A stretch of 64,000 bases of DNA from a virus. This document shows, one piece after another, positions 1 to 64,000 of this stretch. The notes under the pieces are model-generated. The model was not told where the DNA came from, did not search any database, and worked only from the letters and a program-made list of their open reading frames with translations. Positions within the stretch are counted from its first letter, which is position 1. Every line of letters begins with the position of its first letter. Position numbers and translations under genes: made by a program. The DNA lies in IMG/VR virus record IMGVR_UViG_3300036795_000115, positions 1 to 64,000 of that record, one strand, 5' to 3'.

Positions 1-1
1 C

Positions 2-118
2 GGTCACCACCGGTCAACCCACAGCCGTCACGGTGGCTCCGTGGGCACAGGCCACACCATTCTCATCGCCCGTTCAGCCCAGCGGCACGGCGGCAAGCAC
101 CGGGCGGTGCAGGCATGA
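2..118 (+). CDS. C-terminal end of a small unknown protein (partial)
   Basis: This open frame enters from the left edge and stops with TGA at 116-118, overlapping the next ATG (ATGA). Only 38 residues are visible, rich in His, Arg and Gly, with no motif I recognise. The four-base overlap, the usual junction in this gene train, is the main reason to believe it. The start lies outside the window. Confidence 0.45.
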   Translation, partial: GHHRSTHSRHGGSVGTGHTILIARSAQRHGGKHRAVQA

Positions 119-324
119 CCCGACCCCGCCCGACCCCGCGTCCCCGCCCCAAGCCGAAGGCCACCGACCCCAAGCCCGACACAGGGGACAAGCCCGCCAC
201 CGAGGTCACGCACCTGGGTCACCGGATGCGCCGGTCGGTCAACCCGATCGGGTTCGAGGCCGCGACCGCGTGTCAGTCCGGTGTCGGTCTGGTGTCGGCG
301 GCTGAAGGGGATGACGTCGCATGA
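115..324 (+). CDS. Small Pro/Arg-rich hypothetical protein
   Basis: A 69-residue protein starts at the ATG overlapping the previous stop and ends in an ATGA overlap with the next gene. The first third is a basic Pro/Arg/Lys stretch, suggesting a disordered nucleic-acid-contacting tail; the rest has no recognisable fold. Function unknown. Confidence 0.55.
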   Translation: MTRPRPTPRPRPKPKATDPKPDTGDKPATEVTHLGHRMRRSVNPIGFEAATACQSGVGLVSAAEGDDVA

Positions 325-785
325 CCGCCCCGGAACGCAACATCGCCGTGATCAGCACCGTCCACACCTCCGAGCTCGCCATCCGCGACAGCGACCCGCT
401 CTGGACCGAGATCCACCGGGTGTTGGGCTGGACGCGTCTCGGCGGTCGCATCAACTGCTACCTGGCCTGCGGTGGCTCGGTGACGTCCAACGAGATGCCC
501 GTGGCGCTGTCCTCGGACGAGATCACCGGCCCACTTTGCGAGCACTGCTTCGGGCCACTTGGTTCGGGGTGCGGCATGACCGCCGACGAGGCCGCCCGCC
601 GGCTCACCCTGCTCTCCCTCCTCGAGGCCGCCGCCCGGCTGCAGGTTCGGCCCGGTGAGGTCGCCGCGAAGCTCTGCCGCGACTGCTGGTCCACGATCGC
701 CGACCTCGAGCTCGGCTGCGAGTGCACCGAGGTAGCGAACACCCTCGTCCTGTCCGCTGAGCACTGGTTGGCGGGTGCGGCATGA
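321..785 (+). CDS. Hypothetical protein with cysteine pairs
   Basis: A 154-residue protein with several Cys residues (around residues 47-51, 73-76, 83-84, 119-122 and 133-135), including CEHC, CRDC and CEC groups that could bind zinc. It is translationally coupled on both sides. It looks like a soluble zinc-stabilised accessory protein of an early phage region; no specific function can be assigned. Confidence 0.7.
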   Translation: MTAPERNIAVISTVHTSELAIRDSDPLWTEIHRVLGWTRLGGRINCYLACGGSVTSNEMPVALSSDEITGPLCEHCFGPLGSGCGMTADEAARRLTLLSLLEAAARLQVRPGEVAAKLCRDCWSTIADLELGCECTEVANTLVLSAEHWLAGAA

Positions 786-1120
786 CCGCCCGGGCGGAAT
801 TCGCGCAGGCCATCGCGGAGGAGCTGGCCAACGACAGCCGTGACGCCGTCATTCAAACGTTTCTTGAGGGCTGGCTGTCGGCAGTTCCGGCGGAGGTGTT
901 CAAGCCCTCCGGCAAGTGGATGTACTCGGTGAAGCTGGACTACCGACGCCCAGTCGCCGGCTACATCGAACCCGGCATGAACGCCCGGCAGGCACTCCAC
1001 CGAGCCACCAGTAACGGCACGTCCGAGGTCACGTTCAACGTGCTGCCCGAAAGGTGGTTCATGTTCGTGCCGGACCCGCCCGAGGGCTTCCCCGTGATGG
1101 CCATCGGCGGTGCGGCGTGA
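782..1120 (+). CDS. Hypothetical protein
   Basis: A 112-residue protein with an amphipathic alpha-helical N-terminus followed by an aromatic-rich, probably beta-strand C-terminal half. It overlaps its neighbours by ATGA and GTGA. No signal peptide, membrane segment or catalytic motif is visible. Unrecognised. Confidence 0.7.
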   Translation: MTARAEFAQAIAEELANDSRDAVIQTFLEGWLSAVPAEVFKPSGKWMYSVKLDYRRPVAGYIEPGMNARQALHRATSNGTSEVTFNVLPERWFMFVPDPPEGFPVMAIGGAA

Positions 1121-1302
1121 GCGCCTCCTACCGCACCACCCTGATCAAGGCTCAGGACTTCCTGCGGTTCGACACCAGCATTGATGCCGCGATTCAGCGG
1201 GAGCAGATCGCCAACGCGCTCGCGGAGTTGCGCAGCGGTGTCACGTCGCCGGCGGTTGAGGCGACCGTGTTGATGGCTGAGCTGATCGCCGGGGGTGCGT
1301 GA
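1117..1302 (+). CDS. Small helical hypothetical protein
   Basis: A GTG start overlapping the previous TGA gives a 61-residue, Ala-rich, mostly helical protein with no Cys and no membrane segment. It ends in a TGATG overlap with a small membrane protein. Function unknown. Confidence 0.65.
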   Translation: MSASYRTTLIKAQDFLRFDTSIDAAIQREQIANALAELRSGVTSPAVEATVLMAELIAGGA

Positions 1303-1445
1303 TGGTGATCGTGATCGCCACCTATCTGATCTTCGCGCTTCTGCTCGCGGCGGTCGGCGTGATCATCTACCTAGGCGTGGACTCAGTCGTGCGGGGCTAC
1401 CAGCTGTGGGAACAGCGCAACCGGGACCGGGAGGAAAACCGGTGA
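1302..1445 (+). CDS. Single-pass membrane microprotein (47 aa)
   Basis: The ATG shares its A with the preceding TGA. A hydrophobic helix of about 24 residues at the N-terminus is followed by a charged tail with Arg/Glu repeats. It is the first of three one-helix proteins in 700 bases (also 1675 and 1824), which suggests a small membrane-associated set made early. No known family recognised. Confidence 0.65.
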   Translation: MVIVIATYLIFALLLAAVGVIIYLGVDSVVRGYQLWEQRNRDREENR

Positions 1446-1678
1446 TCGAAGACGTGATCGAAGACATCGCCCAGCGTCTTGAACGCATCGCCGCCGAGGT
1501 CCGCCAGTACGGACTCAAGGAATACCCCACGATCAAGTTCAGTGCCGATGCGGTGCAGCCGTTCAGTGGGGTCACCTACGGAACCATGTCTTACAGCATC
1601 AAGTTGTCAATGGACACCGGTCGCCCCGTTCCCCCCGATGGGATTCCGTATTACTTCCCCGAGGAGGCCGGCCGATGA
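1442..1678 (+). CDS. Hypothetical protein (78 aa)
   Basis: The GTG at 1442 overlaps the previous stop. The first 25 residues form a helix with repeated Glu/Asp-Ile patterns; the rest is Pro- and Tyr-rich and probably beta. It sits between two one-helix membrane proteins and may be their soluble partner, which is only an inference from order. Confidence 0.65.
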   Translation: MIEDVIEDIAQRLERIAAEVRQYGLKEYPTIKFSADAVQPFSGVTYGTMSYSIKLSMDTGRPVPPDGIPYYFPEEAGR

Positions 1679-1827
1679 TGTGGCTGTTCATCTTCTTCCT
1701 CTGGGTGTTCGCCGCCGCCCTGTTCTCTCTGGCTATCGGTAAGGCAATCGCTATCGCCGACCGCAAAGCACTGACCCCCCAGACCCTCGAAGCGATGGAG
1801 CTGCAGTTCTCCGGCGGTGCCCGATGA
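1675..1827 (+). CDS. Single-pass membrane microprotein (50 aa)
   Basis: ATG at 1675 (or 1678) overlaps the previous TGA. Residues 3-25 form a Phe/Leu/Ala-rich membrane helix, followed by a soluble tail with no motif. Translationally coupled on both sides. Confidence 0.6.
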   Translation: MMWLFIFFLWVFAAALFSLAIGKAIAIADRKALTPQTLEAMELQFSGGAR

Positions 1828-1979
1828 CCTCGAAGCGGTACTACGCGAAACGAGGGGCGGCAACGGTCGGCGCCACCGTCATCGGACTCATCTGCGCGGT
1901 GCTTTGGGTAGCTGGCGCGATTTTGCTCGGCTCTCGTCTTGGCGAGATCTGGGCGGGCGATAGAAGGGCAACAGCGTGA
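1824..1979 (+). CDS. Single-pass membrane microprotein (51 aa)
   Basis: A basic N-terminus (Lys-Arg-Tyr-Tyr-Ala-Lys-Arg) is followed by a membrane helix of about 24 residues and a short charged tail, which suggests N-terminus inside. It joins its neighbours by ATGA and GTGA overlaps. Function unknown. Confidence 0.6.
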   Translation: MTSKRYYAKRGAATVGATVIGLICAVLWVAGAILLGSRLGEIWAGDRRATA

Positions 1980-2170
1980 GGACCCGTGAAGAGCTGCAGG
2001 AAGAGAACAACGCGCTCCGGGCTGCCCTGCGGAGTGTGGAGAAGTGGACCGGTGTCCGCGAGGTGGCCATGCGTATCCGCGAGGAAGCGATCCGGTCGCC
2101 GTTGCCCGAGTGGCGCAACGGGATGTTGCAGGCGGCGGCAATGCTCGAGGGGGACAACACCGATGACTGA
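1976..2170 (+). CDS. Small coiled-coil protein (64 aa)
   Basis: The N-terminal 30 residues are a heptad-like leucine and glutamate pattern typical of a short coiled coil, so the protein probably self-associates. GTG start overlaps the previous stop; the stop overlaps the next gene by 8 bases. No enzymatic motif. Confidence 0.6.
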   Translation: MRTREELQEENNALRAALRSVEKWTGVREVAMRIREEAIRSPLPEWRNGMLQAAAMLEGDNTDD

Positions 2171-2387
2171 CGTCCCTACCGCTTACGCACGTGCGCTGAC
2201 CGGGATGATCGACCGAACCGTCGAGTGCTTCGAGCTCCTCGACGAGATCAGAGCACTCGAAGCGCAACTCACCGAGTGCCACGCGAGGACCACCCTCGGC
2301 GGGGTGCCACCGGGGTACCGGCCGTGGGGCAACGTGAAGTTGCCGCCGCCTCCGAGTGCCGAGAGCGGGCGCTTCGATGGCAGCTGA
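2163..2387 (+). CDS. Small hypothetical protein (74 aa)
   Basis: Residues 5-40 look like a helical hairpin; the last 35 residues are Pro/Gly-rich. The ATG lies inside the end of the preceding gene. No recognised family. Confidence 0.6.
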   Translation: MTDVPTAYARALTGMIDRTVECFELLDEIRALEAQLTECHARTTLGGVPPGYRPWGNVKLPPPPSAESGRFDGS

Positions 2388-2499
2388 CCGCGACGCGCTC
2401 AACCGGCTCCTCGACTACATCGACCATCTCGATTCGGTCGGCGCCCTGACCAGCGCCGTGTCGGAGAAGCTCCGAAATCTGATCAGGGAGGCACTGTGA
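2377..2499 (+). CDS. Helical microprotein (40 aa)
   Basis: A 40-residue Leu/Asp/Arg-rich helical peptide whose ATG sits within the preceding gene and whose TGA overlaps the GTG of the homing endonuclease. Short but in phase with the overlap style of the operon. Unknown role. Confidence 0.5.
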   Translation: MAADRDALNRLLDYIDHLDSVGALTSAVSEKLRNLIREAL

Positions 2500-3161
2500 C
2501 ACCCGTCGAAAAATGGCTTCCCGTCGTTGGATGGGAGGACCACTACCAGGTTAGCAACTTCGGCAGGGTCCAAAGCGTGCCCCGAACGATCACAGACTCC
2601 AACGGACATCAGAGAAGACTGCAAGGACGGCTTCTTAGGTTCGGCTATCACCTTCAGGGATACGTCCATGTCAGCCTTTGCCGAGACGGAAGGTGCAAGA
2701 CCCTCCTGGTCCATCAGCTGGTGCTTACCACATTCGTCGGCGCCGCACCCGAGGGTACGGAAACCTGCCACAACGACGGGGATCCCAGCAACAACTGTCT
2801 AGACAATTTGCGCTATGACACCGGATCTGCCAATCAGCATGACAGGATACGACACGGTCATAACGCACTGACTAACGCGTATCACTGCAATCGTCGCCAC
2901 CGGTTCATTCCAGAGAATCTCCAGGCGCGGAAAAACCCTAATCACCGATCGTGCTTGGCGTGCAGCCGAGCCCGGGCAGCTATGAAACAAGGCAGATTCG
3001 CCGGAGACGATATCCAAGCTGTTTCCGACTGGTATTTCCTTGAGATCATGCGAGCAGTCGGGATTAAACGACTCAAGTTCGAGTGTGAGAATCGAACGGA
3101 AATGGCGACGGACCTCATCATGCGCTACCTGGATCCATCACCTGAGGAGACGTGGAAATGA
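2496..3161 (+). CDS. NUMOD4/HNH homing endonuclease
   Basis: A 221-residue free-standing homing endonuclease. Residues 5-30 match the NUMOD4 motif (EKWLPVVGWEDHYQVSNFGR), a DNA-contacting module. Residues 70-105 carry an HNH-type core with VHQLV, the CHNDGDP stretch and NCLDNLRY, the usual His/Asn metal and catalytic layout. The C-terminal third has CNRRH and CLAC pairs that may form a second zinc site. Its base composition is visibly less GC-rich than its neighbours, a common sign of recent arrival. Such genes nick phage genomes that lack them and so spread by repair; they usually serve no phage pathway. Confidence 0.88.
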   Translation: MTPVEKWLPVVGWEDHYQVSNFGRVQSVPRTITDSNGHQRRLQGRLLRFGYHLQGYVHVSLCRDGRCKTLLVHQLVLTTFVGAAPEGTETCHNDGDPSNNCLDNLRYDTGSANQHDRIRHGHNALTNAYHCNRRHRFIPENLQARKNPNHRSCLACSRARAAMKQGRFAGDDIQAVSDWYFLEIMRAVGIKRLKFECENRTEMATDLIMRYLDPSPEETWK

Positions 3162-3808
3162 GCCGCCACCGTCTCAACCGCGACAGCCGAGGCCAGTTCG
3201 CCCTGGCCATCACCGTCAACGCCGCCGTGTTCGGCGGACTCGGCGTCCTCGGTATGGCGCTCACCCCGCTACCCACCACGCTGACCCGCGATTTGACGTC
3301 GCCGCCGGCCGCGCACGCACCGGTACCGACCCGGCCCTTGGATGTGCTGCCAGGGATGGGCGCCGGGCTTGAGCTGGTGCGGTGGCCCCGGGGGTTGGAC
3401 AAGGTCGCGGTCAAGACCCCGATACATGAATCCGTGTTCGTGATGCATGAACGCAAGGGTGGTGCGCGCTCCGAAGGGGGGAGTGCGGACCGCTCTGACA
3501 AGGGAGACGGATATGTCGGACGGCACCGAGCCGAGGTTCGCCACCTACAAGCGCACCACGATCACTTCGAGCGGGGAAGTCACCGAGGACACGATCACGG
3601 TGCGGGTTCCGCCGGTGGAATGGGCGACGGTCACCATCGGGAACGGTCCGGACGACACCACGTGGACGGATCTGGTGATTTTCACGGACACCCCTCCGAC
3701 TCCGGCGGAAACCAGCACCACCGCCACGACGGAAACGTAGGCGAACACCACCAGGGCTCGCACAGCCAGGGCGGACACCACGCCGAGCACGGGGGCGATC
3801 ACCGATGA
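3158..3808 (+). CDS. Hypothetical protein with a His-rich C-terminal half
   Basis: ATG at 3158 overlaps the endonuclease stop. The first 115 residues have normal phage codon use and include a hydrophobic stretch (residues 14-32) that may anchor the protein. From about 3500 to 3804 the same frame becomes very rich in His, Gly and Asp because it lies over a better-coding frame (3513-3740). The stop at 3806-3808 overlaps the next ATG, so ribosomes may still read through. The tail could be real and metal-binding, or an artefact of a frameshift near 3490. Confidence 0.45.
   Translation: MSRHRLNRDSRGQFALAITVNAAVFGGLGVLGMALTPLPTTLTRDLTSPPAAHAPVPTRPLDVLPGMGAGLELVRWPRGLDKVAVKTPIHESVFVMHERKGGARSEGGSADRSDKGDGYVGRHRAEVRHLQAHHDHFERGSHRGHDHGAGSAGGMGDGHHRERSGRHHVDGSGDFHGHPSDSGGNQHHRHDGNVGEHHQGSHSQGGHHAEHGGDHR
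3513..3740 (+). CDS. Small protein nested in another frame (76 aa)
   Basis: ATG at 3513 has a good ribosome site (AGGGAG, about 9 bases upstream) and the frame shows the strong GC third-position bias of true genes here. The protein is Thr-rich and predicted beta, with a WATVTIGNGPDDTTW segment. It lies wholly inside 3158-3808 in another frame. I think this is the better-supported gene of the two over this stretch. Confidence 0.6.
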   Translation: MSDGTEPRFATYKRTTITSSGEVTEDTITVRVPPVEWATVTIGNGPDDTTWTDLVIFTDTPPTPAETSTTATTET

Positions 3809-4107
3809 TGGGGCCCAGTCAGACCGAGGTCAGCGAGTGGCTGATTGAGCGGTTCGGGCCAGAGCGCGACCTGCTCGCTCAGTTCAAGAAGCTGGAAGAA
3901 GAGGCGCTCGAACTCGGCGACGCGGTCAGCGGCGTGCTCGGCCACGAGGGCTGTGTGCCAGTCGGGGGCTGGACGCAGAACCTGCGCGACGAGACCGCCG
4001 ACGTGGTGATCGTGTGCATGGCTATCGCGGTCACAGAGGGGTTCTCGCTGTCAGAAGCAGTGGCATCGAAGTGGTCACGTCGAAAGCGGGGTGCCATCGA
4101 TGGCTGA
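3805..4107 (+). CDS. MazG-like nucleotide pyrophosphohydrolase
   Basis: A 100-residue all-helical protein with the EExxE pattern at KLEEEALELGDAV (about residues 29-41) and a second acidic group at DETADVV (about residues 63-69). This spacing is that of the MazG/dUTPase-like metal site, which hydrolyses NTPs or dNTPs to the monophosphate and pyrophosphate. Single-domain versions are common in phages, where they clean the nucleotide pool or lower (p)ppGpp. Translation is coupled to the gene before by ATGA; a second in-frame ATG at 3808 is equally possible. Confidence 0.75.
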   Translation: MMGPSQTEVSEWLIERFGPERDLLAQFKKLEEEALELGDAVSGVLGHEGCVPVGGWTQNLRDETADVVIVCMAIAVTEGFSLSEAVASKWSRRKRGAIDG

Positions 4108-4267
4108 GCTGCGCTTACTCGACTGCGACACGTGCGGTGAACCGATCCCCGTCAAGGTCATCCTCGGCGAGTGGGACGGCAACACCATCCCGATCAGCGT
4201 GATGCGCGCCGACTACCTGGCCGCCCAACTCGAACACGACCTTGCACAGGAGACCTGCCATGAGTGA
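4100..4267 (+). CDS. Small protein with one CxxC (55 aa)
   Basis: Starts inside the end of the MazG-like gene and overlaps the next start by 8 bases. An N-terminal CDTC pair and a C-terminal Cys-His may form a zinc knuckle. No further assignment. Confidence 0.55.
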   Translation: MAELRLLDCDTCGEPIPVKVILGEWDGNTIPISVMRADYLAAQLEHDLAQETCHE

Positions 4268-4433
4268 CGAGAAAGTAATGACCAAGCACGGGATCGGCGT
4301 CATCTGTGGCCGTTACCGGAACTACTACGGCGACGGCGTGATCGTCGAGATCAAGGGTGCGAACTACTACTTGGCTGAAGAGGCTGTTCGGGTCTACCTG
4401 CCCAGCGCGAGGGAGTTGAGGGACGCCGCATGA
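4260..4433 (+). CDS. Small beta-rich hypothetical protein (57 aa)
   Basis: ATG at 4260, preceded by AGGAGA about 8 bases upstream. Repeated Gly-Tyr and alternating Val/Ile suggest a small SH3-like barrel (GVICGRYRNYYGDGVIVEI). Coupled to the next gene by ATGA. Function not recognised. Confidence 0.6.
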   Translation: MSDEKVMTKHGIGVICGRYRNYYGDGVIVEIKGANYYLAEEAVRVYLPSARELRDAA

Positions 4434-4648
4434 CCGCCCCCAACGCCTTCGACCCCGCCACCATCAAACTCCGCGCCGACCTCAACGAGGCCCGCACGGT
4501 GGTCGGGTTCTTCCGGCCCACGATCCGGCCGCTGCTGCTGTCCGAGCTGACCTGGCGGATGGCCGGGTGGAACGGGCAACGGTCGCTGCTCGAGGCGCTG
4601 GTGGCCGACATTCTGGCCGACGGGTTCGTGCTGAAGGCGGCGACGTGA
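4430..4648 (+). CDS. Hypothetical protein (72 aa)
   Basis: Helical protein with a central PTIRPLLLSEL segment; no Cys, no membrane helix. GTGA coupling to the next gene. Unrecognised. Confidence 0.6.
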   Translation: MTAPNAFDPATIKLRADLNEARTVVGFFRPTIRPLLLSELTWRMAGWNGQRSLLEALVADILADGFVLKAAT

Positions 4649-4791
4649 ACGCCACCTGGCCCACGTGCCCCATCTGCGGCGTGGACATGTGGCAGGTATG
4701 GACAGGGTCGCCGCTGCGGCTGGCTCAGGGCTGCTCACAGTGCACCCCCCGCGAGGACGTCCTCGCCCTGTTCGAGGAGGACCCGACGTGA
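4645..4791 (+). CDS. Zinc-knuckle microprotein (48 aa)
   Basis: GTG start overlapping the previous stop. Two cysteine pairs, CPIC near residue 8 and CSQC near residue 31, in a rubredoxin-like spacing. One of a run of three tiny CxxC proteins (also 4788 and 5146) on either side of a LuxR-type HTH gene. Role unknown; such knuckles commonly mediate protein or nucleic acid contacts. Confidence 0.6.
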   Translation: MNATWPTCPICGVDMWQVWTGSPLRLAQGCSQCTPREDVLALFEEDPT

Positions 4792-4943
4792 AAGCTGATG
4801 AGTGCCCACGCTGCGGCAAACGCCTGCAGATCGTGCTCGAGGCGCACCTCTGCGTAGATCGAATTCACTGCCAGTTCAGCGACCTCGACCACCGGCACCT
4901 GAACATCCTCCGCGACGCATTCGAACTTGTGGAGGCCGCGTGA
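4788..4943 (+). CDS. Zinc-knuckle microprotein (51 aa)
   Basis: Starts with GTG in a GTGA overlap. ECPRCGKR near the N-terminus plus later Cys/His residues (LCVDRIHC) make a plausible four-ligand zinc site. Unknown role. Confidence 0.6.
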   Translation: MKADECPRCGKRLQIVLEAHLCVDRIHCQFSDLDHRHLNILRDAFELVEAA

Positions 4944-5149
4944 ACAACACCGACCCCACCATCAGCCAACGCCACGTCCAAATCCTCGCCCTCGTCGCCG
5001 AAGGCATGACCAACGCCCAAATCGGCGCCGAACTACACCTATCGCGGCACACCGTCAACACGCACCTCAAAGACTTCTACCGCCGCTTCGGGGCCAACGA
5101 CCGAGCCCACGCCGTGCTACTGGCCATGCGGGCGGGGGTGCTGCGGTGA
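4940..5149 (+). CDS. LuxR-type helix-turn-helix DNA-binding protein (69 aa)
   Basis: The whole protein is a LuxR/NarL C-terminal effector domain: an ISQRHVQILALVAEG helix, then MTNAQIGAELHLSRHTVNTHL as the turn and recognition helix. There is no receiver or ligand domain, so activity is probably set by its amount. It is a candidate regulator of the early operon or of host genes. GTG start coupled to the previous stop. Confidence 0.8.
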   Translation: MNNTDPTISQRHVQILALVAEGMTNAQIGAELHLSRHTVNTHLKDFYRRFGANDRAHAVLLAMRAGVLR

Positions 5150-5343
5150 AGTGCGACGAATGCGGCGGAGCGCTCACCGACCGCAGCGAACTCGTGTACC
5201 TGCCCGACCTCGGCTACTTCCACCCGGACTGTCTGCAGCGGTGCCCGTGCGGCATCGACTGGCCCGCATCAGCCCTGAAACACGCATTCGGCGACGTCCT
5301 ACTGCTGTGCGCCGGCTGCGCCGAAGCCGCAGGTGCCGCATGA
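5146..5343 (+). CDS. Zinc-ribbon-like protein (65 aa)
   Basis: CDEC, HPDC, CPC and CAGC groups are spread over 65 residues, enough ligands for two zinc sites, reminiscent of small LIM-like or treble-clef folds. Overlaps both neighbours by four bases. Unknown target. Confidence 0.65.
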   Translation: MKCDECGGALTDRSELVYLPDLGYFHPDCLQRCPCGIDWPASALKHAFGDVLLLCAGCAEAAGAA

Positions 5344-5600
5344 ACCTCACCTGGCAAAACCCGCCCGTGACCCAAGCCTCGCAAGCCGTCGTCTACCTCG
5401 ACGAATCCCTCGCATTGAAAACGCAACCCGCCCGGTGGGCGCTCCTGGTCTCGAAGAAAACACCACGCGCGGCCTGGTCAACCGCCTACGCCATCAACGT
5501 CGGCCAGCTCAAAGCGTTCCAACCCGCCGGGCACTTTCAGGCCGCAGCCCGAGGCAAAGACGTGTACGCCCGCTACCTCGGCGAAGGGCAACTCCCATGA
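5340..5600 (+). CDS. Hypothetical protein upstream of the exonuclease (86 aa)
   Basis: Mixed alpha/beta, with Lys/Arg and aromatic residues; no Cys, no membrane segment. It directly precedes the RecB-like exonuclease by ATGA overlap, so it may be an accessory factor of recombination, which is inferred from position only. Confidence 0.6.
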   Translation: MNLTWQNPPVTQASQAVVYLDESLALKTQPARWALLVSKKTPRAAWSTAYAINVGQLKAFQPAGHFQAAARGKDVYARYLGEGQLP

Positions 5601-6631
5601 CCACCACCGACGCCTTCGACACCCCCATCCCACGCGACCGGTGGGGGAGACCCCTGGTCACACCCCCCAACGGCGGGAAACCTGTCGCCTACACCCGGTG
5701 CACCACCTTCGTCGGCTGCCTCGAAGACACCTACAACCTGTCGCTGTGGCAGCAACGCATGGTCGCATTAGGTCTCGCCGACCGCCCCGACCTCATGCTG
5801 TCCGTCGCCGCGCACCGCGACGACAAAAAGAAACTCAACGAGCTCGTCGACCAAGCCCGCGAAGCAGCCGCCGCCACAGCAGCAGCAACCACCGGGACCG
5901 CGCTGCACACCCTCACCGAACGAGTCGACCGAAACGAAACCCTGGGTGTCATCCCCGTCGCCTACCAAGCCGACCTCGACGCCTACCGCGACGCCACTTC
6001 ACCGTTCACCGTTGAAACCATCGAACAATTCCGGGTCCAAGACGACCTGAAAATCGGTGGCACCACCGACCGCATCTTCGAATACCTCGGCACCCGCTAC
6101 ATCGGCGACGTCAAAACCGGGTCCATCGAATGGGGCATCGGGAAAATCGCCATGCAGCTCGCCACCTACGCCAACTCCGTCCCCTACGACTGGGGCACCC
6201 GCCAACGCACCCCCGACCCCTGGCCCATCGACCTCGACCGGGCCATCATCGTCCACCTCCCCGCCGGTCAAGGTGTGTGCAACCTTGTTTGGGTTGACAT
6301 CAAAGCCGGGTGGGAAGCCGTCACCACCCTCGCCCAACCAGTCAGAGCGTGGCGGTCACGGAAAAACCTGTCCGAACCATTCATACCCACCCCCCGGGCG
6401 GCGTTGACGGTCGTGCCGGAACCAGCCGCGCACAAAGCCAGCCCGAAACTCGTGGTCGTCGGGGCACCCCCGAAAACCGAGGATTTCCTGGTCGCCGTGG
6501 ACAACTCAACCAGCCTCGACGACCTCACCGACATTTGGCGTCGCGCAACAGCGGCCAACGAGTGGACTGACGAACTCCTCCAAGCCTGCACCATGCGCAA
6601 AGCCAAAATTTTGATGGGCCCACTGCTGTGA
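5597..6631 (+). CDS. Cas4/RecB-like PD-(D/E)XK exonuclease
   Basis: A 344-residue nuclease. The core reads GGTTDRI (about residues 154-160, first Asp of the PD-(D/E)XK fold) and then YIGDVKTGS (about residues 168-176, the D-x-K catalytic strand), followed by a QLATYAN helix typical of the RecB/Cas4 QxxxY motif. Family members resect DNA 5'-3' and act in phage recombination or replication. There is no Cys cluster for an iron-sulfur site, which separates it from true Cas4. The neighbours (zinc protein, a possible ssDNA-handling protein, prim-pol) fit a recombination-replication block. ATG at 5597 is chosen for its ATGA overlap. Confidence 0.82.
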   Translation: MTTTDAFDTPIPRDRWGRPLVTPPNGGKPVAYTRCTTFVGCLEDTYNLSLWQQRMVALGLADRPDLMLSVAAHRDDKKKLNELVDQAREAAAATAAATTGTALHTLTERVDRNETLGVIPVAYQADLDAYRDATSPFTVETIEQFRVQDDLKIGGTTDRIFEYLGTRYIGDVKTGSIEWGIGKIAMQLATYANSVPYDWGTRQRTPDPWPIDLDRAIIVHLPAGQGVCNLVWVDIKAGWEAVTTLAQPVRAWRSRKNLSEPFIPTPRAALTVVPEPAAHKASPKLVVVGAPPKTEDFLVAVDNSTSLDDLTDIWRRATAANEWTDELLQACTMRKAKILMGPLL

Positions 6632-6915
6632 TCGAACAATCCACAGCAGCCAAGGCCGACACCTGCCCCCACTGCGGAACCCCGACCATCAAGTTCCGCA
6701 TCAAAGTCGGATTCATCGTCCACCTCGAAGACCACGACATCCCCATCAACGTGGACCTCAACCACCCGAACGTACGGCACCGGGTGTGGAACTACCTAGG
6801 ACCCCGGTTGGGCTGGGCACCCCAGTACTCGCCGGTCAGATCGTGGCAACCCTTGCGCCTCCAACACGAATGCGCAAGCCACGGGGAGCACCCACAAGAA
6901 GGAGTACAAGCATGA
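6628..6915 (+). CDS. Zinc-finger hypothetical protein (95 aa)
   Basis: GTG start in a GTGA overlap. CPHCG near residue 13 is the only clear pair; later Cys and His residues could complete a site. Located between exonuclease and the next recombination-block gene. Unrecognised. Confidence 0.6.
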   Translation: MIEQSTAAKADTCPHCGTPTIKFRIKVGFIVHLEDHDIPINVDLNHPNVRHRVWNYLGPRLGWAPQYSPVRSWQPLRLQHECASHGEHPQEGVQA

Positions 6916-7298
6916 GCACCGACATGTTCGACGGCCCATCCAGCGCCACCGGGGTTGTCTGGGCAGACCTCAAAGACCGGCTGCTACTCATCAAGCCGTC
7001 CGAGGTCGCCAAGGAAATCCAAACCACCTTCGGGCCCACCGACGCCATCCGGGCAGACGTCATCATCCTCGACGGCCCCGGCGCACCCGAAGTACACGCC
7101 GACACCCTCATCTTCCCCAGGGTCCTGCAATCCCAGGTCCGCTCCAACGTGGGCACCGGGCGCATGAACCTGGGCAGGTTGGGTCAAGGCAACAAGAAGC
7201 CTGGGCAGTCGGCGCCGTGGATGTTGGGTGACCCCACCGACGCCGACAAGGCAATCGCCAGGGCCTACATCAACGGGAACGCCCAGCCGCCGTTCTAA
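6912..7298 (+). CDS. Conserved-looking actinophage protein, possible ssDNA-handling factor (128 aa)
   Basis: The protein shows a beta-rich middle (ADVIILDGPG, HADTLIFPRVLQSQV) and a Gly/Lys-rich C-terminal third with ARAYINGNAQPP at the end. Its place between a RecB-like exonuclease and the primase, and the basic Gly-rich loop, suggest a single-strand DNA binding or annealing role. I do not recognise a named domain, so this is inference from context. Confidence 0.6.
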   Translation: MSTDMFDGPSSATGVVWADLKDRLLLIKPSEVAKEIQTTFGPTDAIRADVIILDGPGAPEVHADTLIFPRVLQSQVRSNVGTGRMNLGRLGQGNKKPGQSAPWMLGDPTDADKAIARAYINGNAQPPF

Positions 7299-7309
7299 AC
7301 GGCAACCTC

Positions 7310-7355
7310 GGTCACCGCCGGCCGTCCTTACCTATAGGACGGCCGGCGGGTGACC
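7310..7355 (+). terminator. Strong hairpin after the exonuclease block
   Basis: An inverted repeat of about 19 base pairs (one bulge) surrounds a 7-base loop (TACCTAT). The stem contains GCCGGCCGTCCT and its complement. There is no T-run, so it may be an attenuator, RNA processing site or factor-dependent stop. It lies between the stop at 7298 and the primase ATG at 7395. Confidence 0.6.
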
Positions 7356-7394
7356 CCGCCAACCTTCACAGCTCCCCGCTACCGGAGGCCCGTC

Positions 7395-8174
7395 ATGCAC
7401 AACTACTCAACCTGCGCCACATGCGGTGAGCTGATGGAAGTCACCGAATACGACCAGCGCGCACACCCCATGTGCGAGTACACCCCCGACGTGCTCACCG
7501 CACTCATCGCAGACTTCGTGGCGGCGGCAACCACAGGCAACGACGACCTCGCCGACCAACTCGAACACGCCATCCACCTGTACGAAACCGCCCCACCACA
7601 GTTCGGTGCAGCAGCACTCGCCTACGCCGCATGGGGATGGCCCGTGTTCCCACTCCGGGCAAAAGGGAAAATCCCGCTCGGCAAATGCGGCGACTGCCGA
7701 ACCACCAAATGCGACGGCCCCACCACATGCGGGCACCAACTATGCCACGGGTTCAAAGACGCCACCACCAACCCCAACCGCATCCGCGAATGGTGGACCG
7801 AACACCCCCAAGCCAACATTGGGCTCGCCACCGGGCACACCTTCGACGTCGTCGACGTAGACCTCCACGACCCCGAACGCCCCAACAAGCCCAACGGGAT
7901 CTGGGCGTGGTTCGACCTCGAAAACGACCCCGCACACCCACCCGTCCACGGTGTCGTCACCACCCCCTCAGGACGACACCTGTACGTCACCCCCACCGGC
8001 GGTGGGAATCTCGCCGGCGTGTTCCCCGGCATCGACTACCGAGGTGTCGGCGGATACGTCGTCGCACCACCCTCCGTCAGGGAGAACGGCGTCCGCTACC
8101 AGTGGTCCATGCGGCCATCACCCCAAATCACCGATGCCACCAAAAGCGCCGGTGAGAGGCTGAAAGCCGCCTAA
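7395..8174 (+). CDS. Bifunctional DNA primase/polymerase (prim-pol) domain protein
   Basis: A 259-residue protein with a CATC zinc pair at the N-terminus, then a prim-pol domain: the ALAYAAWGWPVFPL signature near residue 70, an internal cysteine group (CGDCRTTKC), the catalytic DVVDVDLHD stretch near residue 150, and a later GRHLY/YVVAPPS strand. Prim-pol enzymes make primers and extend them. It is followed at once by a hexameric helicase-type ATPase, giving a two-gene replisome. ATG at 7395 is chosen over an upstream GTG at 7350 because it has GGAGG nearby and avoids the hairpin. Confidence 0.85.
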   Translation: MHNYSTCATCGELMEVTEYDQRAHPMCEYTPDVLTALIADFVAAATTGNDDLADQLEHAIHLYETAPPQFGAAALAYAAWGWPVFPLRAKGKIPLGKCGDCRTTKCDGPTTCGHQLCHGFKDATTNPNRIREWWTEHPQANIGLATGHTFDVVDVDLHDPERPNKPNGIWAWFDLENDPAHPPVHGVVTTPSGRHLYVTPTGGGNLAGVFPGIDYRGVGGYVVAPPSVRENGVRYQWSMRPSPQITDATKSAGERLKAA

Positions 8175-8177
8175 CCC

Positions 8178-9653
8178 ATGGCCAACGAGGACCACCCCTA
8201 CGCGGCTGCGTTCGCCCACCGCAACCCCAAACCGACACCACCCACCAACGGTGTCGTCACCCCCATCCTCTCCGCCGTACCCGCCGGCGACCCCGGGGCC
8301 GCCCGCTACGCCCAAGCCGCCCTCGCCAAAGAATGCGACACCCTCGCCATCACCGGCGAAGGACAACGCAACCACGCCCTGAACAAAGCCGGATTCAACA
8401 TTGCGCAGCTGGTAGCCTCCGGACACCTGAACGCGGTGGAAGCGGAAGAGGAACTCACCCAAGCAGCACTGTCCTGCGGGCTCGGGCTCACAGAAATCCG
8501 CACCACCCTCGGCAGTGCGTTCGAAGCCGGCGCCAAACACCCCCGCGCAGTCCCCGAACGCGAGCAGCCCACCAACGGCACCGACTTCGGCCCCGGGGTC
8601 CGTGTGGTCAGCGAAAACGACCTGCAACTCGAAGGTGAAGGCGACCCGTTCCGCCACGGTGTCGACGGGGCCACATTCGTCTTCCAGGTCGCAAGCCACG
8701 AAAAAGCGTTGTGGGGATCCAAAGATCAGGTCATCTGGTCCCCCGGGGAAGCCCTCATCATCACCGGAGCCCCCGGAGTGGGGAAAACAACCACCGTGCA
8801 GCAGCTGATCTTGGCCCGGGTCGGGTTGGCCGACCAATTCCTCGGGTTCGACGTCGAACACACCAACAGCAAAGTGTTGTACCTGGCCATGGACCGACCC
8901 CGCCAGATCGCCCGATCCATGCGCCGCATGGTCGATGAAGGAGACCGGCAACTCCTAGAAGAACGACTGACGGTGTGGAAGGGGCCGCTCCCATATGACG
9001 TCGCCGACCGGTCCGATGTGTTACTTCGGATGGCCGAGCACTACGGGGCCGACACCATCATTGTGGACTCCGTCAAAGACGCCGCCCTGGGCCTATCGGA
9101 CTCCGAGCGGGCCGGGAAGTACAACCGTGCCCGGCAGCGCGCGTTGGCCGGTGGCATCGAGATCGTGGAGATCGCCCACCAGGTCAAAAAAGGCACTGCC
9201 GGGGCCGCCCCGAAGACCCTCGCCGACGTCCACGGTGGCATGGAGCTCACCGCCGGCGCCGGGTCCGTGGTGCTCATTTGGGGGGAGGCAGGTGACCCCA
9301 TTGTGGAGTTCCTTCACCTGAAGCAACCGGCCGAAGTGGTGGGGCCGTTGACGTTGGTTCACAACCATGAGGCGGGGCGGACGACGCTCGAAAATCGGGC
9401 CGATGAGGCTGACGTTTTGCGGGGGGAGCACTGGAAGTTGTGGACCATCTCCGATGTTGCGGTGGCGCTGTCCGATTCGGACAGGAAGCCGTCTAAGTCG
9501 GTGGTTGAGCGGACCCGGCGGAAGCTCGAGAAGCTCGTCGAAAACCACCTTGCGGTGAAGGTTCGCGGGGACCTTAACGCTCGTGGTGGTTCCCCTGAGT
9601 GGCGTTACCGGTGGGCGGAGTCGCCGCCGGAGACGTCCTGGGGCCCGGAATGA
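8178..9653 (+). CDS. RecA-fold replicative helicase (RepA/AAA_25-like)
   Basis: 491 residues. The N-terminal 170 residues are helical and may contact the primase. Walker A is ITGAPGVGKTTT near residue 195, Walker B IIVDS near residue 295, and an EIAHQ motif follows, the layout of the RepA/DnaB-like RecA-fold family. The C-terminal 80 residues resemble a winged helix. It unwinds DNA for the prim-pol encoded directly upstream (3-base gap). The iteron cluster starts right at its 3' end, which fits an initiator-helicase-origin arrangement. ATP binding is clear; direction of movement cannot be told. Confidence 0.82.
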   Translation: MANEDHPYAAAFAHRNPKPTPPTNGVVTPILSAVPAGDPGAARYAQAALAKECDTLAITGEGQRNHALNKAGFNIAQLVASGHLNAVEAEEELTQAALSCGLGLTEIRTTLGSAFEAGAKHPRAVPEREQPTNGTDFGPGVRVVSENDLQLEGEGDPFRHGVDGATFVFQVASHEKALWGSKDQVIWSPGEALIITGAPGVGKTTTVQQLILARVGLADQFLGFDVEHTNSKVLYLAMDRPRQIARSMRRMVDEGDRQLLEERLTVWKGPLPYDVADRSDVLLRMAEHYGADTIIVDSVKDAALGLSDSERAGKYNRARQRALAGGIEIVEIAHQVKKGTAGAAPKTLADVHGGMELTAGAGSVVLIWGEAGDPIVEFLHLKQPAEVVGPLTLVHNHEAGRTTLENRADEADVLRGEHWKLWTISDVAVALSDSDRKPSKSVVERTRRKLEKLVENHLAVKVRGDLNARGGSPEWRYRWAESPPETSWGPE

Positions 9654-9874
9654 GCCCTGATTACCAGTCACGCGCCCAGTCACGCCAGTCACGGTCCAGT
9701 CACGCGTCAAGTCACGCCAGTCACGAAAAAACTATAACCGCAGGTCAGCCAGTCACGCGCCCAGTCACGGTTCGCCACCAGCAGTCACGCCCGCACCCCC
9801 CTCTAGAGGGGGTGCGGCGCGCGTGGCCGCACGCGAATAGCACAGCTTCACCGCCAAGGGAAGAGGCAAAATGA
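9650..9874 (+). CDS. Low-complexity open frame across the iteron region (74 aa)
   Basis: Coupled to both neighbours by ATGA, so it is likely translated, but its Ser/Gln/Arg/His-rich sequence is dictated by the CAGTCACG repeats beneath it. It may serve only to carry ribosomes across the origin. I would not assign a function. Confidence 0.35.
   Translation: MSPDYQSRAQSRQSRSSHASSHASHEKTITAGQPVTRPVTVRHQQSRPHPPLEGVRRAWPHANSTASPPREEAK
9665..9789 (+). repeat. CAGTCACG iteron array, probable replication origin
   Basis: Eight exact copies of CAGTCACG (starts 9665, 9677, 9686, 9697, 9718, 9750, 9762, 9782) and one AAGTCACG variant (9709), all on the same strand, lie within 125 bases. Between the sixth and seventh copies is the only AT-rich stretch in the area (9725-9739), a plausible unwinding element. 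Position directly after the primase-helicase pair and before a resolvase-like gene supports an origin. Confidence 0.65.
9791..9835 (+). repeat. Two hairpins beside the iterons
   Basis: A perfect 10-base-pair stem (CCGCACCCCC with GGGGGTGCGG, loop CTCTAGA, 9791-9817) is followed by a second inverted repeat CGCGTG...CACGCG (9820-9835). Such paired stems next to iterons are typical of origin or plasmid-like replication control sites. A transcription attenuator is the alternative. Confidence 0.55.
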
Positions 9875-10257
9875 CATCCGCCAACAAACGCAAAGGTGAT
9901 CAGGCTGAGCGGGCCGTCCAAGCCGCCCTGCACAAGCTCGGTTTCCCGTGGTGTGAGAAAACCCGCGCCGGCTACGCCCGTGATGCGGGAGACCTGCATT
10001 TGGTGCCCGGCCCAGCGGCCATCGCTCAGGTGAAGAACGTCCGCACCCCCCGCTGGGCCGAGTGGCTCGAAGGACTCGACGCCCAGATTGATGAGGCGAA
10101 AGCCGACGTCGGGTTTCTGGTGTGGAAACGGGTCGGCATCGGTGACACCCGGGCGAACGAGTGGCTCGCGGTGATGACCTTGGAGCAGATGGCGATGTTG
10201 CTGCGCCGCGCCGGCTACGGGCACCCCGTGGACGAGGACGAGGATGAGGTGGCCTGA
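9871..10257 (+). CDS. Holliday-junction-resolvase-like / VRR-NUC-type nuclease
   Basis: 128 residues with the pattern NKRKGDQAERAV (N-terminal Glu on a helix), then RDAGDLHLVPG (Asp) and IAQVKN (x-x-K), which together make a PD-(D/E)XK site of the Hjc/VRR-NUC class. Enzymes of this type cut branched DNA made during replication and recombination. It lies directly downstream of the proposed origin, and its start overlaps the previous stop. Confidence 0.75.
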   Translation: MTSANKRKGDQAERAVQAALHKLGFPWCEKTRAGYARDAGDLHLVPGPAAIAQVKNVRTPRWAEWLEGLDAQIDEAKADVGFLVWKRVGIGDTRANEWLAVMTLEQMAMLLRRAGYGHPVDEDEDEVA

Positions 10258-10656
10258 ATGACCGTCGACCCGTTCAACGCCGGCGCCGGCTACACCCTGG
10301 ACTCGGTCGCGGAGCCGGACCGTCAACGCCGCGCCGCCCTCGCCGTGATGCACAAGTTCCGGGGCACCGAGGACATGTGGCCGGTGCTGTCCGTGCTGGG
10401 CTTGACCGACACGGCCGAGGAGATGCTCACCAGACGCGCCCTGAGGCTCACGCACACCGATCCCCTACCCGCGACACCTCCGGCGCCTGAAAGTCCCGTA
10501 GCGGACGAACCAGGGCCTTGCAGCCGGGTGATTTGGTGCGGGTCCGGCGACCACCTGCTCCCCGGGGGCCGGGGTGAGTGCCAGCCGTGCCGCAAACGAC
10601 GGCGACTTGCCCGGCGGGCCGCCCGGAAGTCTGTGGGCCTGGAGGCGGCGCAGTGA
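10258..10656 (+). CDS. Hypothetical protein with C-terminal zinc/basic tail (132 aa)
   Basis: Starts directly after the nuclease stop. The N-terminal half is helical; the C-terminal half has Pro-rich linker, CSRVIWCGSGDHLL and CQPC pairs and an Arg-rich tail, which suggests zinc-assisted nucleic acid binding. No named family recognised. Confidence 0.6.
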   Translation: MTVDPFNAGAGYTLDSVAEPDRQRRAALAVMHKFRGTEDMWPVLSVLGLTDTAEEMLTRRALRLTHTDPLPATPPAPESPVADEPGPCSRVIWCGSGDHLLPGGRGECQPCRKRRRLARRAARKSVGLEAAQ

Positions 10657-11021
10657 GTGAACAGCCGCAGCGCGAATGCACTTGCACCCAGGGGCCCGAC
10701 TACGAGGGTCCGTGTTCGTGGTGCGACGTTCATGGTCAGCCGTCGGTGGCGCACAGGCAGGGCGTCGATGCCGGCTATCAGGAGGCCAAGTTCGGCTACG
10801 AGTTGGATGCGGCGGCGAGCGCGCGGGGGATTCAGGAGGCGCGCGCCGAGCGGGACGCGCTCAAGGCCCGGGTGGAGCAGCTAACCGCCGCGCTGTTCGA
10901 ACTCACCGCTATCGCTGACCGCGTAATCCACCGCGAAGGCAACCATGGGGTGACCTGGATGGGGCTGCTGACTAACAAGGTCGCCGAGTCTCGTGCGGTG
11001 CTGGCAAAGGTGGCGAAGTGA
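10653..11021 (+). CDS. Hypothetical protein with CxC cluster and coiled coil (122 aa)
   Basis: GTG start in a GTGA overlap. Cys cluster CTCTQG...CSWCDVHG at residues 9-29, followed by a helix with heptad leucines (residues 65-90). Likely a zinc-headed coiled-coil protein; function unknown. Confidence 0.6.
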   Translation: MSEQPQRECTCTQGPDYEGPCSWCDVHGQPSVAHRQGVDAGYQEAKFGYELDAAASARGIQEARAERDALKARVEQLTAALFELTAIADRVIHREGNHGVTWMGLLTNKVAESRAVLAKVAK

Positions 11022-11179
11022 CCGCGCCGACGCTCGACGAGGTCGACCTCACCCGTGACCCCGGGCATCGCCCGTTCTGCTGGTGCCACAACCACGCCGA
11101 CGCGGACGGCGTATTCCACTGGAGCGGCGAGCTGCCCGCGCTGCGGTTCCCACTCGAGGGGGAGGACGCCCGTGACTGA
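11018..11179 (+). CDS. Small Cys/His protein (53 aa)
   Basis: GTG start in a GTGA overlap. The CWCHNHADADG segment offers several metal ligands. The stop lies 8 bases into the next gene. Unknown. Confidence 0.5.
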   Translation: MTAPTLDEVDLTRDPGHRPFCWCHNHADADGVFHWSGELPALRFPLEGEDARD

Positions 11180-11441
11180 GCCGACGATGCTTGTTCCCGT
11201 CAGGAAGTACGCGTGCGGCAACCTGGCGTGTGGATTTTTCGGGTTGCTGAAGGACCCGGACATTTGGCCAGCCACATGCGGCGACGGCTGCGGCGGATTC
11301 ATCTGGCCGAACATCCCGTGCTCCGGGTGCGGCCAGAACTTTGAGACGGCCGCGGAACGGTTCGAGGAAGTTCTGTACGGCTGGACGCCGGGTATCGCGC
11401 AGTTCGGTGCCGGCCCGCTGTCTTCTCCTGGCACTACGTGA
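11172..11441 (+). CDS. Zinc-binding hypothetical protein (89 aa)
   Basis: Contains CGNLACGFFG, CGDGCGGF and CSGCGQNF, six to seven cysteines that could bind two zinc ions. GTG at 11172 is used. Position in a run of zinc-knuckle genes. Unknown function. Confidence 0.6.
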   Translation: MTEPTMLVPVRKYACGNLACGFFGLLKDPDIWPATCGDGCGGFIWPNIPCSGCGQNFETAAERFEEVLYGWTPGIAQFGAGPLSSPGTT

Positions 11442-11457
11442 ACAGGGGGACCGGATC

Positions 11458-11829
11458 ATGAACGAATCGAGTGAGGCGTTCGCGCAGGCGATCGAGTCCC
11501 TCTGCGAGAAGGGGGAATTCGATTCCGTTGCCTATGAACTGGACCGGATATCCAGCGCACTCACCGTGTGTGCGGATAAGTTGCGGGCACGGAAGACGCT
11601 GGTACCCCCTCCGGCGCTGACGCGGATGCCCGTCTCGAAGATGATCTTTCATCTGACGCGCCCCGGGGAGAGGGTGACCGCCAAGGAATTGGCTTTTAGG
11701 GCCGTTGAGGTTGGCGCTTACGCGACCCCATCGGCGATCACCATGGCCCTGATCAGGGCCGAGAGGGCCGGGAAGGTAGTTCGAGTCTCCACGGGCTGCT
11801 ACCGGCTGGTCGCCGAGGACACCCCGTGA
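11458..11829 (+). CDS. Winged-helix-like protein (123 aa)
   Basis: The N-terminal 45 residues are a helical hairpin. Residues 58-118 read as a winged helix: KMIFHLTRPGERVTAKELA, then ITMALIRAERAGKV and a CYRLV wing. Probably binds DNA. ATG at 11458 is preceded by a purine-rich AGGGGGA site. A regulator of later genes is one possibility. Confidence 0.6.
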   Translation: MNESSEAFAQAIESLCEKGEFDSVAYELDRISSALTVCADKLRARKTLVPPPALTRMPVSKMIFHLTRPGERVTAKELAFRAVEVGAYATPSAITMALIRAERAGKVVRVSTGCYRLVAEDTP

Positions 11830-11990
11830 CCGCGCACCGCATCCGCATCCGTGGCCTGCGCATCCACCACGGCTGGTACTGGCAAGCCTCGTGCGCGGTG
11901 TGTGGCCCGCACCAGGCCGGCGCCCGGGTGTGGGCGGATCTTGTGGAGTGGGCTGTGGCGCACTACGCGAACAGGAGGACGGGACCATGA
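11826..11990 (+). CDS. Small hypothetical protein (54 aa)
   Basis: GTG in a GTGA overlap; sequence is rich in His, Arg and Trp with a CAVCG pair. Coupled by ATGA to the next gene. Unknown. Confidence 0.5.
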   Translation: MTAHRIRIRGLRIHHGWYWQASCAVCGPHQAGARVWADLVEWAVAHYANRRTGP

Positions 11991-12175
11991 GGCGCTTTCG
12001 ACGGCAGCGACAAATGCTCTGCGCCAAGGGCGGCAAGTTCACCTACCGCGACCGGCTCGCGGCGGTCATGGCCCTGGCGGAGGTAGCCAGCAAGGGCCGG
12101 GACGAGAGCCAGGTTTACCGGTGCCCGGGTACCAGCCATTGGCATCTGACCAGCCAGGAACGGCACACCCAGTGA
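11987..12175 (+). CDS. Small basic protein (62 aa)
   Basis: Arg-rich N-terminus, a central helix (YRDRLAAVMALAEVA) and a YRCPGTSHWHL end that resembles small phage proteins with one Cys/His knuckle. ATGA/GTGA coupling. Unknown. Confidence 0.55.
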   Translation: MRRFRRQRQMLCAKGGKFTYRDRLAAVMALAEVASKGRDESQVYRCPGTSHWHLTSQERHTQ

Positions 12176-12450
12176 CCCCCCTGAAGCTCCTCGCCATCGC
12201 CGTCGCCACCCTCCCCATCACCCTGCCCCTCGCCGGCTGGCTCATCACCCGCCACGACCCGCCCCCGCACAGCAGCGAACGCACCGTCGCGATGGGCCGC
12301 CACCCGTCCGCCCGGGTGCGGGGGAGGGCGATGTTCAAGGCCCCGTGCTGCGGGTCGGTCCTGATCGGGGCGGACCCGATTGATCTGGTGGCGGTGACGT
12401 TGCACCACGAATCGACTTGTTTGCGGAATGAAACGGAGAACGCGGCGTGA
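12172..12450 (+). CDS. Single-pass membrane protein (92 aa)
   Basis: Residues 3-26 form a Leu/Ala/Pro-rich membrane helix, followed by a basic loop and a C-terminal soluble part with CCGS and a late Cys. GTG start. Role unknown; it pairs with the next membrane protein. Confidence 0.6.
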   Translation: MTPLKLLAIAVATLPITLPLAGWLITRHDPPPHSSERTVAMGRHPSARVRGRAMFKAPCCGSVLIGADPIDLVAVTLHHESTCLRNETENAA

Positions 12451-12779
12451 GCATCTGGCATCTAGTCGACGACACGGTTGTGCGACTCGGACTGCTGCTA
12501 ACCGTTCTCTGGATCGGTCGGCTGTCAACTCGCATCAAAGCGCTCGAACTGCGGGAGGACGCGCAGAACAAGGTGCTCCGCATTTTCGATGTGAGAACTC
12601 GTGCACAATCCCGCTACCTGCGGATCTCCGTCAAGGATCGCATCATCTGGTCAGACGACCACCACCGGCGAATCAAGGCGCTCGAGCGCGTTGGGCACAG
12701 CCACGCGGAGATGAACCTCGAGAAGCCGACGTACCACGTGTACATCGACGCGAAGGACATTCCGCCGAAGCCGGAGTAG
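12447..12779 (+). CDS. Membrane-anchored coiled-coil protein (110 aa)
   Basis: Residues 8-26 are a hydrophobic helix; the rest is a charged helical region (IKALELREDAQNKVLRIF) with a His-rich turn and a short beta end. GTG start coupled to the previous stop. Last gene before a hairpin, so it probably ends a transcript unit. Confidence 0.6.
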   Translation: MSIWHLVDDTVVRLGLLLTVLWIGRLSTRIKALELREDAQNKVLRIFDVRTRAQSRYLRISVKDRIIWSDDHHRRIKALERVGHSHAEMNLEKPTYHVYIDAKDIPPKPE

Positions 12780-12792
12780 CCCCCGTGGGTGG

Positions 12793-12820
12793 TCTCTCCG
12801 ACCCGAGGAAGTCGGAGAGA
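12793..12820 (+). terminator. Hairpin after the membrane-protein pair
   Basis: A perfect 10-base-pair stem (TCTCTCCGAC with GTCGGAGAGA) with an 8-base loop, followed by TTCC rather than a T-run. Likely an attenuator or weak terminator. The roughly 90 bases from 12780 to 12868 hold nothing else. Confidence 0.5.
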
Positions 12821-12868
12821 TTCCAGCACCCGTACTAGTTCTGATGATCACCTGACTGTGTCGGGGAG

Positions 12869-13723
12869 ATGACCACCGCCGCGAAGTATGCCATCCGCGT
12901 CCCGGAGGTCGTGTTGAGCCCCATCTGCAGCTCCCCGCACTGCGCATTCCCCCAGCACAACGGATACCTCTGCCGCAACTGCACCGACACTGTGCGCCGA
13001 GACCTCGCGGCGATCCCGTGGCTCCTCGAAGACCTCGAAGTCACCATCACCCGCCAAGACCGACTCTCCGACCCCACCGGCCGATCCGGCGACGAACGCC
13101 CACTCCCGATCCGCATCAACGCCATGGAAGCCCGCCGCGACTTGGGCGCCACCCTCGCGGCGTGGGCCATGCACATCGCCGGCCGCCTCGACGGGCTGGA
13201 CCGGGACACGATCTGGACCGAACTCCGCCTGGCGAACTACCTGCTCGACCATGTGGGCACCATCCTCACCGACCCGGCCGCCGGGCAGATCGCGGACGAG
13301 ATCGGGAACGCGAGGGGGTTGGCGCAACGGACGATCGACCACCCGGTGCAGCGCGTGTTCGCCGGGCCGTGCGAGGACTGCGACAAAGACCTCTACGCCC
13401 ACCCTCGGGCCGCTGAGGTGGCGTGTAAGACCCCGGACTGCGGGGCCATCTACCCGATTGAGGCTCGGCGGCGGTGGCTGCTGGGAAAAGCTGAGGACCA
13501 GCTGCTCACCGCCGTGGAACTATCACGGGCGCTACCTGGTCTGCTGCGTCGACCGCTCACCGCCGCGATGATCCGGGGGTATGCGTTCCGGGGGAGACTG
13601 ACCCAGCACCCGCCGCTGAAGCTCAAGGGGCCGCCGTTGTACAAATGCGGGGATGTTCTCTCACTTTTGAACGAGATCGCCGAGGACGAAGCGCGCGGCC
13701 GACCGAAGGATCTTGCGTCATGA
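12869..13723 (+). CDS. Zinc-finger and HTH-like actinophage protein (284 aa)
   Basis: Residues 20-40 hold CSSPHC...CRNC, and residues 168-190 a second group CEDCDKDLY...CKTPDCG, so two zinc sites frame a helical core. The C-terminal 70 residues (AVELSRALPGLL ... MIRGYAFRGRLTQ) look like a helix-turn-helix in which the last segment names a wing. Proteins with this layout are frequent in actinobacterial phages and are usually called HTH DNA-binding proteins. The role is probably regulatory, not proven. Confidence 0.65.
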   Translation: MTTAAKYAIRVPEVVLSPICSSPHCAFPQHNGYLCRNCTDTVRRDLAAIPWLLEDLEVTITRQDRLSDPTGRSGDERPLPIRINAMEARRDLGATLAAWAMHIAGRLDGLDRDTIWTELRLANYLLDHVGTILTDPAAGQIADEIGNARGLAQRTIDHPVQRVFAGPCEDCDKDLYAHPRAAEVACKTPDCGAIYPIEARRRWLLGKAEDQLLTAVELSRALPGLLRRPLTAAMIRGYAFRGRLTQHPPLKLKGPPLYKCGDVLSLLNEIAEDEARGRPKDLAS

Positions 13724-13798
13724 CCGATGGACAGCCGTTCAGTCGCATGAGCCACCTCGATCATTCCTAATGAGTTGCGTCCACTCTTCGGAGGAGTC

Positions 13799-14278
13799 AT
13801 GACCGACGAACATGTGCCGCCGAACTTCCTGCAGCCGGAGGCGATCGTTGAGTTTCTGGCAACGAACGCGCGGGTACTAGCGGAGCGTTCAAGGCAACCT
13901 GTCACCGACGAGAAGCTGCCGGACTTCGAAGCGGAGATGCGCAAAGAAGGCGAGGCGCGCGGGTACCCGATCAGCGCCGAGCGTGTCGGCGACGTCCTGC
14001 GCAGGTGTGGACGCGGGGAAGAACTAGACCGGCACATCGCTGAACGCGAGGCGCGAGACGCCGCCTACCTACTGATCGCGCTGAATGTGGTCAACGAGCA
14101 CAACGCACTGGTCATCCAGGCGACGGGCCTACGCCGGCGCATCCTCGAGCTGCACGGACCTGACGTGGCCTTCGGCGAGGCGTGGTGTCGAGGGTGCGAC
14201 AGCGGCGAGGACGACTACAACTCGCCCCACTTCCCCTGTACCACCTACACCCTTGCGCGAGACTGGATGGACTCATGA
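13799..14278 (+). CDS. Hypothetical protein, paralogue 1 of a pair (159 aa)
   Basis: ATG at 13799 has a GGAGGAG site. The C-terminal 60 residues (ILELHGP...WCRGC...HFPCTTYTLARDW) closely match those of the next gene, so the two derive from a duplication. The shared part has four conserved Cys/His positions suited to one zinc. The N-terminal part is helical and not shared. Unknown. Confidence 0.65.
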   Translation: MTDEHVPPNFLQPEAIVEFLATNARVLAERSRQPVTDEKLPDFEAEMRKEGEARGYPISAERVGDVLRRCGRGEELDRHIAEREARDAAYLLIALNVVNEHNALVIQATGLRRRILELHGPDVAFGEAWCRGCDSGEDDYNSPHFPCTTYTLARDWMDS

Positions 14279-14619
14279 CCGAGTCGTACACACCCGAGGA
14301 GCTCGCTACTTCACTGCTGCTGTCGGCGTCGTACCGTAGAGAAGACGGTCTTACTCCCAGGCAGCGGGGAATCCTCGCCGACCAACGCCGCATGCGGGAC
14401 GAGTACGCAGTGTGGCGAGAGCAAGCGATCGCGGAGCACCAGCGACTGATGGAAACCGCCACTGGGCACCGACGTGAAATCCTCGACATGCACGGCCCCG
14501 TGCTGGGCTACGACAAGCTGATCTGTACCGCGTGCGGTAACGACTGCTGTGGTGGGGTGTGCGACTCAACTCGGCACCCGTGCTCGACCTACACCCTTGC
14601 GCTCAGCTGGGAAGAGTGA
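14275..14619 (+). CDS. Hypothetical protein, paralogue 2 of a pair (114 aa)
   Basis: Coupled to paralogue 1 by ATGA. Shares the ILDMHGP...CTACG...HPCSTYTLALSW tail, with an added CC pair. The N-terminal helical part differs. Last gene before a promoter and terminator. Unknown. Confidence 0.65.
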   Translation: MTESYTPEELATSLLLSASYRREDGLTPRQRGILADQRRMRDEYAVWREQAIAEHQRLMETATGHRREILDMHGPVLGYDKLICTACGNDCCGGVCDSTRHPCSTYTLALSWEE

Positions 14620-14622
14620 TAT

Positions 14623-14651
14623 TTGCCAACGACCAGCGCGAACGCTAATCT
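14623..14651 (+). promoter_or_regulatory. Sigma-70-type promoter
   Basis: TTGCCA (14623-14628), 17 bases, TAATCT (14646-14651). The spacing is ideal and the -10 is AT-rich in a GC-rich setting. A start near 14658 would run straight into the terminator at 14696-14728 and, with read-through, into the secreted-protein gene at 14753. Confidence 0.6.
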
Positions 14652-14657
14652 CTGCTT

Positions 14658-14728
14658 AGATCGTCAGTCGTAGCTGAGACATCGCTCCTGGCGACAGCCC
14701 CACCGGTCACGGATCGGTGGGGCTTTTT
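14658..14728 (+). ncRNA. Candidate small RNA or leader RNA of about 70 nt
   Basis: No open frame fits between the promoter and the terminator. The transcript would have a 5' region able to fold weakly, then the terminator stem. It may be a free small RNA or an attenuated leader of the secreted-protein gene downstream. Inference from signals only. Confidence 0.4.
14696..14728 (+). terminator. Intrinsic terminator
   Basis: Ten-base-pair stem (AGCCCCACCG with CGGTGGGGCT), 9-base loop, then TTTTTC. This is one of the few hairpins in the window with a proper T-run on its own strand. Confidence 0.85.
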
Positions 14729-14752
14729 CTTGCCCAACCCCGGGGGCATCCC

Positions 14753-15418
14753 ATGAGGAAGACTCTGATCGTCTGTGCTGCGACTGTTGCTCTTGCTCTT
14801 GGGTTTACGCCTACTGCGCTGGCGTCGCCGTTCGGTCACCACCATGGCCACTCACACCACCAGCACGACAGCTGGTCCAGCGACGACGGCGACGACTCGG
14901 GTGATGACAGCCCCGACACAGGACAGCCAGACACCGTAACCCCAAGCGCCGACACATCTTCGAGCCAAGCGGCCGCAGCCGGGGGAACGGTTCGTTCTGG
15001 TGCAGCACAAACGATAAACGCGCAGGTCACCGGGTTCTCTTGGCAAGACAACTCGCCGCCCGGATCGTCCACCGTGTGCTGCGGCGTACTACATAAACAG
15101 GCCGGCGGCACGGGCACCTACGCCGACCCCATCACCACGGCAGTACCGGGCTCCGGCGGCCAGGGCATGGAGACCCCGGCTGGTACGCGCATCTACGTGG
15201 CTCGACTCAAACGGTATTTCGTGGTTGAGGATTCGGGCGCCACCAAGATGGGTTCGAAGCACTTCGATTTGTGGGTCGGAGGGGAGGGCTTCCCGAAGTC
15301 CGCGTCCGATGCGTGCATGAACTCCTACACCGGCAGCACGCCGGTCATCATCAACCCGCCGGCCGGTGAGCCGGTCACGGTGGGTCCACTCACGGGGAGC
15401 AACGGATGCAAGGTATGA
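14753..15418 (+). CDS. Secreted protein with a 3D/double-psi-barrel-like C-terminal domain
   Basis: 221 residues. A Sec signal peptide (MRKTLIVCAATVALALGF, then ALA-SP cleavage) leads to a His-rich and Asp/Ser-rich linker to about residue 75, then a compact domain with GGTGTYADPITTA, TPAGTRIYVARLKRYFVVEDSG and KHFDLWVGG. The VEDSG...DLWVG pair recalls the 3D domain near the end of MltA and related double-psi barrels in secreted actinobacterial proteins. It is exported, so it may act on the host envelope or after lysogeny. It lies after its own promoter and terminator, like a moron gene. Start chosen at the signal peptide. Confidence 0.7.
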   Translation: MRKTLIVCAATVALALGFTPTALASPFGHHHGHSHHQHDSWSSDDGDDSGDDSPDTGQPDTVTPSADTSSSQAAAAGGTVRSGAAQTINAQVTGFSWQDNSPPGSSTVCCGVLHKQAGGTGTYADPITTAVPGSGGQGMETPAGTRIYVARLKRYFVVEDSGATKMGSKHFDLWVGGEGFPKSASDACMNSYTGSTPVIINPPAGEPVTVGPLTGSNGCKV

Positions 15419-15663
15419 GCCCGGAGTTCGAGGCCGCCGTGACAGCACCGGTCGACAACGCGGAGCACTACGCGCAGGCCCTCGAGCGACTCGCCCGCGA
15501 CGTGCGCCGACACGGCCTCGTTAATGGCGAACTCGGTACCACCACCGAGCAGGAAGAGCTCGACCCCATCGAGTTCGACGGCGTGAAGTACCGGAACTGC
15601 CGTCCGACTGGTCGCTACACGTACGTGATGAACCTCGTCATCGACCGCAACCAGGTTCGTTGA
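15415..15663 (+). CDS. Hypothetical protein (82 aa)
   Basis: ATG at 15415 overlaps the secreted-protein stop. Helical N-terminus (ALERLARDVRRHG), beta C-terminus with YRNCRPTGRYTYVMNLV. It resembles in style the 78-residue gene at 1442. Unknown. Confidence 0.6.
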   Translation: MSPEFEAAVTAPVDNAEHYAQALERLARDVRRHGLVNGELGTTTEQEELDPIEFDGVKYRNCRPTGRYTYVMNLVIDRNQVR

Positions 15664-15710
15664 GTCCGACCGCTCTACGCATGTTCGCTGCTCGACGGCA
15701 GGAGGCGACC

Positions 15711-15959
15711 ATGAGCCGACTGACAACCCCACCGGAAGGCGTCGGCGCCGATTACGTCCTCGGCTGCCAGGGCGCCCAATACCTGGTTCCGACGATCGAG
15801 CACGTTGACCGGCATGTGCTGGTGCTCACCGCCCGGTTGCGTAAGTGGGTCGGTGGGGACAAGTTCCCGGACCTGGTCGAGACGCTGACCGTGGACCGGG
15901 ATCGGTTGCTCGAGCGGCGCTGGTACTTGATGCAGATGGCGGTTACTTCAGCGCGTTGA
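15711..15959 (+). CDS. Hypothetical protein (82 aa)
   Basis: ATG at 15711 preceded by AGGAGG. Mixed alpha/beta with HVLVLTARLRKWVGG; no Cys. It ends the left rightward operon and overlaps the convergent gene at 15943 by 17 bases, tail to tail. Confidence 0.6.
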   Translation: MSRLTTPPEGVGADYVLGCQGAQYLVPTIEHVDRHVLVLTARLRKWVGGDKFPDLVETLTVDRDRLLERRWYLMQMAVTSAR

Positions 15960-16278
15960 TCTGATTGAGCCGCTGCCGTGACAGTCCCATGCTCGCGGCC
16001 ACTTCGTTGACCTGCGCCGGCCGGTCGTTCGGGTCGGTGGCGTAGAAGTCCTTGATCAGCTGCTTTCGGACGGCGACCGCGTGTAGGTAGTCGCGCTCCA
16101 CCTGGGCACAGTGCTCAAGAAACGCGGCACGTTCCGAATCGACCGCTTCCTTGAGCTGCTCCTGAACTATCTTGAGCCGCGCACGCTGCTGCTGCGCTCG
16201 TGACACCCTCGCCGCTGACATGTCGACAAGGATAGACAGCAGCGGCTTCTGCGGCAACGGTAGTGACCCGCGTGTCAT
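15943..16278 (-). CDS. HTH coiled-coil protein (111 aa)
   Basis: Last gene of the leftward Ku operon. A basic N-terminus and a long helix (residues 25-75, Gln/Glu/Arg rich) are followed by AQVNEVAASMGLSRQRLNQI, a clear helix-turn-helix of the kind found in site-specific regulators and small terminase subunits. Probably a dimeric DNA-binding protein. The true start may be the later Met at about 16221. Confidence 0.6.
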   Translation of the reverse strand: MTRGSLPLPQKPLLSILVDMSAARVSRAQQQRARLKIVQEQLKEAVDSERAAFLEHCAQVERDYLHAVAVRKQLIKDFYATDPNDRPAQVNEVAASMGLSRQRLNQINALK

Positions 16279-16281
16279 GCC

Positions 16282-17067
16282 CTACACCGCCGTCTGAGCG
16301 GCCGGACGGGGCAACCGGTCGAGCAGGCTCACCACGTTCGACTCCACGGCCTGAACCGGCACCCGACGTGACGCAATCAGATCCGACAGCGCCGCCTCAC
16401 GCCGGTCCACGTGCGAGTTGATATCAAACTTCGTGGTCATGGCATCCACCAGCTGTAATGCCATCGTGGTCTCTTCGGCGGTCACGGTCACGGCCGGTGC
16501 GTCGGGTTCCTGGAACACGGGCTCGCGGATCTCATCGGCCCACAGGATGATCCGTAGCACCATCACATCTTCGTGCACGGTGATGGCGACGAGGGACTCA
16601 CGGGACCGCATCACCATCCGCCCGATCGCCGCCTTGCCTGAGGTCAGCAGCGATTCGGAGAACAGGGCGTAGGGCTTGTTCGCCCTCGGTGCGTCGCCAC
16701 GCTTCTTAATCAGGAAATCGGGGCGCACGTAGTAGGTCTTGCCCAGGTGCAGCGGGTCGATCTGATGCGGCTCGCAGAAGCTGTCCAGGGTGATCGCGTG
16801 GTCTTTCGCGTCGGTCAGGCTGTCGAGCTCGTCCTTGGTGAACACGATGGAATGTCCGTCCGCGTCCAGGTGGGTGCGGCCGATGTCGCTGTAGGCGAGC
16901 TCTTCGCCGCAGTCTTTGCAGAACCGCTTGTACCCGACCCGGCCGCCGTCGGCGGGGTGCGCTTCGTGCATTTCGATGCCGTGGTCTTCGCCTGCGCCGT
17001 AGAGCTTGACGGGGACGCTGACGAGGCCGAATGAGATGGTGCCGGTCCAGGTGGCTTTCGAGAACAT
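16282..17067 (-). CDS. ku: Bacterial-type Ku protein
   Basis: 261 residues covering the whole bacterial Ku core: WTGTISFGLVSVPVKLY at residues 7-23, then YKRFCKDCGEEL (zinc-like pair) near residue 50, KTYYVRP and PYALFSESLLTSGKAAIGR in the bridge region, and a MALQLVDAM end helix. Ku is a ring homodimer that binds double-strand ends and recruits LigD for end joining. No LigD is visible, so the host ligase would be used, as shown for Ku of mycobacteriophages Omega and Corndog. It has no long Lys-rich tail. CAGGAG lies 6 bases before the ATG; cotranscribed with 17069-17470. Confidence 0.92.
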   Translation of the reverse strand: MFSKATWTGTISFGLVSVPVKLYGAGEDHGIEMHEAHPADGGRVGYKRFCKDCGEELAYSDIGRTHLDADGHSIVFTKDELDSLTDAKDHAITLDSFCEPHQIDPLHLGKTYYVRPDFLIKKRGDAPRANKPYALFSESLLTSGKAAIGRMVMRSRESLVAITVHEDVMVLRIILWADEIREPVFQEPDAPAVTVTAEETTMALQLVDAMTTKFDINSHVDRREAALSDLIASRRVPVQAVESNVVSLLDRLPRPAAQTAV

Positions 17068-17068
17068 G

Positions 17069-17470
17069 TCAGATCTCCTGAGTCGGGTCGTAGATGTTGG
17101 CGAAGGCGCGCAGTTCGGTCACGGCGAGCTCGAGCGCGTCCAGTCGCACTTCGCTCGCCTCGATCACGTCGGCAATCGCACGCACCCGAGCGGCGTGCTC
17201 GGCGCGGTGAGAACTGGTCGGGGCGAAGTTGTCGATCGACCACTGAGCCTGAGAGGCGCCGGCGGACCGCCCGTTCATCAGGTCGCGGGTCAGATTGAGG
17301 CTCGCGCTGTAGATGTTCCCCGGGGACAACGGCCCGACTACCTGTGTCAACGCCACGGAGATGACGGCCGATGCTGCGCCAGCGTCATCGCGGCCTGCGG
17401 CGTACTTGGACGCGTGTGCGGCGATCTCGGTGATGCTGCGGCCGGTGCTCGTTGCGTAGTTCGTTGTCAT
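17069..17470 (-). CDS. Hypothetical protein, first gene after a leaderless promoter (133 aa)
   Basis: The ATG at 17470 is exactly 7 bases after the -10 box, so the mRNA should start at the start codon. The protein is Ala/Thr-rich and helical, with an N-terminal TGRSITEIAAHA helix and a long C-terminal helix. It directly precedes Ku with one base between. No known family, but a Ku partner is a fair guess from the operon. Confidence 0.65.
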   Translation of the reverse strand: MTTNYATSTGRSITEIAAHASKYAAGRDDAGAASAVISVALTQVVGPLSPGNIYSASLNLTRDLMNGRSAGASQAQWSIDNFAPTSSHRAEHAARVRAIADVIEASEVRLDALELAVTELRAFANIYDPTQEI

Positions 17471-17477
17471 GTCCATA

Positions 17478-17516
17478 ACTCTAGACGACACCACCAGGGC
17501 AAGTCAACACTTATGG
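17478..17516 (-). promoter_or_regulatory. Leaderless promoter P1 (Ku operon)
   Basis: On the minus strand: CCATAAGT, then TTGACT (-35, 17502-17507), 18-base spacer, TAGAGT (-10, 17478-17483), 7 bases, ATG. It shares CCATAAGT-TTGAC and the TAGNGTTATGNACATGA stretch with P2 at 20121. Confidence 0.75.
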
Positions 17517-17583
17517 CCAACAGATTGAGGCGTTGCCCACCCCGCACCTGCCCAGGCTGCGACCTACGCCGAGAGGCACTCGG

Positions 17584-17961
17584 ATGGCGCTCAAACCGTG
17601 CCTCGCCTGCGGTGAACCCACCCGTGGCTCACGCTGCGGCGGTCGATGCGGCACCGCCAGCTACCGGGCCAGCGCCACGTCCAAGGGGCTCGGGCGGCAA
17701 CACCAACGCATCGCACACCAGCTGATATCAGACTGGGTGAGCCGCTACGGGTGGGTGTGTCCCGGCTGGAACGATCGGCCGGCGCACCCGGTCACACCCT
17801 TCGCCACCGGTGCGGACCAGCTGACCGCCGATCACATCATTCCTCGGTCGGTGCGACCGGATCTGATGCATGAGCCGTCAAATCTTGCCGTGCTTTGTAG
17901 GGGCTGCAATAGCAACAAGGGCGCGAAGGTAGCTCCCGCGCCAGGATTCGAACCTGGGTGA
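17584..17961 (+). CDS. HNH endonuclease
   Basis: 125 residues from the ATG at 17584 (GAGAGG upstream). CLACGEPTRGSRC at the N-terminus is the first zinc pair; the core is CPGWNDRPAHPV...LTADHIIP...NLAVLCRGCNSNKG, a textbook phage HNH with catalytic DH and CxxC. Such enzymes often sit near terminases and help cut concatemers. It lies alone on the plus strand between leftward genes. Its last nine codons (APAPGFEPG) are antisense to the 3' end of a tRNA, so the very C-terminus may be a by-product of the tRNA sequence. Confidence 0.85.
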   Translation: MALKPCLACGEPTRGSRCGGRCGTASYRASATSKGLGRQHQRIAHQLISDWVSRYGWVCPGWNDRPAHPVTPFATGADQLTADHIIPRSVRPDLMHEPSNLAVLCRGCNSNKGAKVAPAPGFEPG

Positions 17962-18003
17962 GTTGGATCAAAGCCAACCATGCTGCCGTTGCATCACGCG
18001 GGA
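17933..18003 (-). tRNA. tRNA-Gln (anticodon TTG)
   Basis: 71-nt cloverleaf read by hand: acceptor TCCCGCG paired with CGCGGGA, a 4-bp D stem ATGC/GCAT, anticodon arm GTTGG-CTTTGAT-CCAAC giving anticodon TTG, and a normal T arm CCAGG-TTCGAAT-CCTGG. No CCA is encoded. It decodes CAA. Confidence 0.92.
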
Positions 18004-18008
18004 TTGAG

Positions 18009-18080
18009 CTGCCCTGCCTGGACTCGAACCAGGAACCCCAGCATCAGAGGCTGGTCGGTTGCCAATTACCTCACAGGGCA
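18009..18080 (-). tRNA. tRNA-Gln (anticodon CTG)
   Basis: 72-nt cloverleaf: acceptor TGCCCTG with CAGGGCA, anticodon arm CCAGC-CTCTGAT-GCTGG with anticodon CTG, T arm CCTGG-TTCGAGT-CCAGG. No encoded CCA. It lies 5 bases upstream of the TTG isoacceptor in the direction of transcription, and downstream of the RuvB-like gene, so all three may share a transcript. Confidence 0.92.
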
Positions 18081-18126
18081 TCGCGGCGACACCTCGCTGT
18101 GCCGCTCACATCCTAGCCATCACCCC

Positions 18127-19356
18127 TCACATCTCCATGTCCTCCGCATTCGGTGCCGTCACCGGTGCCTCGAGCCCGACCGCCTCGAACCCCCAATTCG
18201 TCGCCACCCGCCCCTGTCCGGTGCGGATGATGTACTTCGCCCGGATCAGATACGACTCGATGGACTCCAACGTCCGGCTGTCGGTGTCCGCGCCGGTGGC
18301 CAGGTTGGTCAACCCCACCGGCCCACCCTTGTGGACTTTGCACAGATCCCAGAGCACGGCCCGATCAGACTTGGTCAGCCCGTTGTGGTCGATGTCCTCC
18401 ATCTCGAGGGCCCGGTTGACGTCCACCACGGTGACCGGCACATCAGTCGAGTCCGCCGAGGCCACCGCGTACTCATGCGACATCGCAAGCAGGTTGAGAG
18501 CGATCCTGGGCGTCCGCCGGCTACGGTGCGCCAGTTCGGTCGCCGCCTCCACCTCGATCTTGATAGCGTCCCGCTCAGCGGCCTGCGAGATGATCTCGGT
18601 GAGCTCCTCGACGTCGTAGTAGTCCAGGGTGCCGCGCAGCGCGAACCGGTCCAGAAGAGGCTGCGGCAACCGACCCGGCTCGGTGGTCGCACCCACCAGG
18701 ATGAAGTTGTGCAACATCTTCGACTCGACCACGGACTTCGACCCGGTACCGACCGCGACATCCACCCGCCCGTCCTCCATCGCGGTCAACAGGGTGCGCT
18801 TCGGCCGCTCGGGTAGGCCGTGGATCTCCTCCACGAAATACACGTCCCCGTCTTGCAGCTCTCCGAGCTCGTTGATGAGCGTCTCGGGTGTCTTCAGTGC
18901 GTCACCGGAGGCGATGACGAGCTCCCCGCCGGCCAGGTCCGCAACCAGCATGGCGATGCTGGTCTTGCCCAACCCGGGCGGACCTTGCAGCAGGATGTGA
19001 CCGACCGGCTTGTTCAGGCGCTTCGAGGCGTTCACGTGCACGGTCAACCGCAGTCGTAGTTTGTCCTGGCCGATCATTGTGGCGATGTCGGTCGGGCGCA
19101 CCGCTTTCGACCGGGCAGCTGGCGACGCCGCCTCCCGCACCACCACAGGCTTGGGTGGTTTGACCTTGACGCCCATGCGGGCGGCGAACTCGCTGAAGTC
19201 GGTCACGCTGGATCGTCCTTTCGAGCCGTGCAGTGGTTTGAACGTGTGGGCGTTGTCGATGCAGTACGCACCGGTGGCGGGGATGGTGACGACGGTTTGG
19301 CCGATGAGGAGATGGACTTCCTCACCGGCCAGGCCATCGGTCACGTAGACGGTCAT
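18127..19356 (-). CDS. RuvB-like AAA+ ATPase with an N-terminal extension
   Basis: 409 residues; RuvB is normally about 340. Residues 1-80 are an unknown extension. Then Walker A LQGPPGLGKTS, Walker B-like VYFVEEIHG, sensor 1 GATTEPGRL, box VII LPQPLLDRF and sensor 2 SRRTPRIALNLL follow in RuvB order, with the C-terminal winged helix (ESYLIRAKYIIRTGQGR). RuvB drives Holliday-junction branch migration. Two departures: Walker B has Glu for the usual Asp, and the first Arg of the RuvB PLRDRF motif, thought to be the trans arginine finger, is Leu. No RuvA is seen; the enzyme may need another partner or act as a regulatory or junction-binding factor. Start overlaps the previous stop (TGATG). Confidence 0.82.
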   Translation of the reverse strand: MTVYVTDGLAGEEVHLLIGQTVVTIPATGAYCIDNAHTFKPLHGSKGRSSVTDFSEFAARMGVKVKPPKPVVVREAASPAARSKAVRPTDIATMIGQDKLRLRLTVHVNASKRLNKPVGHILLQGPPGLGKTSIAMLVADLAGGELVIASGDALKTPETLINELGELQDGDVYFVEEIHGLPERPKRTLLTAMEDGRVDVAVGTGSKSVVESKMLHNFILVGATTEPGRLPQPLLDRFALRGTLDYYDVEELTEIISQAAERDAIKIEVEAATELAHRSRRTPRIALNLLAMSHEYAVASADSTDVPVTVVDVNRALEMEDIDHNGLTKSDRAVLWDLCKVHKGGPVGLTNLATGADTDSRTLESIESYLIRAKYIIRTGQGRVATNWGFEAVGLEAPVTAPNAEDMEM

Positions 19357-19586
19357 CAGTCGAGCTGCGTCGACGTGTCGAGCAGCAGGTCCAACGCCCA
19401 GCTGATCTGACGAGCTCGCTCGAGCGTCCAAGCTGTCTGGTTGCCGGCGAGCTCAACCTGTCGACCTCCATCGCAGGTGTAGGCGATCGGCTCGTCCGGG
19501 TGCGCCGAGTCGAGGTCGAAGCACTCGAAGTCCTGGGAGCCGCCCACGCCGCGCTCGTCGCGCCACTCACGCTTGACAACCTTCAT
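19356..19586 (-). CDS. Hypothetical protein (76 aa)
   Basis: Acidic, with a beta N-terminal half and a helical C-terminal half (WTLERARQISWALDLLL). Coupled to both neighbours by overlap. Unknown. Confidence 0.6.
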   Translation of the reverse strand: MKVVKREWRDERGVGGSQDFECFDLDSAHPDEPIAYTCDGGRQVELAGNQTAWTLERARQISWALDLLLDTSTQLD

Positions 19587-19822
19587 CGCTGCTCTCCATT
19601 CGGGAAGTACTTCGCTTCACAGCCACCACACAGCAGCCGGGTCGCACCGTTCGCGTCGCTGACCTCGCGCACCGCCGGCTGGTGGCAGTACCGGGTACCG
19701 ATGCGGATGTCGCACAGGTCGCCATCCACCAGCGGGCCCAGGAGGGGCTGCACGGCGTAGAGGCTGCGCGGCGCCCGGTCTTCCTTGGCCCAGTCAGCGT
19801 GCGGGTTGTATGCGGCGGTCAT
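19583..19822 (-). CDS. Zinc-binding hypothetical protein (79 aa)
   Basis: Start at 19822 chosen for AAGGAGC. CDIR...YCHQ and LCGGCEAKYF provide a treble-clef-like four-Cys site, a layout common in small actinobacterial RNA-polymerase- or DNA-binding proteins. Unknown target. Confidence 0.6.
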   Translation of the reverse strand: MTAAYNPHADWAKEDRAPRSLYAVQPLLGPLVDGDLCDIRIGTRYCHQPAVREVSDANGATRLLCGGCEAKYFPNGEQR

Positions 19823-19888
19823 GTCGAGCTCCTTAGATGGTCTGGCGACCAACACCGGCCCTGTGGCAGTCAGGGCCCATGCAGGCGG

Positions 19889-20113
19889 TCAGACCAGGCG
19901 TGCGGCGAGCTTCCGACGCAGGTAGGTCAGGTGCAGGGTGTAGGCCTTCTGGTCCTCCTTGCTGGTGTGTACGGACCGGCTGCGGGCGAACAGGATGTCG
20001 ATCTGGGCGCCGATGGCCGCGTTCGACTTGGTGTCGACGTCGGCGATGAACTGGCGGGCGCGGTCACGCGCGGCGTCGGAGGCGGTCGGGGCGGGGGTGA
20101 TGGTCTGCATCAT
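19889..20113 (-). CDS. Small helical protein after a leaderless promoter (74 aa)
   Basis: The mRNA probably begins at the ATG (20113), 7 bases after the -10. Ala/Arg/Asp-rich helices with heptad leucines. It is similar in size and setting to the gene at 17069 and has no recognised domain. Confidence 0.6.
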   Translation of the reverse strand: MMQTITPAPTASDAARDRARQFIADVDTKSNAAIGAQIDILFARSRSVHTSKEDQKAYTLHLTYLRRKLAARLV

Positions 20114-20120
20114 GTGCATA

Positions 20121-20157
20121 ACACTAGACTCGTCACGGCATGACGTCAATACTTATG
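20121..20157 (-). promoter_or_regulatory. Leaderless promoter P2
   Basis: Minus strand: CCATAAGT, TTGACG (20144-20149), 17-base spacer, TAGTGT (20121-20126), 7 bases, ATG. Nearly the same as P1 upstream of -35 and downstream of -10. Confidence 0.75.
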
Positions 20158-20217
20158 GGCACAGAGAATCGCCCGCCCAACCAACGGCTGAACGGGCGAC
20201 CCGGGGAGCTCTAGCTA

Positions 20218-20640
20218 CTACTTGCTGACCGTGGTGCTGGTCGACGTGGTGGTCACACCCTTGGCGCTGCGGCTCACCCGTGTGGTGGTGGACCCGGCCG
20301 GCGTCTTCTGTGTGACCGTGGTGCTGGTTGCACCGGTGCTGCTGTGCGTGGTGCGCACGGTCCTCGAGATCTTGCCCTTGGGCTTTGCGTGTGCTGCTGC
20401 CATCCGGTCCACGTCGCTACAGTCGAGGTTCACCCCGCAGACCAGGGGGATGATCGGGTCGCTGCCGCCCAGTGAGGGGGCTGGTGCCTCCACTGCTGGT
20501 GCTACCTCCACTGGTGCTGCCACCACATGCACTACCTCAGCACCGTGCATGTGCACATCACCATGCATGACGTTGTTGATGATGACACCTGCCACCACAC
20601 TGGTGATGATGAGTGCTGCTGCTGTGTGCATGATGCGCAT
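20218..20640 (-). CDS. Membrane-anchored, possibly exported Thr/Ser-rich protein (140 aa)
   Basis: ATG at 20640 is 7 bases after the -10 of P3. A hydrophobic helix (residues 4-24) acts as a signal anchor; the outside part has Ala/Pro/Val linker, one CGVNLDC disulphide-like pair and a long Thr/Ser/Lys tail, mostly TTT and TST triplets. It may reach the cell wall. Possible roles are superinfection exclusion or surface masking, from topology alone. Confidence 0.6.
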   Translation of the reverse strand: MRIMHTAAALIITSVVAGVIINNVMHGDVHMHGAEVVHVVAAPVEVAPAVEAPAPSLGGSDPIIPLVCGVNLDCSDVDRMAAAHAKPKGKISRTVRTTHSSTGATSTTVTQKTPAGSTTTRVSRSAKGVTTTSTSTTVSK

Positions 20641-20647
20641 GTCCACA

Positions 20648-20676
20648 ACACTAGCCATCGCATGTGTGTAGGTCAA
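20648..20676 (-). promoter_or_regulatory. Leaderless promoter P3
   Basis: Minus strand TTGACC (20671-20676), 17 bases, TAGTGT (20648-20653), then TGTGGAC and ATG. It shares the TAGTGT and GNACATG context with P1 and P2 but lacks CCATAAGT, so it may escape the control exerted on them. Confidence 0.7.
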
Positions 20677-20728
20677 GCGTTGTGCACCATCCATCCATCC
20701 CTATGCAACAACACACATGCATGCACAT

Positions 20729-20821
20729 GACCGGTCACTGATGACCGGTCACTGATCACTGATCTCATGGTCTCTTAAGACCGGTCACTGATGACCGGTC
20801 ACTGATCTCTTAAGACCGGTC
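20729..20821 (+). repeat. GACCGGTCACTGAT iteron cluster
   Basis: Four exact 14-base copies in two back-to-back pairs (20729, 20743 and 20779, 20793) and a fifth truncated GACCGGTC (20814), with CTCTTAA joining pieces. Each copy contains the palindrome GACCGGTC. It lies about 50 bases upstream of P3 and before the structural operon, suited to an immunity or switch operator, or a second origin. Confidence 0.7.
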
Positions 20822-20940
20822 GCTCAGTGGCACCATCCCTGCCCATCCATCCTTTGCGCCGGCGCACCTCGAGCTCGACGCCGGCGGACCGGGCAGAGCT
20901 CTGACCTGCGTCCTTACACGCGACGAAGATCCAAAAGGTC

Positions 20941-21100
20941 AAACGATCAAGCCCCAGGCCCTTCCTCCCGGTTTCTAGCGGTCTGTACGCGATACCCACT
21001 AAAACGATCACAGTGCGTGATGGTTTCGGCTCCCCGGAGACGATCAAGCTCGTTTCCGCTGGTCAGAGGCCTGGTCGGCGCATCCTAGAGACGATCAAGC
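20941..21100 (+). repeat. ACGATCAAGC repeat family
   Basis: AAACGATCAAGC (20941), AAACGATCACAG (21002), GAGACGATCAAGC (21037) and GAGACGATCAAGC (21088), all in one direction over 160 bases. The last copy runs into the end of the small leftward gene. They may be operator sites for the structural operon promoter, which I could not locate. Nothing else is seen from 20822 to 21084. Confidence 0.55.
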
Positions 21101-21258
21101 AGCTCATCAACGAGCCGCTGCGTCAAGATCGGGTGCTCGTTCGGGTACTCGGCGCAGTGTGCGGCCATGACGCCGGCGCGGTGACGCAGGAACGCGGCGA
21201 AGGGGCGCAGGCCGGTGTCGAGGTAGATGTCCCTTTCGCACTCCGGGCACTGGATCAC
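21085..21258 (-). CDS. Small zinc-pair protein (57 aa)
   Basis: GTG start; CPECERDIYLDTG at the N-terminus, then a helical C-terminus. Codon third positions are GC as in true genes here. It lies divergent to the terminase operon by about 40 bases and overlaps a repeat copy. A regulator is plausible but unproven. Confidence 0.55.
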   Translation of the reverse strand: MIQCPECERDIYLDTGLRPFAAFLRHRAGVMAAHCAEYPNEHPILTQRLVDELLDRL

Positions 21259-21297
21259 GCACGCATTGTCCCAGATCAACCAACCAGGAGGTGACCG

Positions 21298-21744
21298 ATG
21301 AGCGGTAGTCGAGGCCCGTTGTCCAATCCGAGTGCACGCCGTCGGAACCTTCCGTCCGGCTCGAAGATCCAGCTCCCGATGGAGGGCTGGCAGGGCCCGA
21401 TCCCGGACTGGCCCCTGGTCGAGGCCACGTCGATCGAGCTGGATCGCTGGGAGCGCATGTGGCGCACCCCGATGGCCGCGCAGTGGGTGCGGATGCACAT
21501 CGACACCGTGATCGCCCGGTATGTGCGGGTGGCGTTGCTCGCCGAGTCGTTTGATCACGAGACGTCGGTGGCGATGGCGAACATCAAGGGCGAGGCCCGC
21601 CAGCTCGAGTCGCTGTTGGGGTTGAACCCTTCGGCGTTGAAGCGTCTGGAGTGGGAGATCGTGGTCGATGAGGTTGAGGAGCAGCGTGAGGTGGCTCCGG
21701 CGCGGCGTCGGTTGAAGGCTGTGGACCCGGATGTGCCGGCATGA
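21298..21744 (+). CDS. Terminase small subunit
   Basis: 148 residues. The N-terminal RGPLSNPSARRRN, followed by the WPLVEATSIELDRWERMW helix and a long C-terminal helix (ESLLGLNPSALKRLEWEI), matches the small terminase subunit of actinophages, which binds the packaging start and regulates the large subunit. It heads the structural operon; AGGAGG precedes the ATG. Confidence 0.82.
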   Translation: MSGSRGPLSNPSARRRNLPSGSKIQLPMEGWQGPIPDWPLVEATSIELDRWERMWRTPMAAQWVRMHIDTVIARYVRVALLAESFDHETSVAMANIKGEARQLESLLGLNPSALKRLEWEIVVDEVEEQREVAPARRRLKAVDPDVPA

Positions 21745-22019
21745 ACGATCTTAAGTACCAGACGTTCAAGATCTGGAACGACACCGGGAAAGGCCGTGAC
21801 ACGCACATCGAGCTCGATGGTGAGGACGTCAGTGCCGCGTTCAACGACGTGACCGTCCGTGCCGGTGTCAGAGGCCGCGTCGAAGTCATACTGTCCACCG
21901 TCGCGGCCGAGATCCCGAAGCAGCCATTCGAGGCAGAGCCAGCGCGCCTTTTCCTTGCTCCGGTCACTCGGGAGCTGCTCATCAAGCATGGCTGGACGCC
22001 GCCCGCCGGGACCGCCTGA
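21741..22019 (+). CDS. Hypothetical protein (92 aa)
   Basis: Beta-rich with FKIWNDTGKGRDTHIEL near the start and a helical end (LLIKHGW). Sits between small and large terminase genes with ATGA overlap. Unknown. Confidence 0.65.
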   Translation: MNDLKYQTFKIWNDTGKGRDTHIELDGEDVSAAFNDVTVRAGVRGRVEVILSTVAAEIPKQPFEAEPARLFLAPVTRELLIKHGWTPPAGTA

Positions 22020-22285
22020 TGGCCCCGCCGTACAACGTCCGCGACTGGTTCCGTGAGGACGTCCAGCACGACAGCCCCGACCACGTCGTGCTGTGGCAGG
22101 ACTGGTTCACCTTGCACGGCATCGACCCGTCCGAGGTGCTGCTGACGCACTGGATTGAGCGTCGCGCCCACGGCACCCAGAACCAGATCGTGTGGCTCGA
22201 GGACGATGTGCGCGACGGGGAGCCGATCACCGTTGAACGCGTGCGTGAACTTGTTGATCCGCCCGCCCCGTTTCCCGTCCCGTAG
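22019..22285 (+). CDS. Hypothetical protein (88 aa)
   Basis: Acidic, Trp-rich (DWFRED, WQDWF, WIERR). Coupled by TGATG. No known fold; possibly a packaging accessory by position. Confidence 0.6.
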   Translation: MAPPYNVRDWFREDVQHDSPDHVVLWQDWFTLHGIDPSEVLLTHWIERRAHGTQNQIVWLEDDVRDGEPITVERVRELVDPPAPFPVP

Positions 22286-22294
22286 GAGCTTCTG

Positions 22295-22582
22295 ATGACG
22301 TACGTGCCTACCGTCAACCTGTCGCCGCTGTACGCGTTCACCCAGTTCTCCGGCACAGTCTCGGCGTTTCAGACCGCGCTGAACACGGCGTTTGCCGCAA
22401 CGGCCGGGAACATCCAGTGCTTCGCTGACACCACATCCGGTCAGACCGCCTGGGCTGTCGTGGTCGTGGGTGACCAGCAGGTGTTGAGTGTGCCGCCGAA
22501 CAACTACATCGGCTTCAACCAGGGGCAGTGGTCGCAGTACACGCCCACGAAGCTGGGGCAGCTCTACACGGTTTACCCGTAA
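22295..22582 (+). CDS. Hypothetical protein (95 aa)
   Basis: Mostly beta, polar, with TTSGQTAWAVVVVGDQQV and a final LGQLYTVYP. AGGAG-type site 9 bases before ATG. A small structural or decoration protein is plausible. Confidence 0.6.
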   Translation: MTYVPTVNLSPLYAFTQFSGTVSAFQTALNTAFAATAGNIQCFADTTSGQTAWAVVVVGDQQVLSVPPNNYIGFNQGQWSQYTPTKLGQLYTVYP

Positions 22583-22585
22583 GCG

Positions 22586-24178
22586 ATGCCCTGGCACGGG
22601 GGAGACGGTGATCCGGGCGCCTTCCCGACGTTGGGCTTCGCGGTCATTGACTGGATCGAAGCAAACCTCATCGTCCCGGATGGCGCTCGTCGCGGTGAAC
22701 CGTTCCTGCTGACGCCCGAGCAGCAGTGGCACATCATGAAGTCGTACCAGCTCAAGCCACACGCTCGGGCCGATATGGGCTCGCAAGCGTTCACGTACTA
22801 CGGCTCGCTGTTGGTGCGCCCGCAGAAATCCGGCAAGGACCCCCTCGCCGCAGCGCAGGCGTGTGCTCAAGCGCTCGGCCCGGTTCGGTTCGCCGGCTGG
22901 GACGCAAGCGGGGAGCCGGTGGGCTCTCCTATGCCGACGCCCTGGATCCAGTGCGCAGCCAACTCGGAAGATCAGGTTGGCAACACCTTCAGTCCGATCT
23001 TCACGATGCTCTCGGAAGGCCCGGCGGCGAACACTCCGGGCCTGGATGTGGGCCTGACCAGGGTGAATTTACCGGACGGTGGCCGTATTGAGCCGGTCAC
23101 GGCGGCGGCGAAGAGCCGTCTGGGTGCCCGGATCACCTTCGCCACCTTCACCGAGTCGGGCCTGTACACCGAGTCATCCGGTGGCGTGACCTTGGCGCGC
23201 ACCATGAAGCGCGGTTTGGCCGGCATGGACGGCCGCTGGATGGAGCTCACCAACGCCTACGACCCGTCGGAGCGTTCGGTAGCCCAGCGAACGTGGGAAG
23301 CCAAGGCTCCGGGCGTCTTTCTGGACTATCGGCAGCCCCGGGTGCGCGTCGATCTGGACGACGATCAGGCACTTCGAGCCGAATTGGTCTACGTCTACGG
23401 GGATTCGGCCATCGAGAACGGCGGCTGGGTCCGCATTGAGCGGATCATGGACGAAATCCGAGATCCGAGCACTGGTGAGGGTGAGTCTCGCCGGTTCTAT
23501 CTCAACGAGGTCACGGTCGGGTCGCGCGACGCCGTCGACATGATCAAGTGGACGGCTCAGCGGGACTCCAGCGAGCCGCTCCAGAAGCGCCAGCAGGTCG
23601 CGTTGGGCTTCCATGGCTCCCAGAACCGCGACGCGACCTCGTTGTGCGCCTCACGGCTGTCTGACGGTCGCATTTACCATCTCAGGACGTGGGAACGGGC
23701 CCCCGGAGAGTCGGAATGGACCGTTCCGCGCGAGGAAGTCCACCAGGCCGTCCGGGATGCGTTCAAGGCCTTCCAGGTCGAGGCCATGTTCTGCACACCC
23801 ACGGGTTGGCAGACCGAAGTGAACGTGTGGGACGGGCAGTACCCGAAGAAGGTCTACGAACTGTGGACCAACTCCGAGTTGCGCATGGATCAGCTGGTGG
23901 AACGGTTCCAAACGGCCCATCGGGGCGACGAATTGACCCATGACGGCACCGAAATCCTCACTATGCACGCCGCTGGGGCTGCTTTGGCCAACGGAAAGCG
24001 GCGTTCCACGGCCGAGGAGCGGGTGCCGGGGCAGCCTGAGCACTACCAGCGGATCGTGAAGAAGTCGCACGCACAGTCAATTTCCGCCTTCATGGCGGCG
24101 CTTTTGGCCTACGAAGCCCGTGGTTGGGCCATCGAACACGGGTCGTTGGCGAAGCGGAAAGTACCCAACTTGTGGTGA
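22586..24178 (+). CDS. Terminase large subunit, catalytic residues apparently lost (TerL1)
   Basis: 530 residues, full length for the actinophage family, and directly before the portal gene. The ATPase P-loop region is RPQKSGKD (residues 78-85), keeping Lys84. The Walker B region reads ITFATFTES (residues 183-191), with Thr189 where Asp is expected before Glu190. The nuclease core reads LGFHGSQNRD with His343 where family members have Asp (GFDGS), then FCTP with Thr404 for the second Asp, and SISAFMAA with Ser500 for the third (IDAA-type). All three metal-binding acids are therefore missing, if my recall of the family is right. The overall fold is otherwise well preserved, with no frameshift. 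It could act as a docking scaffold. Confidence 0.85.
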   Translation: MPWHGGDGDPGAFPTLGFAVIDWIEANLIVPDGARRGEPFLLTPEQQWHIMKSYQLKPHARADMGSQAFTYYGSLLVRPQKSGKDPLAAAQACAQALGPVRFAGWDASGEPVGSPMPTPWIQCAANSEDQVGNTFSPIFTMLSEGPAANTPGLDVGLTRVNLPDGGRIEPVTAAAKSRLGARITFATFTESGLYTESSGGVTLARTMKRGLAGMDGRWMELTNAYDPSERSVAQRTWEAKAPGVFLDYRQPRVRVDLDDDQALRAELVYVYGDSAIENGGWVRIERIMDEIRDPSTGEGESRRFYLNEVTVGSRDAVDMIKWTAQRDSSEPLQKRQQVALGFHGSQNRDATSLCASRLSDGRIYHLRTWERAPGESEWTVPREEVHQAVRDAFKAFQVEAMFCTPTGWQTEVNVWDGQYPKKVYELWTNSELRMDQLVERFQTAHRGDELTHDGTEILTMHAAGAALANGKRRSTAEERVPGQPEHYQRIVKKSHAQSISAFMAALLAYEARGWAIEHGSLAKRKVPNLW

Positions 24179-24192
24179 AAGGGGCCTCGAGC

Positions 24193-24366
24193 ATGCCGCA
24201 GTGGCTCCTTTTGACCCTCGAAATCGTCGGATGTGCCCTGTTCGTGGCCGGAGTGTGGCTGTTTTGGCACCCAGGGGCGTTCCTGGTCGCCGGAACGGCC
24301 ATTGTGGTGGCCTGTGAGCGTTGGTCGATCGCGGAGACGGCTCGCAGGCAGGGACAACGCCGGTGA
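24193..24366 (+). CDS. Small membrane protein between terminase and portal (57 aa)
   Basis: Start at 24193. Two hydrophobic helices (WLLLTLEIVGCALFVAGVWLF and FLVAGTAIVVA) and a charged end. Similar short membrane proteins lie here in other actinophages. GTGA-overlaps the portal. Confidence 0.6.
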   Translation: MPQWLLLTLEIVGCALFVAGVWLFWHPGAFLVAGTAIVVACERWSIAETARRQGQRR

Positions 24367-25613
24367 GCCTGTTCCGGATCAAGGAACGTCGAACGAACAT
24401 CGAAAATCCGGCCGTCCCCCTGAATTCCCTGTCCCTGCTGGGCCTGTTCGGCGGTCAGCCCACCGATTCGGGTGTGCCGGTCACCGAGTACACGGCGATG
24501 AACATGTCGGCCGTCTACCGGGCCGTCAGCCTCATCTCCGGGCTCGCTGGTTCACTGCCGTTGCAGGCGGTGGACACCGCCACGAAGAAGCCGGTCGAGG
24601 GAACCATCCTCGAAGACCCGCATCCGGAGATGACGGCGCTCGAGTTGTGGCGTCTCGCGGCGGTGCATCGCTGCCTGTGGGGTAACAGCTACCTGCAGAA
24701 GGTCTACAAGCGCGGCGGCAAGATCGCCTACCTGAACCCGATCTCCCCGGACAGGGTGACGGTGCTGCTAGCTGACCCGATCACCGCGAACCCGTCGGGA
24801 AAGGTCTTCAAGGTCGCGCAACTCGACGGCAAGATCGTGCCGATGACCCCGAACGAGATCATGCACATCCCAGGCATCGGCTACGACGGCAGATGTGGGA
24901 TCTCCCCGGTGCGGGCGGCAGCCCAGGCAATCGGAATGGCCCAAGCGGCGGAAGCTACCGCCGCTCGACTGTTCAAGTCCGGCAACATGCTGTCCGGCCT
25001 GCTCTCCACTGAGGCCGAGCTGGACCAGTCTCAGGCCGAGACGTTGCAGGCGCGCTGGGCGGAGAAGTTCTCCGGCATCGACGGTGCCCACCGGGTCGCC
25101 GTGCTGGACTCCGGGGCGAAGTTTCAGAGCCTCGTCATGCCGAACGACGACGCGCAGCTGCTCGAGTCCCGCGACTTCCAGGTCACGGAGGCGGCCAGGG
25201 TATTCGGCATCCCGCCGTACCTGATGTATCAGACGGACAAGACCACGTCGTGGGGCTCCGGGCTGGAACAGCAGGCGCGTGGTTTCAACCAGTTCGACCT
25301 ACACCCGAACTGGTTGGCCCCGGCCGAGCAGCGGATCACGAAAGAGCTGCTGCCGGCGGGTCAGAAGGCCCGCTACGACATCGACAGCCTGTTGCGCGGC
25401 GACTCGATCGCCCGCGCCGAGTACTACCGGGTGATGCGGGAGATGGGCGCTTACAACGTCGATGAGATCCGCGACCTGGAGGATCTGCCGCCGCTGCCCA
25501 ACGGTGCCGGCCAGGTGTATCTGCAGCCGATCAACCCGAACGCGGTCAATGCCCCGATGGGCTCGGACAAGGTTCTGGGTGGTTCGTCGCTAGGCCCGTC
25601 TGATGGCGGCTAA
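24363..25613 (+). CDS. Portal protein (HK97 family)
   Basis: 416 residues from a GTG overlapping the previous stop. Family landmarks include MNMSAVYRAVSLISGLAGSLPL, the wing MTPNEIMHIPG, then ARVFGIPPYLM and the C-terminal helical AEYYRVMREMGAYNVDEIR. Forms the twelve-part ring through which DNA enters and on which TerL docks. Normal length; nothing degenerate. Confidence 0.92.
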   Translation: MSLFRIKERRTNIENPAVPLNSLSLLGLFGGQPTDSGVPVTEYTAMNMSAVYRAVSLISGLAGSLPLQAVDTATKKPVEGTILEDPHPEMTALELWRLAAVHRCLWGNSYLQKVYKRGGKIAYLNPISPDRVTVLLADPITANPSGKVFKVAQLDGKIVPMTPNEIMHIPGIGYDGRCGISPVRAAAQAIGMAQAAEATAARLFKSGNMLSGLLSTEAELDQSQAETLQARWAEKFSGIDGAHRVAVLDSGAKFQSLVMPNDDAQLLESRDFQVTEAARVFGIPPYLMYQTDKTTSWGSGLEQQARGFNQFDLHPNWLAPAEQRITKELLPAGQKARYDIDSLLRGDSIARAEYYRVMREMGAYNVDEIRDLEDLPPLPNGAGQVYLQPINPNAVNAPMGSDKVLGGSSLGPSDGG

Positions 25614-25630
25614 CCAGTGAGGATTTTCGA

Positions 25631-25906
25631 ATGACGTTCTCCGTGGTAGTGCCCGCTGGCACCGGCGGCGTGCAGGCCGTGACCGGCGATTGCGAGCTCG
25701 TGGGGTTCTCCGTCCGCGAGACAGCGGCAGCTGTGGCCACTGTCGTGTTCCGTGACGGAACCTCGTCGGCTGGGGCGTCCAGGACGTTCGTCAACTTGGC
25801 CGCGAGCGGCACCGACAGCAAGATCTTGCCCGCCGTGGAGTTCAAGACCGGGATTTTCGTCGACCGGACGGCGGGCTCGACCGAGCTCGTGCTGTACCTC
25901 GACTAG
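25631..25906 (+). CDS. Small beta-rich protein (91 aa)
   Basis: Alternating hydrophobics and Gly/Thr turns throughout; ends GSTELVLYLD. Resembles short carbohydrate-binding or decoration-type beta sandwiches encoded between portal and protease. Unknown. Confidence 0.55.
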   Translation: MTFSVVVPAGTGGVQAVTGDCELVGFSVRETAAAVATVVFRDGTSSAGASRTFVNLAASGTDSKILPAVEFKTGIFVDRTAGSTELVLYLD

Positions 25907-25920
25907 TGAAGGGATCGGCG

Positions 25921-27216
25921 ATGCTTCGTAGCCTGCCGACTGGTGAAGAGCGTCGTGATCTGTCCCTGCTCGACGCGGGCGTTTCTCTGCAAGTCGAACC
26001 TTCCACCGAGACTCGAAGGTTCGTGGGCCACGCGGCGGTGTTCAACAGTCGAACCGCGATCGGCAACCCCCGCACGTTCGGGTTCTACGAGCGCATTTCC
26101 CCCGGTGCGTTCACCAAGACCCTTCAGGAGTCCGACGCCCGGTTCTTGATTGACCACTCCTCGTACCACGTGGTCTCAAGGGCATCGGCCGGCACGCTCC
26201 TGCTGAGTCAGAACACACGCGGTCTCGCGGTCGACTCCGCGCTCGACACACGCTTGTCCTACGTCAACGACCTGATCGCCAACTTGGACAACGGCAATAT
26301 CCGGGGCATGTCCTTCGGGTTTCAGGTGGTCAAGGACGAGTGGAGCGAGCTTTCGGAGCGTGACGCCAACGGCGAGCCGTTCACGGTCGAGGACCGTGAC
26401 ATCAAGGAAATCAAGCTGATCGAAACCAGCTCGGTGACCTTCCCCGCCTACGAGGAAACCGACGCGGGACTGCGCCACAGCCTCGTCCCCGCGTTGCGTC
26501 ACCGGGGCGACCTGGACGCCATCGCCCGCGCGGTGTCGTTTCGCCCCGAGCTGGCGCACCTACTGGGGTACGACCCGGAACTCGCGCCCACGCACATTCT
26601 CTTGGACAGCCGAGCTATGGCCAAGAAGCCCGCCCCCGCTGACGATGAGTCAAAGGAGCCGGCGTCAGCCGACAAGGCGGGCACAGTCATCCCGTATCAG
26701 CACACCGCGACCAGCGACAAGGCGTGGGATGCGGCGTCGAACGTCAAAAACCTGGGCGACACCCCGTCGGCGGACTCGCTGCGAGCGTGTTTCGGGTGGA
26801 TGCACGACGACCACGACAACGACGCAGATGACGACCCGACGAACAAGAGCAACTACAAGTTTCCCCACCACTTCGTCTCTTCTGACGGGTCGGTGGGTGC
26901 GGCGTCCACGGTGGCTTGCTCCGCCGGGATCGCCGCGTTGAACGGCGGCCGTAGCGGCGCGAATATCGCCGACTCGGCCCGCTCCGGGGTGTATGAGCAC
27001 CTCGCGCACCACCTTCGGGACGCTGGCGCTGAACCGCCAGAGTTGAAGTCGCACAGTGAGCCGGCTGAGACCACTCATAACGCCGACCCGGAAGTAGAAC
27101 CAGCTGAGATCCCGGAAACCGAGCCGGCCGCGTCCACTCGGGACTTCGAATCTGAGCAGTACACGGCCCTGGCGAAGGCCCGCGCACTCGCGGTCCGCCT
27201 GAGCTTGGCCGCCTAA
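25921..27216 (+). CDS. Prohead protease (S78) with an extra C-terminal domain
   Basis: 431 residues. The protease domain spans residues 1-190 with the His in FLIDHSSYHVV and the Ser in GMSFGFQV, the catalytic pair of HK97 proteases. After a Glu/Ala linker, residues 230-380 form a second domain with DKAWDAAS, RACFGWMHDD, YKFPHHF and LNGGRSG, an element seen fused to or next to actinophage prohead proteases and of unknown activity. The last 50 residues are acidic, so the protein may also scaffold capsid assembly. Start at 25921 from GAAGGG. Confidence 0.88.
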   Translation: MLRSLPTGEERRDLSLLDAGVSLQVEPSTETRRFVGHAAVFNSRTAIGNPRTFGFYERISPGAFTKTLQESDARFLIDHSSYHVVSRASAGTLLLSQNTRGLAVDSALDTRLSYVNDLIANLDNGNIRGMSFGFQVVKDEWSELSERDANGEPFTVEDRDIKEIKLIETSSVTFPAYEETDAGLRHSLVPALRHRGDLDAIARAVSFRPELAHLLGYDPELAPTHILLDSRAMAKKPAPADDESKEPASADKAGTVIPYQHTATSDKAWDAASNVKNLGDTPSADSLRACFGWMHDDHDNDADDDPTNKSNYKFPHHFVSSDGSVGAASTVACSAGIAALNGGRSGANIADSARSGVYEHLAHHLRDAGAEPPELKSHSEPAETTHNADPEVEPAEIPETEPAASTRDFESEQYTALAKARALAVRLSLAA

Positions 27217-27293
27217 CCACTCCTAGCTCCCCCTTCACTCCCTGCGCATGCGTACGGGGGCTGTTGGCGTGCCTGAAAGGACGCGAACCAACG

Positions 27294-28586
27294 ATGAGCA
27301 ACGAACTGAACAAGCGGTACCGCGAGGAGCTCATGGGGCTCTCGCACCGCATGAACGAGATCCTCGGCGAGACCGAGAAGGCTGGCGAGTGGACCGCTGA
27401 GCAGCGGACCAACTTCGACACCGCCAGCGCCCGCGCCGACGAGCTCGAGGCGAAGGTCACCGAGCTGGAGGCCGACGCCAAGCGCGCCGACCGTGCGCAC
27501 GGTCTTGACGCCGTGGATTACTCCTCGGTCGTGCAGACCCGCGCGGGTGCCCCGGTGCAGACGCCGGAGCAGTCGGTGGAGGAGCGCGACGCCGCTCACG
27601 ACGCCGAGTACCTGCGGGCCTTCGAGTCCTACGCCCGCAACGGCCTGGAAGACCTGCGTCCCGAGCAGCGGCAGATCCTCGCCGCGAACTACGTGCGTGG
27701 CGGTCAGGAAGCTCGCGCCGGCGCGGTCACCTCCCCGAGCTCTTCCGGTGGTTACCTGATCCCGCCGGGCTACCGGCAGATCATCATCGAGCGGATGAAG
27801 GCGTTCGGTGGCCTGCTGCAGTACGCCACGGTCATCAACACCTCGACCGGTAACCCGTTGCAGTGGCCGACCAACGATGACACCGCCAACCAGGGTGCCC
27901 TCAACGCGGAGACCCATGACCTGGCGACCGGTTTCACCGAGTTCACGTTCGGGACCGCGACCCTGGGTGCGTGGCTGTACGCCTCTGGTGTCGCCCTGGT
28001 GTCGGTGCAGCTGCTACAGGACAGCGTGTTCGACCTGAACACCTGGCTGCCGGATCACATCGGCACCCGTATCGGCCGCAAGGTCGCCTCGGTGCTGGTC
28101 ACCGGCGCCGGCACCACCGAGCCCCTGGGTGTGGCCACCAACGCCACCGTGTCCGTGACCGGTGCTGACACCACGTCGATCACCTACGACAACCTGATCG
28201 ACCTGGAGCACTCGCTCGACCCGGCGTACCGCAACAACTGCCGGTTCATGATGAACGACGCCACCCTCGCGGTCATCCGGAAGATCAAGGACTCGCAGGG
28301 CCACCCGCTGTGGGTCCCCGTGCCGGTCCCCGGCATGGCGCCGAGCATCAATGGTCAGCCCTATTTCGTGGATCAGGGAATGGCTGTTCCGGGTGCGTCG
28401 AACAAGTCGATCCTGTTCGGTGACTTCCAGCGCGCGTACGTGGTCCGCCAGGTCTTGGACATGAATATGGTGCGATTCAGTGAGCGCTTCATGTCGGCAC
28501 TCCAAGTAGGCTTCCTCGGCTTTACTCGACTGGACGCCACGGTGCAGGACTCGAACGCTTACGCGGCATTCCAGCACCACGCCTGA
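27294..28586 (+). CDS. Major capsid protein (HK97 fold)
   Basis: 430 residues. The first 110 are a coiled-coil delta domain (scaffold, likely removed by the protease). The HK97 core starts near SSGGYLIPPGYRQIIIERM and continues through FGTATLGAWLYASGVALVSVQLL, the spine and P-loop. Closes with FTRLDATVQDSNAYAAFQ. A hairpin follows the gene. Confidence 0.93.
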   Translation: MSNELNKRYREELMGLSHRMNEILGETEKAGEWTAEQRTNFDTASARADELEAKVTELEADAKRADRAHGLDAVDYSSVVQTRAGAPVQTPEQSVEERDAAHDAEYLRAFESYARNGLEDLRPEQRQILAANYVRGGQEARAGAVTSPSSSGGYLIPPGYRQIIIERMKAFGGLLQYATVINTSTGNPLQWPTNDDTANQGALNAETHDLATGFTEFTFGTATLGAWLYASGVALVSVQLLQDSVFDLNTWLPDHIGTRIGRKVASVLVTGAGTTEPLGVATNATVSVTGADTTSITYDNLIDLEHSLDPAYRNNCRFMMNDATLAVIRKIKDSQGHPLWVPVPVPGMAPSINGQPYFVDQGMAVPGASNKSILFGDFQRAYVVRQVLDMNMVRFSERFMSALQVGFLGFTRLDATVQDSNAYAAFQHHA

Positions 28587-28603
28587 TCTGTTCTCCGCTT
28601 AAC

Positions 28604-28644
28604 CCGCGAATGCCCCCGTTGCTCCCCGACGGGGGCATTCGCGG
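28604..28644 (+). terminator. Hairpin behind the capsid gene
   Basis: Sixteen-base-pair perfect stem (CCGCGAATGCCCCCGT and its complement) with a 9-base loop and no T-run. Probably limits transcript into the later genes so that capsid mRNA is most abundant. Confidence 0.7.
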
Positions 28645-28668
28645 TCTCCACCCGAATAAGGAGTTGTC

Positions 28669-28914
28669 ATGGCTGTCCGGAAAGCAGCGGCCAAGGCTGA
28701 AGCCGCGCCCGAGAAGTCCGAGATCGACGAGGACAGCGGGGTACGCGTCAACATCGTGAGCCGCGACCGCGACGGCAACTCCCTGGAGGCGCCCGGTTTC
28801 CGGCTGCTAGTCCAGGAAGGCGCGTCGGACGCCAACAAGGCGGCGGCGTGGAACCTCGGCGGGGAGATGCCGTCTGAGGATTTGATCGTCTACATCGCTA
28901 AGCCGCAGGTCTGA
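28669..28914 (+). CDS. Hypothetical head-region protein (81 aa)
   Basis: Lys/Ala-rich N-terminus, then VRVNIVSRDRDG and a helical end. AGGAG site. Unknown; may be a decoration or head completion factor. Confidence 0.6.
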   Translation: MAVRKAAAKAEAAPEKSEIDEDSGVRVNIVSRDRDGNSLEAPGFRLLVQEGASDANKAAAWNLGGEMPSEDLIVYIAKPQV

Positions 28915-28915
28915 G

Positions 28916-29107
28916 ATGCCTCGCGTCCGGATGCTGACGGCGATCTCCAACCGCAATTTCATGCTGCCGGACGGCGCTGAGGCGGACGTGCCGGCCGAGC
29001 TGGCGCAGATGTGGGTGGCCGCTGAGGTCGCCGAGTACGTCAGGTCGGAATCCGTTTTGACCCCCGAGCGCCGGCGTCCCGGCCGTCCCCGCAAGAACCC
29101 CGTTTAG
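28916..29107 (+). CDS. Small basic-tailed protein (63 aa)
   Basis: Ends in ERRRPGRPRKNP, an AT-hook-like Arg-Gly-Arg-Pro element. The rest is helical. One base separates it from the previous stop. It could contact DNA in the head. Confidence 0.6.
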   Translation: MPRVRMLTAISNRNFMLPDGAEADVPAELAQMWVAAEVAEYVRSESVLTPERRRPGRPRKNPV

Positions 29108-29115
29108 GAGCTCTC

Positions 29116-29478
29116 ATGTCTTACCAGCGTGCGGACGGCCGGTTCGTCTACACCGAGCAGTTCAAGATCCCCGGCACTGTCGTCACCGCCAGTGGAAACA
29201 GCCCCTCAGTTGATGTCGGGGGAGCCTCGGGCCTGCGCAGCATCTCCGTGGTCACGGCCGCCGTGGGCGGCACCACCCCGTCGCTGGTTATTCAGCCGCA
29301 GACCAGTCCGGACAACAGCACCTGGGTGAGCGTCGGGGGGCAGTACACCGCGATCACGGCGAACGGCACCGCAGCCAAGCCCACCCTGGGCCCGCTGGAC
29401 CGGTACTTCCGGCTGAACTACACGGTCACCGGCACCACCCCGACCTTTACCCTCACCGTCACCGGGGACCTGGTCTAG
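29116..29478 (+). CDS. Jelly-roll-like decoration protein (120 aa)
   Basis: Predicted beta sandwich with GTTPSLVIQPQTSPDNSTWVS and YFRLNYTVTGTTPTFTLTVTG. The same pattern recurs in the C-terminal domain of the major tail protein (30830-31588), so the two share a building block, probably a surface domain. Confidence 0.65.
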   Translation: MSYQRADGRFVYTEQFKIPGTVVTASGNSPSVDVGGASGLRSISVVTAAVGGTTPSLVIQPQTSPDNSTWVSVGGQYTAITANGTAAKPTLGPLDRYFRLNYTVTGTTPTFTLTVTGDLV

Positions 29479-29481
29479 GCC

Positions 29482-30210
29482 ATGACAGCTCCGGTCACGG
29501 ACTACATCACCGTCGACCAGCTGAAAACGGCGCTGCAGATCAAGAACGACGCGAACGACGATCTGCTGCAGGTCGCCATCACCGCTGCGTCGCGGCGGAT
29601 CGACGAACACTGCCGTGACCAGTTCTGGTCAGCGGACACCCCCAGCGCCCGCGTGTTGGCCCCGGATTATCCCGGTGACATCTGGACCGGGGCGTACGCC
29701 TCCACGGTCGGAATGACCGTCGAAACTGACGATGACAACGATGGGGTGTTCGAAACCCTGTGGGGCGCCCTTGACTGGCAGGCGGAGCCGCTGGTTCCGC
29801 AGTCGGGGGCACCATTCAACCGGGTTGTCGCGGTGGGGGCCAAGTTCTTCCCAGGTGCGCGCAAGCAGCCGTACCTGAGCTATCCGTACAACGGCTATGG
29901 CTATGGGTACGGCGGATTCATGTACTCGGGCATTGGCTCCGGCCAGACCGCGTACGGCCAGTCGTACCGGGCCCGGGTGCGGATCACGGCCACGTGGGGT
30001 TGGCCGGCGGTACCGCCCCAGGTCAAGCAAGCCTGCCAGATCCTGGCCACCGACTACTACAAGTCGAAGGACTTCACCAATGGATCGGCCGGCACCACCG
30101 GGCTGTCCACCGGCGTGTTCGGTGGACAGAAGGGCATTCAGCTGCACTCCGGGATCAACCCCCTGGCATGCAGCCTGTTGCGGGGCTTGCGTGACGTGGT
30201 CGTCGCATGA
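29482..30210 (+). CDS. Head-tail connector (gp6-like)
   Basis: 242 residues. The N-terminal 50 residues (TVDQLKTALQIKNDANDDLLQVAITAASRRIDEHC) and the C-terminal QACQILATDYYKSKDF are typical of the connector ring under the portal. A long Gly/Tyr-rich insert (residues 120-165) is not found in short members. ATGA-coupled to the next gene. Confidence 0.82.
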   Translation: MTAPVTDYITVDQLKTALQIKNDANDDLLQVAITAASRRIDEHCRDQFWSADTPSARVLAPDYPGDIWTGAYASTVGMTVETDDDNDGVFETLWGALDWQAEPLVPQSGAPFNRVVAVGAKFFPGARKQPYLSYPYNGYGYGYGGFMYSGIGSGQTAYGQSYRARVRITATWGWPAVPPQVKQACQILATDYYKSKDFTNGSAGTTGLSTGVFGGQKGIQLHSGINPLACSLLRGLRDVVVA

Positions 30211-30623
30211 ACCGGCTCTCCGCGCTACGTGAAGCCATCGTGGAGCGCCTGGGAAACATCGACGACTTCACCATCTACCCGCGCATCACGGACAGCGCGA
30301 ATGTGCCGTGCGCGTGGGTGGTACCGGATAAGCCACTGGTCGATTACCAGCAGGTGTTTCGGGGTGCGATCGGTCAGTGGAATTTCCTGATCGAGATCAT
30401 CACCAACCGAATCGACATCGAGTCGGCGCAAGACTTCCTGGACGAGTACATCGACCCGGACGGCCCGTTCGTGACTCGCCTGCAGGACGACACCGTCCAG
30501 GACGCCCTGACTGAGCTCACGAGCAACTCCGTTCAAGTCCTCGCCGCTTCCCGGTACGGGTCTTACAGGGTCGGTGGCACCACCTATTTAGGCATCCAAC
30601 TGTCTTTGCAGTTGTGGGCTTAG
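30207..30623 (+). CDS. Tail terminator / head-closure-like protein (138 aa)
   Basis: A helix (RLSALREAIVERLG), beta strands with WVVPDKPLVDY, then LIEIITNRIDIESAQDFLD, the layout of phage tail-completion proteins. Position between connector and tail tube agrees. Confidence 0.65.
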   Translation: MNRLSALREAIVERLGNIDDFTIYPRITDSANVPCAWVVPDKPLVDYQQVFRGAIGQWNFLIEIITNRIDIESAQDFLDEYIDPDGPFVTRLQDDTVQDALTELTSNSVQVLAASRYGSYRVGGTTYLGIQLSLQLWA

Positions 30624-30632
30624 GAGAAACCA

Positions 30633-30833
30633 ATGGCTAGCAAGCCTGCTGGCGTGAGCTATGTCGTGGATCGGCCATTTGACCGGGTCGATGCCGGGAA
30701 GAACAAGTGTTACAAGGTCGGCGACCCGTATTCGGGTGACGACATTGAGTTGTACCTGGAAATCGGTCTAATCGTCCCGGCGTCTGCCGGGTCTAACCAA
30801 CCTGGTAACGATGATGGGAGTGCGGCTAAATGA
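30633..30833 (+). CDS. Small hypothetical protein (66 aa)
   Basis: Beta-rich N-terminus and a polar C-terminus. Coupled by ATGA to the tail tube gene. Unknown. Confidence 0.55.
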   Translation: MASKPAGVSYVVDRPFDRVDAGKNKCYKVGDPYSGDDIELYLEIGLIVPASAGSNQPGNDDGSAAK

Positions 30834-31588
30834 CCGCTCAGGTGTATGTCGGCCGGAATGTTGCGGTCGCGTTTGACCAGTACGACATGTCCGGTAACGG
30901 TAACGAGTTGAAGGCGAAGCGGGACGCCGCGACGATCGACGCGACGGTGTTCGGCGACAGGTTCTCGTATGATTTGGCCGGTATCCAGAAGGCGTCGATC
31001 GAGCTGAAGGGTTTCTACACCCCCGGCTACAACAACATCGACGGGATCGTGAACCAAAGGTTCGGTCAGGACTCCGATGTGCTCGCCGCGTACGGCGCCC
31101 TCGGCTGGCCCCTGGGTGGCCCGATGGTCATGCAGCCGTCGGTGATCACCAAGTACGACATCGACGCGAAGCTGAAGGGTGCGGTCACGATCGACTGCAC
31201 CATGATGGCCCGTGGTTACGTCGATGACGGCTACATCCTGCTGTCCCCGAACGCGTTCACCACCACCACCGGCATGTCCACCGCGTTGGACAACACCGCG
31301 AACGGTGGGGCGACCGTCGCGGGTGGCAACGCGCAGCTGCACGTGTTCTCCGCGACCGGCACCACCCCGTCGTTGACGATGAAGCTGCAGGGTTCCCCGG
31401 ACGGCACCACCTGGACCGACATCCCCGGGATGGCGTTCGCCGCCGCGACCACGGCGTCGGCGCAGCGGATCGTGCTGCCCAAGCAGCAGGTCATCCCGGC
31501 GCAGGTGCGGGCCAACTGGACGATCTCGGGTACCAACCCGTCGTTCCTGGCCCTGTTCGGTTTCGCGCGTGGCGTCGTCTACAGCTAA
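30830..31588 (+). CDS. Major tail protein (tail tube)
   Basis: 252 residues. The N-terminal 150 residues have the tube fold with VGRNVAVAFDQYDMSGNGNELKAKRDAATIDAT and a repeated beta pattern; residues 155-252 form an added jelly-roll-like domain (TGTTPSLTMKLQGSPDGTTW). Such C-terminal domains stick out from the tail and may bind the host surface weakly. Confidence 0.82.
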   Translation: MTAQVYVGRNVAVAFDQYDMSGNGNELKAKRDAATIDATVFGDRFSYDLAGIQKASIELKGFYTPGYNNIDGIVNQRFGQDSDVLAAYGALGWPLGGPMVMQPSVITKYDIDAKLKGAVTIDCTMMARGYVDDGYILLSPNAFTTTTGMSTALDNTANGGATVAGGNAQLHVFSATGTTPSLTMKLQGSPDGTTWTDIPGMAFAAATTASAQRIVLPKQQVIPAQVRANWTISGTNPSFLALFGFARGVVYS

Positions 31589-32022
31589 TGGCGGAAATCC
31601 GCATTGAGGCGGACTGGGAGGGGCTCGACGACGTACGGGACATGCTGAAGCGTGTCGAGTACGTCCTCGAGCCCCCGGGCCTCACCGAAGTGCTTTCTCC
31701 GGGTGCGGATGTTTTCGTGGACACCGCCGCCGAGACCGCCCCGAAGCGGTCCGGTGATCTGGCCCGGTCCATGCACAAGGACAACGACGGTGACGGCTGG
31801 TTGATCGCACCGAACACGGTGTACGCGAACATCCAGAACCAGGGCGGCGATAACTACGCCGTCAACGGTGCCCCGATGGTCTTCCAGATCGACGGGAAGA
31901 CCATTTTCACCGAGCACGTGCATGTGCCTGGTTCGCATTACATGCAAGAGGCGTTCGAGTTGGGCCGTGGGCCGGCAGCTGAAGCTGTTGAGCAGGCCGT
32001 GGACGCCGCAATCGAAAGCTGA
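31588..32022 (+). CDS. HK97 gp10-like tail completion protein (144 aa)
   Basis: IRIEADWEGLDDVRDMLK and ETAPKRSGDLARSM, followed by YANIQNQGG, are landmarks of the gp10-like neck family. It lies behind the tail tube gene, instead of before it as is more usual. Confidence 0.75.
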   Translation: MAEIRIEADWEGLDDVRDMLKRVEYVLEPPGLTEVLSPGADVFVDTAAETAPKRSGDLARSMHKDNDGDGWLIAPNTVYANIQNQGGDNYAVNGAPMVFQIDGKTIFTEHVHVPGSHYMQEAFELGRGPAAEAVEQAVDAAIES

Positions 32023-32069
32023 CCCCCACCTTGGGGGTTGTTCGTGCACACCAAACAGGAGACATGAGA

Positions 32070-32534
32070 ATGAGCGAGTTCAACGACGACTTCGAGTTCC
32101 CCGAGCTGGTCGACTCCGGCGGTATCCAGTGGACGGCGGCCCGGGAGCGCATCGACGTTCCGGAGTGGAAGTGCTCGGTGTGGGTACAGGAGCTGACCGC
32201 CGCCGAGATGGATGAGTACCGGGCGCCGATGTTCGAGATCGACGGCTCCGACTACGAGCTGAACATGTCGAACAACACCACCCGGCTGGTGGTGATGGCG
32301 GCCCGGCAGAAGACCGGTGCCCGCATTTGGCCGGACACCGCCCGGGGTATCGCGGTGGTGAACTCGTTGGGTTCCGCCGGCTGTGAACGCATCGCCGAGG
32401 TGGCCCGTCGGTTGTCGCACATGACGAAGGAGTCGAAGAAGGCGCTTGAGGGAAAATCCGGAGCCGCCCGGAACTCCTCCGCCAACTCGACCTCGCGGCC
32501 CATCTCAAGTTCGCCAGCCGACGCGCTTTCCTAA
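32070..32534 (+). CDS. Tail assembly chaperone, short form (G-like)
   Basis: 154 residues; acidic N-terminus and helical middle, with a frameshift heptamer in codons 127-129. ATG at 32070 is preceded by AGGAG 8 bases away. The unshifted tail after 32456 is Ser-rich and likely unimportant. Acts with the long form to guide tape measure folding. Confidence 0.82.
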   Translation: MSEFNDDFEFPELVDSGGIQWTAARERIDVPEWKCSVWVQELTAAEMDEYRAPMFEIDGSDYELNMSNNTTRLVVMAARQKTGARIWPDTARGIAVVNSLGSAGCERIAEVARRLSHMTKESKKALEGKSGAARNSSANSTSRPISSSPADALS

Positions 32535-32755
32535 ACGCGTGTGGCACCGCCACGGATTTGGCGGAGTGGGACGCGTGGATAGCGATCCGGGGCCCGTTCG
32601 GTCAAGAGCGTGACGACGCCCGCCAGGCCTTGGCGAGTTTGCGGGGCGCCCAGTTCGCCCAGGGCGCTGAGGACCCGGAAGACCTTGAGTGGGACCAGTT
32701 CCAACTGAAGTACGGACAACCGGATAGGGAGCGTGGTCTCGATGGCAGATTCTGA
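32070..32755 (+). CDS. Tail assembly chaperone, frameshifted long form (GT-like)
   Basis: A -1 slip at GGGAAAA joins the G frame to a downstream frame starting IRSRPELLRQLDLAAHL and ending GLDGRF. The downstream half alone lacks a good start near its beginning, and the tape measure ATG at 32742 overlaps its end. This G/GT layout is near universal in long-tailed phages. Confidence 0.8.
32450..32456 (+). other. Programmed -1 frameshift site GGGAAAA
   Basis: In the zero frame the codons are GAG GGA AAA, so the heptamer has the proper X XXY YYZ phase. After slipping, reading continues at ATC (32456) and stays open for 99 codons. The lambda site is GGGAAAG, one base different. Confidence 0.85.
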
Positions 32756-35700
32756 GCTCACTATCCGGTTCAACGCCGAAGCCGCTGAGGCGAAGGCGGA
32801 GGTGGAGGAGTTCAAGGCGCTCCTGGAGTCGCTGAAGGACACGAAGCTCACCATCGACGTCGATTTCTCCAAGGTCACCGAGGCGATCGCTGAGGTGGAG
32901 GCGTTGAAGGCGGCGCTGACCGGCGCCGGCGAGACCATCAAGATCGACGTGGACACCTCGGGGGTAGCCGAGGCTGAGGCCGAGTTGGCGACGCTGAAGG
33001 CGGCCGAGGAGCTGGTGAAGGAGCCGGTCAAGCTCGACATCGACACCAGCCAGGTCAAGGAAGCCGAGCAGGCTTTCGACGGGTTCGTGCATGCCATCAC
33101 GGACGCCGACGGGATGGTCAAGTCCTTCGCCACCGACGCCGACGGGATCACCACGGTATTAAGCACTGTCGCCGGCGGCATGACCACTGTCGAGCAGGGC
33201 ATGACGGCCCTGGAGTCGGGTCTGACCACGGCCGAGCAGAGTGTCACGGCCTTGGAGGGTGGGGCGCAAGCACTGACCGGTGAACTGACCGCGATCGAGG
33301 GTGCCGCGCAGACCGCCGAGGGCGGTATCACCGCGCTTGAGGGTGGCATGACCGCCCTCGAGTCCGGTGTTACCGCCGCCGGGACGGGGTTCACCGTCCT
33401 GGAGACCGCACTGAACGACGTCACTGGCGCGTTCGAGGTCGTCGAAGGCGGCCTTGTCGACGTAGAGACGGGCGTCCAGGCGGCCGAAGGTGGTCTCGTC
33501 GACCTAGAGCAGATACTCGGCACCGTCACCGGGTCCATGCAGGGCCTGGCGACGGGCGCCGCCGCCGGGTTCGCCGCCGCCATGGAAACCCTCGCGGGGG
33601 TGATCCCGATGGCGGCCATGGCCATGGGCGTGTTTGCCGCCGCCGCCGCTATTGCCGCTGTGGCCGCCGCCGCCCTGGTCGCGGCCGTGGCCGCGCTCGC
33701 GGTGGTGGCCGTGGCCGCGTTCGCCGGGTTCGGGGTGGCGATGCTGGCCGCCGGCGCGGCGATCACCGGGCTGGTGATCGCGGCCGAGTCGGGCAACAAG
33801 GAAGTGAAGAAGCAGTTCAAGGACTTGGCGACGGAGGTGAAGAAGGACTTCGCCGACATCACGAAGCCGTTCGGCCAGGTTTTGCAGCAGATGATCCAGG
33901 CGGTGCGCCAAGCGTTGCCGCAGATCGCGGACCCGCTGAAGAAGGCGTTCCAGACGATCGCCTCGGTCGCTCAGGCGGCGATCCCGAAGGTTGTGGCGTC
34001 GCTGAAGGAGCTGGCGAACGGGTTCAACGTGATCACCCAGACGTTGGCGCCGCAGTTCCGCCAATTCTTCAACGCGCTGCCGGGGTTGATGCAGGCCGGC
34101 ATCACCGCCGTGGAGCACATGGCGACCGCGTTCCACCAGGCGAGCGGTGCGTGGGATGCGGCGGTGCCGGCGGCGGAGAAGCTGATCGGGAAGCTGGGCG
34201 ACCTGGGCGCCACGATGATCACGATCGGGTCGAAGGAGATCACCCCGCTGATCAACGACGTGGGTCGGCTCAGCGACTCGTTCCGGTCCATGGCGGAGAA
34301 GGTCCAGCCGGCGATGAAGCCCGCCATGGACGCCTTCACCGACCTGGGTGTCGCGGTGATGAAGGCGATCGGGGACAGCACCGGGCAGTTGAACAAGTTC
34401 TCCGGGGCGGTCTCGGGTGCCTCGTCGCAGATCGGCAAGGAAATCCAGGACATCATCACGATCGTCACGGACCTGGGCACCGACTTCATGAACGCGATCA
34501 AGCAGTGCGAGCCGGCGTTCAGCGAGCTGAAGGACTCCGTTTCCCAGAACGGCCCGCAGATCACTTCGATGATCAAGGGTGTTATTGACATCGTCCTCGG
34601 GCTGGGTACCGCGATCTCCGACCTGATCGGCCTTGGCGCGAAGGTTGTCGACTTCTTCGACAAGTGCAAGCTCGCCATCGCGCACATGGACGAAGCCCTG
34701 GGCACGACGACCCAGTCGGAGCGGGACCTGATCGCGGCCTCCAACGCCGCCGCGCCCCCGGTGCAGAACCAGGGTGTGGTGATGGCTGACACCGGGGACA
34801 AGGCCAAGGGGCTCGCGGACGCCAACAAGAGCGCGGTGGCACCCACCAACGATTTGGGTGACGCGGCGAAGGACACCGGCGCCAAGATCGGCGACGCGAA
34901 GAAGCCGGTCGACGACCTCGGCTCCTCAGTCAAGGACATCAAACCGCCCCTGGACGACGCGAAAACCTCCGTGCAGGGGTTGTCAGATCCGACGAAGCAG
35001 GTCGGTACCGATGTGCAGTCCCTGGCGAAGCAGGCGGCGGACGCGAAGCAGCCGCTGACGGACCTGAACACGGCCGCGTCCAACCTGGGGCCGGCGTTCA
35101 AGGCTGTGCAGGCCGGGATGGACCCGGTGGTGTCGGACATGCAGAAGTTGGGTCCGGCGGTCAAGGAGGTGTCGGCCCCGTTCGCGGCTTTCACCAAGGA
35201 TGTGACGACGTTCGGGGCGCAGCTGAAGTCGGCTGGTCCGACGTTCTCGACGTTCGTGAAGGACTTCACCTCCTTCGCCGCGCAGCTCAAGGCCGCCACC
35301 GCGCCGTGGGCGACGTTTGTGAAGGACTTGACGACGTTCGCGGCGCAGATCAAGTCGGCGGGTCCGACGTGGTCGACGTTCGTGAAGGACATGACGACGT
35401 TCGATGCGCAGATCAAGGCGGCGAGCACGATCTGGGCGACGTTCGTGAAGAACTTCACCGCCTTCGACGCGCAGCTGAAGGCTGTGGGTCCTTTGTGGAC
35501 GGCGTTCGTGAAGTCGTTTACCGCGTTCACCGCGCAGGTGAAGGCCGCGAACACCACCTGGACCGCGTTCGTGAAGTCGTTCACCACGTTCGATGCTCAG
35601 CTCAAGGCGGTGTCTCGGTTGTGGACAGCGTTCGTGAAGAGCTTTGTGCAGTTCACCGCGCAACTGCAGCAGGCCGTGACCCGGTTCGGGCAGCTGGTCA

Positions 35701-36866
35701 AGTCGATGCAGCAGTTCGTGCAGGCCGTCACGCAGGGCTTGGCGGCGTTAAAGCAGTTCGAGCAGGAACTGACCAAGACCGTCCAGGTGTTTCAGCAGTT
35801 CACCCAGGCGATCCAGCAGGCCGACGACATCACCAACCAGTGGGAAACCGACCTCGGTACCACGGTGGAGCAGCTGTACCAGTTGCAGCAGCAGATCGTC
35901 TACGTGGACCAGTCGGTGCTCGACCTGGAGCAGGACGTCGCGTCGCTCATTCAAGACTTCGACCAGCTCACCCAGATCGCCCCGGAAGCCGGCCAGGCCA
36001 TGGAGAAGGCGTTCGAGGACGGCGACAAGGGCGCGAAGAAGCTCGACGAGACGGTGAAGAAGCTCATCGAGGATCTGCAGAAGCTGATCGACTTGATGAA
36101 GCAAGCCGGCATCTCCGGTGGCGGCGGTGGAGGGGGTGGCGCTGGTTCCGCCGGTGCGGCGGTGGGCAGCTCCGCCGTTGCCGGGCTGACCGGGTCGTCG
36201 GGTATCGCCTCCGCGTCGCCGTCGCTGAAGACCGCGCAGGCCGGCAAGGACTTCGTCGCCGGGTTCGTGAACTCGATCAACGACGGTAGTGGGGAAGCCG
36301 CGACGGCGGCGACCGGGATGGCGCAGGGATCGGTGGACGCCGTGAACACCACCCTCGATACCGCGTCCCCGTCACGGATCCTGCGGGAGATCGGCCGGTT
36401 CTTCGGCATGGGCTTCTGGTGGGGCATTAGGGACGAGGAGCGGCACTGTCGCCAGGCCGCCCAGGACTGCGGAGTCACTGTCATCGAGGTGCTCCGTGCG
36501 ACCGCGACGGTGGACGCGCAGAACGTCGGCGAACTGTTCGGGATCAACCTGGCGAAGGGCATCACCCAGTCTTTGGGGTCGGTGAAGGCCGCCGCCCTCG
36601 GGTTGGCCACGGCTGCGACCGCTGAGGCGACCGCTGTGCTCGGGCGGATGGATCTGCTGGGCATCGCCGGTTCGGGTGCGTCGATGCAGCCGCAGTCCGC
36701 GCCGATCTCCCTGTCGTCGCAACAGGCGCAGCAGGGCGGCGGTAGCCACTGCGTGCACGAGCACCACCTGTTCTTCGACGGCAAGGAGTTCCGGCTCCTC
36801 GCCGACAAGCAGATCGAGAAGTTCATCGACAAGCACACCGCCATGTCACAGGGCCAGAAGCGATGA
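32742..36866 (+). CDS. Tape measure protein
   Basis: About 1374 residues, which by the usual 1.5 Å per residue predicts a tail of roughly 200 nm. Acidic coiled-coil N-terminus; TALE(S/G)G-type repeats around residues 145-250; an Ala/Val-rich membrane-active stretch around residues 268-350; heptads; eight 21-residue Trp/Phe repeats at residues 814-981; a Gly-rich hinge near residue 1130; and a C-terminal globular part with a His-rich end. The hydrophobic stretch may insert in the host membrane at injection. Confidence 0.93.
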   Translation: MADSELTIRFNAEAAEAKAEVEEFKALLESLKDTKLTIDVDFSKVTEAIAEVEALKAALTGAGETIKIDVDTSGVAEAEAELATLKAAEELVKEPVKLDIDTSQVKEAEQAFDGFVHAITDADGMVKSFATDADGITTVLSTVAGGMTTVEQGMTALESGLTTAEQSVTALEGGAQALTGELTAIEGAAQTAEGGITALEGGMTALESGVTAAGTGFTVLETALNDVTGAFEVVEGGLVDVETGVQAAEGGLVDLEQILGTVTGSMQGLATGAAAGFAAAMETLAGVIPMAAMAMGVFAAAAAIAAVAAAALVAAVAALAVVAVAAFAGFGVAMLAAGAAITGLVIAAESGNKEVKKQFKDLATEVKKDFADITKPFGQVLQQMIQAVRQALPQIADPLKKAFQTIASVAQAAIPKVVASLKELANGFNVITQTLAPQFRQFFNALPGLMQAGITAVEHMATAFHQASGAWDAAVPAAEKLIGKLGDLGATMITIGSKEITPLINDVGRLSDSFRSMAEKVQPAMKPAMDAFTDLGVAVMKAIGDSTGQLNKFSGAVSGASSQIGKEIQDIITIVTDLGTDFMNAIKQCEPAFSELKDSVSQNGPQITSMIKGVIDIVLGLGTAISDLIGLGAKVVDFFDKCKLAIAHMDEALGTTTQSERDLIAASNAAAPPVQNQGVVMADTGDKAKGLADANKSAVAPTNDLGDAAKDTGAKIGDAKKPVDDLGSSVKDIKPPLDDAKTSVQGLSDPTKQVGTDVQSLAKQAADAKQPLTDLNTAASNLGPAFKAVQAGMDPVVSDMQKLGPAVKEVSAPFAAFTKDVTTFGAQLKSAGPTFSTFVKDFTSFAAQLKAATAPWATFVKDLTTFAAQIKSAGPTWSTFVKDMTTFDAQIKAASTIWATFVKNFTAFDAQLKAVGPLWTAFVKSFTAFTAQVKAANTTWTAFVKSFTTFDAQLKAVSRLWTAFVKSFVQFTAQLQQAVTRFGQLVKSMQQFVQAVTQGLAALKQFEQELTKTVQVFQQFTQAIQQADDITNQWETDLGTTVEQLYQLQQQIVYVDQSVLDLEQDVASLIQDFDQLTQIAPEAGQAMEKAFEDGDKGAKKLDETVKKLIEDLQKLIDLMKQAGISGGGGGGGGAGSAGAAVGSSAVAGLTGSSGIASASPSLKTAQAGKDFVAGFVNSINDGSGEAATAATGMAQGSVDAVNTTLDTASPSRILREIGRFFGMGFWWGIRDEERHCRQAAQDCGVTVIEVLRATATVDAQNVGELFGINLAKGITQSLGSVKAAALGLATAATAEATAVLGRMDLLGIAGSGASMQPQSAPISLSSQQAQQGGGSHCVHEHHLFFDGKEFRLLADKQIEKFIDKHTAMSQGQKR
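35181..35684 (+). repeat. Eight 63-base repeats in the tape measure gene
   Basis: Each 21-residue unit reads like WATFVKDLTTFAAQIKSAGPT, with aromatic residues at positions 1, 4 and 11. Trp/Phe repeats of this kind are known in tape measure proteins. Copy-number change would adjust tail length by about 3 nm per unit. Confidence 0.85.
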
Positions 36867-38461
36867 GCGCCACCACCACGGTCCGCCCCAACGCCACCGT
36901 CCAGCTCGGCTCCTGGTCGGTGGTCGGTGCGGCGAACGCGCACACCGCCCTGTCCGACAACACCGACACCACCTATGTGCAGCTGACGCCGCGTTGCCGC
37001 CTGGACACCCAGCGGCTACGCCTCGGATTGCCGACGATCACCATTCCTACAGGGGCGCAGATCTCCTCGGTGGGGGTGCGGATCCGCATCCAGACCGTGG
37101 TGTGGCCGGCCCCGCAGCCGATCTGTTTGGGCTGGTTCCGTTGCCACCGCCCGCCGAACATCATCACCGTCATCATCGACTTCATCCTGTTGTTGCTGTT
37201 CGGGTGGCGATGCCCCCGCCAGCCCACGACGGTGTGGGTTGAGCAGCAGTTGGAGAACTTGACGTCGGACCCGGACGGCAACCCGTGGACCCTCGCCAGC
37301 TTCAACCAGTTCGAGGTGCACCTCGGGCGCGATGACGTCTCGGGGAACCCGTTGCGGATCTCTGAGGTGTACGTCGATATCACCTACACCCAACAGTCCG
37401 TGGTCACCGTCACGGCCCCCACCGGGACCATCACGACCACGTGCCGGCCCACGGTCACCTGGACCTACACCTCCCCGGACTCGAACCCGCAGGCCGCGTA
37501 TCAGGTGGCCATCTACACCGCCGCGCAGGTCGCGGCGGGCGGCTTCGTCCCGTTCGTCACCCCACCGATTCAGGGCTCCGGGTTGGTGTTCGGGGAAGAC
37601 CTGCAGTGGACGCTGAACACCGACATCGTCAACGGTGGTTACTCCGCGTATGTGCAGGTCAACCAGGTGTGGCCGGGGTCGAACGACTTCCCCTCCGGGA
37701 TTGCGTCGATCACCTGGACGCAGTCCATCGCCGGCTCCCCGAACGCGGTCATCTCCAACTCCCTGTTCGACACCGTCTACAACCGGGTCCGCCTCGACAT
37801 CACCACCGGCGGCCCCACCCCCGCCACGGCCGCGTTCGCGGTGCAGGCGTCGCGGGACGGCGGGGTCACCTACGGGCCGGTGCGCAACGCTTTGTTACTG
37901 ACCAACACCGGCGGGACGATGACCGTCTACGACTACGAAGCCCCGCTCAACGCGCCGTCGAAGTACCGAGTGCTGGCATACGGGCAAACCGGCAGCCTGC
38001 TGTTCGCCGCCGCCGACTATTCGAACGTTGTCACCGTCACCCCGCAGGTCGACGTCCCGTGGCTGAAGGACCCCCTTGATCCGACGGTGAACACCCCGTT
38101 CCCGATCGCGTATCAAGGCGACGCACGCACGGTGCGCCGGGTGCAGGGCACGTTCGAGGTCATCTCCGGTGGCCTGACCGCCGACAAGATCGTTGTCAAT
38201 GGTCCGCAGTACGGCCCCGAAGGCACGTACACGCTGAACTTCTACAAAGACCAGCCGGCGGACTACTGGTCGGCGTTCAAACAACTCGACCAGTCCGGGC
38301 ACATCCTGCTGGTCCAGTACACCAACGGCGAACAGCTCTACGTGCTGTTCGGACCGGGGGCGGCGGGCTCCGACATGACCTATGAGTGGGAGGTTGTGCC
38401 CAACTACCACAAGGTTTCGGTCGGGTACACCAGCGTCGCCGCTCCGCCCATTACGTCCTGA
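36863..38461 (+). CDS. Minor tail protein with FN3-like domain (532 aa)
   Basis: Follows the tape measure by ATGA. The first 175 residues are a beta sandwich with an odd hydrophobic insert (IITVIIDFILLLLFGW, about residues 97-112) flanked by Cys/Arg. Residues 177-280 resemble a fibronectin type III domain. The C-terminal 100 residues contain mixed strands. Probably distal tail or baseplate wall. Not a named family for me. Confidence 0.7.
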   Translation: MSATTTVRPNATVQLGSWSVVGAANAHTALSDNTDTTYVQLTPRCRLDTQRLRLGLPTITIPTGAQISSVGVRIRIQTVVWPAPQPICLGWFRCHRPPNIITVIIDFILLLLFGWRCPRQPTTVWVEQQLENLTSDPDGNPWTLASFNQFEVHLGRDDVSGNPLRISEVYVDITYTQQSVVTVTAPTGTITTTCRPTVTWTYTSPDSNPQAAYQVAIYTAAQVAAGGFVPFVTPPIQGSGLVFGEDLQWTLNTDIVNGGYSAYVQVNQVWPGSNDFPSGIASITWTQSIAGSPNAVISNSLFDTVYNRVRLDITTGGPTPATAAFAVQASRDGGVTYGPVRNALLLTNTGGTMTVYDYEAPLNAPSKYRVLAYGQTGSLLFAAADYSNVVTVTPQVDVPWLKDPLDPTVNTPFPIAYQGDARTVRRVQGTFEVISGGLTADKIVVNGPQYGPEGTYTLNFYKDQPADYWSAFKQLDQSGHILLVQYTNGEQLYVLFGPGAAGSDMTYEWEVVPNYHKVSVGYTSVAAPPITS

Positions 38462-38473
38462 AAGGCGGCCATT

Positions 38474-38854
38474 GTGCAACCCACCTCATCCGCCTTCCAG
38501 GCCGCAATCCAAGCGTCCCATCAGGCGGTGTCCCGGTGCGACATCATCCAAAACGGATCCGTCGTCATGCAGCTGCCCATCGTGGACGGCAGCGTGACGG
38601 CGGACCGCACATCGGCGCAGATGCGGCAATTCGACGCCACCCTCGCCGACCCGGACGGATCGCTGACGCCGGCTGATATGTCGGCGGTGTTGGCGCCGTT
38701 CGGTACCCGGGCGCAGATCTGGCGGGGTGTGCTGATCACCGAGGTTGACGCGGTGCAGGACATCGACAACAGCGCGGCCACATTCAACCAGGGAACAAAC
38801 AACGGCACGATCGGCGACCCCGTCACGGGAGCCCTCATTCTCGGCTGGACATAA
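38474..38854 (+). CDS. N-terminal piece of a DUF5047-like minor tail protein (126 aa)
   Basis: GTG start. SHQAVSRCDIIQNGSVVMQLP and DGSLTPADMSAVLAPFGTRAQIWRG are the start of the DUF5047 tail protein family as I know it, which normally continues for several hundred residues. Here the sequence changes after IWRG to an Asn/Gly-rich end and stops. The matching C-terminal part lies 1.8 kb downstream in 39328-41343. Confidence 0.65.
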   Translation: MQPTSSAFQAAIQASHQAVSRCDIIQNGSVVMQLPIVDGSVTADRTSAQMRQFDATLADPDGSLTPADMSAVLAPFGTRAQIWRGVLITEVDAVQDIDNSAATFNQGTNNGTIGDPVTGALILGWT

Positions 38855-38868
38855 GGCGGGGGATCCAA

Positions 38869-39324
38869 ATTTCAAACTTCATCTTTACCATTGCTAAGGG
38901 TCGCTTCGTTCAGCAAGCCTCCTTGGCGACCGGGTCGGACGCCGTCCTGGTGTTGCTGCTCAAGTCCTCAGGACTACAGGCCGACACCACGCTGCAGGAC
39001 TACACCACCCTGTCCACGCTGCTCGCCTCCAACACCGAGGCCACGTTCACCAACTACGGGCGCAAGGTGCTGACCAGCGGATTCACCATCACCCAGAACT
39101 TCACCACCAACATCCAGTCGATCGCGGTCGGCAACCAAACCTGGTTCGCCGCCGGCGGTGCATCGAACGATGTGCTGGGGAAGCTGGTCACCGCGTACCG
39201 GCCGACGTCGGGCTCGGCCGATTCGGCGTGCGTACCGATGACGGCGTATGACTTTACCGCCACCACCACCGGCAGTGACCTGATCGCTCAGTTCGCGTCG
39301 GGCGTATACGCGACGGCGTCCTGA
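38869..39324 (+). CDS. Minor structural protein, possibly ATT-initiated (152 aa)
   Basis: Family members in actinophages begin like (M)SNFIFTxAKGRF, and the frame here reads (I)SNFIFTIAKGRFVQQASLATGSD from an ATT codon at 38869 behind GGCGGGGG. No ATG, GTG or TTG lies earlier in frame; the first is the TTG at 38923, which would delete the conserved N-terminus. The rest is a beta-rich small tail protein (VLLLKSSGLQADTTLQDY). Confidence 0.6.
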   Translation: MSNFIFTIAKGRFVQQASLATGSDAVLVLLLKSSGLQADTTLQDYTTLSTLLASNTEATFTNYGRKVLTSGFTITQNFTTNIQSIAVGNQTWFAAGGASNDVLGKLVTAYRPTSGSADSACVPMTAYDFTATTTGSDLIAQFASGVYATAS

Positions 39325-39327
39325 TCC

Positions 39328-41343
39328 ATGCCGTACCTGGTTGAGCTTCTAGACGCTGAAGCCGATATAACGACTTCCACTGGTACCACTTTCCCTTTGA
39401 CGGTAGGCACGTCCTATCAAGCGGGCGACATGCGCATCATCATGGTGTGGATTACCCCCTCGACGGTTAGCGCGACTTCGTTTCCAGGCTTCACTAAGGT
39501 GATTGACACCACGGTTGCCAGTTCGGCGCGGTACATGGTGTTCAAGCAGGTTTTCACTGCCGCCACCGTATCGGATAGTGTATGTACGATCAGTGGTTCG
39601 GGGGCAACCTTTGTAACCTACGCGGCATTCACCGCCAGAAATCCCAACCTGAGCGCAACGCTTTCGTCCACACTGTCTGTCTCGGGGACGTCTCTTGCTG
39701 GGTCTTCAATCGTGGACACGAGCACCACCGTCGCCGCCAACAGTGTTCTCATAGGATTCAATTTCTGCACCGCCATGACCAGCACGTTGGTTACCTCAGT
39801 GACACCCCCCGCTGGCTGGACAGCTATAGCGTTCACTCAGCAAAGTGGACCCAATTCCAACAACTATACTTTACAATTAATCGCGTCCAATTACACTACA
39901 GCCGGTTCGTCGGGAACCATCACTTCGGCCGTACTTCCGACGGGAAGTGTGTGGTCATACTCCACCGCCCCACTGTTGCTGATCCAAAACCCCGACGTCA
40001 CCGTGTCGATGACGACGTCCCCGAACGAGACCGATGCCGGCGTAGTCACCACCTCGAGCATCCCGAACACGCAAACCCATTTCACGATGGGCGTGCCCAA
40101 CGAGACCGATGCCGCGCCGCAGGTGTTCAGCCAGCTCACCGGGTTCCGCATCAGCCCCCCGTTGGCCATTCCGCAGTCCCCGATCACCAGCAGCGTCATC
40201 CACTGGGATCAGGCAACACCGGCGGTGGGGTCGACGGTCACGGTGGAGACCAGTGTCGATGGTGGTGCGTCGTGGCAGGCGGCGGTGCAGGACGGTCCGA
40301 TCGCCCGGTTGCTGCCGGGAACGAGTGTGTGGCAGACGGTGCAGACCCGGGTCACGTTGAACCGGTTGCACGTCACCGACCCGAGCCCGAGCGTGTCGAA
40401 CGTTGAGGTGCGGGTCGCCACCAACGCCTCCAACGCCGAGCTCGTGAGCCTCGGCTTGTTCTCCATCAATAACACGAACATCACCATCACCGGCGGCACC
40501 ACCGGCGGATCATCCGGTTCCGGTGGTGGCGGGAACGGGGTCACCGGCTCCGGTGGTGGCTCCACCGGTGGTGGGTTGTCCATCGAGATCTCCGGGGTGG
40601 ACCTGTCGCGGTCGGTGTCGCGGAACAGCTGGGAGGACGTGTATTTCGTCGACGCCGGCACCAACTACGCCGACGCGATCCACGACATCATCGAAGACCG
40701 CCTCCCCGGCACGAGCTACAACTTCGCCTCGACCACTCACGTCACCCCGAAGCTGATTTTCGGGATGTCGATGGACTCCGACCCGTGGCAGGACGCCCAA
40801 GACCTGGCCACGGCGATCGGCATGGAGCTGTTCTTCGACGCCCTGGGTGTGTGCACGCTGCGCGACGTCCCAGACCCGGGGACCGGGCAGTCGGTGTGGA
40901 CGTTCTCGGATTCGGCGAACCCCACCATCGCCTCCGCGACCCGGTCGCTGACCGATCAGACGGTGTTCAACTACATCGTCGCCTACGGCGAGTCGGTCGA
41001 CAACGCCGTCCCCGTGTCGGCCGTGGCGTTCGACGACAACCCCAACAGCCCCACGTACTACCTGGGCGCGTACGGGAAGGTCCCCACCAGCTTCACCTCG
41101 CCCGAGATCACCACCGTGGAACAGGCCCAAGCAGCGGCGGACGCGCTGCTGAACCTGTCCATCGGGAACGCGGAGAACGTCGAGATCTCCGTGGTGCCCA
41201 ACCCGGCGCTCGAACCCGGGGACGTGATCACGGTGACCATCGGGGAGTTGAAGCTGACCGGCACGTTCATGGTCAACGACATGAACACCCCGCTGTCCGC
41301 CGCCGAGGCGCAAACCCTGACCGTGTACCGCCAAACTTCCTAG
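39328..41343 (+). CDS. Chimeric minor tail protein: new N-terminus plus DUF5047-like C-terminus (671 aa)
   Basis: Residues 1-215 form a Ser/Thr-rich beta domain with notably lower GC (clear from 39350 to 39950). Residues 220-385 resemble receptor or carbohydrate domains. A Gly-rich hinge (about residues 392-412) is followed by ISGVDLSRSVSRNSWED..., the C-terminal DUF5047-like part with YADAIHDIIEDRLPG, IFGMSMDSDPWQDAQDLA and a barrel end. The new N-terminus looks acquired. Baseplate or tail-tip role. Confidence 0.72.
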   Translation: MPYLVELLDAEADITTSTGTTFPLTVGTSYQAGDMRIIMVWITPSTVSATSFPGFTKVIDTTVASSARYMVFKQVFTAATVSDSVCTISGSGATFVTYAAFTARNPNLSATLSSTLSVSGTSLAGSSIVDTSTTVAANSVLIGFNFCTAMTSTLVTSVTPPAGWTAIAFTQQSGPNSNNYTLQLIASNYTTAGSSGTITSAVLPTGSVWSYSTAPLLLIQNPDVTVSMTTSPNETDAGVVTTSSIPNTQTHFTMGVPNETDAAPQVFSQLTGFRISPPLAIPQSPITSSVIHWDQATPAVGSTVTVETSVDGGASWQAAVQDGPIARLLPGTSVWQTVQTRVTLNRLHVTDPSPSVSNVEVRVATNASNAELVSLGLFSINNTNITITGGTTGGSSGSGGGGNGVTGSGGGSTGGGLSIEISGVDLSRSVSRNSWEDVYFVDAGTNYADAIHDIIEDRLPGTSYNFASTTHVTPKLIFGMSMDSDPWQDAQDLATAIGMELFFDALGVCTLRDVPDPGTGQSVWTFSDSANPTIASATRSLTDQTVFNYIVAYGESVDNAVPVSAVAFDDNPNSPTYYLGAYGKVPTSFTSPEITTVEQAQAAADALLNLSIGNAENVEISVVPNPALEPGDVITVTIGELKLTGTFMVNDMNTPLSAAEAQTLTVYRQTS

Positions 41344-41352
41344 GAGGGCGCT

Positions 41353-41628
41353 GTGTCCATCTACGGGGCGATCAACCGGTCCGCACGGGCACTAGCCCGC
41401 AAAAACCGGGCCCAGGTCCGGGTACCCACCGACGCAATGAAACTGTCCGGCCGCCAAGCGGTGGTGCAGTCGGTGCAGGTCAGCGGGCACACCTGCAGTG
41501 TGCTGCTGGCCAACTCCTCCACTCCGTTCACCGCCGCCTGGTCGGATCACTACCAGCCGGCGAACGGGCACACGGTCTGGGTGATGTTCTTCGGCCGGTC
41601 CCCGATGGTCGTGTTCAGGTGCCAGTGA
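41353..41628 (+). CDS. Small minor tail protein (91 aa)
   Basis: Basic N-terminal helix (RSARALARKNRAQVRVP) followed by a beta barrel ending VMFFGRSPMVVFRC. Small proteins of this type follow the DUF5047-like gene in related phages. AGGAGG site. Confidence 0.6.
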   Translation: MSIYGAINRSARALARKNRAQVRVPTDAMKLSGRQAVVQSVQVSGHTCSVLLANSSTPFTAAWSDHYQPANGHTVWVMFFGRSPMVVFRCQ

Positions 41629-41897
41629 CCTATCTCGCCGAAGGCACCGACTTCTCCTCCGTCCTACTGCAGTACGGGCCCGGTGGGGCACTCGGCGCGA
41701 TCGCGCTGTGGTGGGCGTGGGTGATGTACAAGAACGAACGGGAGAACTCGAAGCGGGAACGGGAACGCAACGACCTGCTTGAGGCGGAGATCCGCAAGCT
41801 CAACGAGTCGATCCACTCCCAGTACATCCCCGTCCTCACCCGGGTCACCGACGCCCTGGCGAACTTCCTGCGGGCCACCCGCCGGGACGACCCGTGA
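41625..41897 (+). CDS. Membrane protein with coiled coil (90 aa)
   Basis: GTG start overlapping the previous stop. One membrane helix (GGALGAIALWWAWVMY) then a highly charged helix (NERENSKRERERNDLLEAEIRKLNESI segments). Possible holin partner or spanin-like protein. Confidence 0.6.
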   Translation: MTYLAEGTDFSSVLLQYGPGGALGAIALWWAWVMYKNERENSKRERERNDLLEAEIRKLNESIHSQYIPVLTRVTDALANFLRATRRDDP

Positions 41898-42064
41898 GCC
41901 CATGGCGGTGGCCACAAGCGAACGTGGACCGCCTGCTCACCGAGTCGAAGAAGCACCGCCGGGAACTGCTGGACACCGTGGCCCGCCTGGACGAGTTCGT
42001 TGAGGCGCTCAACGCGCAAACCCAGCGGCTCGAGAAGAAACATGATGAGGGGGATGACGCGTGA
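41894..42064 (+). CDS. Charged coiled-coil microprotein (56 aa)
   Basis: GTG in GTGA overlap. Basic N-terminus, heptad leucines, acidic C-terminus. No membrane helix. It lies between two membrane proteins of similar charge pattern. Unknown. Confidence 0.5.
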   Translation: MSPWRWPQANVDRLLTESKKHRRELLDTVARLDEFVEALNAQTQRLEKKHDEGDDA

Positions 42065-42477
42065 CCGACGACGGCAGCCGTGAACTTCTAACACTCGCGG
42101 CCTCGCTCACCGCCGCCGTGGACGGTCTACGCGAATCCATCGAGTCTCTGCTGAAGCGCACCCGCCGTTCGGAGAAGGTCATTGCGTCGATCGTGGTGAC
42201 GATCATCATGGATCTGATCTTCACCGGCGGGTTCATCTTCCTGTTCTACAACCAGAACCAAACAGCGGACGCGCTGGACGACACCCGCAACCAGGTGCTG
42301 TGCCCTCTGTTCGCATCGTGGCTGGGGACGTACAACCCGAACAGTCGCTCCCCGGGGCCGGACCGCGACACCTACATCGACGTGTTCTCCCAGATGCGCG
42401 TGCAGTACCAGCATTTGAACTGCACCACCCCGTTGGTGCCGAAGCCAACACCCACCACAGCGCCCGCTCCGAAGTAA
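42061..42477 (+). CDS. Membrane protein (138 aa)
   Basis: A helical N-terminus, one strong membrane segment (residues 41-63, VIASIVVTIIMDLIFTGGFIFLF) and an outer domain with two Cys that may bond; Pro/Thr-rich end. Common in this position in actinophages, called membrane protein. Role in lysis timing or exclusion unclear. Confidence 0.65.
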   Translation: MTDDGSRELLTLAASLTAAVDGLRESIESLLKRTRRSEKVIASIVVTIIMDLIFTGGFIFLFYNQNQTADALDDTRNQVLCPLFASWLGTYNPNSRSPGPDRDTYIDVFSQMRVQYQHLNCTTPLVPKPTPTTAPAPK

Positions 42478-43082
42478 TGGCGTCGCACCGGCCGGCACGC
42501 CGCTCCAGGTTCGAAATCTTCCTGGTGCTCAGCGTGGTAGCGATCGGTTCGGCGACGTGGATCGGGATCTCCGTCTCCCATCACCAGGACGATGAGAAGC
42601 GGACCGCGATGGCGCAACGCCAGGTCGCGCAACAACAGGCCAACACCCTGTCTGACCCGATCCTGAAACTGTGCGCCCAAGGCGGCGACGTAGGCGCCCG
42701 GCTGTCGGCCGCCGGGTTGTGCTCGGCGGCGGAGAAGGTGAAAACCGAACCCGACCCGGCCCCGTCCGGGCTGACCACCGCACAAGTCCAAGCCCTGATC
42801 AACACCGCGCTGGCCAGGCAGCAACCCGCCGGCCCCACCTCCACCCAGCTGACGGGGGCGGTGCAGGCGTTCATCACCGCGAACCCCACCCTGTTCAAGG
42901 CGCCAGCGCCGACCGCCGAGCAGATCCAGTCGGCGGTGAACACCTACCTACGCGCGCACCCGGTGCAGGTGCCGCAGCCAGCGCCGGTGTATCAGATGCC
43001 GGGCCTGGGTGGCTTCACCAGCGCCCCGCAACAGTCCTGGCCGCAGCGGTGGCCTGGCGGTCGGTCGTTCCCTCAGCGCTGA
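42477..43082 (+). CDS. Membrane-anchored periplasm-facing protein (201 aa)
   Basis: ATG in a TAATG overlap. Basic start, one membrane helix (IFLVLSVVAIGSATWIGISV), then a long Gln/Ala/Pro-rich outer part with two Cys. It is the last gene before a palindrome and the secreted-protein cassette. Confidence 0.6.
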   Translation: MASHRPARRSRFEIFLVLSVVAIGSATWIGISVSHHQDDEKRTAMAQRQVAQQQANTLSDPILKLCAQGGDVGARLSAAGLCSAAEKVKTEPDPAPSGLTTAQVQALINTALARQQPAGPTSTQLTGAVQAFITANPTLFKAPAPTAEQIQSAVNTYLRAHPVQVPQPAPVYQMPGLGGFTSAPQQSWPQRWPGGRSFPQR

Positions 43083-43193
43083 CACAGCGCTCGCTGTGCG
43101 CCACGCACGGCCCCGCAAACTCCCGCCCCCTCACTGGGGGAGGGCCTCGGACGCCCTGCTCTTGGGGTGTTCGCACACAGGAGGTAAAAGATC
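43083..43193 (+). promoter_or_regulatory. Intergenic control region of the surface-protein cassette
   Basis: Directly after the stop is a perfect 16-base palindrome CACAGCGCTCGCTGTG (43083-43098), followed by a C-rich hairpin (around 43120-43147) and AGGAGG before the next ATG. The palindrome could be an operator; I see no clear -35/-10. It suggests that the cassette from 43194 is separately controlled. Confidence 0.5.
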
Positions 43194-44141
43194 ATGCGTC
43201 GACTGCTAGTCGCCGGCATTGCCGCCCTGGCGGTAGTGCTAGGTCTCGTTGTATCTACGGGTAGCGCATTCGCTGCCGATCCTGCACCGTGCAACGGTCC
43301 CGGGGGACTCGTCACGGGCTGCACCCCCGGTGCTGGCGCGCTCAAGCTCCACCCGAGTGGCGGTGCGTATGCGGGCGTACCTGGCGCAGGTCTCCTACCG
43401 CCGTGCACCGTCAACCTCCTCAGCAACTGCCGGCCCGGCGGCGATCACCACCAGGGTGGCAACTTCCCCCACAACGGCAACAACGGCCACTGGTTCCCCG
43501 GCGGCAACCTGCCCTGGGGCGGCCCGACCCTGTACGGCCACCAGCTGTGGCTCAACGCCCAGCTCGGCCTCGACATCTGCGGCTACGGCAACTCCTACGA
43601 CACGTTCCTGAACCGGAACCTGTCGCACCGCTCCGACATCGACCGCTACCTCGGCCGCAACCGCTGGCAGTCGCTCTACACCAGCGACTGCAACTCCAGC
43701 CTCGCCGTGCTCCCGGGCGGACTGAGCCTGGTCAACGGGAACCTGCTGAACCTGGACCTGCTCGGGCTGCAGGGCGCCGGCACCGTGAACGTCTGCGATT
43801 ACCCGAACTGGACCACGTTCGACAGCCGCCTCGGTGGCCGTTGGGGTGGCCGCTGGGGCAGCGTCCGCAACCACTTCGGCGGCAACGCGTTCAACGAGTT
43901 CCGCCAGCTGCGCGTCAACGCGCGCTGCACCACGATCGTGATGCCGAGCTCGACTGTGGTGCTGCCGCAGGCGACGACCACCGCGACCGCGTCAGCTCCG
44001 GACCCCAGCGACAACGACGCAGCTTCGGCGACGCCGGCTCCGCTGGCTTCCGGACCGCTCCCGGCCATCGCCCCGACCAAGCCGCCGAACGAGGGCGGCT
44101 TCGACCTCGCGTACGTGCTGGCTCACGCGCGGGTTGCCTAG
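43194..44141 (+). CDS. Secreted Gly/Asn/His-rich protein (315 aa)
   Basis: A clear Sec signal peptide (RRLLVAGIAALAVVLGLVVSTGSAFA, cleaved after AFA-AD). The mature part has a His/Asn/Gly-rich zone, then two similar halves each with a cysteine (LDICGYGNSYDTFLNR ... TSDC; VNVCDYPNWTTFDSR ... NARC), which indicates a duplicated domain with likely disulphides. A Pro/Ala/Thr linker closes it. No LPxTG signal or C-terminal anchor. Host-like exported protein made by a phage, followed by a sortase gene. Confidence 0.75.
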   Translation: MRRLLVAGIAALAVVLGLVVSTGSAFAADPAPCNGPGGLVTGCTPGAGALKLHPSGGAYAGVPGAGLLPPCTVNLLSNCRPGGDHHQGGNFPHNGNNGHWFPGGNLPWGGPTLYGHQLWLNAQLGLDICGYGNSYDTFLNRNLSHRSDIDRYLGRNRWQSLYTSDCNSSLAVLPGGLSLVNGNLLNLDLLGLQGAGTVNVCDYPNWTTFDSRLGGRWGGRWGSVRNHFGGNAFNEFRQLRVNARCTTIVMPSSTVVLPQATTTATASAPDPSDNDAASATPAPLASGPLPAIAPTKPPNEGGFDLAYVLAHARVA

Positions 44142-44151
44142 GCAATGACCG

Positions 44152-44349
44152 ATGCCGACCAGCGACGGCGGCAACAGTTCGGTAGCTGTCGGGCGAACGG
44201 ATGGAGCAGTGCTGCTCTCCATGCGCGCGCCCGGCAGTCCGGACGGCCTTTGTCTCACGTTGTGTCCGGAGGCCGTCCAAGAACTCATCGCCGCCCTCGT
44301 GAAAGCGCGACGAGAAGCATTCGGCTCGTGCTGGTCGTCCTCGGACTGA
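44152..44349 (+). CDS. Small hypothetical protein overlapping the sortase start (65 aa)
   Basis: Coding-like frame with LLSMRAPGSPDGLCLTLCPEAVQELIAALVKARRE. No good ribosome site. It overlaps the 5' end of the sortase frame by 88 bases, so either this gene or the long sortase N-terminus is wrong. I favour both, with sortase starting at 44262 or 44328. Confidence 0.5.
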   Translation: MPTSDGGNSSVAVGRTDGAVLLSMRAPGSPDGLCLTLCPEAVQELIAALVKARREAFGSCWSSSD

Positions 44350-44915
44350 CCCTCGCCGGGTGTTCGCACCCATCAGCCCAGTTGTCCCCGCCGCGCCTGA
44401 CCTCACCGCCGAGCTCGACGCCAGCACAGAGTGCGCCGGGGGTGTACCCGGCGGCGATCCGCATCTCCTCGATCAAGCTGAACAGCAACGAGTTCATGCA
44501 GGTCGGACTCAACGCGGACGGCACGATGGAAGAGCCACCGCTCACCCACCCCAAATTAGTTGCATGGTACAAGAAAAGCGTTGTGCCTGGTCAGACGGGG
44601 CCTAGCATCATCGTTTCGCATGTGAACGGCGACGGCATGGCCGGCGGGTTCGCCAAGCTCGACAACGTGAAGGTCGGCGACACGGTCGAGGTTGACCGCA
44701 CCGACAGCCAGACCGCCGTGTTCAAGGTCGTCGACACGAAGCTCTACGCCAAGGCTAGCTACCCGAGCTGGGCAGCCAAGGTCTTCGGCGACACCGACCA
44801 TCCCACGTTGCGGCTGATCACTTGCTCGGGCGACCTGGGCCCGGGGCCGATCTTCTACAAGTCGAACCGGGTCGTCTCCGCTGACCTGGTGCGCCTGCAG
44901 CCCAAGAGCCCGTAG
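44262..44915 (+). CDS. Class F-type sortase
   Basis: The catalytic domain has IRISSIKLNSNEFMQVGLNADGTMEEPP, then IIVSHVNGDG (catalytic His), DTVEVDRTDSQTAVFKVVDT and LRLITCSGDL (catalytic Cys) with a late Arg in YKSNRVV. This is the class F pattern of actinobacteria. The N-terminus is a positively charged stretch, a short hydrophobic segment and an LAGC lipobox, which would make it a lipoprotein. Sortases cut a sorting signal and join the protein to the wall; no LPxTG substrate is visible in the window. Start uncertain (44145, 44262 or 44328). Confidence 0.82.
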   Translation: MSGGRPRTHRRPRESATRSIRLVLVVLGLTLAGCSHPSAQLSPPRLTSPPSSTPAQSAPGVYPAAIRISSIKLNSNEFMQVGLNADGTMEEPPLTHPKLVAWYKKSVVPGQTGPSIIVSHVNGDGMAGGFAKLDNVKVGDTVEVDRTDSQTAVFKVVDTKLYAKASYPSWAAKVFGDTDHPTLRLITCSGDLGPGPIFYKSNRVVSADLVRLQPKSP

Positions 44916-45138
44916 TGATCTCGCCGGGGGAGCGGGCCGCCAGTGCTGTGTTGGCTTTCCTGGCGAGAGACCTCGGTAGGGCCATCTACCTCCAGCAGAA
45001 ACACCTCAAAGCCGAGGACGGCTCCTGCCTGGGCTGCCTGACTCAGCTGGCCCCACGGTGTGGCCCTGCATCATCCTGCGCCTCGCAGACGAATGCCTCG
45101 CCCGTCAGATACCGCTCCAGAGGAAGCCGTCCCCATGA
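44915..45138 (+). CDS. Small conserved-looking protein with an apparent frameshift
   Basis: The GTG at 44915 opens a frame with ASAVLAFLARDLGRAIYLQQKHL and CLGC. In this frame the sequence becomes Arg-rich nonsense after about 45055, but with a -1 shift there the protein continues as WPCIILRLADECLA and stops at 45136-45138, in ATGA overlap with the next gene. That ending fits the operon style, so either a sequencing slip, a mutation or recoding is present. Confidence 0.45.
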
Positions 45139-45281
45139 GCGACTGCCGGTGCGCTCAGCGCCTCGAAGAACTCGAACGCCGGTTGGCGCGGCTCGAGAAC
45201 ACCACCGCCGACATCGACCGCCATGTCTTGGCCGTCGAGGAGATCGTCACCCAGCTCGGGTCGGCGCCGACTAAGAGCTGA
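45135..45281 (+). CDS. Coiled-coil microprotein (48 aa)
   Basis: ATG at 45135. CRCAQRLEELERRLARLENTT is a heptad coiled coil, followed by a short helix. Precedes the hairpin at 45300. Unknown. Confidence 0.55.
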   Translation: MSDCRCAQRLEELERRLARLENTTADIDRHVLAVEEIVTQLGSAPTKS

Positions 45282-45299
45282 TCCACCCCCTTTAACCCC

Positions 45300-45353
45300 A
45301 GCCCTAGCCCCGGGCGCCGTTCGTCTCCTGTCGGTTTGCCCGGGGCTGGGGCT
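45300..45353 (+). terminator. Long hairpin before the lysis block
   Basis: Sixteen-base-pair stem with one G-T pair (AGCCCTAGCCCCGGGC against GCCCGGGGCTGGGGCT), 22-base loop, no T-run. It separates the sortase cassette from the peptidase and endolysin genes and may be an attenuator. Confidence 0.6.
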
Positions 45354-45376
45354 GGCCCACGTTTACAGGAGCCCAC

Positions 45377-46516
45377 ATGAAGTTCGGTAAGACGCGCACC
45401 CCCGAGCTGGCCACTAGCTACACCCGCAAGCCCCGCGCGGGCGGTGTCGCGTACAACCCCCGCCAGGTCGCCGCCGCCTACAACTGCCCCATCACCCAGT
45501 TCGACGGCACCGGCGTCACCGTCGGCATCGTCGAGCTCGGCGGCGGGTACAACCCGGCCGACCTGGTGGCGATGGGGCTCAAGGCGAACGTCACGGTCGT
45601 TGGTGTCGATGGGGCCAGTTCCAAGTCCGACGGCCCGGACGGCGCCGACGGTGAGGTGATGCTCGACGTCGAGGTGGTCGCGGCGGTCGCCCCCGGCGCC
45701 AAGCAGCGCGTCTACTTCGCCCCGAACACCGATCAGGGGTTCCTGGACGCCATCGTGCAGGCCGCTAACGAGTGCGACTACGTGTCGATCTCCTGGGGTG
45801 GGCCGGAGACCTCGTGGAGTAAGAAGACCGTCGCGGCCTACGCCGCCGCGTTCGCCGCCGCCCGAGCCAAGGGTGTGACCGTGTTCGCCGCCTCGGGCGA
45901 CTCCGGCAGCACCGACGGCACCCGCGCCAACACCACCGACTACCCAGCCTCCGACCCGTCCGTCGTCGGCTGCGGCGGCACGAAGCTGCTGCTCAACGCC
46001 GATGGCTCCCGCGCCTCTGAGGTCACCTGGGACGACTCGGACACCCAGTCCGCCACCGGCGGCGGCGTGTCCCGCCTGTTCCCCGGCCGCCAGGTCCCGG
46101 ACGTCGCCGGCAACGCCAGCCCGAACACCGGCTACCTGGTCAGTGTCGACGGGCAGTCCTTCCCGATCGGTGGCACGTCCGCTGTGGCTCCGTTGTACGC
46201 GGGCATGTCGGCGGTACTGCGCCAGGCGTACGGCAAGTCCTGGGACTTCCTCAACACGGTTGTCAGCAATCCGACGATCTGCTTCGACGTCACGATCGGC
46301 GACAACGGCGGCTACAAGGCCGGCCCCGGCCGCGACCAGGTCACCGGGTTCGGCGTGGTCGACATGGGCAAGCTGCTCGCGGTACTGCAGGGCGGTGGAC
46401 CCGTGGTCACCCCACCGCCGGTGGTTACCCCGCCGTCGACTGATGCGACCGCACTGCTGGTCAGCATCGAGACGCAGATCGCGGCGTTCCTCGCCGCACA
46501 GACGCACGGTCACTAA
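45377..46516 (+). CDS. Sedolisin-family (S53) serine peptidase
   Basis: 379 residues with the subtilisin-like fold and acidic triad of S53: Glu93 and Asp97 in GEVMLDVEV, the oxyanion Asp175 in ASGDSGS, and Ser268 in GGTSAVAPLYAG. No propeptide and no signal peptide, so it would be active without processing but needs release by lysis or a holin. A Pro/Val linker and a helical end (residues 345-379) follow. It is directly upstream of the endolysin (3 bases apart), so a lysis or tail-tip protease role is likely. Confidence 0.88.
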   Translation: MKFGKTRTPELATSYTRKPRAGGVAYNPRQVAAAYNCPITQFDGTGVTVGIVELGGGYNPADLVAMGLKANVTVVGVDGASSKSDGPDGADGEVMLDVEVVAAVAPGAKQRVYFAPNTDQGFLDAIVQAANECDYVSISWGGPETSWSKKTVAAYAAAFAAARAKGVTVFAASGDSGSTDGTRANTTDYPASDPSVVGCGGTKLLLNADGSRASEVTWDDSDTQSATGGGVSRLFPGRQVPDVAGNASPNTGYLVSVDGQSFPIGGTSAVAPLYAGMSAVLRQAYGKSWDFLNTVVSNPTICFDVTIGDNGGYKAGPGRDQVTGFGVVDMGKLLAVLQGGGPVVTPPPVVTPPSTDATALLVSIETQIAAFLAAQTHGH

Positions 46517-46518
46517 TC

Positions 46519-47628
46519 ATGGCCTGGCGGTACTCCGAGGAGCTCAAGGCGCGGACCGGGAACGGGTGGTCTGACGAACCGGAGCCGGAGACATCACGGT
46601 TGGCGATCCCGGAGAAGACGTCTCCGAACTCGTCACCGCGCGGCGCAGCTCCGGTTCGGCTCGTCATCTTGCACACCGCCGAGGGTGCTCGGACGGTGGC
46701 GGAGTTGGGTAACTACTTCGCCGCCGCCGCTGTGCAGGTCAGCTCCCACGTCGGCATCGACGATGACGGCATCGAGCAGTACGTGGACTACGCCCGGGAG
46801 GCGTGGACCACCCGCTCGGCGAACCCGATCAGTGACAACGCCGAGCTGTGCGGGTTCGCGGCGTGGACCCGGGAGCAGTGGATCAACGACCACATGCCGA
46901 TGCTGCGCAACGCCGCCTCGTGGGTCGCCGCTCGGTGCACCGCCCGGAACATCCCCGTCGTGAAGCTGACCCCGGCGCAGGTCGCCGCCGGCCAGCCGGG
47001 GGTGTGCGGGCACGTCGACTGGACGGTCGGCATGAAGGACGGGACGCACACCGACCCCGGTCCGGGGTTCCCGTGGGACGTCGTCATTTCGCTCGCTCGA
47101 GGTGGAGGAGTTCCCGTGGCCCAGGATGTGACCGCCCAGCAGGTCGACGAAATCCACCAGCAGCTTCTCGGCGTGTTGAAGGCGTGGCCCGGTGGCATCA
47201 CCGATGACAAGGGCACGCCCTACAACATGCTTCAGCATCTACTTCGTGTCTCCGTGAGCACGAACCAGGCGACGCTGATGTTGGCGCAGCTGCTCAAGCG
47301 GGCGCAGGCGAAACCGGCGGGGATGTTGCGCTCGGACGTGAACGAGATCGCCGCCACGGTGGCGCAGCACCCGGCGATCGCGGCGCTGGCCGCTCCGGAC
47401 ATCGCCACCGTGTCGTTCTGGAAGGACGCGGCTGAGCGCGCGGTCAAGGCCTTCGCCGGCTCGGCCCTGACCTTGTTCGGCGCGGGGCCTCTGGATGTGT
47501 TGCACATCGACTGGGAGTCGACGTTGAGCCTGTCCGCCGGTGCGGCCGTCGTAAGCCTGCTGATGTCGTTGGCGTCGTCGCAGATCGGGGCGCCGGGCTC
47601 TCCGTCTCTCGTGAAGGGAAAGTCATGA
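46519..47628 (+). CDS. Endolysin (amidase) with a C-terminal holin-like domain
   Basis: 369 residues. Residues 45-200 are an N-acetylmuramoyl-L-alanine amidase (amidase_2): LVILHTAEG with His52, CGHVDWT with His165, THTDPGPGFPW with His177 and Asp179. The middle (residues 200-290) is helical. Residues 296-369 read FWKDAAERAVKAFAGSALTLFGAG ... IDWESTLSLSAGAAVVSLLMSLASS ... GSPSLV, the two-helix pattern of the r1t-like phage holins, normally a separate protein. The stop overlaps the next small membrane gene (ATGA). Confidence 0.85.
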   Translation: MAWRYSEELKARTGNGWSDEPEPETSRLAIPEKTSPNSSPRGAAPVRLVILHTAEGARTVAELGNYFAAAAVQVSSHVGIDDDGIEQYVDYAREAWTTRSANPISDNAELCGFAAWTREQWINDHMPMLRNAASWVAARCTARNIPVVKLTPAQVAAGQPGVCGHVDWTVGMKDGTHTDPGPGFPWDVVISLARGGGVPVAQDVTAQQVDEIHQQLLGVLKAWPGGITDDKGTPYNMLQHLLRVSVSTNQATLMLAQLLKRAQAKPAGMLRSDVNEIAATVAQHPAIAALAAPDIATVSFWKDAAERAVKAFAGSALTLFGAGPLDVLHIDWESTLSLSAGAAVVSLLMSLASSQIGAPGSPSLVKGKS

Positions 47629-47753
47629 GCATTTCACTGCCGCTCGCCGTGATCGCCCTGCTGCTGGCCGTGTTCAGCTTTGTGCCGGTGGCGCACAACT
47701 ACCCGCTCCTCGCTGTCTCGGTGATTCTGCTGGCGATCGCTGTGATCGTGTAA
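47625..47753 (+). CDS. Two-helix membrane microprotein, possible second holin (42 aa)
   Basis: Almost wholly hydrophobic: MSISLPLAVIALLLAVFSF, a short turn, then PLLAVSVILLAIAVIV. Coupled on both sides (ATGA and TAATG). A holin, antiholin or pinholin-like protein is the most natural reading. Confidence 0.6.
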   Translation: MSISLPLAVIALLLAVFSFVPVAHNYPLLAVSVILLAIAVIV

Positions 47754-48124
47754 TGGCGGCGGTCAAAGTCGATCTGACCATCGAGCAAGGGTCGGACTGG
47801 CCGGGGTTGGCGTTCCCCATCTTCGACTCCGAAGGCGCCCCGTACGACCTGACCGGGTGCACCGCCCGGGGTCAGATCCGGCGGGTTCAGAATTCGGACC
47901 CGGCGCTGTTCACCTGGTCTACCTCTCCGGCCACCGGCGAAGGTTTGATCACCCTCGCCGGGAACACCCTCACTATTCGCGTGTTGGGTTCCGAGTCCAC
48001 GTCGTGGGACTGGAACACCGGGCGCTACGACATTTACCTGACCAACCCAGCGGCACCCGTGGGACAGCGTGTATTCCGCATCGCTGATGGTGCCGTGTAC
48101 CTCGACCTGGAAGTGACGAGATGA
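47753..48124 (+). CDS. Beta-rich baseplate/tail protein (123 aa)
   Basis: IEQGSDWPGLAFPIFDSEGAPYDLTGCTARGQIR and YDIYLTNPAAPVG resemble the N-terminal domain of BppU-like upper-baseplate proteins. Begins the fibre section behind the lysis genes. GTGA/ATGA overlaps. Confidence 0.7.
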   Translation: MAAVKVDLTIEQGSDWPGLAFPIFDSEGAPYDLTGCTARGQIRRVQNSDPALFTWSTSPATGEGLITLAGNTLTIRVLGSESTSWDWNTGRYDIYLTNPAAPVGQRVFRIADGAVYLDLEVTR

Positions 48125-48330
48125 GCAACCCTGTTCGCCCTTGTTTGGGCTGTGGTCAGAGCGATGATCACCCGCGACACGTCATTGACCTTGACGGTCA
48201 GAACGTCGCAAATTGGCATCACGACTGCCACTCGGTGATCACCAACTGTGAACTTTGCGCTCCCATTGTCAAGGGCGCAAAAGGCAAGACCGGGGACGAC
48301 CTCCGGAACTACATCATCGAGAAGGGCTGA
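48121..48330 (+). CDS. Zinc-binding hypothetical protein (69 aa)
   Basis: CLGCGQSDDHPRHV, WHHDCHS and CELC give a treble-clef-like set of ligands. It lies, oddly, between two fibre-type genes. Similar small proteins occur beside tail fibre genes in actinophages; role unknown. Confidence 0.6.
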   Translation: MSNPVRPCLGCGQSDDHPRHVIDLDGQNVANWHHDCHSVITNCELCAPIVKGAKGKTGDDLRNYIIEKG

Positions 48331-48332
48331 CC

Positions 48333-48740
48333 ATGACCAGCGGAGTCGTTCAGGTCGAGGCAAACGCACTGCTTACTTCCAGCGTGACGGGAGCGTCGTA
48401 CACCGCAGCCACGGGCGCGATCAACCTTGCACTCATCGTTACTGGTACGGCGTCGAGCGCAACCGTGGCGGGCACCGAGGCCACCAACGCTGGCGGGTCT
48501 ACCTACGCCCGTGCGGCCACTACCGGTAAGTGGGCTACCGCTGGTAGCGGCGCGATCGCCACCAACGCTGTCATCAGTTTCACGAACATGCCGGCCATCA
48601 CGGTGACCGGTATCGAGTTGTGGGACAGCGCGGGCACCCCGATTCGTCGGTGGTGGGGCACGCTGGGCACCAGCAAGGTACTGGGACTAGGAGACACACT
48701 TTCGTTCGCATCAGGTGCGATCTCGATCTCGATGGTCTGA
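48333..48740 (+). CDS. Small tail fibre-like protein (135 aa)
   Basis: Ala/Thr/Gly-rich beta protein with TYARAATTGKWATAGSGAIATNAVISFTNMP and GIELWDSAGTPIRRWWGTL, a pattern of phage tail or decoration modules. ATG at 48333 after a 2-base gap. Confidence 0.7.
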   Translation: MTSGVVQVEANALLTSSVTGASYTAATGAINLALIVTGTASSATVAGTEATNAGGSTYARAATTGKWATAGSGAIATNAVISFTNMPAITVTGIELWDSAGTPIRRWWGTLGTSKVLGLGDTLSFASGAISISMV

Positions 48741-48752
48741 TTGTCAAGGTGT

Positions 48753-48829
48753 CTCCCACGCCAAAGGCGTAGGAGCCCGCACGTATGCCCCGGTCACTGT
48801 TGGTTGATGTGGAAGGTGGCCGGGGCTGA
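48753..48829 (+). promoter_or_regulatory. Hairpin plus 14-codon leader peptide before the fibre gene
   Basis: CTCCCACGCC-AAA-GGCGTAGGAG (48753-48775) is a nearly perfect stem whose right arm contains TAGGAG, the ribosome site for a 14-codon frame (48785-48829). That frame ends in TGATG with the fibre start at 48829. Folding would hide the ribosome site, so translation of the fibre could be controlled. Confidence 0.45.
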
Positions 48830-51228
48830 TGGCAGTCGCATTCGACGCTGTAGGGCCGTCCTCGGCGGGCAACACCGGTACCAGCTCGGTCACGTCGGCG
48901 TCGTGGTCGCACACCTGCTCCGGCGCAAACCGGGTAGTGGTCGTCGGCGCGGCGATCGACAACGGGTCCTCTGGTAGCACCACGTGCACCGCCACTTACG
49001 GTGGCACCGCCATGACGCCCCTCGGGAAGGTCGCCTCAAACAACGCCACCGGCGGGTTCGTGCAGATGTTCGGGCTCGTTAGCCCGCCGGCCGGGGCGTC
49101 CACCGTCGCGTTGACGGTGTCCACAGCGTCGATCGTGTGCGCCGGGTCGGTGTCATTCACTGGCGCGGGTGGGTTCGGCACAGCGGTCACCGCTTTCGGC
49201 AGTAGCGCGACACCATCAGTCGCTGTCACCGGCACCACTTCTGGGAACCTGATCGTCGATGCGGTGTGCAACGGGTCGGCGATCACCAGTAGTCATCAAA
49301 CCGACCGGTGGCTGAAGAACACCTCGCTGGGTTTTGCTGCTGCCAACGCGTCGTCGTCCACGGCAGCCGCTGGCGGTTCGGTCACCATGAGCTATGCGGT
49401 GACGTCGGATTTCTGGGGCATTGTCGCGGTCGAGGTGCTGGCCGCGTCGACAAGCGCCGCCGGTACCGCATCTTTGGCCGCCGCGACGACGGTCACGGCC
49501 GCCGCGTTCACCTCCACGACCGGTGCTGCCGCCTTGAGCGCTGCCGCCACGGTCATCGCCGCTGGGCTGGGCACCTACTTCCAGGTGGCCGCCCTTGCCG
49601 CGACCACGTCGGTCGCGGCCACCGGTGTGCGGGCAGCCCCGGCGGCCGTGACGCTCGGTGCGGCCACGTCGGTGACCGTGGCGGCGACGGGGGGCTACTT
49701 CCTGGCGGCCCCTCTGGCGGCGACCACGTCAGTGACGGCCGCCGCGACGCGGGCGCTCGCCGCCTCCGCGTCATTGGCTGCGTCGAGCTCCGTCACCGCG
49801 ACTGGCACTGGCGCCTACTTCCAGGTGGCTGCTCTTGGGGCTGTCACCTCGGTTGCCGCCGCCGGGGTTGCGACCGCCGCCGGCACGGCCGCCCTCACTG
49901 CCGTTACGTCGGTCGGGGCGACCGGAGTGCGGGTCGCGCCGGGTGCCTCGGCTCTCGTCGCCGCGTCTTCGGTGTCCGCGACCGCGTTCGTCTCCACGAC
50001 CAGTTCGGCGTCTCTCGCCGCGAGCACCGCTGTGTCCGCGACCGGTGTGCAGATCGCCCCGGGCGCCGCCGCGATCACAGCAGCCACCACGGTCACGGCA
50101 GATGCGGTTCGGGCGCAGCCGGGCACGGCCGCACTGGCGGCTGCTACCAGTGTCGCGGCCACCGGCTTTGCCACCACGACCGGCACCGCCGCCCTCGCGG
50201 CCTCGACCACGGTCGGCGCCGCCGGTGTGCAGATCGCACCAGCCACCGCCGCCCTCGCTGCGACGACGGTGGTGGCCGCGACCGGTGTGCGGGGGCAGTC
50301 GGCGACCGCCGCCCCTGCCGCACTCACATCCGTGTCGGCCACCAGTTTTGCGACCACGGCCGGCTCGGCGTCTCTGACCGCTGTCACCTCGGTGACCGCC
50401 GATACCGCCGGGTCCACCAGTGCAACGGCGTCCCTCGCGGCTAGTACCGCCGTGACCGCGTCCGATGTGGTCACGATGCCCGCGACGACCTCGCTCACCA
50501 GCACAACCTCGGTGTCTGCCGCCGCCCTAGCCGCGCTGGGTGCTGCCGCCGCGCTCAGCGCAGCCACTACGGTCACCGCCGCAGCGGTCCGTGTTCAACC
50601 CGGTGTTGCTGCCCTGTCGGCCGGCACAGCTGTGTCCGCGACCGGGACCGCCTCGACCACCGCCTCAGCGGCCCTCAGCGCCGCCACCTCGGTCACCGCC
50701 GACACCGCCGGCGGCAGCTCCGGTATCGCAACCCTGTCCGCGACCACGACGGTGGCCGCGTCCGGTGTCGTCACCACCACGGCGACAGTGTCCCTTGGCG
50801 CGACCACGACGGTCGGCGCCGCCCCAGCAGGTGCAACAGCGGGTGCGGCCACGCTGTCCGCCACCACAACGGTGTCGGCGGTCGGAACCCTGCTGGTCGC
50901 GGCTGCCGCGTCGTTGTCGGCGGCCACCGCGCTCACCGCGAACGCGGCCAACGTCGGCGGCGCCACCCTGGCTGCATCCACCACCGTGGCTGCCCAGGCG
51001 TTCGCCGATTTGGCGGCTACCGCCACGTTGGGCGCGGTCACCACGGTTGCCGGTGGCGCCCAGTGGTCCACCCAGGGCGCGGCGATGCTGCGGGCGGTCA
51101 CCATCGTGACCGTGTTGGTGCGCACCAACTGGGTGCCGAAACCCGCTGCGCCCACCGCTGTGCTCACCGTGCACGCCGGGCAACCGACGGTGCTGGTCAG
51201 CCCGTTCGCCGTGTCCGTGGGGGTGTAG
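48829..51228 (+). CDS. Giant repeat tail fibre (799 aa)
   Basis: Residues 1-205 are a beta domain (FDAVGPSSAGNTGTSSVTS ... VVVGAAIDNGS) related in style to the N-terminus of 39328-41343. From residue 207 to about 745 the protein is a run of roughly 26 units of 19-21 residues, pattern TAALAA(T/S)TSVTATGV. The C-terminal 50 residues leave the pattern. Repeats with small residues and Thr every second position suggest a long beta solenoid shaft. Composition is almost only Ala, Thr, Ser, Val and Gly. Confidence 0.75.
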   Translation: MAVAFDAVGPSSAGNTGTSSVTSASWSHTCSGANRVVVVGAAIDNGSSGSTTCTATYGGTAMTPLGKVASNNATGGFVQMFGLVSPPAGASTVALTVSTASIVCAGSVSFTGAGGFGTAVTAFGSSATPSVAVTGTTSGNLIVDAVCNGSAITSSHQTDRWLKNTSLGFAAANASSSTAAAGGSVTMSYAVTSDFWGIVAVEVLAASTSAAGTASLAAATTVTAAAFTSTTGAAALSAAATVIAAGLGTYFQVAALAATTSVAATGVRAAPAAVTLGAATSVTVAATGGYFLAAPLAATTSVTAAATRALAASASLAASSSVTATGTGAYFQVAALGAVTSVAAAGVATAAGTAALTAVTSVGATGVRVAPGASALVAASSVSATAFVSTTSSASLAASTAVSATGVQIAPGAAAITAATTVTADAVRAQPGTAALAAATSVAATGFATTTGTAALAASTTVGAAGVQIAPATAALAATTVVAATGVRGQSATAAPAALTSVSATSFATTAGSASLTAVTSVTADTAGSTSATASLAASTAVTASDVVTMPATTSLTSTTSVSAAALAALGAAAALSAATTVTAAAVRVQPGVAALSAGTAVSATGTASTTASAALSAATSVTADTAGGSSGIATLSATTTVAASGVVTTTATVSLGATTTVGAAPAGATAGAATLSATTTVSAVGTLLVAAAASLSAATALTANAANVGGATLAASTTVAAQAFADLAATATLGAVTTVAGGAQWSTQGAAMLRAVTIVTVLVRTNWVPKPAAPTAVLTVHAGQPTVLVSPFAVSVGV
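49447..51066 (+). repeat. About 26 tandem repeats of 57-63 bases (first fibre)
   Basis: Each unit encodes TAALAATTSVTATGV-like strands with variable loops such as RAAPA or ATTTG. Unit length is not fixed. The coding strand is over 70 per cent GC and rich in GCC, ACC, GTC. Confidence 0.8.
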
Positions 51229-51230
51229 TC

Positions 51231-54200
51231 GTGGTTGCCACGATCAACGCCATCACCACGTCCACTGCCAACACCGAGGCGTTCTCCACCAACAACACCG
51301 CGTTCTCGCTGACCACCACCGCCAACGGTGCGTGCGTGGTCGCGGTCTGTATCACGCGCAGCACCACGGTCAGTATCGCGTCCCTGTCCGGCGGTGGCGT
51401 AACTGAGTGGGACCAGGTCGGCGTTTACTCGTTTGCCGTGAACGGCTCCTTGCCGGCGCAGATCTTCTCGGTGTTCGTCGGGCGGGTGACCAGCTTCGGC
51501 TCGAGCCAGACCGTGACCGCGACCGGCTCAGCGTCGCTGTCCAGCGTCAGCGGCTCGTTTGACTGGCAGATTCTGTCGACGTCCGGCATGGCCGCTGGCA
51601 CGTCGTGGGTTGTGGAGTCCTCAGGCAAATCCCTCAACACGACCAGCTCCACGAACATCACGATGCCCACATTGGCGCCGGCCGCCGCCGGGCGTGCCTA
51701 CATCGGCTACGGCGACCCGCTCAACTCGGCGACCAACACCGGGATCACCTCCGGCTACACCGGGACCATCGAGGCGAGCACCGGAAATCAGTGGATCAGC
51801 AACCTGTCCGTCTCCACGTCGCAGTCTCCGATCGGCAAGCAAGGCTCCGCCGGGGTGTCCGATGCCATCGGCCTCCTGCTCTACGCCACGAACCCAGACA
51901 CGTCTGTCGCCACTCTCCTGAACATCGGCAGTGCGTCGGGTAAGAACCACTTCGAGTTGCAGACCGCGCTCAGTGGGTACGGCGACATCACCACCGCCTC
52001 CCAGGCGGACATCGCCGCCGGCTGGAACACCGACCCGCAGTTCGTGTCTGTCACCGCCGATGGTGCGGTGCAGTTCTCGGTGCGGATGGACGCACCGACC
52101 ACGGACGGTACGGCGTTCCCCCGGTCTGAGCTGCGGGAGATGGCCACCGACGGGGTCACCAACTACGCGTTCAACGCCAGCTCGGGGGTGCACTACATCC
52201 GGGGGCGGTCGCGGATTACCGCGATCACCCCGACCCGCAAGCGGGTGGTCACCGCGCAGATCCACGACGGGTCAACCGGCGACATTCTGAAGTTCTACAC
52301 CCAGGAGAACAGCACCACCGGGGTCTGCGAACTACGCACCGCCGTGGGCGGTACGGGTACCGGTCAGCCGCACCTGGACAACAACTATGTCCTGGGTACC
52401 TGGTTCGACTGGATGATCTACATCAATGCTGGTACGTGGCAGCTGTACTACAACGACTTCGCCACCCCCGTGTGGGACTCTGTCGCCTATGCCGCCGCCG
52501 GTGGCACGTTCGTGTTCAGCGGGGCGACCGAGTACTACGCCAAGGCCGGTTGCTACCCGAACAGCAACGAAACGTTCGACACCGCGACCCTGTACAGCAC
52601 GGTTGAGCTGACGAACTTCCAGCACTGGCACACCGGCTGGCCGACACCGACCGCGATCGTCAACACCGCAACCGCCGCCCTGGCTGCCAGCACGTCGGTT
52701 ACGGCCGCCGGGGCGATCGCGCAGGCAGGTACGGCGACGCTTGGTGCGACCACGTCGGTCAGTGCGACTGGTGTGCGGGAGCAGCCCAGCACGGCGACGT
52801 TGGTCGCTACGACTTCGGTCGCCGCGACCGGTACATACGGTGCGGTCTCGAGCGCGGCCCTGTCTGCGTCGAGCTCGGTCGCCGCCGGCGCGGTCCGCGT
52901 TCAGCCCGCCACCGCGACCTTGTCGGCGGCCACATCGGTCGCGGCTGCCGGTGTCGCCACCACAGCCGGCGCGGCGGCCCTGGCCGCTACGACTTCGGTC
53001 ACCGCCGCAGCCGTTGCGACCACCACGGGTACCGCGTCTCTGTCGGCTACGACTTCGGTTGCGGCCTCGGCCATCGACATCGCCCCCGGTGCCTCGACGC
53101 TGGTTGCCACGACCTCCGTTGCGGCCACGGCCTTCGCCACCACGACCGGCACGGCCAACCTCGCGGCCTCGACCACGGTCGGCGCTTCGGCCGTGGACCT
53201 GGTGGCCGGGTCGGCCGCGTTGTCGGCCGCGACCTCGGTCACGGCCGCCGGTTTCGTTTCGACGGCCGGTTCGGCCGCGTTGGCCGCGTCGACGGCCGTC
53301 ACCGCCACCGGGGTTGGGCAAACGTCGGGCTCTGCGTCGCTTACAGCGGCCACCACAGTCACTGCTGCGGGTGTTCGGGTTCAGCCGGCTACCGCGACCC
53401 TGACCAGCGCAACAACGGTCACAGCGGCGGCCACAGCGGCCACGACCGGTACCGCCGCACTGTCCGCTGCCACGTCGATGGGCGCTGGCGCGGTTGACAT
53501 CGCACCCGGTGCGGCGACCATCGCGGCTGCCACGTCGGTCACGGCCACTGGCCGGCAGACGTTTTTCGCTACCGCCGCCCTGAGCTCGACCACAGCGGTT
53601 ACGGCGTCGGGTGTGCGGACGCAGCCGGCCACCGCAACGTTGGCCTCGAGTACCTCGGCCACGGCCGCCGCGTTCGCCACCACCACCGCAACCGCAACCC
53701 TGACGGCTGCCACCACGGTCACGGCCGACACCTCCGGCGGATCCTCCGGTACAGCGGCGTTGACCGCGATCACCTCCGTCAGTGCGACGGGTGTGCAGAT
53801 CGCGTCCGCCGCCGCTGCGCTGGCAGCGACCACCACGGTCACCGCTGCCGCGAACTCGACGTTGGGTGCGACGGCCGCGCTCGCCGCCTCAGGCACCGTG
53901 GTGGCCGCCGGAGTGCGGGAGCAGCCCAGCGCGGCGGCCCTGAGCTCGGCCACGTCGGTCACCGCGACCGGAACGGCCACCCTCGGCGCAACAGCCGCGC
54001 TCACGGCCAACACCACGGTCGCGGCCTCGGGAGCTGTCACCGCTGTGGCGACCGCCGCCCTGGCGGCCTCGACCACGGTCACGGCCGGAGCGGTACGCGA
54101 ACAACCGGCGACGGCCGGTCTAACCGCCGCCACGACGGTCAGCGCGACCGGGGTACGGGAACAGCCGGCCACCGCCGCGCTCAGCGCGGTCACCTCGGTC

Positions 54201-54788
54201 AACGCGGTCACCGCCAGTTCCACCGACGGGGCCGCGACCCTGGCCGCCAGTACGTCGGTTACGGCTGCCGCGCAGGTGGTCGCCGTCGCGTCCGCGTCCC
54301 TCGGCGCCACGACCTCGGTCACCGGCACCGGCACGGTCAATCAGCCGGCGACCGCAACCCTGTCCGCGAGCACGGCCGTCAACTCCACCGCGACACCCGG
54401 CACCCCCGGTGGTGCGTCGCTGCAAGCGGTCACCGTGCTCACCGCCCAAGCCGTACTGGGTGTGCAGGCCACGGCGTTGCTGTTCGCCGGCACCTCCGTG
54501 GTCGCGGTCGTGCACTTGTCCGCGTTCACCACCGCAGCGCTGTCCGCGGCCACATCAGTGACGGCGCTGGCACACCACCCCAGCTGGGAGCCCGACGTCG
54601 GGGACCCGGCGCTGCTCAACGCGGTGCACGCGTTGCCGCCGGTCACCGTGGCGTCGGTGGCCGCTACGGTGCGGCCGATGATCAGCATCCACGCCGGAAT
54701 AGCCGCCGATGTGGTCGGCGTGTCAGCCGGTAGCCCCCGGACCCTGGGCCCGTTCGTGCAGGCCGGTGCACCGCAGGCCTTGGACTAG
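51231..54788 (+). CDS. Giant repeat tail fibre with a PL7 alginate-lyase-like domain (1185 aa)
   Basis: GTG start 2 bases after the previous stop. Residues 1-220 repeat the N-terminal beta domain of the first fibre. Residues 225-470 hold RSELRE (298-303), QIH (343-345) and YYAKAGCY (435-442), in the order and spacing of polysaccharide lyase family 7, in which Arg, Gln, His and Tyr act on uronic acid chains. Residues 480-1115 are about 31 units of 20 residues (TATLGATTSVSATGV plus REQPS type). The C-terminal 70 residues form a cap. Probably a receptor-binding depolymerase. Confidence 0.82.
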   Translation: MVATINAITTSTANTEAFSTNNTAFSLTTTANGACVVAVCITRSTTVSIASLSGGGVTEWDQVGVYSFAVNGSLPAQIFSVFVGRVTSFGSSQTVTATGSASLSSVSGSFDWQILSTSGMAAGTSWVVESSGKSLNTTSSTNITMPTLAPAAAGRAYIGYGDPLNSATNTGITSGYTGTIEASTGNQWISNLSVSTSQSPIGKQGSAGVSDAIGLLLYATNPDTSVATLLNIGSASGKNHFELQTALSGYGDITTASQADIAAGWNTDPQFVSVTADGAVQFSVRMDAPTTDGTAFPRSELREMATDGVTNYAFNASSGVHYIRGRSRITAITPTRKRVVTAQIHDGSTGDILKFYTQENSTTGVCELRTAVGGTGTGQPHLDNNYVLGTWFDWMIYINAGTWQLYYNDFATPVWDSVAYAAAGGTFVFSGATEYYAKAGCYPNSNETFDTATLYSTVELTNFQHWHTGWPTPTAIVNTATAALAASTSVTAAGAIAQAGTATLGATTSVSATGVREQPSTATLVATTSVAATGTYGAVSSAALSASSSVAAGAVRVQPATATLSAATSVAAAGVATTAGAAALAATTSVTAAAVATTTGTASLSATTSVAASAIDIAPGASTLVATTSVAATAFATTTGTANLAASTTVGASAVDLVAGSAALSAATSVTAAGFVSTAGSAALAASTAVTATGVGQTSGSASLTAATTVTAAGVRVQPATATLTSATTVTAAATAATTGTAALSAATSMGAGAVDIAPGAATIAAATSVTATGRQTFFATAALSSTTAVTASGVRTQPATATLASSTSATAAAFATTTATATLTAATTVTADTSGGSSGTAALTAITSVSATGVQIASAAAALAATTTVTAAANSTLGATAALAASGTVVAAGVREQPSAAALSSATSVTATGTATLGATAALTANTTVAASGAVTAVATAALAASTTVTAGAVREQPATAGLTAATTVSATGVREQPATAALSAVTSVNAVTASSTDGAATLAASTSVTAAAQVVAVASASLGATTSVTGTGTVNQPATATLSASTAVNSTATPGTPGGASLQAVTVLTAQAVLGVQATALLFAGTSVVAVVHLSAFTTAALSAATSVTALAHHPSWEPDVGDPALLNAVHALPPVTVASVAATVRPMISIHAGIAADVVGVSAGSPRTLGPFVQAGAPQALD
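52663..54572 (+). repeat. About 31 tandem 60-base repeats (second fibre)
   Basis: Units are almost all exactly 60 bases, so the pattern lines up at the same phase for 29 successive 60-base blocks. Loops alternate among REQPA, ATTTG, QIAPG and others, and neighbours are less alike than distant units, which indicates old expansion and shuffling. Confidence 0.85.
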
Positions 54789-54795
54789 GAGACTC

Positions 54796-54969
54796 ATGAC
54801 GAGTGGCAATGACCCGCTGGCAACGTCGAGCTACCTCATCTGCAAATACATGCGGTTCGGGTGCACGTGGGTGGCCCGCTGGCTACCCGGCGGCGAGATG
54901 CGCGCCCGCACCCAACGGATAGAGCACGAGAAGACCTGCCGGTTCCAGTACCAGCAGACCCGCCCCTAG
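54796..54969 (+). CDS. Small basic protein at the end of the structural operon (57 aa)
   Basis: ATG at 54796 behind TAGGAG. Two Cys, several Trp/Arg; no membrane helix. Ends before the terminator. Unknown. Confidence 0.6.
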   Translation: MTSGNDPLATSSYLICKYMRFGCTWVARWLPGGEMRARTQRIEHEKTCRFQYQQTRP

Positions 54970-55021
54970 ACCGTTCGGCCGCCCTCGACCGGCTCGTCAC
55001 CGGGGCGGTCGGACGTGCAAA

Positions 55022-55077
55022 AGCCCGCTCGATCAGCGTTGTAGGCAATCCCCGTGCCTCCGCTGGTCGAGCGGGCT
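55022..55077 (-). terminator. Terminator between convergent operons
   Basis: Seventeen-base-pair stem (AGCCCGCTCGATCAGCG against CGCTGGTCGAGCGGGCT, one wobble), 22-base loop. On the minus strand it ends in TTTTGC, a proper intrinsic terminator for the leftward operon; on the plus strand it lacks the T-run but may still act. Confidence 0.85.
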
Positions 55078-55107
55078 CATTCGTGTGTCCGGGGTAAACT
55101 GCCCGGC

Positions 55108-55190
55108 GCAGGGTGTAGCTCAACGGTTCAGAGCGTCAGGCGGCCTAGGTAACGACCTGGATACCCCGGTAAAAGTCCGGGCGCCCTGCG
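55108..55190 (+). tRNA. tRNA-like sequence, degenerate or unusual
   Basis: Acceptor GCAGGGT paired with GCCCTGC, canonical D arm GCTC-AACGGTTCA-GAGC, anticodon stem TCAGG/CCTGG, T stem CCCGG/CCGGG. But the anticodon loop has 15 bases (CGGCCTAGGTAACGA), not 7, and the T loop is TAAAAGT in place of TTCRANT. No anticodon can be read. Either a decayed tRNA, an inserted loop or a tRNA mimic. Confidence 0.5.
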
Positions 55191-55192
55191 CT

Positions 55193-55396
55193 TCAGGGGC
55201 GCTTCCGCATACACGCGGTGAACCCCGGCCAAGGCTGCGGACCCGCCTGGGTTACGGTGCGGTACCACGACCGGCTCCCCGGTCCGCGTGTCCAACCCGG
55301 CGGCATGTCCTCCGGCACGTCGTCGCCGTCGAGGATCACCTCGTCGCCAACGGCCGGTTGATCGGGTGGGTCAACCCAAAGCCAGACGTCGCCCAT
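55193..55396 (-). CDS. Hypothetical protein (67 aa)
   Basis: ATG at 55396 shares a base with the previous stop. Acidic, Pro/Trp-rich with WTRGPGSRSWYRTV; last gene of the leftward operon. Unknown. Confidence 0.55.
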   Translation of the reverse strand: MGDVWLWVDPPDQPAVGDEVILDGDDVPEDMPPGWTRGPGSRSWYRTVTQAGPQPWPGFTACMRKRP

Positions 55397-55581
55397 CAGG
55401 CCGCCGCCCCGCACTTCGCGCACACCGTGCTGGTCACACCGCTGCGGTTGGTCGTCGTCACCCACATGTGCGGGTTGTCCGCCGAACCACACGACCCGGT
55501 GCCCATCAACCGGCGGATCCACGCACGGAGCTCGTCGAGCCGCTCAAGGTGCTCGGTGCGCCGGTAGAGATCGGGGTCCAC
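55396..55581 (-). CDS. Hypothetical protein with Cys pairs (61 aa)
   Basis: GTG start. Charged N-terminal helix (HLERLDELRAWIRRL) and C-terminal CG...CAKCG with His, a probable zinc site. Coupled downstream. Confidence 0.55.
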   Translation of the reverse strand: MDPDLYRRTEHLERLDELRAWIRRLMGTGSCGSADNPHMWVTTTNRSGVTSTVCAKCGAAA

Positions 55582-55592
55582 GGCCCGGGAGC

Positions 55593-56036
55593 CTACCTCC
55601 GGTCAGACACAGCGGCCTGATTCGGGGGCTGCTTCTTCGCCCGGATCCGCCACGGGGTACGACACTTGCGGCAGCGTTCCCACTGCCCGGACTTACGGGC
55701 CCGGGCCACCGCCTCACCGCACGGCGGGCACGCTTTGACCTTCGCCTCACGGTCTTCGACCGTGTTGTTCACAGTGTCCGGGTGCCGGTACGCCTTGAGG
55801 AACACGTACCCGACGAGTCCGACCACGGCGGCGAGCAGCCACGGCCAGGTCGTTGCCCAGTTGGCGACCACGGCGGCTAGGAGCAAACAGAACAGGGCGA
55901 ACAGCACCACATAGCCCAGGGCGGCGTTGCCCTCCGTGCTGCTCGCCGTAGACCGGTACCTGCGCCGGCGGCCGCCGAACGACGTGCCCACCCGCAGCGG
56001 GGTGAACGGGATACGCGCGGACACCCACAACCTCAT
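55593..56036 (-). CDS. Membrane protein with C-terminal zinc ribbon (147 aa)
   Basis: Arg-rich N-terminus, two membrane helices (residues 40-60 and 66-85), then CPPCG and CRKC separated by 18 residues. ATG at 56036 behind GAGGAG. A membrane-tethered zinc-ribbon protein of unknown use; exclusion of other phages is one guess. Confidence 0.65.
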   Translation of the reverse strand: MRLWVSARIPFTPLRVGTSFGGRRRRYRSTASSTEGNAALGYVVLFALFCLLLAAVVANWATTWPWLLAAVVGLVGYVFLKAYRHPDTVNNTVEDREAKVKACPPCGEAVARARKSGQWERCRKCRTPWRIRAKKQPPNQAAVSDRR

Positions 56037-56102
56037 CGGGGTTCTCCTCGTTCCGGTGGTAGGTCATCGTCGCAGGTGAGCGGGGTGCTTATGTAGAGCC
56101 GG

Positions 56103-56318
56103 TCAGGTAATGGGCGGCTTGAACGAGTAGCCCCACAACGACGACGTCAGTCGAACTCCGTTGGCGAACACCAACACGGACAGGAAGTCGGGCTCGTCCT
56201 TGTCGAACACCTTCTCGACGAGGGGGCTGGTGAACTCGCCGCCGGCGCAACAGTCCTCCCATGACACGTCGTAGACGATGCCCACGGTGAGATCGTCAGC
56301 GGCCACGGCGTCGGTCAC
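56103..56318 (-). CDS. Hypothetical protein (71 aa)
   Basis: Acidic beta-rich protein with WEDCCAGGEF; GTG start within a GGAGACACCGTGA box. Looks like an SH3-type small domain (VGIVYDVSW, VFANGVRL). Unknown. Confidence 0.6.
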   Translation of the reverse strand: MTDAVAADDLTVGIVYDVSWEDCCAGGEFTSPLVEKVFDKDEPDFLSVLVFANGVRLTSSLWGYSFKPPIT

Positions 56319-56602
56319 GGTGTCTCCCCGGTCGCATCGGTTCGCTTCAACACCGCACGGGCCTGATCGAGCGCCCCAACCAGGTCAGCGTCTTCGTCGT
56401 TCCATGCGTCCAACACCAGGGTCAGCGCGGTGGCCAGTTGTTCGTTCGCCGCATACAACGTTGCCCCCGGGTAGCAGTCCGGGCACACCACGTCGCCGCA
56501 CGTTTGGCAGAACGCGTTCTTGCGTGGGGGCGGTGTCAGCGACGCGGACGGTGGTTCGTATCCGTCGGGTAAGCCCGGCGTCTTGATCGGCCAATCTCTC
56601 AC
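56315..56602 (-). CDS. Zinc-binding hypothetical protein (95 aa)
   Basis: CQTCGDVVCPDC in the middle and a helical C-terminal half (TALTLVLDAWNDED). GTG start in a GGAGACACCGTGA box. Unknown. Confidence 0.6.
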   Translation of the reverse strand: MRDWPIKTPGLPDGYEPPSASLTPPPRKNAFCQTCGDVVCPDCYPGATLYAANEQLATALTLVLDAWNDEDADLVGALDQARAVLKRTDATGETP

Positions 56603-57009
56603 GGTGTCTCCATCCGTACCGCAGCCTTCAGGTTCTCCTCTAGTCGGTCACGGATGTCGATCCACGCTCTCCGCCCGGCCTTGGGCAGGTCGTGGGCGAA
56701 CCCTTCCCGGGCCAGGTGTTCGACCAGTGCGGTGGCGGCCTCCACGATTGGCGCCTGAGCGGCCACCTGGGCTCGGAGCTTTACCAACTCGTCCTGCGTG
56801 CTCCGGGAGACCGCGAACACGCGTAGCTTCTCGGCGGACCTGATGATCGGCACCTCGTCATGCCTCGACTCCAGCAACTCGTCGGGCGTGTTGTCCGAGT
56901 AGATGGTGCAGCTGCACGACTTCGGGAACCGGCAGCAGCTGGGGTCGTATTCACCTTCGGAGCAGTAAGGCCACTGCTCGATGCACGACAGCAGACGTCG
57001 CTCGCTCAC
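56599..57009 (-). CDS. Hypothetical protein sharing the IVEAATALVE helix (136 aa)
   Basis: N-terminus with six Cys (CIEQWPYC, CCRFPKSCSC), then a coiled region and QAPIVEAATALVEHLAREG, shared with other genes here. GTG start behind GGAGG. Confidence 0.6.
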   Translation of the reverse strand: MSERRLLSCIEQWPYCSEGEYDPSCCRFPKSCSCTIYSDNTPDELLESRHDEVPIIRSAEKLRVFAVSRSTQDELVKLRAQVAAQAPIVEAATALVEHLAREGFAHDLPKAGRRAWIDIRDRLEENLKAAVRMETP

Positions 57010-57269
57010 GACTTGCCTCCGTTCAGGGCGTCGGTCAGGGCGGTCAGCAGCTCGGCGGTTTTCGCGCCGGGGCCAGGGCCAACTCCGACGCCCGCTCGGC
57101 AGTGTTCGACCAGTGCGGTGGCGGCCCGCTCCACCAGGCCACGCCGGTCAAACTCGGCCATGACGATCGGCAACGACGCGTCGACGGCGGGCACCTCGCC
57201 GTCCCGGATCGCAGTTCGGACGTTGTCCAGAGCATCGGCCAGTTCGTCGGGGGAGGGCTGCTCGCTCAC
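57006..57269 (-). CDS. Hypothetical protein of the SPDEL/EFDRRG set (87 aa)
   Basis: PSPDELADAL at the start, MAEFDRRGLVERAATALVE in the middle, Gly/Pro loop, short helix. Shares both modules with 58004-58495. GTG start in a GTGA overlap. Confidence 0.6.
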   Translation of the reverse strand: MSEQPSPDELADALDNVRTAIRDGEVPAVDASLPIVMAEFDRRGLVERAATALVEHCRAGVGVGPGPGAKTAELLTALTDALNGGKS

Positions 57270-57700
57270 CGGCGCACCTCCCTGATCAGCGCCGCCAGCA
57301 AGTCGCCGTCCACCTCGTCAACCGAGTGCGGGTCGTAGCTCTCAGCCAGCCTGAACGCCGCCTGAACGATCGCCTCGCGCTCATTCAGCTCCGCATCGCG
57401 CACGGTCAGCAGCTCACCCCGCCGGTCGTACTCGGCCAGTAGGTACTGCAAGTCGCGGTTACCGGACCCGAGGTATACCTCCGCAGCTCGAAGGCGTGCA
57501 CGCTGCACCAGGTCGGCCAGGCAGTCCGGGCCGTGCTCAATGCTGCCGTCGTCGCGCTCGCCCATCACCGTCTCCTCCCAACCAAACCCACCAACGCTGC
57601 TTGCCGTGTCCCGGCGTAGCGGGTTTGGCCCGTCGGTTGCCTCGTACAGGCCCAGCTCCTCGGCCTGCCGCACAAGACCCGACAGTGGGTCGTCGGTCAC
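57266..57700 (-). CDS. Hypothetical protein of the EFDRRG set (144 aa)
   Basis: Contains LLAEYDRRGELLTVRDAELNEREAIVQAAFRLAE, related to the modules of its neighbours. An internal ATG at 57565 sits behind a strong ribosome site inside a 34-base repeat, so a shorter 99-residue product may also be made, or be the main one. Confidence 0.6.
   Translation of the reverse strand: MTDDPLSGLVRQAEELGLYEATDGPNPLRRDTASSVGGFGWEETVMGERDDGSIEHGPDCLADLVQRARLRAAEVYLGSGNRDLQYLLAEYDRRGELLTVRDAELNEREAIVQAAFRLAESYDPHSVDEVDGDLLAALIREVRR
57562..57595 (-). repeat. 34-base direct repeat, copy 1 of 2
   Basis: On the minus strand GTTGGTGGGTTTGGTTGGGA, then GG, one variable base, GACGGTGATGG. The second copy lies at 58773-58806 with one mismatch. 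Both end at an ATG start codon, and both contain GGGAGG. Confidence 0.75.
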
Positions 57701-57876
57701 GGTGACTCCTCGTCCGCGTTTGACCAGTGGTCATCTGCTCCACGTACGAGCTTGCAGGGGCCGACCCACACGGTCTCTCCCTTGACAATGGCGTCGACCG
57801 GGACGTTGTCGCGCCACTTGTCACCGTAGGCGTTAAACAGGATCACGTAGCGGGCCGCACGTTCCTCGTTGGTCAC
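57697..57876 (-). CDS. Hypothetical protein (59 aa)
   Basis: GTG start in the GGAGACACCGTGA box. ARYVILFNAYGDKWRDNVPVD, then a beta KGETVWVGPCKLV. Unknown. Confidence 0.6.
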   Translation of the reverse strand: MTNEERAARYVILFNAYGDKWRDNVPVDAIVKGETVWVGPCKLVRGADDHWSNADEESP

Positions 57877-58007
57877 GGTGTCTCCTCGGCTGATATCGTT
57901 GAGGGCATAGCCAGCCCACTGCGGTGAGACTGGAAGTGAGACCCAGGAGTTCCCGTCGGATGACGGGGCCTGGGGCTCGCGCCTTTCTCGGCTTTTGGCT
58001 TGCTCAC
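57873..58007 (-). CDS. Possible linking microprotein (44 aa)
   Basis: Open frame with GTGA overlaps at both ends, Pro/Ser/Arg-rich, no structure visible. Likely translated, perhaps only as a coupling bridge. Confidence 0.4.
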   Translation of the reverse strand: MSKPKAEKGASPRPRHPTGTPGSHFQSHRSGLAMPSTISAEETP

Positions 58008-58495
58008 TTCGTCTCCCCGTGTACCGCAGCAGCCAAAGCGTCCAGCGCTTTTTGGCTACACACGTTGGGTTCGTAGCCTGACCACGTCTTACCCCAGAAC
58101 GGGTCGCCGGGTCCCGGACGTGCGGACTCGACCAGTGCGGTGGCGGCCTCCACAATGTCCCGCTGCCGGCCGATCGTCGCGCCGATCATGACGAAGTCCG
58201 CCGCGTACTTGACGTTGTCCGCCTTCAGTCGCACGATCTCCGCACCCCGCCGGTCGAACTCCGTCAGCAGCAGTCGTGCCGACAGGGCCGGGTCGTGCAG
58301 CTGTTCACCTTGGGCGAGCCGGCGCATGTTGCGCACGAACATCGGCTCAGCCAGTTCGTCGGGGGAGGGCAGCTCGCTCATGGAGGCGGCGGCGCTGTGC
58401 GCACACCCCGGATGCTGACAGACGCCAGTACGGAGGTCCTGGCGGTGAATCGAATGCCGAGCCGTGATCCGCTCGTCGGCCAGTTCGTCGCTCAC
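58004..58495 (-). CDS. Hypothetical protein of the SPDEL/EFDRRG set (163 aa)
   Basis: GTG start at 58495. CQHPGCAH zinc group, then LPSPDELAEPMF, LLLTEFDRRGAEIVRL and DIVEAATALVE. It holds all three modules that the neighbours carry singly, so it may be the parent form. Confidence 0.65.
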   Translation of the reverse strand: MSDELADERITARHSIHRQDLRTGVCQHPGCAHSAAASMSELPSPDELAEPMFVRNMRRLAQGEQLHDPALSARLLLTEFDRRGAEIVRLKADNVKYAADFVMIGATIGRQRDIVEAATALVESARPGPGDPFWGKTWSGYEPNVCSQKALDALAAAVHGETK

Positions 58496-58776
58496 GGCTG
58501 ACACTTCCCTTCGTGGCCTGCGTAGTCCCCGCACTGCTCCGGAGGCTGCAATCCGCTGTACAAGTGACCGAGACAGCGCACACGGCGAATCCGGTCCAAC
58601 TCTTCCAAGGCTTCGCGGCGCTCCCTGATCAGCTTGCGTAGACGGGCGACGATGAGAAAGTCCAGCGGTTCGGCTTCGTCCAGTTCGTCGGAAGAGGGCT
58701 GCCGACCATGATCGTGTTGGCACTCCGGGCCGTCGTAGAAGTCGACCTCCCGGTGCATCGACTCGGGGGAGTCCAT
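58492..58776 (-). CDS. Hypothetical protein (94 aa)
   Basis: ATG at 58776 lies in the 34-base repeat with a GGGAGG site. Cys/His N-terminus (CQHDHG), QPSSDELDEAEP, a basic helix and a C-terminal C...H...C set. Partly related to the SPDEL set. Confidence 0.6.
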   Translation of the reverse strand: MDSPESMHREVDFYDGPECQHDHGRQPSSDELDEAEPLDFLIVARLRKLIRERREALEELDRIRRVRCLGHLYSGLQPPEQCGDYAGHEGKCQP

Positions 58777-59108
58777 CACCGTCGCCTCCCAACCAAACCC
58801 ACCAACACGGCCGCGCACAGCATTAGCCCCATGCATCCGGCGGCCTGCGCTGGGCCCGCCGTCCGCTCGTCATGCACCCGGGCGGTCAACTTCCGGCCCT
58901 GCCGTCTGGCCGCTTCCCCTCTGTGCTTTCCGTTCCAGCCCTCCAGGGAGCCGTCGGCTCGGCGGACGATGAAGGGGTCTCCATCTGTGGACCGCTTGTT
59001 GGGGTTCCGTTCGTAGGCGGACACGGCGCGTTCGTTGAGCTTGTGTCCGGCCCAGCGGACCTTGTTTGGGTCCACCTGCTGCCGGCGAGCCCGGTCATAA
59101 CTACTCAT
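58776..59108 (-). CDS. Basic protein with C-terminal membrane helix (110 aa)
   Basis: First 85 residues are very basic with GDPFIVRRADGSLEGWNGKHRGEAAR, which recalls ParB/sulfiredoxin-like N-terminal motifs (G-x-H-R). The last 25 residues are a membrane helix. DNA or RNA tethering to the membrane is possible. Confidence 0.6.
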   Translation of the reverse strand: MSSYDRARRQQVDPNKVRWAGHKLNERAVSAYERNPNKRSTDGDPFIVRRADGSLEGWNGKHRGEAARRQGRKLTARVHDERTAGPAQAAGCMGLMLCAAVLVGLVGRRR

Positions 59109-59896
59109 CACGCCTCACTCTCGGTCTCCGGCTGGTAGCCCTCGCACAGGCAGTCGTGATCACAGTCGTGTGCGGCATGGCACCGCGCGTTCGGTGGCGG
59201 CGGAATGGCCCCTCCGTCGCCGTGCTTATGGGGCGAGTGACCGCAGGTGCAGCGAATCCATGGGACGTCCACCCCGCTCTCGGTGGGGGTGGCAGACAGC
59301 ACCGCACGGGCTCGATGCGCCACAACTTGCCCGCCGATGTCGATCTGCGCCAAGCTCTCTAGCTTCTCAACCGTCTCGGTCAGTGCGGTGGTCAGCAGGT
59401 CGACACGGGCCTTGAGCGCCTGCGCCTCCTCGAACCGAACAGCGCACCGGCGAGCCAGTGAGTCACGTTCCCGCACGGCTTTGTCCAGCGCCTCGGTCGG
59501 CTGTTCGGCGGCTAGTACCTCGGCTACCGCATCCACTGCTCGGGCCCAGGAGTTGTGCGCCATCTTGGTGCCGTCGTAGAACGCCTCTCGGGCAGCTTCG
59601 GCGGCGCGGTCCCGAACATCCGGATCAAGGTCAGGCATCACGCGCCTCCCTTCAAGTAGCTGGTGTGCACGGTTGTATTCCCGCTCCGTGCGCGCCTCGC
59701 CGTGGATCACGCCGCACAACCACGCCGCATCGGCCTTGGACAGCACGATCACGTCCCCGCCGAGCAACACGGCCGCCACGGCGTCGACCATCGCCAGGTA
59801 CTGGTCGTCCTCGTGCCGATAACTTGCGTCCCAGAAAATGGACTTGATCCGTTGGGCGGCGCGGTCCCGGACATCCGGCGGCAGGTCAGCGGACAT
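59108..59896 (-). CDS. Hypothetical protein with an internal duplication (262 aa)
   Basis: LPPDVRDRAAQRIKSIFWDA...AMVDAVAAVLL near the start repeats at residues 87-130 as LDPDVRDRAAEAAREAFYDG...RAVDAVAEVLA. A coiled coil and a Cys/His-rich end (RCTCGHSPHKH, CHAAHDCDHDCLC) follow. It may be two fused genes. Unknown. Confidence 0.65.
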   Translation of the reverse strand: MSADLPPDVRDRAAQRIKSIFWDASYRHEDDQYLAMVDAVAAVLLGGDVIVLSKADAAWLCGVIHGEARTEREYNRAHQLLEGRRVMPDLDPDVRDRAAEAAREAFYDGTKMAHNSWARAVDAVAEVLAAEQPTEALDKAVRERDSLARRCAVRFEEAQALKARVDLLTTALTETVEKLESLAQIDIGGQVVAHRARAVLSATPTESGVDVPWIRCTCGHSPHKHGDGGAIPPPPNARCHAAHDCDHDCLCEGYQPETESEA

Positions 59897-60122
59897 CGGA
59901 CACCTCGGCCTCGAACGGGATTTCGACCGCGTCGATCACAGCCCCGATCAGCGGGTTGGCCGTGGACGGGTAGTCGCACTCCTCGCAGTGATCGTCCCCC
60001 GGGGCCTCAAGCGGGTTGCCGCAGGCGCAGGTGGGCTCGTCCTTGTCGTCTTCGTCCTCAGCCCAGTACTCGGGCGGCAACATCGCGTCGTAGTGGGCTT
60101 GCGCGCGGTCGAATCCGCTCAC
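59886..60122 (-). CDS. Acidic zinc-ribbon protein (78 aa)
   Basis: GTG start. CACGNPLEAPGDDHCEEC is a good four-Cys zinc ribbon; the rest is acidic. Follows a 28-residue membrane peptide by GTGA. Confidence 0.6.
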   Translation of the reverse strand: MSGFDRAQAHYDAMLPPEYWAEDEDDKDEPTCACGNPLEAPGDDHCEECDYPSTANPLIGAVIDAVEIPFEAEVSDVR

Positions 60123-60205
60123 CGCTTCACCGTCATAACGATGAGCAGCAGGGTGATCACGGACAGCTGGAACTGGATCAAGGCGATCTGGGTGGACGTC
60201 TTCAT
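60119..60205 (-). CDS. Membrane micropeptide (28 aa)
   Basis: MKTSTQIALIQFQLSVITLL and a short basic end: a single membrane helix. Overlaps both neighbours by four bases and has an acceptable ribosome site, so it is likely real. Confidence 0.55.
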   Translation of the reverse strand: MKTSTQIALIQFQLSVITLLLIVMTVKR

Positions 60206-60387
60206 GGCGAGTCCTTGTGTAGGTCGGAACGGAAACCCTGACCCTTGAGCTCGATCGCCTGAACCTCTTCACGGCTGTACCCGCGTTTCTCCGGGATGCC
60301 GTGCCGGCGCATGACGACCCGAACGTAGTCGGGCTGAATGCCCAGGAACTTGGCGACTTCATCGCGTGTCATCAAGGGTTCTTCCAC
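60202..60387 (-). CDS. Excisionase/AlpA-like HTH protein (61 aa)
   Basis: MTRDEVAKFLGIQPDYVRVVM is a winged-helix of the MerR/Xis/AlpA class, typical of recombination directionality factors or small phage activators. Either the GTG at 60387 (leaderless, see promoter) or the ATG at 60372 starts it. It is the natural partner of the serine integrase at 63377, although serine integrase RDFs are diverse. Confidence 0.72.
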   Translation of the reverse strand: MEEPLMTRDEVAKFLGIQPDYVRVVMRRHGIPEKRGYSREEVQAIELKGQGFRSDLHKDSP

Positions 60388-60393
60388 GCTCTA

Positions 60394-60422
60394 ACTATGA
60401 CACAGTGCGAGTGAAAGAGCAA
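60394..60422 (-). promoter_or_regulatory. Candidate promoter for the HTH gene
   Basis: Minus strand TTGCTC (60417-60422), 17 bases, CATAGT (60394-60399), then 6 bases to GTG at 60387. It is similar in spacing to the leaderless promoters P1-P3, with weaker boxes. Confidence 0.5.
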
Positions 60423-60431
60423 GTCAGACGG

Positions 60432-61934
60432 CTAGCCAGCCCTCTTGAGCTCGCCGTGGAAATACTCTTTCCCCAGCGCCACAGCGTCGATCTGATCATC
60501 ATGAAGCGTCTTCGGATACGCCTTCATCTGCGCCTCAAGACCCGAGATCGGCCGAGCATGCACCACCATCGGCGGTCGGCGCAGGTAGCAGTCGTGCAGG
60601 TCCGTGATCCGGTCAATCTTCGAACGACGCAAGTTCACCGCGAAGATCTTCACCCCCGGAGGCAGCGGCGACAGCGTGTTCTCGACGTGATCGCCACCGT
60701 TGGTCACATCCACCACGATGAGCCGGATCCCGTTCTTACGGACGATCGAGTGCACCAGCTCCCGCAACTTGTCCGGCTTCAACCGCACACCCATCACCCG
60801 CTCCACCACCACGCGGCGCACATTGGCGGCGTAGGACAGCATGGCGATACCGGTCTCGTCGTTCGACTTCTTCGACTTCGACGCCGGGTCCACGATCAGG
60901 ATCCGCTCCGTCACATGCGCCAACAGCTTGTCGTCGTAAGTGATGTCGTCGTCATCCCAGAACGTGCCGTTCTCATCCACCGGGGCGTTGTCGAAGTTCT
61001 TCGCGTACCCGCGCGGGTTTCGCAGCCGTTCGGCCCGCTGCCACTCCAGCGCCCACTTCGGCTCCCACAGCGACCGCTCTTCGCCGGTGTCCGGGTCTTC
61101 GACGATGCCCTTGAAGTGGTGCACCTCGATGTTCTCCTCGGCAACCCACGCCTCGCCCTCGACGAGATCATGAATGATGGAGCCCGCCATCACCGTTGTG
61201 CCCGCTACCTGGACCACGGCGCTGAAGTTGCAGGGCAAGATGACGTCGATCAGATCCTCGAGCCGCTTGCGCTTCATCTCGACGCTGTAACGGCCCTTCT
61301 TCGGCTCGATTTCGTCGAAGAGCAGAGCGTCGGGGCGCAGGTTGTCCCACTTCACGCCCAGGGTCGCTGAGTTCATCCCCTTCACCATGATGATCGAACC
61401 GTTCGCGGCCAGGTACGTCGTGTCGTTGTCCTTCAACGCCCGGCCGCCGGTCTTCATCGGTGTACAGAGCTCGGGAAAATCGCGCATGAGGCGCTCGTTC
61501 TGGGAGAATTGCAGCTTGAGCGTGGCCAGGTGCAGCTTCGCCTGATCCTCCGTGTCCGAGTACACGACGATGAACTTGCGATGCCCAAACGCCATCGCCC
61601 ACAGCGGAAGGATCAAGAACAGCCAGGTGGTTTTGGCCCCCTCGCGCGGAGCTACCCAGGCGTCGCGGATCTCCTTCGGGCCGATGTCGGTGCGCATCCA
61701 CCGCTTCGCCGACATCGCCAGGGCCACGTGCAGGTCACTCAGCGCGTGCAGCAGCCCGGGCAGGGTTACGTGCGGGGCCAGGTAGTAGAGCGCGAACAGG
61801 ATCGGCGAGGTGCGGCACCAGTCCCGGCGCTTGTTGATGCATTCCTGGGTGTGCACTCGGAACGCGGAGTGTTTCAGCTTCGCGGTGTAGAGCTCGGGGG
61901 TGAACCCGGGCGGGCCTTCGAGGCGGCGTTTCAT
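60432..61934 (-). CDS. Second terminase large subunit, complete catalytic set (TerL2)
   Basis: 500 residues, of a family different from TerL1. Walker A VAPREGAKTTW (94-104), Walker B ALLFDEIEP with Asp207-Glu208, nuclease motif I ILIVDPASKS with Asp349, motif II IVVDVTNGGD with Asp409, motif III LHDDQIDAVAL with Asp479/480/483. All catalytic residues are present. It is encoded leftward, overlapping its small subunit by ATGA, and 36 kb from the portal gene. It packages DNA in its own system or replaces the function lost in TerL1. Confidence 0.88.
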   Translation of the reverse strand: MKRRLEGPPGFTPELYTAKLKHSAFRVHTQECINKRRDWCRTSPILFALYYLAPHVTLPGLLHALSDLHVALAMSAKRWMRTDIGPKEIRDAWVAPREGAKTTWLFLILPLWAMAFGHRKFIVVYSDTEDQAKLHLATLKLQFSQNERLMRDFPELCTPMKTGGRALKDNDTTYLAANGSIIMVKGMNSATLGVKWDNLRPDALLFDEIEPKKGRYSVEMKRKRLEDLIDVILPCNFSAVVQVAGTTVMAGSIIHDLVEGEAWVAEENIEVHHFKGIVEDPDTGEERSLWEPKWALEWQRAERLRNPRGYAKNFDNAPVDENGTFWDDDDITYDDKLLAHVTERILIVDPASKSKKSNDETGIAMLSYAANVRRVVVERVMGVRLKPDKLRELVHSIVRKNGIRLIVVDVTNGGDHVENTLSPLPPGVKIFAVNLRRSKIDRITDLHDCYLRRPPMVVHARPISGLEAQMKAYPKTLHDDQIDAVALGKEYFHGELKRAG

Positions 61935-62368
61935 GCTGATTCGTCGGCTTCCCAGTCGTCCCAGTCCTCGCCCGATTCATTATCGGAATCGACGGGCGGG
62001 GCGTCGTCGTACAGTTTCAGGCGGGCCGCGTTCTGCTGACGGACCTCGCCGGCGAGGCGGGCGAAGTCGGCGTTGGAGCAGTCTTCGCCGAGCCGTTCGA
62101 ACGTCATGCGGGTGAGTTGATCAAGCTCGTCATGGGCTATGACCTGCATCAACGTCCGAGAGGGACGGTCATGTCTCAACATCAACATTTCGATACGGCG
62201 GTAGAACGTCGCCCTCGAGATGCACAAATCCTTCGCAATATCGTTCGGCGACTCACGCCGCAGTAACCGTGCGTAGGCCAGCGCTGCCTCAGTGTCGATG
62301 ACCTCAGGAGGCTTATTCGGATCCGCGCTCTCGTAGCGGCCGGAATGATCCGTCGCCGGCCGGTCCAT
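61931..62368 (-). CDS. HTH protein, probable second terminase small subunit (145 aa)
   Basis: Residues 28-55 (AALAYARLLRRESPNDIAKDLCISRATFYRRIEML) are a strong helix-turn-helix; the middle is helical (LDQLTRMTFERLGED) and the C-terminal 25 residues very acidic. Position and ATGA coupling to TerL2 make a small subunit most likely. A regulator is the alternative. Confidence 0.75.
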   Translation of the reverse strand: MDRPATDHSGRYESADPNKPPEVIDTEAALAYARLLRRESPNDIAKDLCISRATFYRRIEMLMLRHDRPSRTLMQVIAHDELDQLTRMTFERLGEDCSNADFARLAGEVRQQNAARLKLYDDAPPVDSDNESGEDWDDWEADESA

Positions 62369-62376
62369 CGTCCTAC

Positions 62377-62610
62377 CTATTCCCAGTCAGAGGAATCGGA
62401 CGCCGCCGGGATCTTGGGCAACCGGTCGTCCATGTGGATGTCATGACACAGATGCGCGGACACGATCGCGGTCGCACCGATGATTCCGGTGGACACCAAG
62501 CTCATGATGTCCCCGTGGTGTGAGACCTGAATCGACAACGTCACCCCAGAGCCCCAGAAGATGGCGAAGGAGACCCACATCAAGATCTCCTTGAGCCGGG
62601 TACGGTTCAC
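62377..62610 (-). CDS. Two-helix membrane protein (77 aa)
   Basis: GTG start. Two membrane helices (LMWVSFAIFWGSGVTLSI and IMSLVSTGIIGATAIVSAHL) and an acidic end. Phage holin- or exclusion-like size, but away from the lysis genes. Confidence 0.6.
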   Translation of the reverse strand: MNRTRLKEILMWVSFAIFWGSGVTLSIQVSHHGDIMSLVSTGIIGATAIVSAHLCHDIHMDDRLPKIPAASDSSDWE

Positions 62611-62690
62611 CGCCGGCAGCCCTTGCCGTCACACAACGGGCAGACTGTCCACTCGCCGTCGCCGCCCCGGTACAGCCCGCCGTCGCACAT
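62607..62690 (-). CDS. Zinc-knuckle micropeptide (27 aa)
   Basis: Contains CPLCDGKGCRR, like half of a DnaJ zinc repeat. Overlaps both neighbours by 3-4 bases. Too short for certainty. Confidence 0.45.
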   Translation of the reverse strand: MCDGGLYRGGDGEWTVCPLCDGKGCRR

Positions 62691-62836
62691 CACGGGTTTC
62701 TCTTCTGCTTACCGCCGGTCAGCTTCGACCCGGTGACGAGCTTGCCCTTGCCGCCGAAGCTGCCCATCGACTTCGGCTGTTGGGCCTTGACTTTGCGGGT
62801 TGTGGTGGTGCGCACGGTCTTCGTGAAGAACCCCAT
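62690..62836 (-). CDS. Basic microprotein (48 aa)
   Basis: Thr/Lys/Gly-rich with GFFTKTVRTTTTRKVK and a GGKGKLVTGSKLTGGKQKR tail. Probably disordered and nucleic-acid binding. Unknown. Confidence 0.5.
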   Translation of the reverse strand: MGFFTKTVRTTTTRKVKAQQPKSMGSFGGKGKLVTGSKLTGGKQKRNP

Positions 62837-62837
62837 G

Positions 62838-62975
62838 TCAGCAGTTCCCCCGGTTCCGGTAGTTGTCCCGGCCGCGCTTCATATCGGCCTCGCTCCGGGT
62901 CGGGTTGGCCTTCACCGCCCGGTCCTGGATGGACTTCCAGTCCTTGTCCGAGATCGTGTTCGCGCGGCGGCCCAT
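62838..62975 (-). CDS. Basic microprotein (45 aa)
   Basis: Charged helical peptide with ISDKDWKSIQDRA and Arg/Asn-rich end. One base from the next gene. Unknown. Confidence 0.5.
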   Translation of the reverse strand: MGRRANTISDKDWKSIQDRAVKANPTRSEADMKRGRDNYRNRGNC

Positions 62976-63247
62976 CAGGACTCGTCCTCGATCCCGTGGA
63001 ACGCCTCGAGCTCGCGCAGGAACAGCTCGAGGAGCCAGGCCCGGTTCGCCAGTACCCGTTTGTTGGTACCGCTCGTCGCGTCCCGCTGCTCCTGCAACGC
63101 CTCCAGGGCGATACGCAGCTCGGTGGCCAGGACGGGGCCGTGGATGTCGTGCTCGTGCAGGCGCGGGCGGACCCGGCGCGCGGGTGGCTCGTTGTGGCCG
63201 TTCATGGTTGAAGTAGCGCCCGCGTCGGGGTCGCTGTAAGAATCCAT
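62975..63247 (-). CDS. Hypothetical protein at the head of the leftward operon (90 aa)
   Basis: ATG at 63247 behind AGAGG; a later Met (63205) is possible. His/Arg-rich start and a long helix (LATELRIALEALQEQRD). It is the first gene divergent from integrase, so it may be regulatory. Confidence 0.55.
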   Translation of the reverse strand: MDSYSDPDAGATSTMNGHNEPPARRVRPRLHEHDIHGPVLATELRIALEALQEQRDATSGTNKRVLANRAWLLELFLRELEAFHGIEDES

Positions 63248-63292
63248 GTGCCTCTGCTCCAGGTAGCTCTGGTGCGGGTGGAAGTCCTGGCT

Positions 63293-63308
63293 AGCAGTTC
63301 GAGCTGCT
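63293..63308 (+). promoter_or_regulatory. Near-palindrome between integrase and leftward operon
   Basis: AGCAGTTCGAGCTGCT reads the same on both strands except for one position pair. It lies in the 130-base divergent gap (63248-63376) and is a candidate operator. I see no clear -35/-10 for either gene and no evident att core. Confidence 0.45.
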
Positions 63309-63376
63309 GGTCAGGGCGTTGGGAGTCTCAACCGTACATAAGAGGATTGGTCAGGACGAACCCGTACTATACACGG

Positions 63377-64000
63377 GTGCCGTCCAGTCAGGGAACCTCT
63401 CACGCACCGTTACGGGTGGGACTTTACTGCCGCGTCAGCCACGATCCCACTGGTCGGGGAACTTCCGTAGCTGACCAGGAGAAAGAAGGGCGCGCTTGGT
63501 GCGCCGCGAACGGGCACCTGGTGGCCTGGCTGATTGTCGACAACGACATCAGTGCGAGCCGGTACAGCAAGAAGGAACGCCCCGGGTTCACCGAAGTGCA
63601 GCGACGGTTGGCCGGCGCCGACCCGGTGGAGATCCTGTGGGCGTGGGAGTCGTCGCGGTTCACCCGCGACCTGAAGGTGTACGCGCAAGTCCGGGCGCTG
63701 TGCGAGCGCTACGAGGTGCTGTGGTCCTATCACGGCAAGACCTACGACATGTCCCGGGCGGACGACCGGTTCGCCACCGCGCTGGACGTGATCCTGGGCG
63801 AGCGGGCGTCGGACGACACGAGTGACCGAGTACAGAGAGCGGTGGATGCCCGGGTGGAAGCCGGTACAGCGCACGGACGAGTCCCGTACGGCTACCGGGC
63901 TGTCTACCACCCGCACACCGGGGCTCCGATCGGCCGGGAACCGGACCCGGGCACCGCGCCGGTAGTGAAGGAGATCGTGCGCCGGGTACTCGGCGAAGAG
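63377..64000 (+). CDS. Serine integrase (large serine recombinase), partial
   Basis: 208 residues visible, open at the right edge. VGLYCRVSHD holds the catalytic Ser with neighbouring Arg; VADQEKEGRAWC, then DNDISASRYSKKERPGF and ILWAWESSRFTRD continue the resolvase domain, and DDTSDRVQRAVDARVEAGTAHG leads to the recombinase domain with GRVPYGY. This is the phage integrase family (phiC31/Bxb1 type), which recombines attP with attB in one direction. GTG at 63377 lies 6 bases after TACTAT, so it too may be leaderless. Confidence 0.92.
   Translation, partial: MPSSQGTSHAPLRVGLYCRVSHDPTGRGTSVADQEKEGRAWCAANGHLVAWLIVDNDISASRYSKKERPGFTEVQRRLAGADPVEILWAWESSRFTRDLKVYAQVRALCERYEVLWSYHGKTYDMSRADDRFATALDVILGERASDDTSDRVQRAVDARVEAGTAHGRVPYGYRAVYHPHTGAPIGREPDPGTAPVVKEIVRRVLGEE

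Follow-up and report, generated by a model that had tools for sequence, protein, structure and literature searches.

An amidase endolysin and a holin of the r1t family are encoded as one chain in the phage represented by the window, the 64,000-nucleotide stretch analysed here, which covers positions 1 to 64,000 of a 68.7 kb virus contig (IMG/VR record IMGVR_UViG_3300036795_000115). The gene (46519-47628, plus strand) is a single open frame of 369 codons, uninterrupted on inspection. The fusion recurs with three types of enzyme in the window and its relatives, no second r1t holin was found in any of the four records, and start signals recur inside the gene directly after the enzyme. From these sequences it is proposed, with a probability of about one half, that the one gene may give two lysis polypeptides, the full endolysin-holin chain and a free linker-holin, which would act together at the membrane lesion. 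The features concerned are listed in Table 1.

Table 1. Features of the fused lysis gene and its immediate neighbours in the window.
Feature	Position	Strand	Basis
Serine protease gene, subtilase/mycosin-like	45377..46516	+	PF00082, E 4.7e-9
Fused lysis gene (leader, Amidase_2, linker, r1t holin; 369 aa)	46519..47628	+	Profile matches; L010, L184 and L185 built alike
N-terminal leader MAWRYSEELKARTGNGWSDEPEPETS	46519..46596	+	Alignment; retained in L184 and L010 despite swapped enzyme
Amidase_2 catalytic domain, residues 44-182	46648..47064	+	PF01510, E 1.9e-11; zinc ligands intact
Internal Shine-Dalgarno GGTGGAGGAG (GGAGG at 47104-47108)	47101..47110	+	-10.4 kcal/mol
Probable internal translation unit, linker and holin, 170 aa, from GTG at residue 200	47116..47628	+	Shine-Dalgarno; equivalents in relatives
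r1t-family holin domain, residues 298-366	47410..47616	+	PF16945, E 1.5e-22; two hydrophobic segments
Hydrophobic microprotein, 42 aa	47625..47753	+	4-base ATGA overlap with fusion stop

The zinc ligands of the catalytic domain (H52, H165 and D179) are invariant in the alignment columns of four lysins, and a profile built from these four lysins matched the amidase structures of XlyA and AmpD. Among PHROGs, the fusion protein matched endolysin families as well as phrog_443, annotated as 'holin' (E 9.2e-21). The match to Phage_r1t_holin (PF16945) scores 79.9 bits, about three times the cut-off of 26.9, and covers profile positions 2-70 of 72. A preliminary description of the gene had proposed an endolysin fused to an r1t-like holin and had suggested a search of its C-terminus against holin families; that search gave the PF16945 match at residues 298-366 (E 1.5e-22), and with the PF01510 match and the three relatives it bears the proposal out. 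The boundaries given there (45-200 and 290-369) are close to the profile limits, and the end motif GSPSLV pointed out as r1t-like does agree, within the C-terminus GSPSLVKGKS, with the family ending G-x-x-G-(T/S)-x-S-x-V.

By hydropathy alone, the only peaks in the whole chain lie at residues 312-328 and 336-352, the first of them modest (1.33). Charges in the holin part include K/R residues at 302-310 and 366-368 and an acidic loop at 326-333. Two other classes of lysis protein were considered and rejected. SAR (signal-arrest-release) endolysins carry a weakly hydrophobic transmembrane segment at the N-terminus, and since no segment within residues 1-300 exceeds the hydrophobicity threshold applied, the window protein is not of this class. 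Type II pinholins of the S21 type have a very short N-terminus ahead of their first helix and a SAR endolysin as partner; in the window protein helix 1 comes after some 300 residues (after about 110 in the shorter chain), which rules out this assignment, and the absence of a SAR endolysin part also disfavours it. No Rfam family matched within 45000-48500, and no close DNA relative of 46519-63000 was found among annotated phages.

The same in-frame architecture was found in three further IMG/VR contigs (L010, L184 and L185) from two IMG samples. The catalytic domain ahead of the common linker-holin is Amidase_2 in the window, Peptidase_M15_4 in L184 (E 6e-11) and a lysozyme-like domain in L010/L186 and L185. 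The label 'lysozyme-like' is read from the motifs of this domain, for which Pfam, PHROGs, NCBIfam and PDB gave no match that could be used. The first 25 residues are common to the window, L184 and L010 in the alignment, and the residues just before the linker differ in all four genes. Both the linker (dN/dS 0.19, window against L184) and the holin (0.13 for the window against L010 and likewise against L185) are under purifying selection.

An open frame alone is weak proof of such a fusion, because GC-rich DNA often leaves long chance frames before small genes. In a scan of 183 loci, many r1t holins were found to have a long in-frame extension consisting of Arg/Pro-rich nonsense that ends at the normal holin start, and the exceptions were the window protein and L010. 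The long holin frames of L119, L156, L093, L135 and the F1 mycobacteriophages were rejected for this reason; L188, picked up by a pattern match to the linker, was a chance match, and L193-L197 are ordinary separate holins. The window extension, by contrast, is not a chance frame, since it encodes a recognisable enzyme with its zinc ligands and recurs in three contigs. Two further members were then gained by an alignment-based scan, giving a total of four, all related to one another. A search of the genome-contig collection gave no relative, the phage and plasmid collections gave amidase matches or separate holins among the matches listed, and the linker alone had no convincing relatives in the phage collection.

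Directly after the enzyme, the sequence GGTGGAGGAG-TTCCC-GTG (47101-47118) places a GTG codon in frame behind a strong Shine-Dalgarno signal. Measured as pairing energy (kcal/mol) against the 16S tail, the signal of GTG 47116 ranks fourth among 508 internal in-frame start codons of window genes and first among the 31 within the fusion gene, and it exceeds most of the 26 window gene starts listed. An equivalent GTG lies at the same junction in L184 (3885), L010 (2737) and L185 (4016), and ranks 1/21, 1/21 and 2/24 within the three relatives. In each of the four genes the signal of the internal site exceeds that of the full-length start (-10.4 against -2.9 kcal/mol in the window; -9.9/-1.7, -9.5/-6.4 and -6.9/-2.9 in the others), the site of L185 (-6.9) being weaker than the other three. 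GGAGG stands 5-7 bases before the internal GTG in three of the four (window, L010 and L184), and among 339 internal in-frame GTG codons no other was so preceded, apart from L184's own equivalent.

Under synonymous shuffling, no gene taken by itself gave a significant Shine-Dalgarno signal (p 0.44 for the window gene; p 0.30 and 0.50 for L010), as codon choice often yields such a signal, and the case therefore rests on recurrence. The residues encoded at the site vary (GGGVP, GGDD, PEDD), as does the codon phase in the case of L010; that the DNA motif recurs while these differ supports an internal start. GTG 47116 is thus probably a second translation start, from which linker and holin alone would be made. 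It lies about 98 codons ahead of the holin boundary. At that boundary (47390-47410) no good Shine-Dalgarno was found; the preliminary description had suspected a start near 47390, and GTG 47410, the candidate closest to it, shows a weak signal of -3.2 kcal/mol. It had also held that an internal start producing separate proteins would speak against a fusion. This is probably true in part: a free linker-holin is probably made from GTG 47116, but no separate endolysin would be released, as no stop codon follows the enzyme part. Signals of a similar kind were seen just after the amidase in the lysins of Propionibacterium phage PHL141N00 (L004, codon 195; AGGAG and GTG) and Rhodococcus phage Perlina (L192, codon 191; AAGGAG/AGGAG-type signal and GTG), and judging from these sequences internal starts may be common in such amidase lysins. 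Internal starts in endolysin genes, including those of mycobacteriophages, have been proven by experiment (PMC9430671).

The upstream gene ends 2 bases before the fusion start in the window, L184 and L185; with the weak Shine-Dalgarno of the fusion's own start, this makes translational coupling or re-initiation likely. The gene before the lysin seems to be modular, being a protease in the window (45377-46516) and an unrelated protein in L184 (2410-3333) and L185 (2343-3407), though in all three it ends in a Pro-rich region followed by a similar tail (e.g. DATALLVSIETQIAAFLAAQTHGH). Further upstream, a phage sortase was identified both in the window (44145-44915; PF04203, E 1.6e-15) and in L010 (665-1444), in each case behind a lipoprotein-like N-terminus. 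Between the tail and lysis genes of the window (about 41630-43082) lies a run of small proteins, apparently with one helix each, the first of which (LLQYGPGGALGAIALWWAWVMYKNERENSKRERER...) has a charged tail like that of LysF1b. A nuclease-like gene is located immediately after the fusion, ahead of the microprotein, in L184 (4394-4777), L185 (4537-4923) and L010 (3228-3611; SNase-like, E 0.0017, below the Pfam cut-off) and is absent there in the window.

The 42-residue microprotein had no family match in profile searches; its counterpart is nearly identical in L184 (about 4781-4909) and related in L185, and L010 has a different one further downstream. Its presence agrees with the preliminary description, which had also supposed that the control of timing might differ from known systems; this second point is not implied, as the order of lysin, two-helix holin and small membrane gene with ATGA overlap is common in actinophages (PMC13056207).

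Elsewhere in the window, two different terminase large subunits are encoded on opposite strands, at 22586-24178 (phrog_9/19179) and 60432-61934 (minus strand, phrog_38), which may mean that the contig is chimeric, that a second element is present or that the phage is unusual. A Ku homologue was identified at 16282-17067 (minus strand; PF02735, E 2.9e-36); Ku homologues are present in a few mycobacteriophages. Two long repeat proteins rich in Ala, Thr, Ser and Val, with units like TAALAATTSVTA, occupy 48829-54788, and a similar one is found in L184 (5956-8211). An adjacent pair of tRNA-Gln genes with anticodons TTG and CTG is located at 17932-18080 (minus strand).

From the features of the gene we infer the production of both polypeptides, their ratio and topology, their co-assembly and the delivery of enzyme at the lesion. 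The full chain would be scarce, its translation relying on re-initiation behind the preceding gene, and the start at GTG 47116 would give linker-holin alone, probably in larger amount, so that a few membrane-tethered endolysin-holin chains would be found together with more free linker-holin chains. Both products would enter the cytoplasmic membrane and keep their two termini on the inner side, an orientation expected from the charges of the holin part and from the N-in/C-in topology predicted for its homologue LysF1a (PMC13056207). With both ends inside, the amidase would lie on the cytoplasmic face and wait there, tethered among the free linker-holin chains. Once enough holin has gathered, free and amidase-bearing holins would break the membrane jointly, and the enzyme would gain access to the wall along the edge of the lesion that it helped to form. 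A single gene would in this way set both timing and enzyme load. The 42-residue hydrophobic protein may also be needed for lysis, by analogy with the best-studied homologous pair, in Girr and NormanBulbieJr, where wild-type lysis is supported by the one-helix partner but not by LysF1a without it (PMC13056207); the holin part may therefore not be the main hole-former.

This last point bears on the strongest rival explanation, in which the holin part is a mere membrane anchor or export device and the holes are left to the microprotein or to other one-helix proteins. The behaviour of LysF1a without its partner, the hydrophobic microproteins behind the fusions (in L010 at a greater distance) and the one-helix genes that seem to be present upstream at about 41.6-43.1 kb are all in keeping with it. 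An anchor would, however, hardly require that the whole family profile, loop and end motif included, be kept under purifying selection, and a conserved internal start making an enzyme-free holin would be pointless; this explanation is thus considered unlikely. It is less likely again that the chain is cut after synthesis into ordinary separate proteins, for instance in the Gly-rich linker at about 194-200 and perhaps by the neighbouring phage protease. The linker sequence RGGGVP is flexible and the subtilase-like gene (PF00082) lies directly upstream, but no protease gene adjoins the fusion in L010, the neighbour in L184 and L185 belongs to no recognised protease family, and no cleavage site is conserved, the pre-linker residues differing in all four.

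Rather improbable, too, is an incidental loss of a stop codon that joined two neighbouring genes to no functional end, with the internal GTG as the scar of an old gene start. In PHL141N00, endolysin and holin share a frame with only a stop and a few bases between them, and one base change could fuse them; since the genes are in frame and one stop apart, such a fusion needs little. Against a functionless event, each of the four known members has retained the fusion while the enzyme was exchanged between three types, and the internal start is found well ahead of the holin boundary rather than at it. The sequences rather suggest that the fusion came first and was then kept through exchange of the enzyme part. 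Although the completeness of the virus contig is unknown, an assembly or sequencing error is refuted by the three other contigs with the same in-frame fusion and different enzymes, which make any error or accident private to the window contig very unlikely.

In textbook lysis, the holin sets the timing and a free endolysin then escapes through the holin holes. The fusion chain physically ties these two steps, which are normally carried by separate proteins; in a chain that acts as both holin and endolysin, release and enzyme delivery would become one event and the amount of enzyme would be bound to that of holin. Tentatively, and with somewhat less confidence than in the two products themselves, the system may be described as one in which a single molecule serves as endolysin and hole-former, the internal start sets the ratio of loaded to empty holin, the enzyme crosses solely as a part of the lesion that it forms, and enzymes are exchanged freely between phages on a constant holin chassis. 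Such a chain would allow a strong test of the need for an enzyme to be freed from the membrane before it can cut the wall. The occurrence of three enzyme types on one chassis indicates that different enzymes can be accommodated and that the tether may be all that is required, and the fusion suggests a natural template for membrane-tethered lysins.

The r1t holins, amidase lysins and internal lysin starts are each already known; no r1t-holin fusion of this kind was found in the literature available as open-access texts. The endolysins LysP7951, LysPollywog, Ms6 LysA, CTP1L and LysIME-EF1 resemble the window gene in having one gene, an in-frame interdomain start and a shared stop (PMC9430671), and two-polypeptide endolysins of this type also occur in mycobacteriophages (PMC9430671). 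Their shorter polypeptide either is a wall-binding part or combines such a part with a second catalytic one, whereas that of the window is a predicted membrane holin; their internal starts are proven experimentally and that of the window gene is predicted from sequence. A natural holin-endolysin fusion, with a one-helix holin of the TpeE family, is described for Clostridium sporogenes (WP_163247266.1; PMC9527704). It is like the window protein in that holin and endolysin form one natural chain, but the holin comes first and the enzyme last, while in the window the enzyme precedes a two-helix r1t holin. The window protein is accordingly not placed with the TpeE-type fusions, as the order is reversed and the holin family different. 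The enzyme module of the window gene is exchanged among relatives, and the portion of the C. sporogenes account consulted makes no mention of an internal start (PMC9527704).

Separate r1t holins, such as ORF48 of Lactococcus phage r1t, LysF1a of Girr and gp20 of Gordonia phage Gudmit, have the same PF16945 domain, and the window holin shares roughly 40-55% identity with actinophage members in matched stretches. They are about 75-90 codons long, and each begins at a start codon of its own shortly (a few residues) ahead of the FW motif, whereas the window domain is preceded by 297 residues. In PHL141N00, as in the window, an r1t-type holin comes after an amidase lysin without a change of frame, and an internal GTG with AGGAG lies after the amidase, but a stop codon parts the two genes. 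The actinophage cassette of lysA, two-helix and one-helix genes (LysF1a/LysF1b) has the same order and the same ATGA overlap as the window (PMC13056207). The 42-residue microprotein of the window differs from LysF1b in having no charged tail, and the window differs from the cassette as a whole in that its lysin and first membrane protein form one chain.

Follow-up and report, generated by a model that had tools for sequence, protein, structure and literature searches.

Packaging in tailed phages is taught as the work of a single terminase large subunit (TerL) that both pumps and cuts DNA. What, then, could a second pair of terminase subunits contribute to a phage that already has one beside its portal? 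The question is raised by positions 60,432 to 62,368 of a 64,000-nucleotide stretch of viral DNA (positions 1 to 64,000 of IMG/VR record IMGVR_UViG_3300036795_000115; hereafter the window), where an initial annotation made from the sequence alone had placed a second TerS–TerL pair near an integrase. This placement was borne out, and the genome around the pair, the canonical terminase and the relatives of both are described below.

Two terminase pairs in one circular genome

The window belongs to a record of 68,738 bases whose two ends have an exact 127-base repeat in common, so that the record represents a circularised, complete genome (68.6 kb; G000). It is that of a soil actinobacterial phage and holds a single set of head and tail genes, all head genes lying on the plus strand: the small subunit TerS1 (21379–21744), homologous to the TerS of Streptomyces phage Kromp (E = 7.4e-36; E-values of local searches are relative to small sets), the large subunit TerL1 (22586–24178), the portal protein (24363–25613), the prohead protease (26023–27216) and the major capsid protein (27294–28586), followed by tail genes to ~54.8 kb. 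Two independent genomes also carry both terminases. G001 is a 62.3 kb contig whose TerL2 and TerL1 are 91% and 74% identical to those of the window, respectively. G082, contig JAOPXC010000370.1 of a Nocardioides metagenome-assembled genome (MAG), which points to Nocardioides or its relatives as hosts, is a circular genome of 69,366 bases with a 127-base end overlap, and it is colinear with the window record, also across the join of that record. Some features of the genome may be mentioned in passing. The PHROG label given to TerS1 through phrog_226, 'minor tail protein', looks wrong for a homologue of the Kromp TerS. A gene for a subtilase-family (S8) peptidase (45377–46516, plus strand), 94% identical in G082, lies between the tail and lysis genes, and the minus strand at 56315–59896 encodes a series of small proteins with common motifs (PSPDEL, DRRG, ATALVE), apparently duplicated paralogues.

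The second large subunit, TerL2 (60432–61934, minus strand; 500 aa), has a full-length match to the PHROG 'terminase large subunit' profile phrog_38 (residues 41–492, E = 3.1e-49). Its AlphaFold2 model (mean pLDDT 89) has the T7-like PhiV-1 TerL as the best solved Foldseek match (8dgc, 8.9e-19). The nuclease triad (D349, D409, D483) and the Walker B residues (D207–E208) are present as first annotated; the Walker A motif credited to the protein at the same time is not canonical, since REGAKTT has Ala where the P-loop Gly is usual (AKT rather than GK[ST]). The small-subunit candidate TerS2 (61931–62368, minus strand; 145 aa) overlaps TerL2 by 4 bases. Here the helix-turn-helix (HTH), the position and the overlap stood, while the HTH matches proved weak in both Pfam (HTH_23, 0.0028) and PHROG; a profile built from relatives matches the G001 protein at 2.3e-6 and that of the window at 3.5e-4, a homology that is weak for the window and clear for the relatives. 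The assignment of TerS2 as a small subunit is thus based on the HTH, the position and the homology through relatives.

The pair forms part of a minus-strand unit that has the fibre genes on one side and the integrase on the other. Directly upstream of TerS2 lies a gene for a small membrane protein (62377–62610; 77 aa), which has a comparable position in many distal TerL2 modules, though not in all. It is preceded by genes for a 48-aa basic protein (MGFFTK..., 62690–62836; 63–96% identical in G001 and G082), a 45-aa ORF (62838–62975) and a conserved 90-aa protein (62975–63247), the first gene of the unit, which diverges from the plus-strand serine integrase. The window contains the N-terminal part of the latter (63248–64000), whose ORF extends to 64843 of the record and probably has its true start near 63390. 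Just downstream of TerL2 come a small HTH protein (excisionase/HTH_17-like, 60202–60387, minus strand) and further small genes; gene calls outside the listed ORFs were made with a simple codon-model script, and small genes may be wrong. Small basic proteins beginning MG(F/W)(F/W)(T/S), such as the one at 62690–62836, recur in distal TerL2 units (G057 26224–26379; L230 4131–4382 and 5107–5337). No portal, protease or capsid gene was found near TerL2, and no portal directly downstream of it; TerL1 is 36.3 kb away in one direction and ~29 kb in the other round the circle, in agreement with the initial annotation, which had put it about 36 kb off on the other strand with no head genes close by. 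A sigma-70 promoter scan near TerL2 found nothing, a PADLOC search gave no informative defence-family match for TerS2–TerL2, and a single-sequence query of the genome collection returned no close TerL2 relatives.

Comparison with G082 reveals a replacement at this locus. DNA identity is 92–96% on the upstream side of the pair and 77% on the downstream side, whereas the intervening 2.3 kb that encodes the membrane protein, TerS2 and TerL2 in the window does not resemble the equivalent part of G082 at the DNA level. The swapped cassette is bordered upstream by the gene for the 48-aa basic protein. The TerL2 of G082 is 36–38% identical to that of the window and 49% identical to that of G010. The whole cassette has therefore been swapped between conserved flanks, which indicates that a pair of this type is retained through changes of its sequence; its target presumably changes as well. 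The type of integrase beside the unit is also exchanged, being serine in G000 and G082 and tyrosine (57084–58100) in G001.

TerL1 and the nuclease-dead clade

TerL1 was taken from the outset to be of another family than TerL2, and this is confirmed: its PHROG matches are phrog_19179 (7.8e-67) and phrog_9 (9.2e-41), against phrog_38 and the PhiV-1-like fold for TerL2, and its model (pLDDT 88) matches HK97 TerL (6z6d, E = 2.7e-23). Fold and portal-adjacent position are thus those of an HK97-type terminase. The nuclease Asp triad, by contrast, is replaced by H343, T404 and S500, which in the model stand at the ends of RNase-H-fold elements, the site of the triad. Among 80 TerL1 relatives drawn from viral contigs, all three catalytic Asp are replaced in 23, every one at least 60% identical to the window protein. 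The first residue is H, T, L or F, the second T, S, N, A or F and the third S, in the combinations HTS, HSS, TNS, HAS, LSS and FFS. Full-length relatives outside this set are all D-D-D, and no mixed or intermediate triad occurs among the 80; the triad cannot be aligned reliably in G100 and G103, where the first terminase belongs to another subfamily. A tree computed with the catalytic columns removed requires one change, the nuclease-dead clade being set off from the rest by a branch with an SH-aLRT of 100. The independent genome G082 is likewise H-T-S.

TerL1 had also been described as degenerate, which is correct for the triad and incorrect for the rest of the gene. The ATPase motifs (Walker: RPQKxGKD, TES) are the same in the nuclease-dead and live clades, and dN/dS between close pairs is 0.014–0.036 in the nuclease-dead domain and 0.036–0.085 in the ATPase domain (distant pairs are saturated and were left out). 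Shared motifs and low dN/dS rule out a generally decayed gene. Judged from sequence comparison, TerL1 is retained under strong purifying selection, its nuclease-dead domain included, with the loss confined to the cutting residues; TerL2 is under purifying selection as well. The gene has a further peculiarity. Its last ~120 residues (23800–24178) are nearly identical in the window and G001, although the gene as a whole is 74% identical, and dS between the two is 0.46 over the nuclease part, compared with 1.11 over the ATPase part. Both are signs of recombination inside terL1.

Three further genes lie upstream of the head module, and the last two, related to DNA ends, mark the nuclease-dead clade. 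An HNH endonuclease gene (17533–17961), upstream of TerL1 and on its strand, is conserved in all nuclease-dead genomes in which this region is covered, G008 and G041 among them; it is also present in the live-nuclease relatives G011, G013 and G015. A Ku-like DNA end-binding protein (16282–17067, minus strand; Pfam 2.9e-36) is encoded in G000, G001, G008, G054 and G082, while the live-nuclease relatives tested all lack it. In mycobacteriophages Omega and Corndog, a phage Ku joins short-ended genomes. A full-length RuvB-like AAA+ protein (18127–19356, minus strand) occurs in 6 of the nuclease-dead records searched and in G082, and is absent from all live-nuclease genomes tested. Beside the HNH gene, two tRNA-Gln genes, one with a TTG and one with a CTG anticodon, follow each other (17932–18080, minus strand).

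The distal TerL2 family and its association with TerL1

TerL2-like genes occur in two contexts. In genomes with one terminase they stand directly before the portal; elsewhere they lie far from portals, as the last gene of a unit that converges on the tail genes. About 17 distal genes were found, in uncultured soil actinophages, and 13 of the 17 have a second TerL of HK97/phrog_9 type in the same record. In the TerL2 tree one branch (97/98; 200/200 bootstrap trees) separates the distal genes from the rest, where shuffled labels need ~11 changes; MiniFlayer and Mulchroom, both satellites, fall on the portal-adjacent side along with all cultured phages. The phage collection yielded no cultured phage whose TerL2 is distal, eight of its best matches having been inspected and being portal-adjacent without exception, and all relatives with a distal TerL2 come from metagenomes or MAGs. 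The initial annotation regarded two TerL genes in one phage as rare, and a literature search turned up a single case, a Staphylococcus prophage in which two TerL ORFs lie side by side. In the present group, rarity does not hold: a search for co-occurrence in related phages found both genes together in at least 13 uncultured actinophage genomes.

The nuclease triad, as D-[DE]-D, is kept in all 17 distal TerL2 genes. The P-loop Gly, on the other hand, is lost (AK or MK) in 7/17, the window included, versus 0/15 distinct portal-adjacent relatives (p = 0.008, kinship ignored); one such substitution stands beside a live TerL1 (L218/G096). The P-loop lesion of distal TerL2 would thus appear to fall in an activity that TerL1 has kept.

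Among records of at least 40 kb, TerL2 was present in 6 of 8 genomes with a nuclease-dead TerL1 and in 1 of 16 with a live one (p = 0.0013, kinship ignored); without the window and G001, the figures are 4 of 6 versus 1 of 16 (p = 0.009). Because nuclease loss is a single evolutionary event, an independent-pairs test of this association has no power. Distal TerL2 accompanies several unrelated TerL1 families, and intact TerL1 proteins have it at their side in G073, G095, G096, G099 and G101; it follows that TerL2 did not arise merely to compensate for TerL1. Conversely, a sensitive profile search of six-frame ORFs revealed no TerL2 in G008 (69 kb) or G041 (68 kb), both with a nuclease-dead TerL1, and when selected large proteins without assignment from the two were compared with PHROG, the matches were FtsK-like, TROVE, RecE and RecT proteins and no second terminase. 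As both are linear contigs, TerL2 is likely, rather than certainly, absent from them. Simple compensation is weakened on both counts. Where relatives have the integrase and the TerL2 unit, G008 encodes an FtsK/SpoIIIE-like protein (6082–8082; L068). G041, also of the nuclease-dead clade, encodes a TROVE/Ro60-type RNA-binding protein (13413–15002; L072).

A proposed division of labour, its rivals and known systems

The reading that we prefer, with about even confidence, is a two-component packaging system in which labour is divided. TerL1, adjoining TerS1 and the portal, would translocate DNA as the ATP-driven motor, with a nuclease domain preserved in fold and constrained yet unable to cut. 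TerS2–TerL2 would recognise a site in the concatemer and, as a maturase working in trans, make the double-strand cut that starts and/or ends packaging, and the motor function of TerL2 itself would be relaxed in several members of the family. Two terminases would accordingly cooperate on the DNA of the window phage, one cutting and the other still pumping. Of the three roles initially offered for TerL2 (true motor, trans-acting partner, satellite-like module), the trans-acting partner is the best supported. A stricter version is more tentative and somewhat less probable. In it, an HK97-type motor that no longer cuts would form an obligate machine with a T7-type terminase, now a dedicated maturase whose motor is being lost; this would represent subfunctionalisation of two unrelated terminases, with a family of distal second terminases spread through uncultured actinophages.

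The main rival cutter is the HNH protein, and it is a serious one. It could cut for the nuclease-dead TerL1 and leave TerL2 to some other task (an alternative site, or other DNA); its presence in all nuclease-dead genomes that cover the place, even the two that apparently have no TerL2, speaks in its favour, as does the stimulation of cos cleavage by TerL that is known for the HNH protein gp74 of HK97 (PMC9410871). The HK97 protein, however, is reported to stimulate TerL rather than to replace it, and the HNH gene does not track nuclease loss, as it also accompanies live nucleases; this reading seems unlikely. HNH, TerL2 and TerL1 may also act together in one cooperative scheme. Even less probable is an accessory weapon or exclusion module directed against competing phages or satellites, whose DNA it would cut or divert, with no part in the phage's own packaging. 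Such a role would suit the presence of distal TerL2 beside unrelated TerL1 families, the exchange of divergent alleles at one locus, as in conflict loci, and the membrane protein that often adjoins the cassette, but TerS2–TerL2 matches no known defence family, and the enrichment with nuclease-dead TerL1 would be left to chance or common descent.

That TerS2–TerL2 is the real motor and TerL1 a relic or structural adaptor appears slightly more doubtful still. TerL2 is complete save for one P-loop residue, and in cultured phages the members of its family package DNA next to a portal of their own; yet in the window it is TerL2 that has the odd P-loop, lacking the Gly, and TerL1 that is portal-adjacent in every nuclease-dead genome, with family-typical ATPase motifs shared with the live clade and an ATPase-domain dN/dS of 0.04–0.09 in close pairs, and two nuclease-dead genomes have TerL1 only. 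Distance, strand and the nearby integrase could also point to a second prophage, a satellite or a chimeric assembly beside the first phage; the initial annotation itself had named the prophage and the chimera as fatal to its proposal. Both were looked for and not found: the circular record with its one set of head genes and the independent colinear genomes, including G082 across the join, rule out a separate prophage or chimera unless reads were to show a misjoin, and the reading is extremely improbable. As for a satellite-like module, TerL2 is part of the same complete circular genome, and it differs from satellites of PICI, cf-PICI or MiniFlayer type, there being no separate genome smaller than that of a helper and the satellite TerLs grouping with portal-adjacent ones, apart from TerL2.

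If the division of labour is correct, two unrelated terminases, each damaged in the function of the other, would make it possible to study cutting separately from pumping, and would show how a motor unable to cut is told to stop. They would also define a family of second terminases that cultured collections lack. For annotators, the locus is a warning that a genome may hold more than one TerL, a point of importance wherever TerL serves as a one-per-genome marker.

Among known systems, the nearest to TerL2 are the phrog_38 modules of Microbacterium phages Isperia, Wyvern and OscarSo and of Streptomyces phages Zuko, KimJongPhill and Yara, whose homologous TerL (34–36% identity) is preceded by a TerS where annotated. 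In those cultured phages it is the sole terminase and portal-adjacent, whereas TerL2 of the window is distal, phylogenetically separate and has no head gene beside it. The satellite phages MiniFlayer and Mulchroom have a TerL of the same family (34–37% identity), but they carry their own portal, scaffold and capsid genes in genomes of 15–17 kb; the TerL2 unit has none of these and lies inside a complete phage. TerL1 resembles HK97 TerL (6z6d) and the phrog_9 TerLs of actinophages in fold, position and ATPase motifs. The triad of HK97 TerL is D302/D388/D471 (PMC9410871). Against this D/D/D, TerL1 has H/T/S. Phage phi29 packages preformed, protein-capped genomes and does so without a TerS. Its packaging ATPase has a vestigial, inactive nuclease domain (PMC9410871), which shows that precut DNA can be packaged by a motor that lacks a nuclease. 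The phi29-type motor is thus like TerL1 in its inactive nuclease but works without TerS, whereas the window phage has two TerS and a second TerL. In Gordonia phage Dogfish and Streptomyces phage Ponzi, finally, ATPase and nuclease domains are annotated as separate genes; there one TerL is split into two adjacent genes, while the window phage has two full-length TerLs of different families with complementary lesions.
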